This document shows, in pieces, positions 1 through 64,000 of a stretch of 64,000 nt of DNA. The position numbers were made by a program, and so were the translations under genes. Positions within the stretch are counted from its first letter, which is position 1; the number at the start of each line of letters is the position of its first letter. The stretch lies in NCBI GenBank assembly GCA_033060915.1, contig CM065394.1, positions 16,549,501 through 16,613,500 on the forward strand, written 5' to 3'. The stretch is from Euryodendron excelsum. Taxonomy: Eukaryota; Streptophyta; Magnoliopsida; Ericales; Pentaphylacaceae. The notes below the pieces were generated by a model. That model saw nothing but the letters and a program-made list of their open reading frames with translations. It was not told the origin of the DNA and ran no database searches.

Positions 1-988
1 TGTGTGATCTACCAAATGAAAAATGGTAATAGGCCTCAACAATACTTGACTACTAAGGGGTATTCATGACTTATGGAAGATTACTTCAACATCACACACA
101 AATTTCATGATCAAAAGTAAATGAAGAATAAGTACGAAAAAGTAAAAAAAAGATTGGATTGCTTGGCTGCATCTAAAAAATCCAATGCATGGAAACACCG
201 GACTTGGTTGAGATGATACAACAAAAACCTTTACTGTGCCAGATTTTTGGTGGGATAAGATGATAGCGGTACAGTTTCTTGACTTGTCCATTTATTTGTA
301 AATATACTAGTTGGTTAATATATTTGTATAGGATATTCATTAATTATAAATTTTTATCAGATGAACAAGCACTGTGCCAGATTCAGGAACAAACACATTG
401 AACATGAGGAGTTGATGGCAATTGTATTTGGAGGTTTGGCTGCCACTAGGAAGTCACAGTGGACACCGGGTGAGAGCTTGCCTACCACAGGCCTTCTGGA
501 TGAGTAGTGGAGACACTAATCCTAATGAAGATGGTGGGGCTGAGAATGTGGGGATCACTGACTTGACAATGGATGAAGGTGCTCCTTCTAGTGGCTTCTC
601 AGTTGACAAGGTGGCAGGGCGCAAAAGGGGTGAGAAGCAGGACATGAAGAAGGATTTGAGCAAGAAGAAGAAATTGTCTGGAGCTGCATGTTTGAGCCAA
701 ACAATGGATCGCATGCTTAATGTGGTTGAAAGTCAAAGTAGTGAGTTGATCGTGAAGCAGTTTTCTGACAGCCAAAATGCTACGATTGCTGAATGTATTC
801 GGAAGTTGGTAACACTCCCAGGGCTTAAACCTGGTCATCCATTGTACATGGCTAGAGTGAAACTGATGAAATTCCCGGCTAACCAAGAAGTATTGATGGC
901 CCTCCCAAATGATGAAGTCCACCTTTGTTGGCTACAGGAAGAACGTGATGCGATGAATGGTGGCCAGTCCACTCCTCCTCCCCGATGA
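1..988 (+). pseudogene. Myb/SANT-like ORF1 of the Harbinger element, broken
   Basis: The first ~265 bases, read from base 1, give a Myb/SANT-like DNA-binding domain (Myb_DNA-bind_3 type): a segment MKNGNRPQQYL, then KGY, then KNKYEKVKKRLDCL, and a FWWDK-like end in a second frame. In-frame stops occur near 88, 133 and 223. An intron-like AT-rich stretch follows (about 275-355). A second exon begins near 361 with FRNKHIEHEELMAIVFGG in one frame and shifts frame near 505. The final frame, to 988, has a basic patch (KKDLSKKKKL) and a conserved C-terminal region around LPGLKPGHPLY. In autonomous elements this protein helps transposase bind the ends. No intact start is present and the 5' end lies outside the window. 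Confidence 0.65.
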
Positions 989-3589
989 TGATGACTCCAT
1001 GTGGCATTTTTTTCTTTGTTTGGACTTGTGTTTTTTATTCCTTTTTCTTTTAATATTCATTAGTTGTGGTATGCACTGTTGACTTGGGTTTTTTTATGTC
1101 TTTCTTTTTTAATATTATGTTGTGGTATGCACTGTTAGGTGGACTTGGGTTTTATGATGTGGTTTTTTTTTTGTTTCGGTTGTAGTAGTATAGATTTGGT
1201 GGCTATGTAAAAGATTTTTGTGGTTTTTTGCTTTGTTTTTTTTTTCCCTGTTTTGGTATGTACTGTTGCAGGACCTGGTTTTTATGATGTGGTTTAATGT
1301 TCAAGGTTTGCATAACATTCATGGTAGTTTTAATGTTCCGAACATGTTTGGCACGCTTGCATCTAGAAACACTTCAATAAATAACATTCCTTCAAGTGGG
1401 GTTCAACAACCTACTGGAAGCCTTTCTAGTGCACGATTTGCATTTGATGTGCTCTCTCCATTCCCTTTGTTGTTGTTTGGCGTTTTCAAGCTCTAAGTCT
1501 TTTGCAACATACCTTCTGCTTCAATGGCATACATGGTAAGACAGATTGATGAATATTTTGAATTTGGTCATAATTCCTTGTAATTTTCATTCTCACAATT
1601 AAATAAAAGTTGTCTTGTCTCATGTCATTCTTGTATTCAAAGTGTACAATTATCCTTATTGAATTCTATTTAATATTACCTTTATGAGTTAGCACTATGC
1701 ACACATTTAAGCTTTTGACAGGGTGGTGTTTAATTCTTGGTTTTATATAGGTTAACTCTTAGGTCCTTAGAGCCTTAGACAATAAGGTCTTCAAAGGTGA
1801 TAAATCTTGGTTGCAATTACACTATCCATAGTTTGTCAAGAAATTGTAGTTAGAATTCCCAATCTTATGGTTGTTACGTTTATCACTTGTCTCGTTTATG
1901 GGCAAAATAATATGCCAAATTCGAAGTGTTTCTTAGCCCTTGATTCTTGGACCTTATGATTGCATTATAAGTTCATCGGCATGTCCAAGATTTTCCATAC
2001 CAACTGCATCCTGGACCATTGCAATTCTATACAAATCTGGAAATGATTAGTGCAACTTTTTAGCCACACACCAGATTTTGTGCCAAAATATCCTCGTATT
2101 GCTCTCCCTCAGAATAAAACTAGCATGCTTAAACTATCCATACACGAAAACCTTTGGTGTAGTCCAACATCCCAACAAGCAGCTGTCCTTATATGCCACC
2201 AAGCCCATGACCCTCCTCTAATGTCTGTTACTTCATAAGCAGTTTATTAAGAAACATAACTTTAGATTGAAAATCATATTTGACATTGAAATTTTCGTAA
2301 AAATGGTGGTCTAGTTTCCTGCGCTTTGATTTGGTCGAACTAAACTTTGACCTCACTAAATATGTATTTTGAACTGGAAAGCATGTGCCAGCCATATGCC
2401 AGAATGCATTTGTAAAACTCTTGGATTTCTGCAGGTAGGGTGTTGAGTTTTTATTTTTCTATGTTTTAAAAATCACCATTTGGTTCTTCAAACCATTCCA
2501 CCAGATCTTTCCTGACATTTATTTTATTTGCTCACAATAGAGAACCAATTACTTTAATATCATTGGTTAGGTTACTTTTCCAAAATGGCCAAGGATATTA
2601 GTGGTGTGCTTGTTTTATGTTTTCAATCTATGTGGCTAAACTCTACTTTCCTTGTATTTTCTGCTTTTGTCTCACGAGGATGATTGTTGCAGATGATTAC
2701 AACATGCTTGTGTATTTTGGCTGTGTACTTCAAAATATTTCCCAAAAGATATGCGAAAGTTGAGACCTATGGTACTAGTTTTACAACAATATTGGGACTC
2801 AGAGCATATGTTATATCATGGAGATTGTAGGCAAGAAACTCGTACAAACTTGGATGCTCTAAAGTTAGCTTTTAGCATGTATTACTATTGTGTTTGCTTT
2901 AACCAATAAATATGAAAGGCATAAGCAAATTGAGATCTTTTTTTTCCTGGTGAAATGATACCCCTTAATAATAAGTGGAATGAGGAGTGTTGTTCCACCT
3001 ATATTAAGGGGATAAGATTTTTTATTCTGTTTTATATATAAAGGGATGTTTTTCCTAGTGACATCTACAATATGCCCCTTGGCGGATAACCAGTAGTGTA
3101 TAATGCTAAAATTTTGGGGGCTATGATAACTGACAAATCTAAGATGGCTGTCATGCTTTTAGCCAGTGTGAGGAAGTCACGGATAGTTGTCTAAAAGGCC
3201 TGGCTAAAGACTGCCATTTTGACTTTGTATGATTTCAAACTTCAAACCATCCATACAATATGTGTGAAGGCCTATCCAAAGCTTGGCATTACAGAAAAAG
3301 CAAATATGCTTTTATGGTGGGAAGGACAAAAGCAGATTCCCAATTGTTGTGAGAAGATGGTTATAAGAGCATAGCCTCAAGCAAACCTTTCGTTCACATA
3401 ATTGAGCATGAACTCCTACAATAATAAGGATGGTTCTAGCAGCTCCAGTGGTGTCATGGATGAGGAAGTTGCATTAATTTATGGTCGGTGATGTCGCACA
3501 TTGACCAATATGTTACTGCAATCCAGTTTCCACTGTCTGCAACAATATCACATGTCATATGTTGACAAGGTTCCATGTCGCAAATAAGC
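989..3589. other. Non-coding spacer inside the Harbinger element
   Basis: T-rich and AT-rich sequence between the two transposon ORFs. There is an imperfect ~60-bp duplication at about 1068-1160 (TGCACTGTT...CTTGGGTTTT twice). Short frames here have no recognisable domain. No gene is supported. Confidence 0.5.
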
Positions 3590-4803
3590 TCTAACAGGGT
3601 ATGATTAGGTGATGGAATTACTAACTAGCCATGACGGTCGTTGTCAATAAAATCTTCGCATGGAGAGGGATGTATTTTTAAAATTGTACGAGGAACTGGT
3701 CAATAAATATAACTTCAAGGTACCTACAAAGGGGTTAACAATAGAGGAGAGTGTAGCAACTTTCTTGTACACCATAGGTAAGGGGGTTCATAATTGAGAT
3801 ATGCCAGAACGATTCCAACATTCTAGCGACACTATAAGTCGCCACTTTCATGTTGTTTTGAAAGGAGTAAAAAAAATAGCGGCTATTGTGTATCGACCAA
3901 CTTACGATCAAAACTATGTCCACCCCTACATTGCAAATAATCAAAAATACCATCCATTTAAGTTACGTCATGTTCCTACAAATGTGCTTGAATGTTGTGC
4001 ACGATTAGCCAATATGTGTTTGTGATTTTTATTATTTTAACGTAGGACTGCATTGGGGCATTGGATGGCACACATGTGCAAGCAAGGATACTACCGGAGG
4101 ATGCCATCCCATTTTTCAGTAAGAAAGGTTATCATACACAAAACATTCTTGCAGTCTGCGATTTCGACATGTGCTTCACTTTTGTATCTACTGGATGGGA
4201 AGGTAGCATGCATAACACGCGTGTCTTCTACAACGTTGTAATGGACCCTAACAAGCACTTTTCTCATTCAGAAGGGGGTACGACGTTAAATTAATTTTTC
4301 AGTTCAATTCTTTTATTAAAACAAGGCTAACTTTCACATACTTTGTAGATAAATACTACCTTGTTGATGCGGGTTATCCCAATAAGAAATGATATCTTGC
4401 CCCATACAAGGGCGAACGATATCACTTTCAAGAGTTTAATCGAGGAGAGCCACCCACTACCAATAATAAGAGTTTCAATCAAGTACACTCTTCATTGCAA
4501 AGTGTCATTGAACAAACATTTGGAGTATAGAATGCAAGATTCGTCATATTGAGGGATATATCGACCTATGACATGGACACGCATACTAAAATTGTAGGTG
4601 CATCAATGGCCATTCATAATTTCATTAGACGAAATACTAAACGTGATGAGGTGTTTAATAAGATTGCAAACGATGTGGACTTTGTATTGGATGACGAAGT
4701 CAATGATGGAAATATAAATGCAGGTCAGTCCTTGAACTTCATGATTGATGATGAGGAACAAATGAGTGCATATAGAAATAGAATTCGAGACCGTATTTAT
4801 TGA
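3590..4803 (+). pseudogene. PIF/Harbinger DDE transposase, multiply broken
   Basis: Fragments in several plus-strand frames follow the plant DDE_Tnp_4 (harbinger) transposase in order: the N-terminal MPERFQHSSDTISRHFH segment (3801 on), then the first catalytic Asp in GALDGTHVQAR (about 4050-4090), the KKGYHTQNILAVCDFDMCF block (about 4120-4180), the second Asp in YYLVDAGYPN (about 4354-4383), and the Glu in SVIEQTFG (about 4501-4524). It closes with a C-terminal frame (4549-4803) containing the conserved AIHNFIRR. Two short intron-like gaps interrupt the Asp regions (about 4025-4045 and 4280-4348). Stops and frameshifts separate the blocks, so no functional enzyme can be made. All three catalytic residues are still recognisable. 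Confidence 0.85.
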
Positions 4804-5369
4804 CGTGCAAATAAGCCTTAGTTGGGTTTTGACTTGGACACCTCCAATGTTGCTTATCTAAACTTTGTATTGCAATTTAATAATTTCTTGTAATTTGTAT
4901 GAAAATTTTATTTGTAATAGTAGTATTATTAACCATTTTTTTATAAAATACTAGAGTATACAACATAATTAATAATAAAAACTGTAATAGCCTTCAACTT
5001 ATAATAAATAAATATTTAAGTCATTTGTTGTATTATTATTTATTTGTAATAATAAAATAATAATTTCTCACATTTTCGGCTTTCTGCTGTAATTCAATGT
5101 TAATTGTTACCAAACGGGCTATAAGAACAACTTACACAGCACTTTAGGATATAATGGTAATTTATACAGAAAATGTCAAAAAAAGCTTTCAATCACAGTA
5201 TCAAATATCTTTTAGCCAGCTTTTCCGAAGTAAGTCAGCTTTTTTAACAGCTTACCAAACGCCGACAGAAGTTTATTTTTAGCCAACTTTTTCTCTATGC
5301 TTTTTTGAAGTAGCTTTTGTACAAAAAAAAAAAAAAAAAAAAAAAGAAGTCATACCGAACAAAGCTTTA

Positions 5370-6740
5370 GAGTAGCACTAAGACTAGCCTTAATCTGTTG
5401 GCCTCCATTAACGCATGAACTCCAATTATTTACACACACAATGAGAGAGAGGACTGGATCTACCGCTCTTAGGAGCGAACAGTGTGTAGGAACAAACCCC
5501 AGTTTCAACAAAGATTTTCTTGATTAGTTTTGATAAAAAAAAATGAATCAATTTTATCATTTGTACAAAAGTATGTAGTATAGTAAAGCTTTTAAAAACG
5601 AAAATGAGATCCATTAATTTTTTATTTAAATTAGATGTCAACTCAATATTAAATAGAATAAAAATATCCAGGTGAGGTTCAGTTTGATGTGTACTAATGA
5701 CAATCTACCGCGTGCCAACAAGGCTATGTGGCTATGTCTTAATTGTCCTCTTTCAAACGAAAAACAAAAGTTGCTTTTAACGTCTGACTTTTCTTTTCTT
5801 TTCTTTTTTTTTTTGTTTATCCTCTTTAATTACTTTTCATGAAAAATGCTATCTCAGCTGGCCGCTGTCCAGCCACCGCGACGGTGGATAGAGGTCTCCA
5901 CTCTTTATACATCTCTCTCTCATCATTAACCACACCGGTCAACAATCACCGCCGGCGACACCCCAAGCACCGTCCATCCTCCATGATCGACGCTGTCTCC
6001 ACCATCACACTGCTTCACTGCCACCATCATCTTACCTCGTATTTCAACCTCCAAAACTTGTAAGCCACACCCCTTCCGTTCACAACCATTCACGATCAGC
6101 CATTTCAGAACTCGATCGTCACCATCTTCGTCCACAAAAACTCACCAGTCATCAACTACTCTCTCATCTCCTGTGTCGCCACCATGGCCATCCTAAGTTC
6201 TCTAGCTCCCATGGGCCATCACCATCACATAATTTTTATATTTACCACCACCACTACGTTTAAAATACAACATTTAGAGAGAGCATTAAAACTTAAAAAC
6301 GTACTCAATTTTAAATTCCAACGCCTAGAACTTACATATGTAAATTACTTTGAAACTGATGTGGGTCTTAACAGCAATCTTTTGCATTTTACACCCATTT
6401 AATCCAAAATTTGAATTGCTAGAAACTGGGTTTTACATGAATTGTTAGAAATTGGGATGGAATGCATTGCAATCATATTTTCATTTTTGTATAACATATC
6501 CAGTGTTGGTTATGGCTTAGGATCAGATCAAGAGGCAGCAAATTAATGGTATTGTCGAGCTCAGCAAAACCAAAAGAGGGGCAAGTTCCAAAGGACACAA
6601 CAAAGACAGATAAGAGTTTAAGAGGGAAACAGAGATATTGAAACACTTAAAAGAAAGGAAGAAGTTGAGAGAGAGAGAGAGAGAGAGAGAGAGGGAAAGA
6701 TTAAGAAAAGATTTAGACTGACCCTATCTAAAAAGGCATG
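5370..6740. other. Intergenic, no gene seen
   Basis: AT-rich DNA with short T-rich tracts and a (GA)n microsatellite at about 6667-6693. Small frames at 5839-6402 are C/A-rich low-complexity translations without a domain. Confidence 0.5.
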
Positions 6741-6749
6741 CAACATGAC

Positions 6750-7720
6750 GGGAGCGATTTTGTTGCAGTCACCTAAAGTGCAGTCAGTATTATTGATGAC
6801 ATGTTCCAATGCGAACATGTCGTGTGGCATCAAGATTGTCACTCTAATTACGCGCATCTCACCGGATCTGAACTTCAAAGACTCTTGTCTTGACTTTTCA
6901 CTCCTCTTTAATTAGCTTTCCCAAACTCCTACTATTTTCTCTCGTCTGCACCATATCTATATCTATATACCACACACTCTCTCTCTCTCTCCAAAGCGTG
7001 TGATTGTTGATGGCCTGATCGACCTGAGTCCCTACTATTTCTCCTTCTTATGGCTTCAGATTAAAAGATAGTTCTGTTAATCCGAATTTAAATTTGAACC
7101 AAGGATAATTTCTGTTTTGCAAAGTTCATCTGAAAGGCATTGATTTAGGTTTTATATGTCTTCAAAATTAGGGGTTAGTGTAGATAATGTGAGATAAAGA
7201 GATGAAATTGGGGTTTATTGTGTTGAAGACTGGGTTGAGTGGTTGTTGTGGTGGGTCGTGAACACTGTCAACGAGAGAGGAATATGGAATATAGGAATAC
7301 TCATAGATATCAATATGTATTTGTGTATAGGTATATATATATATATATATATGGAGGACGGGAGAGGAAATATCTCAAGATCTCTTTCTGTGAAAAAAGA
7401 GTGAATTAACAAAGAAAAATGCAGAATAGAGTAGCAAAAAAAATAAAGAGTAGGAAAAACGAAGACAGAACATAGAGAGAGAACGAGAGGAGGGAGAGAG
7501 GAGAGAGGGGTGGGAGGGGGAACGCCATTAAGAAGAGAGAGCCAGAGAGGGGTGGGGGTGGGAATGGGAATGGGAACGCCATTAAGGGGAGTGAGAAATC
7601 CAGTGGGATGCAACCGATTTAGGCTGGTTGGTAGTCTTGGTGCCACGCGGCGTGTTTGCATTGGAACACATCAGCAACAGTACTGACTGCACTTTAGGTG
7701 ACTGCAGCAAAATCGTTCCC
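6750..7720. mobile_element. Non-autonomous Mutator-like element with long inverted ends
   Basis: The first ~92 bases (6750-6841, starting GGGAGCGATTTTGTTGCAG) are repeated in inverted orientation at 7629-7720, with roughly 80% identity judged by eye and a perfect core of over 20 bases around the CACCTAAAGTGCAGTC motif. The flanking 9-mers are CAACATGAC (6741-6749) and TCACATGAC (7722-7730), matching at 7 of 9. Long inverted ends with a 9-bp duplication are the Mutator (MULE) signature. The ~790-bp interior is T/C-rich and then GA-rich, with a (TA)n tract near 7331-7352. It encodes no transposase. A proline-rich minus-strand frame (7215-7661) is low complexity. Gene capture (Pack-MULE) cannot be excluded. 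Confidence 0.7.
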
Positions 7721-7730
7721 GTCACATGAC

Positions 7731-9649
7731 TAACGTCCTCTTTATAATTAATGGTGACAGTTGTATGACCGGAACAACAGTAGTATTGAACTCATAAATG
7801 TGATGGAGGGGATTAGTTTTGATGTAAAAACTGATGCAAGAAATGTCACGGAAAAGATAAAGCGTAAAGTTCATACTAATATTATTAGTTAGATCCTCTG
7901 CTTATATCCCTTGCACGCTACGAATTAATAACCGAAATAAGTTTAACCATGAATGACTCAAACCCCGTAATTCTTTACTGATTCCCTGTATTGATTCAAC
8001 CCACTTGTAACGAATCTATTTAGTTAAGCCTCTATCAGATGATATTTGAATAAAGTAAGGTTAGAAGCTATCTTTAATCATTTGATATTATAAATATATG
8101 TAGGTGTGATATGGTTTGGTAGAATGAATAAAAAAAAATGTTTGAAACTGATTTTGTTTTTAGGAGTTATAATTATCCTCAAACTGAATCAACATGAGAG
8201 ATTTGTTTCTCTCAAAGTGGACTATTCTATTATTTTTTTTTTTTTAGTTTGATATTATTATACTACAAGAATCGTAACACCACTCCTGCAGAGGGAGGAT
8301 GGATTGCCTAATGAATTGAATTCATTGATAGATAGCGTGATGAAGATGGGAAGTTGGAACAATATAAGCAAAGCTGTGATGATATGAGTTTCCAATTCAG
8401 AATTTTGTACGCTAAGATCACAGCTACAATTTAGCCAGATGATGATGATGATGATTATGACGATGATAATAATAGTGATAACAATGGCAAGTGGTGACAA
8501 AAATGTCTAGGGATATGGATAATAATGAAGCATAACCAACGGCAGCTGGGAAGTGAAAACGAAAAAACACAAGTATGTAACTCTACAACTCCCCACTTTG
8601 TCACCTTGTCTTTGCCTGCTGCATCATATAAATCATGGGTTGTATATATACATATGTGTATATATATATATATATATATCAGCAACATTATTGCTCATCC
8701 TGCCGGACCTGCACTGCAGGTCTCAGTTCTCTGAATCTAATTAACATCCCACTCACTACGTACCCTTGATCGGACTAGGCCAGGCCTAGCGTAATACTAA
8801 ATCCAAAGTTCGTTTAAAATAAAAATTATATATTTAAATTCGTTTATTTAATTTAAAAAATTTTAATAAATAATTATTTTTTAAAAAAATAATATTAAAT
8901 AACAAAAAAATTAATTACATAAGTAAATTAAAATAAATAAATTTATTATTTTGCATATACTTTGGATTGGATTTTACACAAAATTTTCAAGCCCTCTATT
9001 AATATATATCGGGTCTAAAAAAAATTTTAATCTCCCTCAAAATAATGAGCAAACCTAGCAGGTCATCAAGCCTATGATTTCATGGGGGACAATGAAACTT
9101 ATTTATTAAAAATAATAATACGTGCTATGTTTAGTACATAAAAATAAAAAATAACATCCATACAGCCTTAATTAAGATATAACTAAATTCCATCAGATCT
9201 TTCTCCTTGCTTATTTAAATTAATAGGACATGGTTAAGTATAGGCCATGCACTACAAACAAAACAAATAAGCTATAAGGTCACAAAAAAAAAAAAAAAAA
9301 AGAGCCAATATATAGATCGCACAAGAAAGAGGGCTAGTTTATTACATAAATTTTTTTCGGCCTAAATGTATTCTGTATATAGGGATTTTTTTTTTTAACA
9401 TCAAAAGGGCCATGATACCACTTGGCCCTACTGTAGCTTCATCCATAATTTGATTGGAAATAAAATATTTTTCTAATTTTTGGTATTTGGTTGTATATTA
9501 AAATTAGTAAAATAATTTACTCAAAATATTAATTTTGGACCAAAATCCAAAAATATGATTTACTTAATACGAATTACATAAATTGTTTTCAATTACTTTA
9601 ATCGAAGTTATAGTAACCCAAACTCAAACTTCTCAAGAGGAATTTTTAA
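7731..9649. other. Intergenic, no gene seen
   Basis: AT-rich DNA with a (TA)n microsatellite at about 8661-8679 and an A/T-only stretch at about 8810-8960. No frame has a recognisable domain. Confidence 0.5.
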
Positions 9650-10558
9650 GGACTACCTCGTTTGATTCGTATGATAAGAGGGTGGGATAGGGTAAGCTAT
9701 TCATAGACCCTACTTATCCAATATTTGGTGTAGCAAAAAAGATGGGATAAATTATCCCAATGGGATTTTACATCCCATGCACATGGGACTAATTTATCTC
9801 ATGTGGGGGGTGAAACACCATATCCCAAGAGGTCTTGGTGGAATAAATGTACTTTTACACAACTACCCCTCATACGCTATATAATTTTACAAAAATATCC
9901 CTTCTACATGTATACATCAATATATAAGGTTAAAATTAATATTATGTTAATATAATAGATCATATCAATATTTTATATACTTACTTTTATGTTAATATAT
10001 TAGTATAAAGATACATATAAATATATTATATAATATATGTTAATTACATCGCATTACAATAATATTGTTATCATTAATCAATAACTTTATATTAATTTAT
10101 CATTATATAATAACATTATAGTAATATATTATACTGATGCAATATTAATATTAAATTATTATATTATATTATAACAATATTATTATATTTAATTAATGTT
10201 ACATTAGATTACTATTATATCATTATATAAAATATAATTAAAATTTTATTAATTTTTTATAACCTTTATTATTATTATTGTTCTTCTATATTAATTTCAG
10301 TTTTTGCTTTTTTTTTTTTGGCCAAAGAAGGCCAGTTGATGATTGAAGGGTAAATTTATCAATTTCAGTAATTATCCTCGTCCTAACCAACTTATTCTAT
10401 GTCCTACCAAAAATAGAATATATATCTGACCAACTTATCATATGTTCTATCAAACGTGGGACAATGTACACATAGTCCTGATATATAATCTCCCGAGTTA
10501 CCCCATACGTGAGGAATTGTACCCCCGCCTTATCCCATATCTCCAATCAAACACAGCC
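9650..10558. mobile_element. AT-rich MITE with imperfect inverted ends
   Basis: The left end GGACTACCTCGTTTGATT is mirrored on the minus strand by GGCTGTGTTTGATTGG at the right end. Both ends also carry GGGATA motifs just inside. Flanks read TTAA (9646-9649) and TTTA (10559-10562), a weak TWA-type duplication that would fit the PIF/Tourist class. The middle (about 9890-10270) is almost purely A/T with repeated ATATTA motifs. There is no coding potential. Confidence 0.5.
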
Positions 10559-10688
10559 TTTAGATGCTAGCTATTATCATCTCGTTAGAATTAAACCCAA
10601 CTACACATGTGGAAGCAACACCACTAACCACACATGTACACCCAATAAAAAAAAATATGCAAAAAGAATTTATGTGGTTTGGCACAAG

Positions 10689-11396
10689 TAAGGGTCGTCA
10701 ATAGGCCGGGTTGGGCTGGGCAGCTTGGCCCATTCTTTGGTCGGGTCAGGTTGGGCCCAACGGGCTTTGACTAGTCAATGGGCCGAGGCAAGGTGGGCCA
10801 TGGGCCAAAATTATGAAACCCAGGCCCTGCCCACGAGCCTATGGGCTGGGATCGAGCCCAGGCTTATGGGTCAGGCTTGGGCCATTAAGTAATTTTTAAA
10901 TTTTTTATACTAATATTTTTCATTAATTTTTTCACTAAATTTAAGTATGACACTATGGCAGCCTTGCCTTTAATGCCTTGACAGGCTTGAGCATTCTCTT
11001 CTCTCATTAGAGTTGGTGGCATGAGTAATGAGAAACTGTGTGTGGGATGACTTAAAGAAACGCATCATCTTTTCGTTGTCATCCCTCTTTTTTTTTTTTA
11101 CCCCATATTTTTTGGGTTTGAATCGTTTGATTCTTGAATTTTTTTGCTTTTTTTTCCTTTCTTATCACTCAATTCTTTGAAAGAAAGTTCTCTCTCCCTC
11201 TCTTAGTACTCAATAGTACTTTTTCATAAATTAAAAAAAAAAAGCAAAAACTTTGGGAGACAAAATAAAACCATTTAGGGGCCAAGCTTTTCGGGCCGGG
11301 TCAAGGTCGCCCATGGGCTACAAAATCAAGTCCAGGCCCAGCCCTAACTATCCTAGGCTTGGGCCCCATCAGCCTCAGGCTTTTTGATGAGCCTTA
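10689..11396. mobile_element. hAT-like non-autonomous element rich in GGCC motifs
   Basis: The left end TAAGGGTCGTCAATAGGCC is mirrored at the right end (GGCTTTTTGATGAGCCTTA); about 16 of 22 positions pair. The flanking 8-mers are GGCACAAG (10681-10688) and TGCACAAG (11397-11404), matching at 7 of 8. Eight-bp duplications are characteristic of hAT elements. Both subterminal zones are full of GGGCC/GGCCC and GGGCTGGG motifs, also known from plant hAT MITEs. The 708-bp element encodes nothing. Confidence 0.7.
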
Positions 11397-11404
11397 TGCA
11401 CAAG

Positions 11405-12447
11405 TTTGCCTACATCCACTGGGTAAAGAGAAATCTATTACAAACGATAAAGATTGTAAGTCTGAGACAATTCCAACACACTCAAAAGTCGACACCAATG
11501 CATGAACCCTGACGCAATATCCACTTCCTACTCAAGGTACCTATCTAAACCTAGAAGAAATCCATGTTACCCCACTCAACCCAATGTTCCAAGTCCTGAA
11601 CCTACAGTGGGTTCTTTATTCCCCTGGTGGTTTTCCCACCTCTCCTTCATATCTTTACAAACCTTTTCAATCTCACGCTTTTGCCAAATTATAGAAATTC
11701 AAAAAGTTTTCTATGTATGGAAAAACCTCAACAATCCTAATTCCTATACAATTATGAAGCTCTACATTTGTTGAATACTTAGTGGATTTAGGAATCCACA
11801 TTGAAACCAAACACATGTACAAGATGCACATCTAATAATTTTTACCTTAATTTGAATTCTGTAAACTACTTTCAAAGATAACCAGTGTTGATATCGGTGT
11901 TATCACTCATTATCAAACTCGTCACACTGAAGCCATTATGGTCTGTGCCCCCACATTAAGATTCTCTACAAAGTTAACCATTTCGTTAACTATCGAACTC
12001 CACCTCTCGTCTCGTGTGGGTGCAACTAGAGAGACAACCACCACAATAACCTAAAGTGAAAAAGACTTGATTTGTCATGCGAGGCCACTCAACCATCTCA
12101 ATTTCTCTTTTGAAAGCTTCTTTGTGAACATCCAACACTTGTTGCTCCTGATTCTGACCAAAATCCCATACACTCGATTTGTCTATCCATACAATTATAC
12201 ATCTTGTTCACATATGTGCTCACCATGTTCACCAATATGTTGCACTCGCATATGTTAACCACATGTATTACCAATTCCATATCTAATTACAGCTCCATCT
12301 TCACAATACTCTCTATAAGCTTGTAGTGGTTACCCCTCATTTGTCTAGTCAAGATTCCGCGAGTGAATCACTTGCAACTAAAGCCTCAACTGCATTTGAT
12401 GATGATTGGTCTTTCACCCTCGATTGAACCAGATCACTTATGATCAC
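11405..12447. other. No gene seen; host sequence of the hAT and LTR insertions
   Basis: Moderately C-rich sequence continuing the segment before 10681 across the hAT insertion. Short frames (11502-11774, 12067-12258) have no known domain. It may be an old degraded repeat but I cannot classify it. Confidence 0.4.
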
Positions 12448-12452
12448 CCTTA

Positions 12453-14111
12453 TGTTGATCCCATGCTTTAATTTTGATAATAACAAAATCATTCTTCACC
12501 TTCTAATGATTTGACTAAGTGAGAAGATTAATTTGACTAACGAGATGACAAACCGTTTTAATGGGTTCCACCATTAAAGTACTAGATATCTTCTTCCTGC
12601 TTAGTGTTGACTTGGAGTCAAAGTGAAGAAATTCTAGAGCAATTTCAAAAGAGGAGACGCCTTAATGAAAGAGTAGACTCGTTTGAAGTAGCAAATGTGA
12701 ACATAAAGAAGTGTCAACCCATATCCTTTATAAGAGAATCGACTCCTATGACCAGACGGATCAGAATGTGGATTTAAAGACGAATGCCGACTATCGACTC
12801 CTTTAGAAAAGAATTGACTCCTATGACCAGAAGGATCAAAATCTGCAAAGATGCCTACATGAGGAAAAGGAATGATTCCTTGACCAGTCAAAAGTGTCAC
12901 CTCTTTAAGGTAATGAGTTGACTCTTGAGGACAGTATTCTTAGATCAAATCGCTTGAGATAAGTGTCAACTCCTTAACATAGAAGTTAACTCATTAAGGA
13001 GAGAGTCGAAAATCGTATTACATTAAAGTGTCGACTCCATGGACTGTAATAGTTGAATTTTTTAACATTCTGCAATGCATTAAATGCTCTCCTAGCTGTT
13101 AGTAACAAGTATATTTGATTCAACCTTTAAATACAAGAAACAAGAACAACAGAATCAAGTATTTATTGATAAACATTCCCTGTTTATTCTTTCTGCCAGT
13201 ACCTAGGGGGATTATTTGGCTATAAATCTATATTTTTTTTTGTGAAAGAGTTGTTTATCAACTTTAATTTTTTAAAACAGAAAAAGCTTTATACATCCAG
13301 AAATTTGAGTATTCTTGAAAAAGACATTAAGTTTGAGAGTTTGGAAACAACTATTGTTAGAAGTAAATTAGGCATGTGATCAAAAAATAGTGAAAAAGGC
13401 TTTTACATAGTGGATAACTCTCAAGAGGAGATCTTGAGAAGAGAGAATGTAAACACAAGTTATGATTGAACTGTTAAAATCTATATGCACTCTCTCACTC
13501 TCTACACTTACATTTTGTTTTTTTATTGATTGAGTGCGCATCATATTATTTTGGGGTAATTATACTTTACCTTTTGTGGTTTGAGATAAAATCAAATGAC
13601 CCTCTTTCGTTTAAAAGTGAACACATGACCCCCTTATGGTATGGACTTATCTACAAAATACATGAAAACCATTAGATTTAATGAAAATTTTATCTAGATG
13701 TATTTTTATCCTTTTATATCTCTAAAATAGAATATCAAAAAGATGATTTGGTGAAAAAAAAAACCCTCAAAAGACAACCCTTTATTTTAGCATAAAAAAG
13801 TCAAATTGTCTTTTTAATATTCTAATTTGGAGAGATAAAATGATAAAAATACCCATATAACAAAATTTTTGCTTAATCTAATGATTTTCATCTATTTTGC
13901 AGATAAGTCCAAACTACAGGATGTTCATGCATTCACTTTTAAATCACAGTGGGTCATTTAATTTTAGTTCAAACTACAAGGAAGTAAAGTGTAATTACCC
14001 CTTTACTTTTATTGCATATTTGTGTATGATTCATTTTTTTTCAATTGTTTTAGTAATGTAAATTTTTTAAAAACCCACTTCTTTCTCTTGGGTTTTCATT
14101 TTGGGCCAACA
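12453..14111 (+). mobile_element. Solo LTR, copia-like, with exact CCTTA target duplication
   Basis: The sequence begins TGTTGATCCCATGC and ends TTTTGGGCCAACA, the TGTTG/CAACA ends expected of an LTR. It is flanked by CCTTA on both sides (12448-12452 and 14112-14116). Several GAGTCGACTC-like motifs (about 12660-13040) and the CTCTTGGG...GGGCCAACA end are shared with the LTR at 49716-61698, so both belong to one broad family. No PBS, coding region or second LTR is present, so it is a recombination product. A foldback MITE (13553-14001) lies within it; without that the LTR is about 1.2 kb. Confidence 0.8.
13553..14001. mobile_element. Foldback MITE with ~200-bp arms
   Basis: The left arm starts GGGGTAATTATACTTTACC and the right arm ends GGTAATTACCCC-like in inverse orientation (AAAGTGTAATTACCCC). 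The two arms pair along nearly the whole 449 bp, with the loop near 13760-13800. Candidate flanking 9-mers (TATTATTTT and TTTACTTTT) match poorly, so the superfamily is unclear, perhaps Mutator-like. It lies inside the solo LTR and therefore inserted later. A transcript would form one long hairpin. Confidence 0.75.
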
Positions 14112-14142
14112 CCTTAATGGTCGCAATCAAACCTACTAGCTC

Positions 14143-14357
14143 TTGATTGATCCATATGTCAGTATGATTGGTGTTTATGCAATGTGGAAGACTACAAATG
14201 GGGGAATTGCTAAAGCAATTGGAAATCATTTTCACTTCGTGGCAGCTATTGGCAATTATAGCAGCTCACCAGTACCTCCAAATACCTCTGATATTTCTAA
14301 GTGGCAACCTCCAGGATTTGAGGCCATCGAAATCAATGTAGACAGTGTTGTTGATCC
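14143..14357 (+). pseudogene. RNase H-like gene fragment, left of the CACTA insertion
   Basis: The plus-strand frame has the WQPPGFEAIEINVDSVVD segment, which matches the start of the plant RNase H-like (RVT_3) domain: a tryptophan-proline leader, then a beta strand with the first catalytic Asp (INVD). The frame runs directly into the CACTA terminus at 14358, and the domain resumes at 23216. The family is found in LINE-derived and stand-alone plant proteins. The upstream part is unclear because a solo LTR ends at 14111. The right half has stops, so it was a pseudogene or has decayed since. Confidence 0.6.
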
Positions 14358-14389
14358 CACTACTAAAAAAAGGGCTTTTTGCTTCGGAA

Positions 14390-14610
14390 GTTTTTGCGAC
14401 GGCTTCCTTGCCGTGGCAAAAAATGTCTTTTGCCACGGCAAGAAGGCCGTGACAAATATCCGTCGCAAATAGTTTTTTGCGACAACAATTTGCGACGGGA
14501 AAATTTATCGTGGCATAAAGTAGTTTTTGACTCAGGTATTTGTGACGGCAAGATCGCTGTCGCAAAACATGATTTTGGCGACGGACTTTTGCGATGGCAT
14601 TGTGGCTCGT
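14390..14610. repeat. CACTA left subterminal repeats
   Basis: Repeated TTTTGCGACGG / CCGTCGCAAAA-type motifs, with variants such as TTTTGCCACGGC, occur in both orientations at about 20-40-bp spacing. They match the motifs at the other end of the element. Confidence 0.8.
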
Positions 14611-14659
14611 AGCAAATAATTTTAATAAAAACGACGACGTTTTGGATTTAAGCAAAAAA

Positions 14660-17600
14660 TAACTATTTAAAACGGCGTCGTTTTGGATTAGGCGGGCTTC
14701 TTCCTTAAATTTCTCCCAAATTTCCCCCTTTCTTTCTTGCAACCCTAGCCGCACTCTCCCTTTTCCTCCTCCGCTGCACAAAGCGACAAGCTACAACGAA
14801 GGGTATGTAAAGCAGCAAGCACCTCCTTGTCGCTGCACCTGCTTGCGCTCCACCATTGCTGCACGAAACCAGCACCTGTTTGCGCTCCACCATTGATGCA
14901 CGAAACCAGGTTAGTCCCTCTTTCTCTCTCATTATTTTATCTTACTTTGGTCTTGTATCCATGTTCAAGGTTGGTTTTAAATTTGGTAATGCCACCGGAA
15001 GAATACCCATTCTTGGACGTAAACCTCATGGTTATATATATATATGTGTGTGTGTGTGTGTCTATATGCATGTATATGGACTATCTTAAATGTAGAACTG
15101 GTGGTTAGCCCCCTGGAATTTGATAATTAATCTTTTAGATTGATGATTTGTGTCTGAATATCTAGTCATATTGCTTGAGGATGTTAAAATATTGGGTGTC
15201 ACTTAAAAATCATACAGGTTGATTAATATTGGTTCATGGGCTAGCAACACATTTCTAGATTTGCCTTGATCCTGTCTTCTTTGGCATGAGTTCTGACCAT
15301 GATTAAAATTGTAAATAATGTTTGCTACTTGTTTGATTAATGTTTGCTACTTGTTTGATTTTAAAGCATTTCCACAATGTCGAATAGTTCTGTTAGTTTA
15401 AATTGAATTTCACAAAAATAATTTGTTTATTTTACCATTTCTTATTTGCTTCTTAATCTTATACATATAATTTTGGTGTAGCTATTTGAAACAAATAGCG
15501 AATACAGATGAGAGAAAGGGAATCAAAAGCAATAATGGCCAGAATAATTAAATCTATTCAATTAACTGGATGAAAACTTTCATGTGTATCTATTGATTTC
15601 CTTTATCTAAAACTGGTGATTGTGATCTCTTTATCAATAAAAAAAGGAAATAAGCAATGTTCGAGATAGATATGATAAATACATACATACATACATATAG
15701 AAACAGAGAATAACATGAATGAATTAGTCTGATTCAATTACGAGCATGAAATTGTTTTCCTTTTTTTCCCTGCACTGTTAAATAAGATATAGGTGTAACT
15801 AAGAGGGCTTTGAGTGGGAGACCTGTCCATTCACCCTAAATATAGATAAAGACTCTTTGCTTGTAGAAACCAACACAATCCAATAAACATTATCGAAGTT
15901 TTCATGAGTCTAACTTTTAATTACAGTTCAAATAGTGGGCAAAAACCAAAAGGGATTTGCTGAGAAAACCACTCATCCTCTTCGTCACTCTCACTCCTAC
16001 ACCTGATAACACCAATTCTTTTGAAAACCAGTGTCTTACTCACTAAGTGTGTATAGATGATGCAACATAGTAAAATCAATTTTTTTCATCAAAGCGTTCA
16101 ATGCTTTCTCATCCAACCTATATGCATATCAAAATCTCACCTATTAAAGGTTCAACAAAAAAAAAAACAATACATCAAACCAAAAGCAAATTAAAATCAC
16201 AAAAAACTTGACAAAGGACTGCGATAAAAACTTGGTACATTTATGCAACAAAGGACTGCAAAAAAAACTTAGCTGTCTTTGTCAAGGTAGATTAGGATTA
16301 AAATTTAAATGAAGTCAAGAAATGTTAAAATTCAGTAATGTGACTATAAGATTTGTTATATCAGATTGTATAGATTTCCCAATTGTGGAGAAACTGGATT
16401 TCCATGAGAATCTGGGTGGAATAAGGATGTTCAAATGGATGGATAGTGAGACAGCAAATGACACAATTAGAACTGAAAATTTTCATATCATAGAAGACTA
16501 TGGTTTTGTGCAACAAAGCCAATATTATACACTTGCTCTACTTTTTTTCTTTTCTTCTTCTTTTCTCATGTGTGAATAGTTGTTGCAGTACCATGAAAAA
16601 GAGCTTTGAATTTTGCCCCACTAAAAAATATATAAAAGAAGGAAAACGAAAAATTCCCAATTGATTCCACAGGAAGCTTGAACTTTTTAAGCTTTCATCC
16701 AGAGGAATGTTGGAACTTCACCATTTTTCACCAATGACCTTCGAAATTACATTACCTGAAGGGATATGCTATTTTGGCTGCTTCTATGTAAAATAAAGTC
16801 CTTTAGGCTTAGTCCTAGTTTAGCCAATAACATTTTTGTAGGCTATGTTTAGATGTTGCCAGCTTCACACCAAATTGTCTGTAAACTTACATTGCACTTC
16901 CTTGGACCTCTCTAGTACTTGTTTGCTTAGAGATGATATATGCATGTGAGGGGGAGAAATTTTTTTTAGGGAGAAATTGTTTCGTAGAGGATTAATGCTA
17001 GGTGGTAGAGTTTATTACAAATTCTCCACCAAAACAGTGGTCGTGTGGGTTTAAGAGAGAGATAAGTTTAAAACCTATACTTATCCGATATAGAGAGAGA
17101 AGGAGAGACATAATATTTTGTGGTGCATTGTAGAGACGAGAGAGAGAGCTTCAGCAGCCGAGTAGAAGAGAGGACGAAAATAGATAGAGCATTATGGGTT
17201 TCATTCTTCAAGTATGGACTTTAGATTTGGGCATTATAGTTTGTGCTGGAGTATTAATTAGATTAGTATATTTGCATATTTGCGTTTGGTTGATTTAATG
17301 AGTGATTCTTGGTTGAAATGTGTTGATGATGGTGTATGGAGAATGCGTTGAATTTTAATGAACATGCATGCCTACTTGATATATGAACCTGTCTAGGTTG
17401 AATTTTAATGAACATGCATGGCTACTTGATTTAGTTGTCCGCCTCCTCTCTTTTATGGGTATCTTTGGTTTTCAGTTCTTTCAAATTTCTTGGGTGACAA
17501 ATTTAGTGGACAGTAGATTTGCAACTGATAATGGAGTGCCTTAACATCTCTTAACCCCCGATTGCTGCTCTCCCTTTTTGAGTCTATGTGTGCTTATCTT

Positions 17601-19190
17601 TCCTCCTTGTTTTTTGTTGCAATTTTGTCCTTTTCTTTCCTCTGCTTCTGCAGTGTTTGCTTTGTTTTTTTCTGGTTGTGGTTTTTTTTGTTCTTTTTAA
17701 CTTATGCTTGCTTGTCTGCAGCAGACAAGAAATATATGGATTGGGGTGATAGCAATCTTTTCTTCTTATTGTTGTTCTAGACATTGCATTCTCTCTTCCA
17801 CTCTTTCTGGCCTTGTATATTCTTTTCAGTTTAATTCTGTTTTTATTCCAAGTTCCCCTTCTCTAGCTTTGTCAAATTGCTTGTGGTCCTTAAGCCATTT
17901 TCGAAATTTGAATGTACGAAGTTTCCAATTCCTGTTTTTACTTGTGTGGCATAATTGATTATTAAACAGTCACCGTGAACCATTGCTGTGTTTTTTTAAT
18001 TGTATTTTTATGTTAAATCTATCTTGACAGCCTTACAAGCTTTTACAATTGGGAAGGGAACATATACATGCATCTAATCTAATTGTTTTTTATATGGTTC
18101 TACTTTTTGGATCAGGCTACTTTCTTTGTTGATAGTTTTGTTGTAAAGTTTGAGGCAATTGTGTTTTTGCTCCACTGTCAGCTGCCAAGTTGAAAATTTT
18201 GGTTAAACTATTGTTTTAGTGTATCCCTGTCATCAGAAATACATGATGAATTCTGGTTTTGTGCTTCTTGAAGACATAGTGTGCTATAATCTACCCATTA
18301 ACAAATTGATGGCTGTGTATGGGTTATTTAGGTGTTCATTCGCGAAGAGAATATGATTCTTGTTTCTGCTGCCTGTTAATATGTGTTTTTCCTTTTCTCT
18401 TTTTCCTCTTTTCTGGTGCTTACTCAGTATTTGAGTTATGTGTTATATCTGTTTCCTCACGTTCTGCCGACCCTGTAAGAACAACTTACTCCTGCATCAT
18501 TGATTCTACGAGGGATATAACTGAAAGGGGAACTATCACATCAGTGGTGAAATTCGGAGGCATTCTTAATCTTTGTCATCCGGTTGCCGGTTAGTCCCCT
18601 CATGTTCACATGGCATAGGTGAATGCTTGGAGATATCGTCTAACCTCCATGGTCTGTTTGCTTCTTTGCCGTTGTACTTTCGGTATATGATTGGGATGAA
18701 TTGTAATATATTATGTCTTTTATGTTTTGTTTTATTTCATACATTTTTTTTTATTTTCCTGGGGTGAGGTGTTGTACAAGTTGCTGCAGATTTATTAGTG
18801 AATTAATTGCTGTTTATGCCTCCTTTCTTCAAATGAGAAAGGGCACAATTGCCTTTGATTGTAGTAGGTTATGGCTTTATGAGGACTAACTTGAGTGGAA
18901 GAGATGAATCCTTGTAGCTGGGATTAGCGCTAACTAAGTTGAGTGTTTTGTCTTTGGGTGGGCAAAGGAGTACAGTAGACAAGGTGCAGGAAAATAGGAT
19001 CTAAGAGGTTTTTGGAAAGCTTCTATGGCTTGGCTGGAAGAGCAAGTTAAAGGTAAGGGCTCTTTCCCACAATTAGCTGTCAGATCTTCCCAAGCAGATA
19101 TTTTGGTCTGCTTGTTTTCAATTGGTTCCTTTCCATTTCGTTTGCTTATGTAAACAAAACGACGATTGGTATTATGTGCGGGACCAAAAT
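14660..19190. other. CACTA interior without identified gene
   Basis: 14690-14905 resembles a transcribed 5' leader: C/T-rich, with CTTGCAACCCTAGCC and an ACCAG|GTTAGT-like donor near 14908. The rest is intron-like, T-rich DNA with microsatellites (TG)n near 15047-15062 and ACAT repeats near 15683-15699. There is a 22-bp tandem duplication near 15320-15361 and a ~50-bp duplication at about 17347-17446. The frames at 16322-16579, 17562-17958 and 18319-18767 have no domain I recognise. Confidence 0.45.
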
Positions 19191-19193
19191 TCA

Positions 19194-21805
19194 ACACTTT
19201 AAGTTTTAAAGTCAAGTTTTGCCGTTTTAGTTTCCAAAATTCACGAACGGTCTAGGAACAGCGCGAAACTTGTCACGTAGCACGGTTTAGGCAATGTTGA
19301 CGTGTGGGGACAAACGGCACGGTCGCCGGATTCCCGGTTTGGGAATTATAGCAGTTTTTCTAATGTTATAACACTTTAAGTTTTAAATATTAGTTTCGTC
19401 GTTTTGAGGCCCAAAATCCACGAACGGTCTAGGAACGTCGTGAAACTTGGCACGTAGCACGGTTTAGGCAATTTTAACGTGTGGGGACAAACGACACGGT
19501 CGCCGGATTCCCGGTTAGGAAGTTATAGCGTTTTTTCTAATATTTTAACACTTTAAGTTTTTAAATATTAGTTTCGTCGTTTTGGGGCCCAAAATCTACG
19601 AACGGTCTAGGAACGTCGTGAAACTTGGCACGTAGCACGGTTTAGGCAATGTTGACATGTGGGGCCAAACGGCACGGTCGCCGGATTCCCGGTTTGGGAG
19701 TTATAGCGTTTTTTCTAATATTTTAACACTTTAAGTTTTAAAATACAAGTTTCGTCTTTTTTGGGTCCAAAATCCACGAACGGTCTAGGAACGTCGTGAA
19801 ACTTGACACGTAGCACGGTTTAGGCAATGTTGACGTGTGAGGACAAATGGCACGGTCGCCGGATTCTCGGTTTGGGAGTTATAGCGTTTTTTCTAATATT
19901 TTAACACTTCAAGTTTTAAAATATAAGTTTCATCATTTTTGGGTTCAAAATCCACGAACGGTCTAGGAACGTCATGAAACTTGGCACGTAGCACGGTTTA
20001 GACAATGTTGACATGTAGGGACAAACGGCACGGTTGCCGGAATCCAGGTTTGGGAGTTATAGCGTTTTTTCTAATATTTTAACACTTTAAGTTTTAAAAT
20101 ATAAGTTTCGTCGTTTTTGGGTCCAAAATCCACGAACGGTCTAGGAACGTTGTGAAACTTGGTACGTAGCACGGTTTAGGCAATGTTGACGTGTGGGGAT
20201 AAACGGCATGGTCGCCGGATTCCCGGTTTGGGAGTTATAGCGTTTTTTCTTATATTTTAACACTTTAAGTTTTAAAATATAAGTTTCGTCGTTTTTGGGT
20301 CTAAAATCCACGAACGGTCTAGGAACGTCGTGAAACTTGGCACGTAGTACGGTTTAGGCAATGTTGACGTCTGAGGACAAACGGCACGGTTGCCGGAATC
20401 CCGGTTTGGGAATTATAGTATTTTTTCTAATGTTATAACACTTGAAGTTTTAAATATAAGTTTCATCGCTTTGGGGCTTAAAATCCACGAACGGTCTAGG
20501 AACGTCGTGAAACTTGGCACGTAGCATGGTTTAGGCAATGTTGACGTGTGGGGGCAAACGGCACGGTCGCCGGATTCCCGGTTTGGGAGTTATAGCGTTT
20601 TTTCTAATATTTTAACACTTTAAGTTTTAAAATATAAGTTTCGTCGTTTTTGGGTCCAAAATCCACGAACGGTCTAGGAACGTTGTGAAGCTTGGCACGT
20701 AGCACGGTTTAGGCAATGTTGACGTGTGGGGATAAACAGCACGGTCGCCGGATTCCCGGTTTGGGAGTTATAGCGTTTTTTCTAATATTTTAAGACTTTA
20801 AGTTTTAAAATATTAGTTTCGTCGTTTTTGGGTCTAAAATCCACGAACGGTCTAGGAACGTCGTGAAACTTGGCACGTAGCACGGTTTAGGCAATGTTGA
20901 CGTGTGAGAACAAACGGCACGGTTGCCGGAATCCCGGTTTGGGAATTATAGTATTTTTTCTAATGTTATAACACTTGAAGTTTTAAATATAAGTTTCGTC
21001 GCTTTGGGGCTTAAAATCCACGAACGGTCTAGGAACGTCGTGAAACTTGGCACGTAGCACAGTTTAGGCAATATTGGAGTGTGGGGGCAAACGGCACGGT
21101 CGCCGGATTCCCGGTTTGGGAGTTATAGCGTTTTTTCTAATATTTTAACACTTTAAGTTTTAAAATATAAGTTTTGTCGTTTTTGGGTCCAAAATCCACG
21201 AACGGTCTAGGAACGTCGTGAAACTTGGCACATAGTACGGTTTAGGCAATGTTGACATGTGGGGACAAACGGCACGGTCGCCAGATTTTCGGTTTGGGAA
21301 TTATAGCATTTTTTCTAATGTTATAACACTTTAAGTTTTAAATATTAGTTTCGTCGTTTTGGGACCCAAAATCCACGAACGGTCTAGGAACGTTGTGAAA
21401 CTTGGCACGTAACACGATTTAGGCAATGTTGACGTGTGGGGACAAACGGCACGGTCGCCAGATTCCCGATTTGGGAGTTATAGCATTTTTCTAATATTTT
21501 AACACTTTAAGTTTTAAAGTTTAGTTTCATCGTTTTGGGGCCCAAAATCTACGAACGATCTAAGAACGTCGTGAAACTTGGCACGTAGCACGGTTTAGGC
21601 AATGTTGACGTGTGTGGACAAATGGCATGGTCGCCGGATTCCCGGTGTGGGAATTATAGCATTTTTTCTAATATTAAAACACTTTTAAGTTTTAGTGTTT
21701 AGTTTCGTCGTTTTGGGGCTCAAAATCCACAAACGGTGTGAAACTTGGCACGTAGTATGATTTAGGCAATAATGACATGTGAGAATAAATGGCACGGTCG
21801 TCAAA
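19194..21805 (+). repeat. Tandem array: 15 copies of a ~178-bp monomer, partly a 533-bp trimer
   Basis: The motif CACGAACGGTCTAGGAAC, or a one- or two-base variant, recurs at 19242, 19419, 19597, 19775, 19953, 20131, 20309, 20486, 20664, 20842, 21019, 21197, 21374, 21550 and, damaged, 21728. Spacing is 176-178 bp. From 20131, three monomer types recur in order: one with GTTTTTGGGTCC, one with GTTTTTGGGTCT and GTTGCCGGAATCC, and one with GCTTTGGGGCTTA. This gives two full trimers of 533 bp plus the start of a third. Each monomer is AT-rich at its ends with a GC-rich core. The array lies wholly inside the CACTA element just before its last exon-like segment. Confidence 0.9.
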
Positions 21806-21889
21806 GTTATTTAGTTTCCTTTTGACACTTTAATATTTAAAGTTTGATTTATTTTACACAACTTCTTCAAATATTGTATTTATGATTGT

Positions 21890-22104
21890 AGGGTGGTATA
21901 AAAGTAAGTTTGCTTAGTGTGGGGCTTCCAAAACTCAAGGTCGCAGAGGGACTGCTTATAAGTATGGACCCATTCACAGAATTGGATGGAGAACCTTTGG
22001 GTCCAAACTTCTACAAAGTGTTTGTTCAAATTGCAAGAAAACCTAACGCTCTTTTAGAAAGACCACACCATGGCATTGAAACTATGAGAGAATCGATTGA
22101 CTAA
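21890..22104 (+). pseudogene. Candidate C-terminal exon of a CACTA-encoded protein
   Basis: After a TTGTAG acceptor near 21890 an open frame runs to TAA-free position 22104 (stop TGA). It contains KVAEGLLISMDPF, then PLGPNFYKVFVQIA, then RPHHGIETM. This order resembles the C-terminal domain that follows transposase regions in plant En/Spm gene models (a DUF8039-like module); I name the family from memory. No ATG opens the frame, and it must depend on upstream exons that I cannot find between the array and the leader, so it is probably an orphan exon. Confidence 0.45.
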
Positions 22105-22644
22105 TACGTTGCATGAAAATCTGTTGATGTAAATTACGTGTTATTTTTTTTTTTAATGTTTTCATTAATGATATCATATTGCATATTTGTTGTCTATATT
22201 AATCATGTTGGTAATTGTTTTATTTTTGTTTTTTCAGGTAATTGAAAAGGATTAAATCTACCATGATGATCGGGATTGAAGGGGCTATTAATGTTTTATT
22301 TCGTTTTGTATTTTGAATTATTGGATGTTTGGGTATACTTGGATCTTGGAGTTTCACATTTTTGAATAACTTTGTTGCATATATTTTAACTTCAATTATT
22401 ATGCTACAGAAAAACTCTAATTCTAATATTTGTAATATTTTTTGTGGACATAGATTATGAAATTTGGTGAATGAATGTTTTTTTTGGTGAATGAATTAGT
22501 TATATTATTTTATGTGTAAATAGGAATTTGGTGAATGAATATTTTTTTATTAATTAATTCAGTTATACTATTTCATGCGTATACTGGATTTTTAGGAAAT
22601 TATAAAAATATTAAATTTAATATAATTTATTAAATTTGTTTTTC

Positions 22645-23205
22645 ACTTTTTGCGACGGCAGGTTATTTTTTGCGACAGCAAGCTATTTACTTTTTTGCGA
22701 CGGCACGTTATTTTTTGCGACAGTAGGTTATTTACGACAGGTTATTTTTTGCGACGGCAAGTTATTTTTTGCGACGGCATAATCTGTAGCAAAAGTTTGA
22801 GAATTACCTACATATTTGTTCTGACAATTCATATGTGTCACTAATAATATGCTTTTGCGACGGCATCATTTTTATTTGCGACGGCATAATATCGTCGCTA
22901 TTATATTGGAATCGTGCGTCATCCATTTGCGATGGTTAATGCCGTCGCAAATAAGGCTATTTGCGATGGATATGGGCGACAGGACGTGACCGTCGCAAAA
23001 ATATAGTCTGCCACGGACTATTTGCGACGATTATGATGCCGTCGCAAAAGTCAATATGCTGTCGCACTAGCTGTCGCAAATACCTTTTGCGGCGCCATTT
23101 AAAGCGACACCCTCTTTACTGTCGCAAAGCCGTCGCAAAAGAGCTTTTGCGACGGCGTTATATTTTTTGCGACGGCATTCTACTGTCGTAAAAACCCAGT
23201 TTTTT
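22645..23205. repeat. CACTA right subterminal repeats
   Basis: At least a dozen TTTTGCGACGGC / GCCGTCGCAAAA-type motifs in both orientations, dense at 22650-22780 and 22850-23190, mirror the left end. Confidence 0.85.
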
Positions 23206-23215
23206 AGTAGTGTCC

Positions 23216-23560
23216 TGATTTTGCAAAAGAGGGTTTGGGAATAGTTGCTAGAAATGCGCAAGAACAGTGCCGTCTTGGGTATTTCTTCGGCAGTTGTTTC
23301 AGAAGCAATGGGCTTTAGTCCTGTTATTCCCATTGGTGGTGGATGGGATTATAGCGAAGTAATCGTTGAAGGCGATACTAAGTAAATAGTGAAGATGCTT
23401 ATTCATAAAAATGGCAGCAACTGTCAAGTATTGTTTGTAAATCTAATAATATTAGATTTCAATTTGTACTTAGAACTTGTGAAGCATGGGTGGCTCATGC
23501 ATTAGCCAAACGAGTCCTGTGTCTTGAAGTATCTACTTCATGGTCTGAAAGCCTACCTGA
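23216..23560 (+). pseudogene. RNase H-like gene fragment, right of the CACTA insertion
   Basis: Directly after the TCC duplication the frame gives FAKEGLGIVARNAQEQC and YFFGSCFRSNG, the strand after the first catalytic Asp in RNase H-like (RVT_3) proteins. Later, in a shifted frame, EVIVEGDTK is followed by a stop; this is the second strand with its Asp. Further on, HGWLMH matches the 'VAH-LAK' end in shifted frames. Stops and frameshifts show decay. It joins the fragment ending at 14357. Confidence 0.6.
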
Positions 23561-23708
23561 ATGTTTGTCTAGGGAGGTCCATCAACATTGTAGGTTAATC
23601 AACTATTGATTTTGGAAATAAAACTCTTCTCTACCTGAATGTTTGTCTAGGGAGGTCCATCAACATTGTAGGTTAATCAACTATTGATTTTGGAAATAAA
23701 ACTCTTCT
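23553..23708. repeat. Perfect-looking 78-bp tandem duplication
   Basis: The block starting CTACCTGAATGTTTGTCTAG occurs at 23553-23630 and again at 23631-23708 with no difference I can see. It lies at the 3' end of the RNase H-like pseudogene. Confidence 0.9.
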
Positions 23709-24167
23709 CTACTGGGCCAAAAAAAAAAACACAATGCAACCTTAGTTTCTATAAAAATGTAAAACTACTATTTGGTGAGGGTCATTGTAGAGATCACGCA
23801 TAAAAAATATATATCATTTGATAGTCTTAGCTATCAAATTTTGTATATACAAAAGATATTTGAGAGCCGGAATATTCTTTAAAATGTATCGAAGAATTAA
23901 ATGGTTAAAGTTCTTTGGATCAAATTGAGTTTTTTTAAGAGTAATGCATCTAACCAAACTCTATATAAAGTTTTGGGGTCCCACATGCTAACGTGAACAG
24001 TCCAGAATTTACTTGTTAGTTGAAAGAATTTAATTTCGCAAACCAAACAAAAAAGATTTAGTTTAAATCTTCTCAAAAAATAAAAAAACAAAGTGAAGAC
24101 ATTTTTTTAAAAAAAAAGTCATTTGGTTTTTTGTGCTGGTCTTACACTCTCATTGAGCAATCACAAG

Positions 24168-24170
<3 letters not shown>

Positions 24171-24230
<60 letters not shown>
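24171..24230. repeat. (CT)30 microsatellite
   Basis: Sixty uninterrupted bases of CT dinucleotide. Confidence 0.98.
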
Positions 24231-24235
<5 letters not shown>

Positions 24236-25954
24236 TATTGCCAAAAAAAAAACATTTGATCTTATATAACTAGGAGTCGACCTTTATGTTGATCTAAGGG
24301 AAATTGTCCTTGGCTGCAACCTTATGGGTAAGTTTGACTCATAATTCATGAATGAAACATAGGACGAGGGAGTAACTCATCGATCAATGTGAAAATAGTT
24401 GTGAATGAGTTCTCTCTCCAACAATCAATTCGGCAACCAAGGGCCTTATTGAATTGAAGCTGTGAATGTGAAAACGAGAAGCAATTCAATCAAATGATTG
24501 AAAAGGTCAAAGACATTGTACCCAAAAAAAAAAAAAAAGTCAAAGAAATGTTATGATTGGAAGGCGTGTCGGACATACTAACTGATTTTCACTAAAATGA
24601 CCACCCAAATCCTACTGTGGAAATTCTAAACCTTACTAGATCCTACTGTGGAAGATCTAAACCTTACCCAAAACTGTTAAAAGGACTTCAAGGGAGGTAT
24701 GGTATCCTAGTTTTCAAATTTGAAACCCTGTGGATCAAACCCTTTTAAGGTATTGTCAAATGCCAAACAAACACCCCACATGTCATGAGCCAATTGTGAA
24801 GTCAAAGAGTAAATCCTATGCAAGGTATGATTAACCATAAGAACCTATGACAAGTACTTTGTGATGGGTGCCTTAGAGAGTTTAGGTTTAGGTTGGGTTG
24901 ACATAGTCGTCAAGGCAGTCTTGATTTTCATCATTATACTTTTATGTGAGAGGACAATAGTGTTTTTGGAAATTTAGATGAGAATATTGAATCTGAGAGC
25001 AATTTTTTTATTCATAAAAGACTTGTTCCAACAAGAGTTAGAACTGCATTGATGACAGGATTATCTTTCATTTTTTAATTGAATTTGTGTATTTCTCCAG
25101 CTTTGAAGGAAATCTTTAGTTTCCGAAGTTCCTTTCGCTGCTAATGGTTGGATTAAAAAAAGAATGATTGATTATAAGAAGGCCGTCAAGCCTCTACATT
25201 CTAAGATCTTGTTTGGCACAATGGAAAGGAGGCAATCATGTATTGTTTACAAAATTGGTCAACACCCAAAAAGATATTTAGGTGGATAGCGAAGAAATTC
25301 AACCGACTAATCAAAAGCAACAAATTGGGCTTTGAAAACACATTCCCAGTATATTGCGCTGCGCTACCTAATTACAAACTTTAAACTATTAAAAGATAAT
25401 GCAAGCTAAGGGCAGTTCAATAAAATTGAAAACCAAATACTCAAAGTTTTTAGAATTGAATTTCTGGCGTTAAATATTAAGTACTAAGTTATTCAATTTG
25501 AGGATACTAAGATAAATTAGTTGAGAATGAAAATAAATATTACATTTCACTGAGCTTATTCATCATTCAATGATATGCCAAATCAAATCTAGCTAACTTA
25601 AAGTTGAAATTTAAGTGGTTGTTTATGTATTATGAAACTGGCGAAATCACTATACAAGTTTAATTTAAGCATTTAATTGTTGTATCAGTAGATGAAATTG
25701 CTACTAATGATGGTAGTGGTGAAATTTCATAGTGATAAGCAAGATTTTGGCTAAAGATCATTTCACAGTTCATCATACTCTCTAGTTGTGGTTGAAGTAG
25801 CATGCATTAACATATTATGCAACTCCAACTAGTATTTGCCCATGCTCCTGTAACGGTCAGAACCTTTGAAGAAAGTTATTAAAGAGAAGGTGCACAAGAC
25901 CTGGTAGAAGTATCATATCGTTTAGAAAATATAAAGTGAAGAACTATATATGTT

Positions 25955-26165
25955 AGTTCGATTCTTTACTTAGTAAAACGCGTTTTAAAACCGTACAGGC
26001 TACGACCCAAGCCAACAATAATGTACTAAATGAACTTGGGTGTAATAGAATGATATCAAAGTTTAGCTGATCAGCTGAAAGTATGCAGATAGAAACCTAA
26101 CAAAAGAACGCCTTACCAGAAAGGGTGGGTGACTGTGGGCCTAGTAGGAAGTCCCACATCACCTA
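25955..26165 (+). mobile_element. Degraded LTR end and primer-binding-site remnant
   Basis: AAACGCGTTTTAAAACCGT, then a GGGTGTAATAGAATGATATCAAAGTT stretch (26037-26062) resembling an LTR end followed by a decayed initiator-Met primer site (consensus TGGTATCAGAGC), then GGAAGTCCCACATCACC. This combination is common in plant LTR elements whose 3' part looks like this. It is short and no boundaries are visible. Confidence 0.35.
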
Positions 26166-26577
26166 GGAAATGTGATGTCAAAATGTCATATCCCTATTCT
26201 CTCCTTGTCTCCCCTGGTTGTCATGCTGTGATAATATTTTATAATCAAAAGTTAACTTGATCAGTGTTTGATTTTAAAACAAAATATCATAATTTAGCCG
26301 TATTATTTTATACAAAATTTTTACATAAATTTTGTGTTTGTACAATGCTTTTCATAAAAAAAAAACCTCCACAATTGCAGAAAATTATTTTAAGGCACAG
26401 TGAATTATTGCTACTCGAATTTAAGTTTTAAAACAAGGAATCCATCAAATACATGAAAGGAAAAAAATATATTATAAAAATAGCACCTAAAATTACTTGT
26501 ATTACATTAAATTTTTTTCCCCCAAAATTTCTAGTTTGTCTGAGAATTTTTCTTATATTATTATATATAAGCACTAA

Positions 26578-26770
26578 GGGCTTGTTTAGAACAATTTTTT
26601 TGACAATTTTTTTTTAAGTTTACAAATAAAAAAGTTAAGTTTTTTTTAACTTTTTGACTTTTTTAATTTTACTTTAACTAAAGATTGATAAAAAATTAAA
26701 AAATTAAAAAAATTAATCTTTCTTACTTATAAATTAAAAAAAAAAAAAAAAAAGTTAAGCGTACAGGCCC
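26578..26770. mobile_element. Possible Tourist-type MITE upstream of the bHLH gene
   Basis: GGGCTTGTTTAGAAC at the left is weakly mirrored by the right end GCGTACAGGCCC. The inside is A/T homopolymer-rich. No clear target duplication. Confidence 0.3.
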
Positions 26771-26865
26771 TCAAAGGCAATCGCTTACCTGCCCATTCTA
26801 TTGGATTTGGATATATCTCCTGAATATGGGGTCACCTACGGAACACAACTCCAAAAGCCGAAATT

Positions 26866-26875
26866 GCCACGTGGC
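26866..26875. promoter_or_regulatory. Perfect G-box palindrome in the bHLH promoter
   Basis: GCCACGTGGC is a 10-bp palindrome about 210 bp before the bHLH start codon and about 120 bp before the TATA box. The CACGTG core is the classic site of bHLH (PIF), bZIP and BZR-type factors. Confidence 0.7.
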
Positions 26876-26991
26876 CCGCTCAAAGTGGTTCACTTTTTCA
26901 CTCTTTTAATAATAAAGTATAAATATTGTCAAGAAAAATATTTATTCAGAAAAAAATAATAATTTAGACGCACAATTTGTAGTCCCACTCT

Positions 26992-27001
26992 GTATATATA
27001 T
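26992..27001 (+). promoter_or_regulatory. TATA box of the bHLH gene
   Basis: GTATATATATT about 90 bp before the start codon, followed by a C/T-rich leader (27020-27080, with repeated GCTCTCTA). This is the usual arrangement for a plant promoter. Confidence 0.65.
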
Positions 27002-27084
27002 TGAGAGCACAAGGCACACTTCCCTGTAATCGAAACACCCATTTGGCTCTCTAAACAGCTCTCTAGTCTCCCATACACAGCTCC

Positions 27085-29048
27085 ATGGCTGAATCCGTAG
27101 AAGATATGCTGAGCTACAAATATTCATTGCCTTTCTCAGATGTTGATCCAAACATGGAACTAATGAACCATTTCACAGAGCTAAATGCTGTGGGGAATCC
27201 AAACCTGAGTTTCCAGAATTTCATGGATTTCTCCAATGCCAATTTCTTTACACAGCAACCACCTGAATTCCCAGGGAATTTGGCAGAAAATTTTCCTGGT
27301 ATTTGCCATCATGATGACAAGAATGTGTTGCCAGTTGCTGAGCCCGTCAGCTCGGCCGGGGATGAATTCCATGGAAGCAAGAAGAGAAAAGCAATGGATG
27401 TACCTGAAAGCAGTTCTGGAAACTCAACTCCGCCAGTTTCTGAAGACATGATCAGGAGAAAAAATGTAATTACATTTCTAGTATGATCTGAATTTGTTTA
27501 TCGTCTCCATGTTCTTGTCTCTGACCTCTTCGCTTTCGTAGAATTAAGTAATTTGTTTCTTTCTGTAATTTTACAGAGTTCAGAAAGAGGAAAGAGAATT
27601 AGAGGCAATGAAAAAGAAGAGCAGAAACTAAAGGAAGTGGTACATGTTAGAGCTAGAAGAGGCCAAGCCACTGATAGTCACAGTATAGCAGAAAGGGTAA
27701 GTTAAAAAAAAGAAAAAACAAATTCTAAATGCGTGTTTATCCTAAGTTACTGCTAGTATAAACGTTAATACAATATTGTTATATATCTAAATGTATATTT
27801 GCTTTATCTGGTGTGGATATCAGGTTAGAAGAGGAAAAATTAATGAGAGGCTGAGATGCTTGCAAGACATTGTGCCAGGGTGCTACAAGGTAAGTTCATG
27901 CTTTGGGGAAAACAATCGTTTTGTTTCTATAATTATAAGTTTTTCGGCCAAAAAAAAAAAGGAAGGAAAGAAAATTCATCTTTAATTGTATTTCTCAAAT
28001 GGGTTAATGAAATTGCAGACCATGGGCATGTCAGCAATGCTGGATGAGATAATTAATTATGTTCAGTCCTTGCAAAACCAAGTCGAGGTGAGCTTGAAAA
28101 CGGAGAAGAAATACTTTTCCAATGAACGAAGAATATCATATATATATATATATATATATCTAACACTAACATATGATTCTTCTGCTTTGTATTCAGTTTC
28201 TTTCCATGAAACTTACAGCAGCAAGCACGTTTTACGACTTCAATTCGGAGACAGATGCTATGGAAGCAATGCAGGTGCTTGCTTAAAACGTTTCAAAACA
28301 CAAACCGCAGTTTTTTTAATCCCTTTAGTTCAACAATTATCTAACAAGTAACATGTCTGTTTGGCTACGGTTTTGTTTATGTTTTCGTTTTTGTTTTTCT
28401 TGTTCTCAAAAACAGAAAAATTGAGAACGTCTTGTTTATTGTATTCTCAACAACAAAAAAATTGAACCGTCGAAGCCTCCATTGTTTTCATTGTATATTT
28501 ATATTCGCATGAAAATAGTTTTGAAAACTCAAAAAATATATTTTTCTTAGTTTTTAAACTAGAGTATTTTTTAAAAGATTTATTGAAAACAAGTTCGAAG
28601 CTGGTTTACAAAATGCACTCTCAGGTAAACAGTTTTTGAAACCCATTTGTCAAATAGGATTTCAGCGAATTTTAGAAGACAAAAACAGAAATTTAAACTG
28701 TAACCAAACTTAAAGTAAATAGAATTGTAAATGTGAAAGTTGGTCGTATTTGACTAAGAATATGTAAGCATTCAAGTATTCAACCTACTGAAAATGCCCA
28801 AACAACAAATAATTATGCTTGCATACATCAGTCATTAAATTCTGGAACCTGGTACGTCTATATTTTTGTAACGTGTGGGTAAACTAATGAGTGATATTGA
28901 ATGTTTTATGTTGCAGAAAGCAAAAGCATATGAGGCACAGAACGTGCAGAGGCTTGTGACAGAAGAATATCAAGGACTTGCTCCTATTCAACTAGGCTCT
29001 TCTGACCTCACTTTTGGCAGCTATCCCTCGTTGCCATATAACACATGA
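27085..29048 (+). CDS. BEE3-like: bHLH transcription factor, BEE3/BEE1-like (six exons)
   Basis: Exons, chosen by GT-AG sites and frame: 27085-27465, 27577-27696, 27824-27889, 28019-28087, 28197-28274 and 28917-29048. All introns are phase 0, giving 281 residues. The N-terminal half is acidic/polar with a GSKKRKAMD nuclear signal. The basic region follows at about residues 150-170, with the His162-Glu166-Arg170 pattern (HSIAERVRR) expected of G-box binders. Helix 1 is INERLRCLQDIVPG and helix 2 MLDEIINYVQSLQNQVEFL, the latter split across exons 4 and 5. The AASTFYDFNSETDAMEAM tail is typical of group XII bHLH proteins (BEE1-3, HBI1, CIB). By family these are nuclear regulators of brassinosteroid-promoted growth. 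The start codon sits behind a TATA box and leader. No stop or frameshift is present, so this is the window's one intact host gene. BEE1 versus BEE3 needs a tree. Confidence 0.93.
28355..28713. mobile_element. MITE inside the last intron of the bHLH gene
   Basis: The left end CTGTTTGGCTACGGTTTTG is mirrored on the opposite strand at the right end by AGTTTGGTTACAGTTTAAA. Both ends also carry TTTTGT/ACAAAA tracts. It makes up over half of the 642-bp intron 28275-28916. The flanking duplication is unclear. Confidence 0.5.
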
Positions 29049-29699
29049 AGATGCTTCATTTCTCTCTTTGTTTCAATTTTGAAAACAAACTTGTCCCCAC
29101 TTGATGCTATACGAATTTATACTTGTATGAACCCTCACTGATATGTGGGAGAGATTAATTGTTATTAATACAAGACAAATAGTCCCATTCTTTCATCTTC
29201 TTATCTGGTTTGAATTTCCTCTGGATTTGGCTTGCATTTTTGGATTTGAGTTGGTTCTTGTTTGTAACCCAACAGCTTACCCAGTGGCCCCATACAGCAT
29301 GTGTAGAAAAACTGTGCGTCCATATTGTCCAGAGCATAATTAAACACAATTCCACTTGATTAGACTTCAATTGATAGGTTGCATGTGCAAAATAGAGAGA
29401 GAGAGAGAGAGAGAGAGAGTTAAGCAAATGGATTTCATTCTCATCTGAATGGACATAGATGATAAAATTTCTGCAAGCTTTAGCTCTCACTTCCAATGAC
29501 ATGACATGTATAAGTAGTATGTTGCTTCAAACTTTTCCTATGGAGGATTTATGTCATTTATCAACAGAAAATAAGTCATAAGCATTGGTGAATAAATGGA
29601 ATTTCATGCTTATGAGATGGATAGTGCCACATAAGCTAAAGAAACCAAAAACCTTGTTAATCCAATTGCAAGGAAACTAGAAGAATCAATTCTCAAGGG
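29049..29699. other. bHLH 3' region and downstream intergenic DNA
   Basis: T-rich 3'UTR-like sequence, then a (GA)n microsatellite at about 29395-29419. No other gene. Confidence 0.5.
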
Positions 29700-29704
29700 G
29701 AAAT

Positions 29705-30690
29705 TGTTAGTGCAAAAATCTGTAAAAGGAAGAAGAAGATGAATGAACACGTCCAAGGCACGATTAATATCGCTTTCCTTAAGACGATATTCGCCCCCAC
29801 CAATTCTCAGAATCTGGTGTGCACCGGGTTAATGACGAATCGCCTCCAGGATACAATGGAGCCCAGAAAATCTGTAATTCTGACTGCGTGTTGCACACAC
29901 GAAATCAGACCCGAATACCCTCTGATTATCAAGTCTGCCAAGAATCTGAATGTCTATTTCTGCAGAAACAGACTTCAGAGATGATGAACAATAAAAACTA
30001 GAAAGAATCAAGAATTTTAATGCCTTTTTAATATAGAAAGAAGTTGCAGAAAAAATATATATATTATTTTCTGCGAATTTGCCATATTTTTATAGACATT
30101 TTGGTGTCTTTTTGGACTAGACATGACTGTTAGAATTCAAATAATAACTGATTTCTAACAGTCACTTGTAGGTTTAAATACAGCCGTCGGATCGCCCATT
30201 TTCTAATCTAACGGTGTAGATCGCACATATTCATTGTTTGATCAGATCATTCATCACACCTTTATGATCAGGTGTGATTCTCACCATACGATCCTTTTTG
30301 CTTATGTATTAGCCATCCGATCGTTGATTATCATGATTGACAAAAATCAATGGTCTTGATCACACGTCACACGCGCACGTGCCACGTGTCCAAGTGCCAA
30401 ATGCGCCACTAAAGCGCCACATTGCGCCACGCGACTCACACGAGAGATGTACGCGTGGCGCACATGTGGCTTGATGCACATGCTCACACTTGTGTGCTAC
30501 ACCCAATCATTGCTCTACAGCAATTCATAGAAAGTTGTTGGCATTTATAAATGCCTTACCAAACTTCTCACTTTCCAATGTGGGATTCATTTAATAAGGC
30601 AATAAAGACTTTCTTCAAAGCTAGTCAAAACCATTTTGAAAAATCCCAAAACTACTATATATATTATATAATTTGAAAATCATTTCAACA
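29705..30690. mobile_element. Solo LTR with exact GAAAT target duplication
   Basis: It starts TGTTAGTGCAAAAATC and ends CATTTCAACA (TG...CA). GAAAT flanks both sides (29700-29704 and 30691-30695). Inside there is a TATA-like GCATTTATAAATGCC at about 30541-30555, a CCAATGTGGGA motif, and GC-rich CGCCAC repeats (about 30405-30470). No coding region or second copy, so it is a 986-bp solo LTR. The superfamily is probably copia, judged only from motif style. Confidence 0.8.
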
Positions 30691-30695
30691 GAAAT

Positions 30696-33551
30696 AAATG
30701 AAAATTAAAAATATTAGGTGATTTGTGGCTCAAATATGCTTCATAAAACATATCATAACAATAGATCTAACTTCATAAGCAAACCAGGATGTGTCTGTCC
30801 TTAAATCTTCAACACTTAAAAGGACTCTTGTAGATGCCTTTGGCTGTGGGAAAAAAGCTGTCTTTAGAAGACTGATTAGTGATTATTCAAATGACAATGG
30901 AAAAAACTTAGAAAAATTGTGTGAATTTTCTTCGCCTGTCCATGGAATGTATCAAAATTTCACGTCATTTATATCTTTAATGTGCTCAGCTTGTCAGCCT
31001 GCTCATCAAGTGCAAACATGATATGCTTGTTAAATATCTATCTTTACCAATCATTTATCTAAAGAAACAATCAGTAGCAATAGGCTAGTGGGCTAATTGA
31101 TCCTTAACTATTACGGCCATTAACAACCAAATTACTGTGAGAAGTTGAAAAAAAAATCTCGTTTGTCGATACAAGTAGGAGATTGTTACTACTATTACTA
31201 AAAAAATACTACACACAATCTTATTTCTTAATTTATTTTCTCACTTCTAGACGTAACTAAATTGGTCTCACATGAATTTATTAATATGGGTTAAACAGTA
31301 TTGCTTCCAAAAATGAAAAAAATAATTGAAAAATTGCATTGCATATGCCGTTACTGTTCAGCTTTAGGGAATGACTCATGGGTCTTTATGAGTCAATTTT
31401 CAAGGAAAAAAAACTCTAGTAAAGTGAGCCATTTGTCGAATCCACGTGGACCTAGAAAAGACCATGGAACCCACAAAATAGATGGATACAGAAAATCTTA
31501 TGGATGCTGCCAATTCATGAAGTGAATGATTAAGTGGGGAAAGTAATACATATTATGTAAGATTTTTAGGTTCATGTTTCTTTTCAATTTTAAATGGAAG
31601 CGAAGAAGGCAGATGCATTGCATCCATGAGACTGAGACTGAGAGGAGGACAGCTTGAATGGGCCAGAGCGTGCCCAAGAGAGGATGGGCAGTGTGGGTTC
31701 TCCCAACTTCTCTAAATGATAAGATCAGTTTATGAATCTTTAAAGCTACTTTTGTTTCTCTTTCCCACTCAATTCTCTCTCTTTGACTCCCTTTTGACCT
31801 GTTGTTGCTTGTCACTTGAAGCATGCATGAACAAGGAGGGGGAAGAAGAGGAACATTGGGTCCACCACAGTAAACTAAATGGATAAGAGCCATATTCCTA
31901 ATATGGATTGAGGGTCACATATTAGTTGCAGTTGGATAGATAACAAGTAAGTAATGTGGGCAAGTTCAAGGACCCAGGTATAGTGTTCATGATCATCATC
32001 AAGCTTTGGATGTGATAAGAGGGTTGTTAGCTAGTCATAAATCTTATTTACTGCCATTCTTGTTGCGACAAAAGTCGGCAAAACTTCTAGCATTTACACC
32101 AATTATGCTTTGAAACTTGAACATCAAGCTCAACTAAAAACATCACATGGCTTGCACTCAACTCTTGCCGACTTGTATCAACAATGGCAGCTAAAAAATA
32201 GTACTGCAACTGTACAAGCTGCTTGTTGCGAAAATAGCAGAAGCTTCTAGCTTATATGCGGATTTTATACTGAATTAGCATAAATTTGGTAGAAGTTGAA
32301 TGAAAACAAACTTTACATTTTTGCAGGGCCAAAAATTCCGGGTAAATGAAGTTGCCTCAGACGTGCTGCTGGTTGAATTACCAGGTCTTAGAATTTGCAA
32401 GTGATCTATTGCAGTCTGCTCAACATTCCCCTAATCCATGATATTGGCAGTATAAAAGGAGGTGCAAATTGTATTGCTTTGTGTGAAGGCCAAAACATTA
32501 AGATCTCGGCCATGTTTTATGTATATCATGCAGGGAAGCAGGTAGAACAGATTTGATGCAGCTATGTAATATTCTGTTTAGTCTAATAATGCCCATTAAC
32601 ATCAGAACCAAGGTATCCTTCTCCCAGATTTTGTTAATTCTCATAGTCCCAAAACTTTTCAAGTTTGGTCAGGACACAAATTATGCAAAATTAAGAAAAT
32701 TACCAAAAATAGCACATTTTGACCTGAACCTATATTCACATACTACAAATACAAAGAAACCTGTCAGAGCACACAACATAGATAATGAAAATTTCTAAAC
32801 AAAATTATGACTAAAACAGAAGTTCTCCAAAATAGAAAATTACAATTTTGGAGGCCTAAACAGTGGAAAAACTGTCCTAGGTCACGGCAAAGTGAGGAGT
32901 TTAGAATATCAGGTCATTTCCAATATAATATAGACCTTTCAGAGCAATTTTTACAACAATGAGCTCAGCCAATATTTATCCCAATACTCTAAATACATTG
33001 CAGCCACTTGGTTAGCATAAATATACAAAAGAGTTTTTGATTTCCATGTTAGAGTAGATTTTTTATTTTTATTTTTAACATAAGTAGAATACCAAAAATG
33101 TGGTACATATCTTTTAGAATATAAGTCATAAAAAAGCAATACTCTTGGACATATGTCGAGTTTTTGTGCCCGCTTGTATAGAAAAACTTTACACTTACAA
33201 CGTATCAAAATTAAACTCTACACAAAAGCTATATCAGTGGAGTATGGAGTCTGGACAATGAGTTTGATCCAGTTAATTACATATTTTATCTGTGGGAGAA
33301 TTTGGCTTGAGACACTGAATTAGTTACACCATCCATTCCATCTACACTTGAAAGTCCTGTGTGCCGAGAGTATGCTAAGCAAAGGCATGTGCTCCACAGT
33401 TAGACGGTCTAGGAGCATGGATTCTACTACCGAATCTTCATACTTCGATAGGGAAAAAAAAAACAGAAGTGCAACTAGTGAACTAAAACTATTGAAGTGG
33501 ACATTTTGATTCTTCACCCCACACAAACCTATTGTTTCTTTCTTTTTTTGT

Positions 33552-33594
<43 letters not shown>

Positions 33595-34461
33595 TTTTTT
33601 TTTTTGAGAACAATCAAGAAACCAGAATATAGTACTGCAAAAATATTACAACATCTATTGCTGTTGGAAATTAGAATTCTAATGTTTCATAACATCCTTT
33701 GTCCCACATTGGTAAAATCAAGTCAGTTATTAGGTTTATATTGTGTTACTTCCTCAACCATATGACCAGTTGGGCCGTGTTTTCGAAAACTGCGCCATGC
33801 TCTCGCCTGGCCCGTTCAGTTGAATATCTATTCCAGACTTCTAATTGAATTCATTTTTTGGAATTTGCCAGCCAACCTCAGCTTAAATGACTTGTAGGAC
33901 AAATTACTCCAACCTCCGTTAATCTTTGACATAAATTCAGAAAGCTACATTTAGTTTTCACAAATTATAAATACATCATTGTCAAAACTAGTCAGGTAAT
34001 GGTGGATAACAGAGAAGGGAACATTACTTTATTACCTATTTTTTGTTTTTGGCTCTGAAATGTTTGTCAAGATTCAACCAAAATAAAATTATATATTTCT
34101 CTCTTCTCACTGTCTTTTTGATAGAGCTATTACTCTCTCTCTCTCTCTAACAGGGGAACAAAAAAAAAAAAAAAATAGCTCTCTCTCTTCTCTTGGACTC
34201 TGCCTTCTCCCCCACCCCCATCCATTACCGTTACTCGACTGCCATGTAGCCACTGGCTCCAGCTGCAATAAAAATAAACTTTTTAATAAAGTAAGGCATG
34301 TAAGAGTTCAGTTTCAAGAGTAAATTTGTCAATACACCAAACAAATATGCTTATGTCAGCAAATTATGTTAATGACCAAAGAAGATTGAATAGTAGAAGG
34401 GGAAATATGTTACTAAGTAGCTATTAACAAGGCAAAATTTGTAGATTTTAGAAATAAAAAA
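30696..34461. other. Intergenic, no gene seen
   Basis: AT-rich DNA. The frame at 30791-31021 continues the target of the solo LTR and has no domain I recognise. There is a (GTTTTT)n low-complexity tract at about 33542-33605, a short (CT)n near 34132-34148 and a TGTCCCACATTGG motif near 33702. No gene is supported. Confidence 0.5.
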
Positions 34462-34985
34462 TGTTGGCTTTATGGGTCAGCAATTGGCCTTTGACTTGGT
34501 TAAGTCTTATTGGGGACCTATATAGAGTACATGACTGGCTAACCCGTGCCACTTACATGGCATAAACCCTTATGTCTACCTACCACTTAATGCGAAACTC
34601 TACGCTGCTAAGGCATAAGAAAATAAAGATGCGCCTTATCTAACAGCAATTGTTTTTGGTGCAGTCTTAAGCGCTTAATCCTAAACTTAGAATCATAGCG
34701 AGGTCATGGGTTCGAGTTCTAGGGTCGTTGCTTTGGGGGAGGGGGGGGGGAGATTGTTGGCTTTATGGGGGCCAACAGTTGACTTTTGACTCGTTTAGGT
34801 CTTATGGGAACCCACATGGAATACATGACTAGCCAACCTGTGGCACTTACATGGTGCAAACCCTCATGCCTACCTGCCACTTAATGCGGGGCTCTACGCT
34901 GCTAAGGTATAAGGATATAAAGTTGCGCCTTGACGAACAACAATTATTTTTGGTGCAGTAGTAAGCACTTGATTCTAAACCAAAT
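34462..34985 (+). mobile_element. TRIM-like pair of ~230-bp direct repeats
   Basis: A block starting TGTTGGCTTTATGGG at 34462 is repeated from 34755 (offset 293 bp). Both copies share TACATGACT, GCCACTTACATGG, CCACTTAATGC and CTCTACGCTGCTAAGG. The ~60 bases between them end in a G-rich purine tract (about 34735-34753) just before the second TGTTGG, as a polypurine tract would. The copies do not end in a clear CA, and the second one stops where another LTR begins at 34986. A tRNA-like A box (TGGTGCAGTCTTAAG) and B box (GGTTCGAGTTC) occur about 45 bases apart at 34660-34718, so a SINE-like origin is an alternative. Confidence 0.4.
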
Positions 34986-36630
34986 TGTTAGCCTTAAGTT
35001 TATTCATATGAAATTTTATATATAGTTTTGATGATAACTTACTTTAGTTTATCAATGTTTTCTTGATTAAATATATTCAATACTTTTGATCCATGGTCTA
35101 ATTGGTATAATAAAATTTTACAAAATTATGAACCACTTGAAAGAGAGATCAAGACTTGGAAAGTAATATTTAAATTCTTGAGAATCATGTTTTAAGAAAA
35201 CTTGATTCAAGGAAGAAAATTAGAGAACATATTTTTCTTCTAAGGTTGAAAATTCGATGAAACTATATTCTATGATACAGTCATAGTATTCTGTCCATAT
35301 CTTTTGATTCAACCGTTAGATTGATCTATTTTTTAAGTTAGGAAAACATGACTTTCATATCCATAACTTTTCTCCTATATACATTTTCAAATTCAAACAT
35401 TATAAGGGAGAAAATTAAGGTGGAAGTAAAGGCAACTCTGCAAAAATTCAAATATACCGACTGAAAGATAGTTTGAATATTTTGATCATAAGTTTTGATC
35501 TGACCATTGGATCGACCTGATTCTTAAGGTTAGGAAAATCTGACTTCCATGTCTACAACTTTTATCTTATATTCACTTTCAAATTCGAACGTTATCAAGG
35601 CTAAAATTGATCTAGAAGTGAAGGCATCTGTGCAGAAATTAAAATATGCTAGCTAGGAGACAGTTTGAGTAATTTGATTATAAATTTTAATCTGACCATT
35701 GGATTGACCTGATTCTTGACGTTTTGAAAATTTAACTTCCATATCTACAACCTGTATGTTATAACTATGTTCAAATTCGAACTTTATCAAAGAGAAAATC
35801 GAGGTGGAAGTGAAGCGATCTGATTAGAAATTCAACAACAAATCTGACAGCAACTTGCTCAACGAGAATAATTGTTTTAAATGCTCTCCAACGGCTAGAA
35901 ACTCATTTGAAGCTACAAATCAGTCTTCAATATTCATCTATATATAAAGATACACTTGAGGAGCAATCAAGAACAACAAGAGCAACAAGAGTTTGTGCAT
36001 CAAAGTGATATTCATCCTACAAAGTCTTTGAGAGCTTAATTGTCTTTTATCTTGAAATGTTTTGAGAGCTTCATTAGCATATCTACTCTTTGAGAGAATT
36101 CATTTATAGGTAAAAGTGGTTGTACTCTTGTTCTTTTTTCTTATAAAGGAGAGATTAGCTAGGAAAAATAGTTAAGGGTTGGGTGTAACTAGCATTTGTA
36201 TAAAAATTAGTTGGAGTGAGGGATTACTTGGTTGGGTGTGACTAGCACTTATGTAAAAACTAGTTGGAGAGGTGTGACTAGCATCTGGGAAAAAAAACTA
36301 GTTGTAAAGGAGGACTAACGCCTAGGTTAAAAGGTTAGTGGTTGTATCTACGATTTAGATGTAGTGGAGAAAAATCTCAAGAAACGAGTATTGGGGAGTG
36401 GATATAGAATTTGGAATTAAAGTTGAACCATGATAAATCTTGATGTCATATTCTCTTTTCTCTATCTCATTTACATTATAGTTTGAATTGCTTGTATTTA
36501 TTTACAACATATTATTGGTTGATTAATATTTATTTGATATTTAGTTAGAAATTTTTAAATCTAAAATTATTTGTTGAATTATTATTTAAACCTAATTCAC
36601 CCCCCTCTTGGGTTATCACCTGGACTAACA
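34986..36630 (+). mobile_element. Copia-like LTR, solo, without matching target duplication
   Basis: It begins TGTTAGCCTTAAG, has a TTTTGATGATAACT segment soon after, and ends ACCCCCCTCTTGGGTTATC...GGACTAACA. The end motif is shared with the LTR ending at 61698. TGTTAG/CTAACA are inverted, as in an LTR. Three ~190-bp imperfect direct repeats occur within it (about 35270-35830), each with ATTGGATCGACCTGATTCTT-like and ATATCTACAAC-like segments. Flanks are CAAAT and AAAGA, so it may be a recombined copy. Confidence 0.6.
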
Positions 36631-36800
36631 AAAGATAGCTTTCTGCATGTAGGTCAAATGTTAAAAGGAAGTTAGTATAATTTACCTTAGCTTAAAACAA
36701 GTAGTTTTCTTAAGCCTATAAAAGGCTCACATAGGCCTTGTTTGACATACTAACTCACGTATGTAGACCATCAAATGTAGAACCAAGTAGGGGGGGGGGT

Positions 36801-36954
36801 GCGAATAGAATAAAATTTTGCTAGAATATTATACATATATATAATACATAAGGGGCATAATCAAAAAGTGGGGGGTTGCCAATAGAATAAAATTTTTCTG
36901 GAATATTATATATATATAATACATAAGGGGCATAATTGAAAAGTGGAGGGTGCC
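36801..36954. repeat. 77-bp tandem duplication
   Basis: AATAGAATAAAATTTT...ATACATAAGGGGCATAAT occurs twice, offset by 77 bp, with a few differences. It lies in the LTR-flank region of the Tat relic. Confidence 0.75.
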
Positions 36955-37298
36955 ATGTTATCCCACCCCTGAAGGGTGGTTCCGCTCGGACGAATTAGGT
37001 CGCTTACCAATTGGATCTATCTTTGTGCTCTGGGACTAATTCAACAGCTGTTGGACCTGTCTTCATCAAATTGGGCATAGCCTAACCTAGGTTAGCTCCA
37101 CCATTCTTAATGGGCTTGCCTTCCCTCATTGGGTATGGGATTTTATCCCACAATTGCTCCCCAACCCTTGTACCCTAAATGGTCAAGCCAAGAGGGTAAG
37201 GGTTGGACGCTTGTTGCAAGGAGGCATCACTTCGAGCCATGTGTCAGTGCAATGATGGGTCATCTGTGTGCCATGCGCTAGTCCTGGATTTGTTGACC

Positions 37299-37306
37299 TA
37301 TAAAAG
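37299..37306 (+). promoter_or_regulatory. TATA box of the relic antisense gene
   Basis: TATAAAAG lies 215 bp before the ATG at 37521, between the relic's LTR edge and the gene. The younger element has the identical TATAAAAG on its own antisense strand at the equivalent place. Confidence 0.55.
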
Positions 37307-37520
37307 CCAGTTGCCAAAGTGACGGTTCTACTTTGCCATCATTGCCCTGTCGCTTCACAGTCACTGAACTAATGGCATGCCCTGGTATGAAGACCGATAG
37401 CACCAGGTTAAAGCTCAACCTTGCCTGAGAAGATAGCACTTAGAGAGGACGCTGATCAGACTCACTGTAAGTCCCCAAGTCCTTTTCCCTCTATTTTCCT
37501 TTTCTGAACTCACTTATGTC

Positions 37521-38416
37521 ATGGTTGCGCACCTTAGGAAGATGCTTAGCTCCCCTGAGGCTGTTGCCGCTTTCAAGGTGAGGTATCAATTTCTCGAAGA
37601 GGTAGATATCAATCTGGCCCAGGCCAGTGAGTGCACCCTGTATGAGACCAACAAGGGCATACCCTTCCCCTTGATTACCATAGTAGAGGGCAGAGTTTGG
37701 TTCCTTCTCCACCCATTCCTTTTCAAGTTTCTAAACCACTACAGGCTTTCTCCTGTCCAGTTGACTTTGAAAGTTATTAGAATTATCATAGGTATTGTAG
37801 AACTAAACCGAATTCTCAATGTGAATAGTGGTATCTGGGAATTTGATCATTGCTACACCCCTGTTCCAGTGAGTGGAGACTACATAAGATATCACTTCAG
37901 AACTCAGGACTACATTAGAGAGGTTGTCCAGGTCCTACCCAACTTGGGTAAGGGTGTGGACAACGTGATGGTGTGGCTAATGGGGCCATGGAAATTCAGG
38001 AATATCTTTGAAGACCAAAGGCCGACACAATGTTGCCCTAGGGTTCCTCGTAAAATAGGTCTACACTAATCTTTCTTTGCACTTTTGTACACGACTAAGC
38101 CTGCTAATATCAAATCATAATTACCTCTTCTGTGTTTTCAGCCACCTTTGGTAAAAGGAGCAGGAAGAAAGAACACCTTAGGGTAGAGATACCGTCTCTG
38201 AAGAAAATTTGGGAATACAAAGGCAAAGGTCAGCAGGCAGGAGTAGGTACAATGGCACACATTATACTCCGATAGCCACTGCGTTATCAAACCTTCATAG
38301 CAACATCAGGGATTCCTACTAATGTTATTGCTACTCTGACAGAGCAAAGAAAGACTATAGATCCTGAGGATATCCTTGAAGGAGTGGTTATCCCTCAGTA
38401 CACGATTCAAGTCTAG
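37521..38416 (+). pseudogene. Tat-element antisense gene, relic copy with conserved intron
   Basis: Exon 1 (37521-38058) starts at an ATG and encodes a protein beginning MVAHLRKMLSSPEAV. It aligns throughout with the young copy (MASRLRKMLDGPSAL): shared blocks include KGIPFPLITIVEG/KGVPFPVIAIVEG, GKGVDNVMVW/GKGVDDVRVW and CPRVP. A GT-AG intron (38059-38141, 83 nt, ending TGTTTTCAG) sits at the same place and phase (phase 1) as in the young copy. Exon 2 gives KRSRKKEHL and LRYQTFIATSGIPTNVIA, with an in-frame TAG near 38276 and a TAG at 38414. Function is unknown; similar extra ORFs are recorded for Tat-lineage elements. The Ogre-like LTR cuts the gene downstream. Confidence 0.75.
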
Positions 38417-38517
38417 TGACTGTGGCCACTACTGTTGTTGAAACTAAAGTTAGATAACGTGGTCCCTGATACCGAGGACTTCGGGCCATCAAGCTGGTCT
38501 CGGTTTGAAGCGCCGAT

Positions 38518-41500
38518 TGTAAGTACCCCATTTTTGCCCCTCGGCAATCTTTGGCCCGACCGGACTCATATTCAAACCGACACAGACACATTTAAGTCCA
38601 AACTGACTTTCCAAACTCAATCCAAAGAATCAACCACTTCACGGGCCTGCTAGGCCTAATAGTGGTAAAATAACCAAAAGGCCCTTGGAGCCTTGCTCAG
38701 TCCAATTCTAGTTAGCAGGTTTTCTTAAAGTCAGTAAGTCTGTATTTCAATTTCAATTCCAGTTTCAATTTCAGTCAAACTCAATTCGGCATGTCTTTAA
38801 AGAAAATTAATCCCTTAGATGGTAAGTCCATCCAACATGGCACGTTTATCGAGAAAGCATAAAATCTTTAGGAACGATAAGTCCCTTCACACTAGTCAAC
38901 CGGGACAGAACCCAAGTCCCCGAGATGGTAAAGCAGATCACTTTTGGTACTTGCTAGCCTGTCAAAATAGAATGTCCATTATTCGACACATCATTTGAGA
39001 AAGTTGATCCCTTAGACGATAAGACCATTCGGTAGCTTCTCAAGATCAGGCAGTCTTCAAAATGACCATATACTATCAGAGTAAAAAAAACACTCACAAA
39101 CATCTCAATCATCAGAGTGACAAAAATACTCATAAATAGGTCAACATTGAAAATGCCAACAAACCCCTATGTCACGGGACCATACACGTCTCTTGGTCAT
39201 GACATGTTTATTGAAGGACGGGATACTTTTGGAAACCAACTCATCACACACCATCAGAGTGACGCAAACACTCAAAACCTAAGTCAACACCAATGCCTGC
39301 TAGCCCATTCTAGTAAAAAATAACCAAACTGCCCCTTGGACCCACAAGGTGTGCTTTTAAGAAAAGTACCTAAGACCTCGGAGCGGTAAGTCTACCCTTA
39401 CAAGATTGTCCCAAAGATAATCTAGCACATTCTAGTGCCTTCTAGTCGCTTCTGGATTGATTTCGAGAACATTCGGTCAAAATGACCATTATGCCCCTAG
39501 GCTTCTAATTGTTTTCAAGAACCACACCGGCTCTGTTTATTAAACTGGTTACCTTTCAAGGATACTTCTAATAGTATTCCCAGCCTTCTAGCACTTTTTT
39601 GAACCATTCCGAGTCTATTTTGGTAAACCTGATACAAAATAACCGTTTTACCTCTAGTGGGTAGGTTGGTCACCTTCGGCTCTAGGTATCAAATCGGCAT
39701 TCTCTCGAAATATTCTTAATAGTGTTTCCAACCTTCAAGCCCTTTTATGGATCACTCTGGGTTGATCTAGGTGTTCTCTCTATTTAATTGACCGTTTTGC
39801 CCTTAATGGGTTGGTAACCCTTTTTAACTATTCCAACTATAGTTCTCAAGCAAGCTACCTCCAGGACACTCTTTTAGAGGTTTTCATCCATTCTTAGCCA
39901 CGTCTGGTTACTTAGGACTTTCCGTATCATTCCCGGACTTTTTGGAGTCATTCCTAGTGAAGCTAGGCCAAAAATTGTTTGGTAGTCACTAGGACAAGCG
40001 CTTAAATCTTCTGCCTTACGTCACAAGGGTCAAAGATCCGTTTCTTGCAGTCTTAAAAACTTTCCAAAGTGGCTAGCGCCAGCCAAGCCAAAATTTGGCC
40101 TAGCGCCACTGCAACAGGTGCCAGAGCCAACTTTGGCTACCTATAAATATAGGCCACCCCTTACGTATTTTGGGTCCGCAAAATCACTCCAAAAACTCTG
40201 CCTCTTTGAAAACAGAGCTCGAATTCCCTCAAAACCCTAATTCTCTCAAGCCTCCTCAAACCTTAGCCTCCATACACTCAAACCCTAGCCTCTATATAAT
40301 CTATACACTCAAATCCTTACCTCCAAGCATCCATTGAAGATCAAGTGCTACACATCTAAGGCTGTTAAAGTCCAAGCAAAGTCCATCATTAAAGCGTCAA
40401 AGCAAGAGAAAACAAGATAGGTTTCTATTTAAATTATGCAATCCCTCTCTTTCTCTTTTCTCCTTCCTAACACACTTGGGTTTTCTTCTATTTGAATCAC
40501 CATCTTCTACCTCTTCTTCTTGCATGCTTAAAACAAGGAACCTCTCGGTTCATGCCTAGGAAGGCCATGGAGGGAATCACCGTGTCGACGATTCTCTTTG
40601 AGTTCCACCTAAGACGGTGTGGGTCCGGCCCCCTTAGTTATGTGGTGAAGCCTAACCTTGTATGTTCATGTCCCTATTGCATTAGTTCTGTCATGATCAT
40701 TCATTCAAAAGTGTTTTCAAACTTGCATTAAAAGTTACTTTCAAAACTTGCTTTCAAAACCTTTTTCTTCAAAGTTGTTTTCAAAACCACAACCCTAAGA
40801 TGATTTTAACCATTCTATGGTTAGGGTTGTTTTAGGAAAGTGTTATATTTAATATGACCATCATGGTCCAAATTTGAGTAAATCTTAAATTGTTTTTCAA
40901 GAAATCAAAACTTTGAGATGATTCTAGCCATTCCATGGTTAGGGTTATTTTAGGAAAGCGTTATATTTAAAAGGACTATCAAAGCCCATATTAGGGTTTC
41001 AAACTCTAGTTGTTGTCAAAATCACAACCGTGGAATGATTCTAGTCTTCTCATAATTAGAATCATTTTAGCAAAGTGAGATATTCAAAAGACTTTTAAAA
41101 GTCTATATTCATACCTTTCTCAAATTGTTTTGCAAATCCACTTCCTAAAATTCTTCTCAAAATTTTATTTTCCAAAAACTATTTGTCTTGAAGTTCAAGT
41201 CAAAACCTAAGAGTCCATGTTTAGGAAACTCTAATTTTCTCACATAAAATCATGGCTTTCATTTGCATCAAATCAAAGATTTTTAAAATCATTTTCTACA
41301 TAAAATCATAGATTTCTTACTTCAAAAGTCACACAAGATGATATATTTACAAAATTAAAGCTTTTCAATTTCAAGTCAAATCAAATCTTTCTTAATGTCA
41401 AGATGGTTTTCAAACTCCAATTCAAGTAAAAATGATTTCAAAGTTCAGTTCAATATTTCCAAAATAAGTCCAAATTCTACTATAAAGTTTGATTTCAAAT

Positions 41501-42341
41501 CAAAGTCAATTTCAAATCAAAGTTCAATTTTCAAATCTTCCGATCAAAGTTCAAGTTAAACCTTTTTCAAGTCAAACTTTCTAAAGGCACCAAAATGTCT
41601 TTTCAAGTCAAACAAGACCTCAAAGTGTCTATTTTCAATTGGACTTTGAGTTTAAACTACGGCTGACTTGATTCCTAACAAAAGGATACGTAGACAACCC
41701 TCATGGGTGCGATCATAACCTTTTTCAAAATTTCAATTCTCTTTTTCAAAATCTCTCTTCAAATTCTTTTCATGTGCTTGCATATCATGCATCATATCAT
41801 CCCTAAATTGATAATATAAATCTTCTTTCTAAAATTCTTTTCAAAGGGAATATAATTGGATATTGGATAATCGAAAATTCTAAATGAGTGAACCTAGGGT
41901 GAAAAAAAATGTAGGTACCACAAGGGCGGGATAGGGTGATAACCTAGTGTATCTTCCTTATATGTAACTTACTTCCAAAACTAGAATCACTATTTTCGAG
42001 AAACCACAAACGGAGTTATTTTCAAAAAGGGTTTAAATCTTTCCAAAGTTTGCAAATAACCTGTTTTCTCAACAACAAAAAAACCATCTCCTAAGGAAGT
42101 TTTTCAAAAACTTTTTAAAAACCCTAAGTTTAATCTTCGAATTATATTTAGTTTTAGGTGACCTAACTCATCTTAACAAAGTTAGGTGACAACTCCAAAC
42201 CTTTTTCTAAAGGCCCTTATTTAATTCAATTTTGATTCAAACCTAGTCGCACTCGTCTTTTTAAAAGGGTGAGTTCTAACGAGAGAGTACCGTGTGTTTC
42301 CTACATATCATCTCGATGGTATAAAAAATCAAAGCGCGACA
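38518..42341 (+). repeat. 5' LTR of the Ogre-like element (~3.8 kb)
   Basis: It begins TGTAAGTACCCC and ends GCGCGACA, directly before the primer binding site. From 38577 on it matches 63196-64000 in the same orientation (shared starts CGACACAGACACATT, GTCCCTTCACAC, CCCCGAGATG). A TATA box CTATAAATATAGG lies at about 40141-40152, and GGATACGTAGACAACCCTCA, a segment I associate with the U5 of Tat/Ogre LTRs, lies near 41684. The second half is rich in CAAA/TTTTC low-complexity repeats. The right boundary rests on the PBS and the left on the TG dinucleotide and the homology. Confidence 0.65.
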
Positions 42342-42343
42342 GC

Positions 42344-42361
42344 TAGCAACTCCACTGCAGA
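42344..42361 (+). other. Primer binding site of the Ogre-like element
   Basis: TAGCAACTCCACTGCAGA resembles TGGCGACTCCACTGGGGA, the tRNA-Arg-type site I associate with Ogre elements, with four changes. It sits two bases after the LTR end. Confidence 0.6.
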
Positions 42362-43934
42362 CGCTTAGAGGGTTAGACCATTATCATGTCTTTTCACCCT
42401 TCACTCATGTAGAATCATTTATTAATTTGTCCAATTCTATCCACTTCAAATTTTTTAAAATCAAAATTTTCAAAGTTATTTTCAAAAACATGTCATCATT
42501 TGCATTTGAATCATATTCAATCATTCTATCTTGTATTAAGTTTTTCATCAAAATACTGACTTTTTACTTTTTATTTTGTAGGTGGACCATGTTCACATTT
42601 ATTTTTATTGTCTATATAAATTGTCATGAATGAAAGGATGGAATGGACAGGATGGATGAAAGTTGTTGGGTCCTTTCCTTTGATTTTTAAAATTTCATAC
42701 ACTCACTGCACGTACACTCACATTTGCATATTTGTATTCTCTACCTGGTTATGTCCCTTTTAGTTAGAAGGGAGAACGGAATATTGGTTGTGGGCAGATG
42801 TTGCGTCAATATCTTAGCCTACGGTTTCTTGATGGTTCCCCTTCTCAAATCACCAACTGATAATGGCACCACCCCAGAGAGTGGGCTTAGGTTTGAAGAT
42901 CTGGAAACCAAGCATTTTCAGGAAATATTATTAAATCATCAACCTCATGCTCATGTAGAAACTCGTGCATAGCCGAACCTCTACTGGATTTAAGATATGC
43001 ACGTCAATTTCAAAAGTATGGAAGAAAGGGTGACCGCTTTACTTTCTTTTATTCTTATTTATTCCTGCTGTTATAATGCTTGCATAAATGTTCATGCATG
43101 CATGTTTACTGTACTATTGCACTCTCTCTTCTTATACTCTTGCATACATGTACATGCATTCAATAGTCCATTTCAAGATAAGAGTTCTAAAGTAACTCAA
43201 GTCAGTACATTCTCATGCATATGATCAACCCATAGAGAGTAACACTAATATCACTCTCCCTTACACAAAACCTACCAAAATCTAAAGGGTTTCCACGTAA
43301 CCCTAAAGACTAATGGCATGCATCTCAAGTCATTCAATGAAGAAGGGCACCAATCTCTCTATGCTCAAAGAGATAGGGTTGCCAGAATAAGAAAAAGGGC
43401 AACCTGTAAAGCAAAATCAGTTCAATGACCTCCTAACATCAACAAAAAAGCAAATCTAAGGACTCAAAAGTAGTTTAGGATGCTTTTGTAAAACTAGATA
43501 GATGGAAGTCTCAAGGAAAATGTTCACATTCCCCCTATTAAAATGTATTTCGATTTTCTTGCGTTTAAATGCAAAGTTCAATGTACCCTTTCATTTTGTG
43601 CAAATACATGTAGGTTCTCAATCAACGGTAAGGTATCTGCATACAGGGGCAAAACCCCTATCTCCAAAAAGTGAGCTGAATGCATCATGCAAAACCCTTA
43701 TCTCCAAAAAGTGAGCCGAATGCATCATGTTTAGTCTCCATCTCAAGTAGGAACACCCTTATGGCATGCATCGCATAAAACTTTCTAAATATCAAACACT
43801 AACTTGTGACATGTGTCCTCGTTTTTCTTTCTCTTTCTTTTTCTTTCGTAGAGACTACAACATAAAGAGACATCATTGCTAGTAAGAAAGATTCACAACT
43901 AATTAGAGACTCGATCATTACCCGTCAAAGAGCT
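42362..43934 (+). other. Untranslated leader of the Ogre-like element
   Basis: No intact coding. The frame at 42724-42972 is short and unrecognised. A 40-bp tandem duplication (GCAAAACCCCTATCTCC...) lies at 43649-43728. Confidence 0.5.
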
Positions 43935-45960
43935 TTGCTAATGGTAGCTAATCTTGACAAGTCCTCTTCAGTCTCTCAAGAGGAGGTCAAAGAGATGAAA
44001 ACAGAGATCGATGAAATATTTAAGCTCATCCAAGCCATGGCTATGAAAAACGCTGCTTTAGCCCTATCATCATCCACGATTTTTTCCAAAGACTTTGGAC
44101 CTACCAACCCAAGGATTGTGCTCTAATATGACAATACAAGGAAAAACAAAGAGAACTTCAAAGGGGCCAATACTGAAGAAAAAGAGATCATACTACGCTC
44201 ACCTGCTGCAAAAAGAATCTTCCCAGACCCTATTAGCCTGAAGATCCAAGGTTTGGAAGACTCACTACGGAGCCTCCATGGCCATGTCCCTTTTGGGCTC
44301 ACTTCTTACGATAAGCTCTACTTTTTTTCGAATCATCCAAGGCCGGCCAAGTTCAAAATGTTTGACTTTTAAAAGTATGATGGCACTGGCAACCCCATAG
44401 CCCACCTTTGCATTTACGCTTTGGGCATTGAGTGGCCATGAGAATGATCCAAAGCTTCTCATGCAACTCTTCCAACATAGTTTAATTGAGTACGCTCTAC
44501 AATGGTTTGCTTGGCTTGATTTGAGGAATGTCACAACCTGGATTGAACTGGTTAATGCATTCAAGGCTCAATACTGCCACAATATAGATCTAACTTTCGA
44601 CTGTTGGTCCTTAATGACAATGATTAAAGGAGATAAAGAAAGTTTCAAAAGCTATGCCCTTAGGTAGAGAGAAGCAGCAGCACAAGTAATCTCCCTTTGG
44701 AAGAGAATGAGTATGTGCAACTGGTCATGCATACTTTCCAAGGCATATACTATGAAAAGCTATGCACAAGTGTGGGGAAAAGCTTCTTTGAGCTAATCAT
44801 GCAAGGGGAGATGATAGAAAATGGACTCAAAATGGGAAGAATTACGGACCCCTATGCAAAGACTGGAGAAAAGCTCTACCAATATAGCTAGAAAGGTGGC
44901 CACTGCAAGGGGGGTAATCAAGAAGAAGAGTGAGGTGTCTGCCATCTTGCCTATTCAACGACTGTAATATCGTCTGCCACTACAGTCACATCCTATATTG
45001 CCCATACCCTCCTTAACCGTGCCCACTCAAACACCCAACTTTGTCTTCGTTGGGGCATAACAAATTTTAATAGGCCGACCCAATGCATCCGCACCTTTGA
45101 TACCTTAGTTGCACCCAAACAAAAGCCTACCATAACCTCTTAAAGAACAATATATTGAAACCCATACTGGCACGTCCATTGCCAAGCCCTTTACCCCCAA
45201 CCTTCAATGGCAGTCTCACTTGCAAATACCATTCGGGAGGCCAAAGGCATGACATTGAAAGCTGCTTCTCCCTCAAGCAGAAAATTCAAGATCTTATAGA
45301 TAACAAGACCATCGACATACAACCAGTGAACCCAACTCCTACTCCTAATGTGACCACAAACCCCTTGCTGAATCACAATGCCAACCAAGTACTAGAGCAA
45401 ATATAGGATTGGGATAAACTAGAGGAGATCCTAATCGAAGATTATTCTGAGAAAGATTGAGAAACTGACGAAGAAAGTGACTAGGAGAAGGAAATCTTGC
45501 CATGCCCAGTTTATTTCTATAATCCAAATGAAGTGCACAACCCCTCTGACTAGCCAATTGAAGAGTCCCTACCCATAGAGGAGATCCCCACCAAAAGCGA
45601 GATCGCTGATGATTGGGGAGATGAATTCTTGAACCCCAAGTATGCCACGACCGAACTCAACCTATCAAAGAAGCTCTAGCCTATGACTGAATTAGATTAT
45701 GAAGACATGTGTTGGGGCCTTAAGGAGCCTAAAGCACTGGCAGAGCCATTCGAGTTAGAAGGAGGTGAACAAGCTAGCCTGTTTCTCAAATAAGTTGAGG
45801 AGGCAACGAAGGAAAATAAGAAAGTCAACGAGGCCAATAATTGTACCATCACCGTCAGCTCAGCAAGAGCCCTTAAAGAAGCACCTGTCTTCCTTACTTG
45901 GTCCGTTGATCTAAAGGACGGATAGAGCATCAAAGACGTGGGCATCATTCCAAAACTCTA
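43935..45960 (+). pseudogene. Decayed gag region of the Ogre-like element
   Basis: Frames in sequence match an Ogre/Tat-type Gag: a helical N-terminal part with EVKEMKTEIDEIFKLI (about 43990), RPAKFKMFDF and KYDGTGNPIAHL (44340-44412), the capsid core NDPKLLMQLFQHSLIEYALQ (from 44446) and SFKSYALR, and then FQGIYYEKLCTSVGKSFFEL in a shifted frame (from 44733). A zinc-knuckle-like CKYHSGGQRHDIESC lies at 45212-45256 and KIQDLIDNKTID follows. Stops and frameshifts occur about every 100-250 bases. A trailing open stretch (about 45460-46080) resembles the post-gag linker. The protein would form the retrotransposon's particle. It is not functional. Confidence 0.7.
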
Positions 45961-47832
45961 CTAAGAGGGTTCCTCCAAAAGCGTACAAGAAAGGGATGTC
46001 CTCACCTGCTTTCTTTCTAACCCTCTTAATTCCTATCTTTAGATTCATGTCTACATTTTCATTTCAATAAAGACCTTATGCTTTTTGTTAAAGTAATAAA
46101 GATAGTTTTTCATTCAAATGTTGTTATCTCATATGCTTATGAATGGTGAATGCTTCCGAAAAGGGGTGCGGTCTATCTTGTGGAAGATCTAACTTGAAAG
46201 GTGTGATAGCATGGGTTAACCACTCGTCGAATGGTCAACTTTCCAAATAGAGAGAAGATGAGGGTGAGTGAGGAGGCCACCCAAAAAGCAGCACTTACAA
46301 GACACCAAAACTAAGCAATGAGTAGCCAAACTATCAAGAGGAAGAAGAACCATCTTTCAATTTCCTGAAAAGAAAAAAGAAAAAAAGAAAAAAGAATGAT
46401 GTATATTCCCTTTGCTCAATCCACTAGTGCTGTGCGAAAGCAAAAGATTTCTAGTCAACCCCGATCTGGAACCATCCCCCTATGCTGGGGCAAGCAAATA
46501 GCAGAAGACTCATCCAAGAATGGTCCCTTTTTCTCCACTCGAAGCATCAAATCAAAGTAGCATAAAAGAGCTATGGATCAAGCAATTTGGTTCAAAAGGA
46601 AGAGAGGCTCTTATTTCATTTCCCATACAGTCACAAAGCAACCTCTGTCAAACTCGTTGAGCCAGTTCATATTTCTCAAAAGATAAACCCCAACTTAGCA
46701 ATCACTACTAAGGAAAAAAAAAAGAAAAAAAAAAGGGAGAAGCCATCAAGGAGCAAGCAAAAGTGAAGGAAGGTGCTCAAAAAAAAAAAAAAACCCCGCC
46801 ATCAGAAGGTTAACAAGTAAGCCACAAGAAAGGACGACTCATTTTATTTCATCTCGAAGAGCATGCAATATTCAGAAGGCAAAAAGGAAATCTAAAGGTG
46901 ATTCTAGGCGATAAGGAAGACCAGTAGAGGCAGTAGGTTTGAGCCTTTACCTTTTCTTGCAAAAACCTAGAACTATGACCTACATTACAACCTTAATAAA
47001 GTTCTCTCTGATTGAAAAAGGGATTGCTTGATCTAAATTATTCGGACATGTTACCAAGGCAAAGGAAGGATACTAGGGGACAAAACCCTGTTAAAAGACC
47101 AACTAAGGATAGTGTGGATCTAAACCCCACTGAAAGCAACATTAAAATTAAGCTTGCATATCCATTCTCAAAACCCCATAACCTAGCCTATATTATTATG
47201 GTCCTAAGGCAAAGCTTTCTTAGATTGAAACACTGGTTGTTTATCGCTCTGCCAATGTTCATGAAAGTCGTTGCCTAAGCCCCCGAGGGTTAAGAGTTCA
47301 AGCTAAATGATCCTAGACACTAACGTAAATAGAAAGTCGGAGTCGATCAGGAGAAGGTACGAAATGCTATCATTATCCAATCAAGGTAAAGTTAAGCTAA
47401 AGGAGAGACCAAACCCCTAAAAAAGAAGTTGTCATTTTGAGGATATAGAGCTTGACAGCACCCCGATGGTGGTTGTTCACAAATCGTTCATTTTATTATG
47501 TGTTAAACCAGTGCATCCCTAACATGTGCATGGATTTTATAAAAATTTTAGCATGGGCTTCACATATATAAGGCCTAGCTCCCTGTGGAAACAAAAGTCA
47601 CCAATGCAATTAAATATCATATCTGAATATTTAATAAGGCATACATCATTAATATCATGATAACCCTAGCTTTATCCCTGTTTATGCATCTATCTATATA
47701 TCTAGCTATCTAAATTATAAACATTCATCCAATTTGAAAATTACAAATAAATTGTCTAACAAGAAATAAATTCTAATGCGTATCCAAGATATGGTGTAGA
47801 AGAAAATTTAGGCCTACTAAAAAGGGTACCCA
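45961..47832. other. Remnant internal DNA of the Ogre-like element, no gene
   Basis: A/G-rich sequence with A-tracts (about 46375-46395, 46718-46735 and 46781-46793). No reverse transcriptase or integrase block is present where pol would be expected, so pol was deleted. Confidence 0.5.
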
Positions 47833-49670
47833 TCAGGAGTTAAAGTTAATGTCTGGATCGTAGTCTCCAAAGCCTGGCTCAGGCAGAGGCGACTGACTAT
47901 TAGAAGTACAGGCACCGGCATCCTAAAAAGAAGAAGAACTTGAATAAGCAAAGAAGATAGATAACTAAATAAAGTTAGAATAAAAAAGAAGAAGATAATA
48001 TATGCCACCACCTCCCATTTGAGCCAACCGTGCAGTCAAAGTGGCTACCTCAGCTTGGTACTGGTCTCGCTCCTTCTGGAACTGATTTATCTCAGTCTGG
48101 TACCAGTCTCTCTGATCCCTTATGGTAGCAAACTTAGCTTCGGGAACAAATCCCTCAGCCCGGTGCCATAAATCCACCACCTCCTAGCCCATGGCATATC
48201 CTCCAACCACCACCTGAAACTTAGTGAAGACATTTATGGATCGAGCTTCGAAATGGGTAGCGTAATTAGTCTTGGGAGGAAGCAGAAAACCAACACCCGG
48301 CTAATGCTCCCCGTACAGAATAGGGACCCCCTCGACTAAAGCTCCAAACATATACTTAGGTGGATCTCCAATCAATTGGAACTCCTCGTGGAATTGGCAC
48401 CAATGTCGGTCTCCCAAATAGGACTCCTATGACTCATCACTAAGAAAGGAAATTCTCGACAGAAACATCAAGACCAAATACTTGACTACCTCATAATGGA
48501 CCAATCCAACAAAGGGGTGCCAAGTCACATCTCTCACCTCTATCAACTCTAGGTTTGCCCGTATCGTTACAAAGTTGGTAATCTTAGACCAGTGAGCCAC
48601 TTGATCATGAGCTCATCTCAAAGCTCAGGGATAAAGGTCAACCTCCACTACCTCTAGACAATGAACCGACAGATACTCATAACTCCACCAGACCAGAAAG
48701 AGCCAAAAACCGGTTACGCTGCCCCAGCGAGAGGAAGTCCAATCCTGCATAGATCAGAGCAAGTAACCAAAAGAGAAGGACCCCTAGTCCAACTTTGACA
48801 GAACTCCTAAATCAGCTACCAAGCTCACCAGCTTGAACGGAATGATCGACTTATTATTGTTACAGAAGCAGCTAAACACAATATACAATAATAGTTGTCG
48901 TCTCATAATATCTCACCGATCAGGTGGCGACTCTACAGAAAACGTGCACTCGTCCTAACTAAGCCAAGACACGGGGAAAGTAGAACAATCAGAAGGAGGC
49001 AGGTCCAACAAAGCACAAGCCTCGACTCTACTAACTGACTACAAAGTGATTTGACGGCTGACAAAAGAAAGCCCAGTAATGATGGCCTAGTCTAATGGAG
49101 TTGGACCAACTCAAAACCTACAAAGTAAAAGGTCCCTATCTCGCCAAACCATCTCTCAATCAAGGCTAACACCAACTGGCAGTTCAAGCGGTTTGTTTAT
49201 AATCCCATGAAAGCTTTGAACCTAATCTCTACTAGAAAGGCACGGTAGGATGGAGCAGCCAGCTGCATGGTACTAAATACCTGGTGAATGGCCCCTCTAA
49301 ATGATGTATGTATCCTGGGAGGGGGCAAATGCTGCTCGAAATAAACACTAGGATGGTGAGCCAGATCTCCTAATGGGGGAATATCGGGCACCTCTAAGTC
49401 CCCCAGGTCTGCGTCTATCTGTCTCCTCCTAGAAAAAGCCCTCCGACGACTAGTCGTAGGGTCTCTAAGGCCCAGCATCTCATCCTCTCCACCTATCTCC
49501 TCCTCAAAAGTGGACTCAACTAGAGGAAAATGATCAACTGGAGTCAGGCCCTCACTCTCGCTCCTACTAGTAGACTTGCAACTACCCTATGAATGACAAG
49601 AACTGCCGCCTGGGTCAGAACGAGCTCCCTTCCCAGATCGACATCTCCTCTCAGAACCATCATAACCCAT
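47833..49670 (-). pseudogene. Antisense gene of the Ogre-like element, plant-mobile-domain-like
   Basis: On the minus strand an ATG at 49670 follows a TTGATTTTCAG acceptor-like site. The frame then runs through a Ser/Glu-rich N-terminus and the block FSTMQLAAPSYRAFLVEI (about 49203-49260). Next, with stops, come an ALIERW-like segment and FELVQLH / AIITGLSF, which resemble the plant mobile domain (PMD) family. Further fragments read WHPFVGLVHYEV (about 48510-48545), ESYLGDRHWCQFHEEFQL and YMFGALVEGVPILYGEH. The end is a coiled coil (48180 to about 48010, with repeated DQRDWYQTEINQFQ / KERDQYQAE). A probable last exon is 47922-47833. At least ten stops interrupt it. The PMD assignment is tentative. 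Such domains are known in both transposable elements and host silencing proteins. Confidence 0.45.
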
Positions 49671-49746
49671 GTCCGCGATCCTGAAAATCAAATCAAGGTA
49701 AAGACATCAATATATTGTTGAGTCAATACCTTGATTTTGATGATAA

Positions 49747-50348
49747 TTGTGGGGGAATAACCCCCGGCCCAACCCAATGGATGAGGCCCAATATGCGCAA
49801 ATTAAAGTTGGGGCTGCTTTGCTAGCCCAGATCAGAATTAGAGGGAAGGCCAGACTGCCGACCTCCTTCGCAGCACAGCCCAAACCACGAAAGGCGAGCC
49901 CAAACCGCTAGCGATCTCTGCGCATTAAATGCAGAGTTGACTCGCATTAAATACGCATGCGGCTGCCCATGCGACATTAATGTGCATGTCTGGTTAGCCA
50001 GAATCCTCCGCGACGGTGCGCCAGACCCTGTGAATAATCAGGCTGCGTCAATGATGACACCTACCCAGTAGGCCATGAGAACCTGCTAGTAGGCCAAGGC
50101 AGAACACACTCCCTCAAAGGTTCTATAAATACCCAAGGCACCGAGAGCCAGGTATGGACAGTTAACTCCACGTATTGACAACTTTCATTCATCTTCATCG
50201 ATTAAGCTTGCTAACTTAATCTTCGGAGTGTGATCGGCCCATTACGGGTCGACCCATTCTAACCTCTTCGTCTTGCAGGAGATATTTGGACTCATCCATT
50301 TTTGGGCTTGAGAGTTCGGCCCAGCCTTCCAGTAAAATCCCACCTACA
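49747..50348 (+). repeat. 5' LTR of the Tat element
   Basis: 602 bp, TGTGGGGGAATAACC...CCCACCTACA, about 96% identical to 59287-59887. It carries a TATA box CTATAAATACC at 50123-50133, and its first 25 bases contain a GGGGG...CCCCC inverted repeat. Confidence 0.93.
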
Positions 50349-50350
50349 AT

Positions 50351-50368
50351 TGGCGTCGTCTGTAGGAA
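50351..50368 (+). other. Primer binding site of the Tat element
   Basis: TGGCGTCGTCTGTAGGAA starts two bases after the LTR end. It has the TGGCGYCGTCTGT form common in Tat-lineage elements. I have not matched it to a particular tRNA. Confidence 0.65.
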
Positions 50369-50382
50369 GGCTTAGAAAAACT

Positions 50383-52200
50383 ATGAATCTAGACAATCGG
50401 GACGTAGAGGAGAAAATCACGACGGGAGAGGCTTCGGAGCCTCCTCCAGTAGAGACCTGACCAACTCGGCGCATTGCCAATCTACACCAGCAGATCGGCA
50501 AAGAAGGAGAACACTAAGGTCGAAGATACGCACACCCGCTGAAAGCCACCAGGAAGCACCGGATGAAATGCGGAGGGATACGGGCTATGTCAGGGACAAA
50601 AATTTCCGCAGGAACCATCCTCGGAACCTGGCCCCGTCACCCTCCAGTGGGCGGATCCCGAGTGAGGATACGCTCCGTGCAGCATAGAGGGAAATTCGGA
50701 GGCACGGAGAAGAGATAGTCTACCTCACCTCCCAGGTGCGGGCCATGAGGGAGGCATTCTCTGGCAGAAATGGGCGTAGGAGAGAAGGGTCCCCAGATCG
50801 GGAGCAAGTTGTTGGCACCGGGGATCAACCAGCGCCGCCGGCAAAGGGAAGTTACACCCCTAGTACCGGGCGTTGCGTTAACAGGCACACAGGTCGGCGG
50901 AGGGAAAGGAGAAAAACTCCGCCGAATAACAGTCCAGCTGAAGGAGATCGGCAGAAAGAAGACTGGGAGAAGTGGTACAACGAAAAGCAGGAGGATAGAA
51001 GGCAGCAAATTAAGGAGCTCACAACCCATGACCTGATGAGAAAGGCCCTTGATCAAATTGTATCCACGCCATTCAATGAGGAGATTGAATCTCATCCAAT
51101 TCCTCAAAAATTCACCCCACCAAAGTTCACCCTCTATGACAGGAAGTCCGACCTAATTAACCATGTTCGGCATTACAAACAGCTCATGGTAGTGTGGTGC
51201 AGTGACCATATGCTAATGTGTCGAATCTTCCCCTCCAGTCTGGGAAGTGTGGCCTTACAGTGGTTCGAAAAATTGCCACGTAAGTCCGTTTCTAGCTGGA
51301 GGCAACTAGCTGAGCTTTTTACAACTCGTTTCATAGCAAACAGCTTACAGCCAAAGGAGGTTGACTTCTTGCTAACATTGCGAAAAGAGGAAGGAGAAGG
51401 ATTGCGAGCATACGCCCGACGCTACTGGGAAGCTTATAACGAAATTGACGAGTACAGCGAGCAATTAGCTGTAACTCAGTTCAAGATTGGCCTTCCTAGG
51501 GAGCATCGCTTGTGACAATCCTTAATGAAGAAACCAACCCTCACAACACAGGAGCTAATGCTCAGAATCGAGCACTATGCACGGTTGGATGAAGACATAC
51601 CTCAGGTAGCATCGACCAAGGCCGGCGCTGCAGCCGAAAAGACAAGTAAGAAGGATGCCAAGAAGCCTCGGTCAGAAGATATTGGTCGAGGAAATAGGGT
51701 AACTGAGGGGGTCTATACAGTCTTTAAGGACCCTATCTATAAAATATTGCCCCAGATTCGTGATAAGCCCTTTTTCAAATGGCCGCCAAAGTTGGGAGGA
51801 GACCCATCAACCCGAGACCAGAAGAGATTCTGTTCATACCACCGCGAGAAGGGACATAAGACGGAGCAATGTCAGCATCTGAAAACTCACTTGGAGGACT
51901 TGGCCAAAGCAGGCCACCTTGATCAATTCATCGATCGGGAGAAGACAAAGAATGAAGCCGAGCAACCGCGGGTAGAAGACACAGCTCGGAAAGAACCAGA
52001 ATCAAGGCCGGTACAGGTAATCAATGTGTTGCACAGTTCGGCTGAGTCGTCAACCGTTGACCCACATAGGTACCGAGCCGAGATGCAGAAAGCGGCGCAC
52101 CTAAGGGAAGTGTTGCAGATACAACAACCTAGCAAGAAAGCAAAAGTCGGCAGTGGCCATGTACCAATTTCTTTCACCGATGAGGATCTCGTAGGAATGC
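50383..52200 (+). pseudogene. Tat gag region, several nonsense codons
   Basis: Translation probably began at the ATG at 50383 (MNLDNRDVEEK), but a TGA at about 50458 and a frameshift follow. The main frame then runs from about 50690 to 52300, with a TAG at 50685-50687 and a TGA at 51513-51515. The capsid domain (retrotrans_gag) lies around 51110-51510: FTPPKFTLYDRKSD, a core with ALQWFEKLP and SSWRQLAELFTTRFI, then GEGLRAYARRYW. A zinc knuckle CSYHREKGHKTEQC lies at about 51834-51875. The product would coat the element's RNA. Two of the stops could be C-to-T changes (CAG or CGA to TAG or TGA). Confidence 0.85.
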
Positions 52201-52725
52201 AAACCCCTCATAACGATGCCTTGGTGGTTACGTTAAGAATGGCGGACTGTGACGTTAGAAGATTGCTCATTGACCAGGGGAGCTCGTCCGAAGTTATGTA
52301 ATGCAGCCTCTTCAAACAGTTAGGACTGAACGAGTCCGACCTCCAACAGTCACTTAACCCACTGGTCGGATTCAGCTCAGACCCAGTTTGGCCAATGGGA
52401 AAGTGACGATTCCGGTAACAGCTGGCGGGATCACATTGCAGACCGAATTCCTAGTAGTTAACATACCCTCCCCTTACAATGCCATCATGGGACGAACCTG
52501 GTTGCACCTCATGAAGGCCGTTCCGTCGTCATACCATCAGCTGTTTCGATTTCCAACCCCGGCAGGTGTTGGAGAAATCAAGGGAGACCAAGTGGCCGCC
52601 AAACAATGTTTCCTAACGGCATGTGTGACAAGGACAAAGCCTGAGAAAGTGCAGATAATGGAGCTGCATGAAGACACCCCCACAATTGATGACGTGGGAC
52701 AGACACCCGAGAATAAAGTTGTGGA
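52201..52725 (+). pseudogene. Tat protease region, frame-broken
   Basis: The active-site region is LLIDQGSSSEVM (52263-52298), where the canonical D-T/S-G is D-Q-G, so the third residue before GSS has changed. A TAA follows at 52299-52301 and a one-base frameshift lies near 52385. The second frame (52388-52732) contains YNAIMGRTWLH, the flap and Gly-rich helix of retropepsins. Another frameshift near 52725 leads into RT. The protease would cut Gag-Pol; it is inactive here. Confidence 0.7.
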
Positions 52726-55700
52726 GATCTGAAGAAGATATACATTGATCGGCGAGGAGAAAAATACTTCGTCATCGGCACCTCTCTGTCCAAACTAGAG
52801 GAAAAATCCCTCATCGAGTTGCTGACAAACTTCCTGGAAGTGTTCACCTGGACCCCTTACGACATGCCAGGGATCGGCGCTGACGTCGCCTGTCATCACC
52901 TCAATGTTAACCCAAATTGCCGACCTGTTGTCCAAAAGGGGAGAAGGGCAGCTACCCAGCATGTGGACGCTGTCTTAGAGGAAACGGAGAAGCTTTTGGA
53001 AGCTAGAGCCATTCGAGAGATCAACTACCCAAGCTGGCTATCAAACACCGTGGTTGAGAAAAAGAAGGACGGTAAGTGGAGGGTCTGTGTGGACTTCACT
53101 GACCTCAACAGGGCATACCCCAAAGATCCATTCCCCCTGCCTAAAATTGACCAGCTTTTGGATGCAACCGCCGACTTCGGAAGGATGAGTTTCCTGGATG
53201 TTTACCGAGGATACCACTAGATCCCACTTCACCCCGACAACCAAGAGAAGACGGCCTTCATCACTCCAAGGGGTATTTACTGCTACAGAGTTATGCCCTT
53301 TGGCCCGAAGAACGCCGGAGCTACGTATCAGCGACTGGTCACAAAGATGTTCAAAACGCAGCTCGGCAGAACTGTCGAGGTCTACATCGACGACATGGTG
53401 GTAAAAAGCAAACTGAGCAACACCCACTTGGTGGACCCAAAGGAGGTACTCTGCATCCTGAAAGACTACAAAATGAGGTTGAACGCTTCAAAATGTGTCT
53501 TCGGGGTCGGCTCAGGCAAGTTTCTGGGATTCCTGGTCACACATCGGGGCATTAAAGTGGACCCACGGCAGATTAGTGCAATTCAGAGTATTCATGCTCC
53601 AAGGAATGCCAAAGAGGTTCAGAGATTGACAGAAATGGCCGCTACACTCAACAGATTCATCAGCCGTTCATCGGACAGGTGCCGACCCTTCTTCCAGCTC
53701 CTAAAGAAACAGGAACGGTTCGAGTGGACCCCAGAGTGTGACTCTGCCCTTGCCGATCTAAAAACCTACCTAACCAAACCACCCCTGCTCTCCACCCCTG
53801 TCCAGCACGAGGAACTCTTCCTCTACCTTGTAGTATCAGACCATGCAGTCAGCGCGGTCCTACTCAGGCAAGAAAACCGACAACAATTCCCGGTCTATTA
53901 CGTCAGCAAAACCCTTCTTGGTGCCGAGAGCAGGTACCTACCCCTCGAAAAGCTGACACTCGCACTGATAGTGGCATCCCGCAAGTTGGTGCATTACTTC
54001 AGAACTCACACCATCAACGTCCTCACCAACCACCAGCTCAAACCTCTTCTAAAGAAGGCCGATTTCTCAGGAAGAATTGCAAAATGGGCCGTGGAATTAA
54101 GGGAGTTTAATATCAGGTTCCAACCTAGATCGGCAGTGAAGGGGCAAGTTCTTGCGGACTTTGTTGCCGAGTTCTTTGTCGAGATACCACCAGAAGTAGA
54201 ACAGACCCCAACAACTGGCCAACCGCAACACGAACTCCCCCTGGACCTTTGGGAACAATCTGATCATTGGAAACTCTACGTGGACGGAGCTTCCAATGAC
54301 CGGGGGGCAGGATCAGGCGTCGTACTCATCACACCAGACGGTCTAACCATCGAGCAAGCCATCAAGCTGGAGTTCACTGCCTCCAATAATGAGTCAGAAT
54401 ACGAGTCCTTGCTCGCCGGAATACATCGAGCCATTGAGCTTCGAATTCCTGAAATCGTCATATATTCGGACTCCTTACTTGTCGTAAATCAAATCACGGG
54501 GGAATATGTCACAAAAAGCGACAGAATGACGCAATACCTAGCAAAGGCCAAGGAACTACTCGGCCAATTTAAAAGCTACAAGCTTCGACAGATTAGCCAA
54601 GACAATAACTCACATGCGGATACCCTGGCGACTCTGGCCACGGCTCTGAAATCTGGCTCGAAAAGGACAATCAACGTAGAAACCCTTGCCAAGCCCAGCA
54701 TCTTTCAGGAGGAGGAGGAAGCCCTAACAGCAGAAAAGTTGGGACCATCATGGATGGACCCAATCATTTCTTACCTTGACATAGACCAGTTGCCAGACGA
54801 TAAGGCTGAAGCTCGGCGAATCAAGCATGCATCTCTTAGGTATTGGCTGTCACCAAGTAAGGAGCTTTACAGACGTTCCTTTACATGTCCGTATTTACAC
54901 TGCGTCCATCCGGACCAAGTACAGGGCGTCTTGTTCGAAATCCACGAAGGGATATGTGGAAGTCATGTCGGCAGAAGATCGATAGCACACCGAGCCATCT
55001 CGCAGGGATACTGGTGGCCTTACATGCAGAAAGATGCAGCCCAGTACGTCCTGAAGTGTGACAAATGTCAGAGGTTTTCCCCCATCATCCACCAGCCAGC
55101 CGAGGATCTTGCCACCATTACCAGTCTTTGTCCTTTCGCTCAGTGGGGACTGGACATTGTCGGACCTCTGCCTCGAGCTCCGGGCAACAAAAGGTTTCTC
55201 ATCATGGCCACCGACTACTTTACCAAATGGGTAGAAACGGAACCTTTATCAAACATTAGAGAAATTGATGCCAAAAGGTTTGTATGGAAAAGCATCGTCA
55301 CCAGATTCGGGTTGCCCCGTGCCATTATATCAGATAACGGTACCCAGTTCGATGACAACATCTTTAGATCATTTTGCGAAGGATTGGGGATCAGAAACTA
55401 TTACTCAACACCAGCCTACCCCCAATGCAACGGGCAAGCCGAGATTTCAAATAAAACCATGCTTAATGGAGTCAAGAAGCGACTAGAAAAAGCCAAGGGG
55501 AAGTGGACAGAGGAGCTACCCAATGTTTTGTGGTCCTACAGAACAACCCCAAGGAGGTCCACTGGAGAAACGCCGTTCTCCTTGGCATACGGGGTGGAAG
55601 CAGTCATCCCCTTGGAGATCGGACTACCAACTATCAGATCGACAGCCTTTAACACTGGTGTCAATGACCAGACGGTTGCAAGAGACCAGGATCTTGTCGA

Positions 55701-55992
55701 AGAAAGAAGGGAAACCGCCTTGATTAGGCTTACAGAGTATCAGCGACAGCTAAAACGCTCTTACAACAAGCGGGTCCGCCTGAGAAACTTTGCTCCAGGA
55801 GATCTAGTTCTACGAAAGGTATTGGGGGCAACCAAGAAGGCGGCAGATGGAAAGCTTGGCCCAAACTGGGAAGGCCCCTACAGGGTCACATCCCAGGTCG
55901 GCATCGGCGCATACAAACTAGACACCGTCGAAGAAGGGCGACAATTGCCGCGACCATGGAATGCGACCAACTTGAGGAAGTTCTACCAATAA
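52726..55992 (+). pseudogene. Tat pol: RT, RNase H, archaeal-type RNase H, integrase (one stop)
   Basis: One frame runs from about 52726 to the TAA at 55990-55992, interrupted only by a TAG at 53218-53220 (in GYH*I, a CAG-to-TAG type change). RT: SNTVVEKKKDGKWRVCVDF, then the YIDDMVV active site at 53383-53403. RNase H: about 53730-54160. Second RNase H: YVDGASNDRGAGSG at about 54277-54318 with YSDSLLVVNQ at about 54463, the extra domain typical of Tat. Integrase: HHCC finger (HEGICGSH...CDKC, about 54940-55070), then Asp621 (GLDIVG), Asp681 (SDNGTQF) and Glu717 (QAEIS), numbered from the ATG at 53293. Asp681 and Glu717 are exactly 35 residues apart. The C-terminal GPNWEGPY module ends the protein. 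It is almost intact but cannot be read through the TAG. Confidence 0.93.
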
Positions 55993-56106
55993 TGCAAAGC
56001 TCCATGCACTGTAACAGTCCATGAAATGTGTAAAGCTCTGCTGAAGAATCAATGAAAATGAAGCTATTCAATTGAATCTACTCTGAGCATTCTGTGAAAC
56101 CCAAAA

Positions 56107-56565
56107 ACCAAGTGTAAAAACTTGGTCCTGTCCAAGTTGGGCAGGTAGGCCAAAGAAGGCCAAAACAAAAACCAAGTGTAAAAACTTGGTCCTGTCCAAG
56201 TTGGGTAGGTCGGCCAAAGAAGACCAAAACAAAAACCAAGTTTAAAAACTTGGTCCTGTCCAAGTTGGGCAGGTCGGCCAAAGAAGGCCAAAACAAAAAC
56301 CAAGTGTAAAAACTTGGTCCTATCCAAGTTGGGCAGGTCGGCCAAAGAAGGCCAAAACAAAAACCAAATGTAAAAACTTGGTCTTGTCCAAGATGGGCAG
56401 GTCGGCCAAAGAAGGCCAAAATAAAAACCTAGTGTAAAAACTTGGTCCTGTCCAAGTTGGGGAGGTCGGCCAAAGAAGGCCAAAACAAAAACCAAGTGCA
56501 AAATATTTGGTCCTGTCCAGGTTGGGCATGTCGGCCGAAGGAGGCCAGGAAAGAAACCAAGTGTA
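56107..56565 (+). repeat. Seven 64-bp tandem repeats with hairpin units
   Basis: ACCAAGTGTAAAAACTTGGT recurs at 56107, 56171, 56235, 56299, 56363, 56427 and 56491, with a partial copy from 56555. The spacing is exactly 64 bp. Each unit has ACCAAG/CTTGGT and ACTTGG/CCAAGT inverted pairs, so single-stranded copies can fold into small hairpins. Each also has GGCCAAAGAAGGCC. The array lies between the end of pol and the end of the antisense gene. Variable tandem repeats in this 3' zone are known for Tat/Ogre elements. Confidence 0.95.
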
Positions 56566-56700
56566 AACAACAAAATCAGATGAAACAGATTCAGTTCACA
56601 GCAAAAATCAGATAAGGCAGATTCAGTAATAAACAACAAAACGAGTTTTTCTCATTAAAAGGCATTGATGGTTACAAAAATTAAGAAAAAGAAAGAAAAG

Positions 56701-58925
56701 CTATGCCGACTTCCCCCCCGGCTCTGTAGTTACCCCTGGCGAAATCTCTTCCACATCCTTGGAGGGTTCAGCTGCGGCCTTTAAATTTTCAAGCCTCTCC
56801 TTCTCAGCGACAGCTTCTTTGGCCGCGGCTTTTAACATAAGCTCCCGTCTGTATTGGGCATTTGCCAGCACTTTCTTCTGACAAATGACGCCGTCCTCGG
56901 TAGTATCAAAGTAGTCCGGGCAAAGACCCCACATGTCAGAGGCCTTATCCAGCTCTGCAACGACAAGGGCACCATTCCGACCCTATCGGAATATGGTGCG
57001 ACTAAGGTCCATCATCTCTTCGGCCAAACGCTTGGCCCCCCTCTCTTCACCTCTCTTCAGTGTGGCCTCTTCTTCCACCTTCAGCTTGGCCACTTCAGTC
57101 TTAAGGGTCTCCACCTCCTCATTTGCGTTGTGCAGATCTATGGACTGCACATCGAACTTCTTCTCGAGGTCGGCAAGATCCCTATCCCTCTTTTCAAAGT
57201 TGGCTTTCATCAGCAAAAGCTCGGCGGAAGCCTGCTCGGCCTGTTTCCTGAAGGTGATCCGCTCCTTATTCGCTTCGATCCACTCGAGCTTCAAACGGCC
57301 GTGCTCTTCAATAAGTTGCTGGTGAACCTCGACAAGCTTTTGGAAGCGCGTCATCGCTTCCAAGGAATTCAGACAGCCCTACACAAGTCAGAGAAGGTCG
57401 TTTTTAGGGCAAGTGTCTAAAAAGTCTGTAATCATCGAAAAAGTCAGAGCCGACTTACCAGTATCGAGTCATGAAAAGCGCCCATAAAAACGGCTGAGTC
57501 GCTTGCTTCGCCCAGCTTCGCCACGTCCTTTTTCTGAAGGACGCTCTTCATAACACCAAACGCAACCTCGGGCTGGTCGATCATAGAATCTGCTGTCGTC
57601 ATAGGACGGTCGAGAATGTCCGGAGTGATGGTCACAGTCTCGTCGACCTCGTCTACCGTGCCTTTACCTTTCTGCTTTTTGGGCGCTGGAGTTGGAGTGA
57701 CATCGGGCCTCCTCTTTCTTTGTTGTCGAGTCTTTAGCCTCTGTTGCACGGGAGGGGCCTCCTCCACGGGAGTTACCACCAGCTCGGCTGGAGGAGTTTC
57801 GGCAGGAGTAGGTGTGGCCGACTTTAGCGGCTGTCCTGCAAGAGCAAACATTCTTTCCTTCAGACTCATGCCGTCCATTTCGTTAGGGGATGGGCTCGAA
57901 TCACTTGTTCCGGTGGGAATCTCAACTCGGCGGTCGGGCACAGTGTACGGTGACGATGTGGACGCCGAGCTGTGTGATTTGGTTCACTCTTCTTGCCGTT
58001 CTTCACCAGGTGATGGAGATGGAGGAGCAACTGCGACTGTCATGCCTGTAGGGATGCGCGCCCTCTCGATCGTTATTCCAGTAGGGATTTCCTCGAAGTC
58101 CCCTTCGGCGCCTTCGTCCGCTAATCTTGCAAGTACACTCTGGGGGACACCCGTCTCGGCAGTGAAAGTTGAGTATCGCAGTGGGTAGGAGAGTAAGATG
58201 TGTGCAGCCCAAGCTATGTATCTTAGTCGACCTTCGCCGACGTAGTTCAAGACCTTGTCAAGGTCGTCAGAGTTGACCAACCAGTCGCGAGCTTTTGACC
58301 GCTTCCTTGTGTCTGCAAAAAGTTCGAGAGTTAGTTTGGCTGCAAACTGAAACTGAAAATGACGCACAGTGGGAGAGATCGGCATCAAACCTAGTTCGAC
58401 AGGCACTCTAGGGCATCGAATCGCCAGTCTATCCTTCTCGGGAACGTTGCCGAACTCCCATAGACCGGTTACCCAGACCCTAACGTCGTCGACCCCCTTC
58501 CCTGAGGGAGGCAGACATTTCACTAACTTTAAGGACTTTTTTACTACCCGGAGGTAAACCTTGTAACTACCTCCGACTTTACAAAGAGTGTAGCAGTAGT
58601 CCAGTTCAGTAAGGCCCAGGTTCACCCCCAAGCGCCGATTTATTTCTAGCATACCAAAGAAGATTCTATATACGTTCGACGCTAACTGGGAGGGCGACAC
58701 CTTATTTTTTACTATGAATTTATGAAGAAAAGGGTGGAGGGGAAACCTAAGCCCCCCTTCTACGATGGCAATGACTGGGAACGGCACCCCCTTTTCGGTC
58801 TCCCCTATGCGATAGTCCTCAGGATCGACCAACTCTAAGCCGATTTCATCCGGGACTTCAAACCTAGCCCTAAACGCGGCAAGGGCTGACGGACCATCTA
58901 ACATTTTACGAAGACGGGATGCCAT
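56701..58925 (-). CDS. Spliced antisense gene of the Tat element (unknown function)
   Basis: Minus-strand exons by GT-AG sites and frame: 58925-58391, 58312-57459 and 57378-56701, totalling 2,067 nt (689 codons). The intron at 58313-58390 (78 nt) ends TTTTTGCAG; the intron at 57379-57458 begins GTAAGTC and ends TTGTGTAG. Two nonsense codons interrupt it: TGA at 57984-57986 (about residue 288) and TAG at 56983-56985. The N-terminal domain (MASRLRKMLDGPSAL...) aligns with the relic at 37521. A Pro/Thr-rich middle follows with nuclear-signal-like KTRQQRKRRP and PKKQKGKG, then a Glu/Lys-rich coiled coil in exon 3. There are no membrane or signal segments. Similar extra ORFs have been reported in Tat elements; function is unknown. 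A nuclear coiled-coil protein is the simplest inference. Whether it is transcribed is unproven. Confidence 0.75.
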
Positions 58926-59083
58926 CAGGGGGCAACAGTCAAAACACAGAACACAATGAAGAGCAAAGGAGTTGTGGGCTCAAAAGACACTTATAGTGGT
59001 GGGTACCGAAACAGCTGATGCACACGCTATTCAAAAGGCAAAGGAAAAAGAGCAAGTGTCTTCCAACTGATTAGGGCGTCGGT

Positions 59084-59091
59084 CTTTTATA
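59084..59091 (-). promoter_or_regulatory. Minus-strand TATA box of the Tat antisense gene
   Basis: On the minus strand GTGTATAAAAGACC lies about 160-170 bp before the ATG at 58925 and just inside the 3' LTR. The relic copy has TATAAAAG at the matching place (37299-37306). Confidence 0.6.
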
Positions 59092-59272
59092 CACACCAGA
59101 GCCGTCGATTCGTACACAGTAAAACGACGTTAATCATGACGCTCTGCCGAAGCGTCACGTCGGCCGTCGATTCAATAACGCCCCACCATTGAATTTTCTA
59201 AAATGCCTGCCATTTATGTGGCCGGGTGACCGTTACATCCCTTAGCCGTTTCAGAATCCAAAACGACACAAT

Positions 59273-59286
59273 GGCTGGGGGGCAAT
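59273..59286 (+). other. Polypurine tract of the Tat element
   Basis: GGCTGGGGGGCAAT directly before the 3' LTR. The relic's minus-strand counterpart is GGTTGGGGAGCAAT. Confidence 0.8.
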
Positions 59287-59887
59287 TGTGGGGGAATAAC
59301 CCCCGGCCCAACCCAATGGATGAGGCCCAATCTGCGCAAATTAAAGTTGGGGCTGCTTTGCTAGCCCATATCAGAATTAAAGGGAAGGCCAGACTGCTGA
59401 CCTCCTTCGCAGCACAGCCCAAACCGCCAAAGGCGAGCCCAAACCGCTAGCGGTCTCTGCGCATTAAATGCAGAGTTGACTCGCATTAAATACGCATGCG
59501 GCTGCCCACGCGACGTCAACGTGCACGTCCGGTCAGCCGGAATCCTCCACAACGGTGCGCCAGACCCTGTGAATAATCAGGCGGCGTCAATGATGACGCC
59601 TACCCAGCAGGCCATGAGAGCCTGCTAGTAGGCCAAGGCAGAACACACTCCCTCAAAGGTTCTATAAATACCCAAGGCACCGAGAGCCAGGTATGGACAG
59701 TTAACTCCACGTATTGACAACTTTCATTCATCTTCATTGATTAAGCTTGCTAACTTAATCTTCAGAGTGTGATCGGCCCATTACGGGTCAACCCATTCTA
59801 ACCTCTTCGTCTTGCAGGAGATATTTGGACTCATCCATTTTTGGGCTTGAGAGTTCGGCCCAGCCTTCCAGTAAAATCCCACCTACA
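59287..59887 (+). repeat. 3' LTR of the Tat element
   Basis: 601 bp, same ends as the 5' LTR. TATA box at 59662-59671. About 24 differences from the 5' copy, nearly all transitions, counted by eye. Confidence 0.93.
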
Positions 59888-61703
59888 ATAACAAAACATG
59901 GTTAAATGATCTAATAATTCTACTTAGTGTGCAGATGAATTATTAATTAGATCTTGACTTGAAGCTTATCATAATAGAGGATTTGTGATGCAAAGATTTG
60001 AATAAAAAATGAAAAGCATGATGAGGGGATGTATTCTACAAAGTTGATATTATAAGAAGAAAAAGAAATCTCAAGTTGATGAAAATCTTAGATTGAAGAT
60101 TTATAAGCATGAAGGCATGGCATATTCAACAAGTGGAGATCTTATAAGAAATGAAGATAATGGATATCAAGGAAGAAAAATGAAAATGCTAAAAGTCTTG
60201 ATTGAAAAGATTGGAGACTTTGAGGACTTGAAGATATCTTAGAAGAAGAGACCAACTCAAAGACATGGAAGCTTTCTTGTAAGATTTGATAATGTCTTAA
60301 AGATATGGAAGAAATTACAAGACTTGGAAAGCTTTCTTGGAAGAGTTATTGAAGTCCATGGAGAAGCTATTTTGATTGAAGAATTCTAGAAGAAATCTAG
60401 AAATGAAGATGTTCAAAGAAGAATAGAAAATCAATTGAAGAAATGAAGATTCTAAGTCATGAAAGCTCTGTTGAAGATCTTGAAGAAGACTTGAATCAAT
60501 GGATGAAGCTATAATGATAGAAGAGCTCTACAAGTGATGAAAATGAAAAAAATTTATCTTGAATGGATTGAAGATATTCTTGGAGTCATCTAACCTTGAA
60601 GAAACATTTGCAAGCTTAAAAAAGGTTATTTGAATGATCCTTGAAGAGATTGGAAGCTTTGGAAAAGAATGAATAAAAGTTGCAAAAATATGATTTTTGG
60701 TAAAAAGAGTTGACCCCTCAAGCAAAAAGAGTTTACTCATTCGAACAGAGCCTTGGATTTGTGCTGGAAACTCAAAAGAGTCGACTTCTGGCCAAAAAGA
60801 GTCGACTCATTGCAACAGAGAACAAAAATTCTGCAGACAGCTTAAAAGAGTCGACTCCTGGGATAAAAGAGTCGACTCATTTGGACAGTGACTTAAAAAA
60901 ATCTGTTGAAATGCAAAAAGAATCAACTCATTGTAAAAAGAGTCGACTCCTAGACAGTAACGGCTAGTTTTCTGATAGACGGTATGGGCAAATATGCAAC
61001 CAAATCTTCTCCCATAGTTCTCCAATGGCTAGAATCGATCCATACCTATATATACAAGATACATACAACTTCAAAGAAGGAAAAAAAGAGAGCAATTATA
61101 CCATTCATATCAAGTGCTTGAAGCTGAAAATCACCTGTACCTCACTGCCATATACTTTTGCTGAGTGTTTAAAGTTATCCATTGAGTTGTATTTGTTCAT
61201 ATACTCACTAGGAGAGTTACCCTTTGTATAACCTTTATTCATTCTCACTTGGGTGGGTTTGTAAACTTGTAAGTTTGAGTGTTCTTGGGTAAAAACACTT
61301 GTAAGTTTGAGAGAAGCTTGGACAAAATCTCTTGGGTTTTGAAAGCTTGGGAATAAGCTTTTGTAAGAGTGAGCTGGGCACTTGTGGCAAAACCAGCAGC
61401 TGTGTAAGGAGTATTACATAGTGGAATTCCTTTGAAAGAATCGAAGAAGAGAGGACGTAGGCAAGGTTGGCCGAACCTCTATAAATCTGATGCACTTCTC
61501 TTCTGCCTCTGTTTTGCTTATTTGCTCACTATACATGCTTGCATAAATATATGTATTGATGTATACTTCACTTGCTTGATATATATACTTTGATTAATTG
61601 TTGCTGAAATACATAAATGGTTTTTAGTTGCAATTCTTGATATAAATTCTATAAAACCCAATTCACCCCCCCTCTTGGGTTGCCTACTTGGGCCAACATA
61701 TAT

Positions 61704-63195
61704 GGTATATGCAGTTCACAAGAAAAGAGGCACAGAAAAAAACAAAAAAGAAAGGAAAGAAAAGACCAATACAAATCCTGTTCCCTACTCTTGGCAGAGT
61801 TTACTTTGTCATATTCCTCAGCTTTGAAGTTTTTTTTTTATTTTTAAAAAAGTCTTTCAAAATCAATTCACAAGGTTCTCAAGCTGTTTCCAAAAATCTA
61901 TCTTCAAAGTCAAAATCCAAAGCTAATTTCAAAATCAAATTTTAAGGCTTTATCCAAAATCCATTTCAACATTTTTTTAAATTTTTTCTTCAAAAGCTTT
62001 ATTTAAAATCCATTTCCATGGTTTTTCTAAGCTTTTCCTTCAAAGAGTTTTATTCCAAATCGAGTCTAAAGGTTTTCTAAGTTTTATTCCAAATTAAGTT
62101 TCGAGGTTTTCTAAAATTGTCCTTCAAAAAGATTTAATTCCAAGTCCTGCCAAGTTTCTCAAGGTCTTCTCTGCCAAAAAGGCCCCATCTTCAAACGTTT
62201 TATCTCTTTTTCCTTCAAACAGATTTCATTTCAAAAAATTTCTAACTCTTTTCCTCATTTTGAAAAATTTCAGTAGAGTTCCGTTTATAAATAGTCCCTA
62301 CAACACCCAAAATTTTGCAATAGAATACAAACCGAACACCCCACGATATCACAAGCGCATGCCATGAACAAACACAAAGCAATCTCTGCACATTCCCAAG
62401 GTGTTTGAATTTTCCAATGAATGCTTCTATTTTTCAAAATCTAAGGGTTTTCAAAATACTCATAGAATCATTCAAAGATACTTCAAATATTTTTCTAAAA
62501 TATTCTCATATTTTTCTAAATACATAACATGAGCAATTCAATCAATTTTTCAATTTTTCCTATTTTTCCAGCATTTTTCTATTGTTTGAAAAATTAAAAA
62601 TTTTAAAAATTTTCAGAAAATTACGAAACTTCCCACGATTGTTCAAAACATTTTTCTAAGGTACACTGTACAAAAATCTAGCAAGAAAACTCAACACCCA
62701 AAGCTGTAAGCAAATTCCCAATTTCTACAGAAACCCTTTTTACATGAACATGTAAAACCACTCAAACTCAGTCACATGGGCATTAAAATACAGAAACATC
62801 GCTACCAGAGTGTTCAAAACATATTAAAACATTGATTTTGACTATTTACACAACTCAAATGGAGTTTTACACATCAAAATCAACATAAAACAAACAAAAC
62901 TCATCTCTTGGAGTTCTTCGGAAAATCTTCTTCTCTGGCAACAATTTCAGCAACGGTGACTACTTTCGGCGACTCTTCGAAATCTCCTAAACTCACTCCT
63001 TCAATGCCCAAGGATTCCTTCTAGCAAAACAACTTAAGAAAAGCTCTCAAAACTTTCCACAAACTTGCAAGCCCCGAATGGGCAACTGCACAACTATTAA
63101 TACTCCAGGCCTGGCGCCATTGTGCCAAGGAAACATTATGCCTGGCGCCACTCCTAGTGGATTTTAATAGCTAGGAGTGGGCAAAAATGGGCTTA
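61704..63195. other. Ogre-like internal or LTR-flank DNA, possible antisense promoter
   Basis: Low-complexity TTCAAA/TTTTC-rich DNA to about 62280, then more mixed sequence. Minus-strand TATA-like motifs occur at about 62285 (TATTTATAAA on the minus strand) and about 63100 (GTATTAATAG). GGCGCCA motifs near 63115 and 63145 resemble those upstream of the TATA box in the 38518 LTR. This region lies directly upstream of the minus-strand gene at 49670 once the nested insertion is removed. No coding frame is supported. Confidence 0.35.
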
Positions 63196-64000
63196 AAAGC
63201 GACACAGACACATTCAAGTCCAAACTGATTTTTCATACTCAATCTAGATAATCAACCGCTTCATGGCTTGCTTGCCCAATAGAGGCAAAATGATCAAAAG
63301 GTTCTTTGGGGCCTTGCTTGGTCTAATTCTAGTTGGCACCTCTTCTTAAAAATGATACGTCTGTATTTGAACCTCTGTTTCAGTCCAAGCCAATCAAACT
63401 CAATCCGACACATCTTTCAAGAAAGTTAATCCTTCAGCCGATACGTCCATCCAGGATGGCACATTTATCAAGAAAGCATAAAATCTATCAAAACAATAAG
63501 TCCCTTCACACTTGTCAACTGGGACGAAACCGAAGTCCCCGAGATGCTAATGCGATTTACTTTTGGTGCCTGCTAACCCGCCAATGTAGAATATCTGCTA
63601 TTCAACACGTCTTTCGAGAAAGTTGATCCTTCAGATGGTAAGACCATACAACAGCTTCCTAAGATCAAACAGTCTCCAAAATGAACGCACAACATCAGAG
63701 TAACGAAAACACTCGCAAACAGGTCAACATCGAGAATGCCAACAAACACCTATGTCACGAGACCAAACACGCCTCTTGGCTGTGACACGTTTACCAAGGA
63801 CAAGATATCTTTGGAAACCAACTTATCAGACACCGTCAGAGTGACGGCAACATTAAAAACTCAGGTCAACACTAGTGTCTACTAGCCTATTTTGGGAAAA
63901 AAAATGACCAAACTGTCCCTTGGATCTACTAGACACGCTTTTTAAAAAAAGTACCTAAGACCTTAGAGTAGTAATTACACCCTTTTAAGATTTTCCTAAA
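63196..64000 (+). repeat. Second LTR copy of the Ogre-like element, cut by the window end
   Basis: It matches 38577 onward in the same orientation, starting CGACACAGACACATTCAAGT. The first ~58 bases of the 5' LTR have no counterpart here. Identity is roughly 80% by eye. The rest lies beyond 64000. Confidence 0.7.

What the first reader, a model, noticed from the sequence alone, without database searches (positions are those of the whole stretch)
56701..59100. Three-exon antisense gene with its own TATA box inside a Tat retrotransposon
Seen: four minus-strand frames that look separate join into one 689-codon gene using two canonical introns (78 and 80 nt), and the length is exactly divisible by three. 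A minus-strand TATAAAAG lies upstream beside the 3' LTR. Known: extra ORFs occur in Tat elements. Inference: the introns are on the strand opposite the genomic RNA, so reverse transcription cannot remove them. Their retention together with a TATA box suggests a separate antisense transcription unit that is carried and perhaps selected. The protein has nuclear-signal-like patches and a coiled coil.
Basis: partly seen in the sequence, partly recalled or inferred. Interest (0 to 1): 0.8.

Follow-up and report, generated by a model that had tools for sequence, protein, structure and literature searches.

The report
Antisense accessory gene in plant retrotransposon
A decayed plant retrotransposon carries, on the strand opposite its own genes, a known type of accessory gene that is probably split by one or two small introns; the gene type is known and this copy is broken, but introns in it look little noticed and would be worth testing.

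Summary
The region is the pol-3'LTR part of a decayed Tat/Retand-type Ty3/gypsy element and holds a real minus-strand accessory gene with a weak Transposase_28 (TRP28) match. Antisense TRP28 genes are a published hallmark of Retand elements, and maize Grande's antisense gene is reviewed as having its own promoter and a nuclear protein, so the gene type is not new. Intron 2 is well supported by sequence (the region's only GTAAGT, a spacer closed in all three frames) but has no homologue. Intron 1 is undecided. But here the 78 nt are open and score as coding-like as an average exon window. Exon 1 evolved under purifying selection. Transcription and splicing are unproven. I saw no mention of introns in antisense TRP28 genes in the open papers searched; two key papers were not held. 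New variant of a known kind.

The parts
49748..50348 (+). 5' LTR (TG...CA; aligned block 49745-50350)
   Evidence: 606-bp block 96.0% identical to 59284-59889; TG/CA ends, flanks ATAAT / ATAAC read
50688..55992 (+). gag-pol of the element, broken into at least five successive ORFs
   Evidence: ORFs, frames 0,0,2,1,1; Pfam gag, RT, RNase H, second RNase H-like and integrase domains
56102..56567 (.). 64-bp tandem repeat array between pol and the antisense gene
   Evidence: 7.3 copies, 91% matches
58391..58925 (-). antisense gene exon 1, ATG at 58925, Transposase_28-like domain
   Evidence: Pfam PF04195 E 0.0015 for this exon, below the curated cut-off; 44% and 49% identical to copy B and P0001
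58313..58390 (-). candidate intron 1 (78 nt, phase 1); undecided, may be protein-coding in this copy
57459..58312 (-). antisense gene exon 2; basic clusters; in-frame stop at 57986-57984
57379..57458 (-). putative intron 2 (80 nt), donor GTAAGT
   Evidence: only GTAAGT on either strand of 56000-59280; best consensus of 8 open joins; stops in all three frames
56701..57378 (-). antisense gene exon 3, E/K/L-rich; in-frame stop at 56985-56983; final stop 56703-56701
59084..59091 (-). TATAAAAG, 166 bp upstream of the ATG, outside the 3' LTR
   Evidence: 0.42% of 5000 shuffles of the 361-nt segment hold it
59287..59887 (+). 3' LTR (aligned block 59284-59889)
37521..38058 (+). copy B, exon 1 homologue outside this element
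   Evidence: 45% aa identity
38059..38141 (+). copy B, GT-AG segment at the intron 1 site (83 nt, frame-breaking, phase 1)
   Evidence: no coding-like frame (scores -0.97 to -0.11)
38142..38419 (+). copy B, fragment homologous to the start of exon 2, with an in-frame stop
37299..37306 (+). copy B TATAAAAG, 222 bp upstream of its ATG
   Evidence: 0.44% of 5000 shuffles

Best explanation
This is the antisense accessory gene (TRP28 type, aORF-3R) of a Tat/Retand-type LTR retrotransposon, in a copy that has decayed since insertion. Shown by sequence: gene content and orientation, homology to another copy, past purifying selection on exon 1, two in-frame stops here. Probable: at least one intron, best at 57458-57379. 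Undecided: whether the 78-nt segment is an intron or protein in this copy. Inferred: in intact relatives Pol II starts at the TATA box just inside the 3' LTR, the antisense transcript is spliced, and a TRP28 protein with basic patches acts in the nucleus, probably on element transcription. Introns on this strand persist because the genomic RNA carries only their complement, which splicing does not remove before reverse transcription.
For: Retand-like layout: second RNase H between RH and integrase, about 3.3 kb from pol to the 3' LTR, tandem array, antisense TRP28-like ORF. Homologue P0001 passes the Pfam cut-off (36.4 against 26.2 bits), and its similarity ends at the residue where intron 1 would begin. 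Copy B breaks frame there: unspliced B scores 398 against spliced A, 526 when spliced; that combination is first of 2485. Intron 2: only GTAAGT, closed in all frames, 35% U reached by 0.16% of 1827 exon windows. pN/pS 0.45, bootstrap 0.36-0.55, 178 codons. About 1 stop expected from decay since insertion, 2 seen. Published: antisense TRP28 ORFs in 97% of Retand clusters (abstract); Grande's antisense gene reviewed as transcribed from its own promoter, protein nuclear.
Against: No RNA data. In this copy the 78-nt segment is open and, in the exon-1 frame, scores 4.11 against an exon median of 4.56; only 8.8% of 3025 open non-coding windows and 5.0% of 7349 open shuffles reach that, which speaks for protein there. 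The winning splice leads by little (526 against 520, 519, 519, and 517 with A unspliced). B is a relic with an in-frame stop, so its frame break may be decay. Intron 2 has no homologue. The TATA boxes of A and B do not align. TRP28 matches of A and B are below Pfam's cut-off. Synonymous sites are saturated.
Confidence: 0.7

Rival explanations
1. The antisense TRP28 gene is real but intronless: the 26 codons of 'intron 1' are protein, and the break at 57458-57379 and that in copy B are decay.
For: A is open through intron 1 and coding-like there; unspliced A scores 517 with the best B splice, near the top 526; A and B are both relics. Table 1 of Vicient 2025 marks only five clusters with TRP28 in an ORF under 600 nt.
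Against: The 26 codons have no clear counterpart in P0001 or B and are more U-rich than all 1833 exon windows. The 57458 spacer has three stops in one frame and two in each of the others and starts at the only GTAAGT, so one simple frameshift does not explain it.
Confidence: 0.22
2. The minus-strand frames are a by-product of the sense-strand sequence and never made a protein; the antisense RNA at most acts as a silencing trigger.
For: No RNA or protein evidence; plus-strand ORFs of 194, 136 and 216 aa overlap. Vicient and Casacuberta mention a dsRNA role as possible.
Against: Amino-acid conservation at 45-48% with two other sequences, fewest differences at codon position 2 and most at position 3 (46 and 113 of 178), and a Pfam family shared with plant proteins.
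Confidence: 0.05
3. The gene is a host gene captured recently by this one element in reverse orientation, with its introns.
For: An intron-bearing gene in opposite orientation is what such a capture would leave.
Against: Copy B lies outside this element and is diverged (45% aa), so the gene is older than this element. Vicient reports no TRP28 outside TEs.
Confidence: 0.03

Closest known systems
Antisense TRP28 ORFs of Retand elements (Vicient 2025, PMC11963269)
   Same: Position between pol and 3' LTR, antisense, Transposase_28 domain, tandem repeats nearby
   Different: That paper treats them as ORFs; the word 'intron' does not occur in its main text. Here the gene appears split by at least one intron.
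gene23 of maize Grande (Gomez-Orte 2013, seen only through the review PMC7264820)
   Same: Antisense gene near the 3' LTR, own upstream promoter, nuclear protein
   Different: No sequence comparison made; whether gene23 has introns could not be checked because the paper is not held
HBZ and APH antisense genes of HTLVs (Barbeau and Mesnard 2011, PMC3185765, passages)
   Same: Antisense gene in a retroelement, spliced, regulatory protein
   Different: HBZ transcription starts inside the 3' LTR; here the TATA box lies outside it. Works-like comparison only; no sequence relation tested.
Ogre intron (Tat lineage; Neumann 2019, PMC6317226)
   Same: Spliceosomal intron in a Tat element

Membership tests
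Tat/Retand lineage of Ty3/gypsy | additional RNase H between RH and integrase | tested here: met
   RT_RNaseH 197-296, RVT_3 354-472, Integrase_H2C2 564-620 of the pol ORF; feature, shared with Ogre
Tat/Retand lineage of Ty3/gypsy | long pol-3'LTR region (2,933-6,566 bp) | tested here: met
   55992 to 59287, about 3.3 kb
Tat/Retand lineage of Ty3/gypsy | antisense TRP28 ORF in that region | tested here: inconclusive
   ORF present and antisense; PF04195 E 0.0015-0.0032, under the gathering score; homologue P0001 passes it
Tat/Retand lineage of Ty3/gypsy | placement in an RT tree | not tested
   no tree built
Grande gene23-type antisense gene | transcribed from its own promoter, nuclear protein | not testable with these tools
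   TATAAAAG and basic clusters only
HTLV-type spliced antisense gene | spliced antisense mRNA starting in the 3' LTR | tested here: inconclusive
   start site not mapped; the TATA box lies 196 bp inside the LTR edge; splicing untested

The most novel reading that the evidence does not exclude
Antisense TRP28 genes of a Retand subgroup carry ancient spliceosomal introns at fixed sites. The antisense orientation is what lets an RNA-copied element keep an intron-bearing gene, which points to an origin by capture of a eukaryotic nuclear gene. It may also explain why TRP28 sits in short ORFs (under 600 nt) in some Sambucus and Camellia clusters of the published survey.
Probability: 0.3. Interest if true: 0.65.

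Novelty: new variant of a known kind. Interest (0 to 1): 0.38.

Why it matters
If the introns are real and conserved, surveys that call only uninterrupted ORFs misread these genes as short or broken. The splice sites then give a direct, strand-specific test for antisense expression. Introns would also bear on the open question of where the antisense region came from (host gene, TE or unknown virus).

Tried and rejected
Related loci: viral-contig scans with the first antisense ORF, pol and a three-row exon-1 alignment gave no relative; genome contigs with pol gave one 28%-identical contig in a bacterial MAG, not used; plasmids gave no match. The whole spliced protein found nothing at E 0.001 among the 7996 candidates scored; the first ORF found three proteins at E up to 1 (the third at 0.055); pol found 2020, best 120 listed, many named as plant proteins, so plants are in the database. 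Structure of exon 1: mean pLDDT 45, discarded, no fold search made. Coiled coil: heptad test not significant. dN/dS against pol across family members could not be done for want of copies. P0002 and P0003 entered only alignment A2 and its failed fold (P0002) and were left out of alignment A3. The first dN/dS script timed out and was rewritten.

Errors of mine found on checking: (1) read intron 1 one base out of frame and so made it look non-coding; in the true frame it looks coding-like (controls). I had counted the wrong result for intron 1; odds for the main reading went from 0.75 to 0.70, for the intronless rival from 0.18 to 0.22, for the novel case from 0.40 to 0.30, interest from 0.42 to 0.38.

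Papers: PMC11963269 abstract, section 11 (first of two parts), section 12 and term passages; PMC7264820 abstract, sections 5-8, reference list and term passages; PMC6317226 section 13 and passages; PMC12786077, PMC3185765 and PMC3091746 passages (the last gave nothing on the antisense gene). Gomez-Orte 2013 and Steinbauerova 2012 are not held and were not seen. 'No mention of introns in antisense TRP28 genes' rests on search listings 5, 19, 20, 30, 31, 57, 67, 68, 74 and on term look-ups.

Full report
Setting. The finding lies in a Ty3/gypsy LTR retrotransposon at about 49748-59887 on the plus strand. Its LTRs are 96.0% identical over the 606-bp aligned block (Kimura distance 0.041). The pol ORF has reverse transcriptase, RNase H, a second RNase H-like domain (RVT_3) and integrase in that order; an additional RNase H at this place marks the angiosperm Ogre and Retand elements. 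A 64-bp tandem array sits at 56102-56567. Gag-pol falls into at least five successive ORFs in frames 0,0,2,1,1, so the copy is defective.

The antisense gene. But two in-frame stops remain, at codons 288 and 595, so the single open gene does not exist in this copy. From half the LTR divergence about 42 substitutions, and about 1.0 new stop, are expected in the gene since insertion; two stops fit ordinary decay of a gene that was intact on arrival. The part after the second stop keeps the exons' codon pattern (G at codon position 1: 0.48).

What the gene is. Exon 1 matches Pfam Transposase_28 weakly (E 0.0015, 19.2 bits against a cut-off of 26.2). A 194-aa protein in the database, 48% identical, passes that cut-off at 36.4 bits. 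A diverged copy lies in the same window on the plus strand, 37521-38419, 45% identical over 181 residues. A short stretch upstream of it resembles the sequence at this element's 3' LTR edge (read by eye), which hints that B too belongs to an element; no LTR match was found. Between the two, codon position 2 differs at 46 of 178 codons, position 1 at 80 and position 3 at 113; pN/pS is 0.45 (bootstrap 0.36-0.55), with synonymous sites saturated. The protein was under purifying selection.

Intron 1, for. Copy B breaks frame at the same residue, where an 83-nt GT-AG segment in the same phase restores it. Spliced B scores 526 against spliced A, unspliced B 398. Similarity to P0001 ends at the glycine that the junction would split. 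The segment's U content, 36%, is reached by none of 1833 exon windows.

Intron 1, against. The lead is small: the next scores are 520, 519, 519 and 517, the last with A unspliced. In this copy the 78 nt are open and divisible by three. Read in the true frame, the segment's codon pattern scores 4.11, near the exon median of 4.56, and 46% of 590 exon windows score as low or lower. Of 3025 open windows from parts of the window outside the two TRP28 copies and gag-pol, 8.8% reach that score; of 7349 open shuffles, 5.0%. B's segment shows no such pattern. I therefore leave intron 1 undecided in this copy: it may be protein here and an intron or decay in B.

Intron 2. The segment 57458-57379 starts at the only GTAAGT on either strand of 56000-59280 and is the best-consensus join among 8 that stay open. 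The exon-2 frame has three stops inside it and each of the other two frames has two, so one simple frameshift does not explain it. U content 35% is reached by 0.16% of 1827 exon windows. One closed frame of it still scores 3.01 on the codon pattern. No homologue covers it.

Promoter. TATAAAAG stands 166 bp upstream of the ATG here and 222 bp in copy B, each found in about 0.4% of shuffles, but the two do not align. They are suggestive, not shown to work.

Known context. Vicient 2025 reports antisense TRP28 ORFs in 97% of the Retand clusters (abstract; 'all clusters except two' in the text), calls the feature characteristic of Retand, and proposes DNA binding and a regulatory role. The 2020 review describes maize Grande's antisense gene as transcribed from an upstream promoter and its protein as nuclear, and asks for a look at antisense and spliced transcripts. 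HTLV antisense genes are spliced. The kind is therefore known. Introns inside a TRP28 antisense gene were not seen in the open literature that I searched (listings 5, 19, 20, 30, 31, 57, 67, 68, 74; look-ups), with the two most relevant papers not available.

Mechanism. Most likely, in intact relatives, an antisense Pol II transcript from just inside the 3' LTR is spliced at least once and makes a nuclear TRP28 protein that regulates the element. Shown: gene, homology, past selection, intron-like segments. Inferred: transcription, splicing, nuclear site and function. Antisense introns would survive reverse transcription because the genomic RNA carries their complement, which the spliceosome does not remove; this follows from established biology and the HTLV precedent.

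Noticed in passing
window 19204-21811: Tandem array of a roughly 177-178 bp unit, 14 register copies, satellite-like.
   Followed up: no
window 38571-40400 and 63193-64000: Two stretches about 75% alike in direct orientation; the first begins just after copy B ends, so it may be another element that interrupts B.
   Followed up: partly
window 34511-35835: Short direct duplications of 176 and 192 nt, 76-82% identical.
   Followed up: no
window 23553-23708: Perfect 78-bp tandem duplication.
   Followed up: no
no window place; published Table 1 of PMC11963269: TRP28 is marked as lying in ORFs under 600 nt in Sambucus nigra 2, 3, 4, Camellia sinensis 4 and Camellia oleifera 1, which a frame-breaking intron after about 535 nt would predict.
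   Followed up: no
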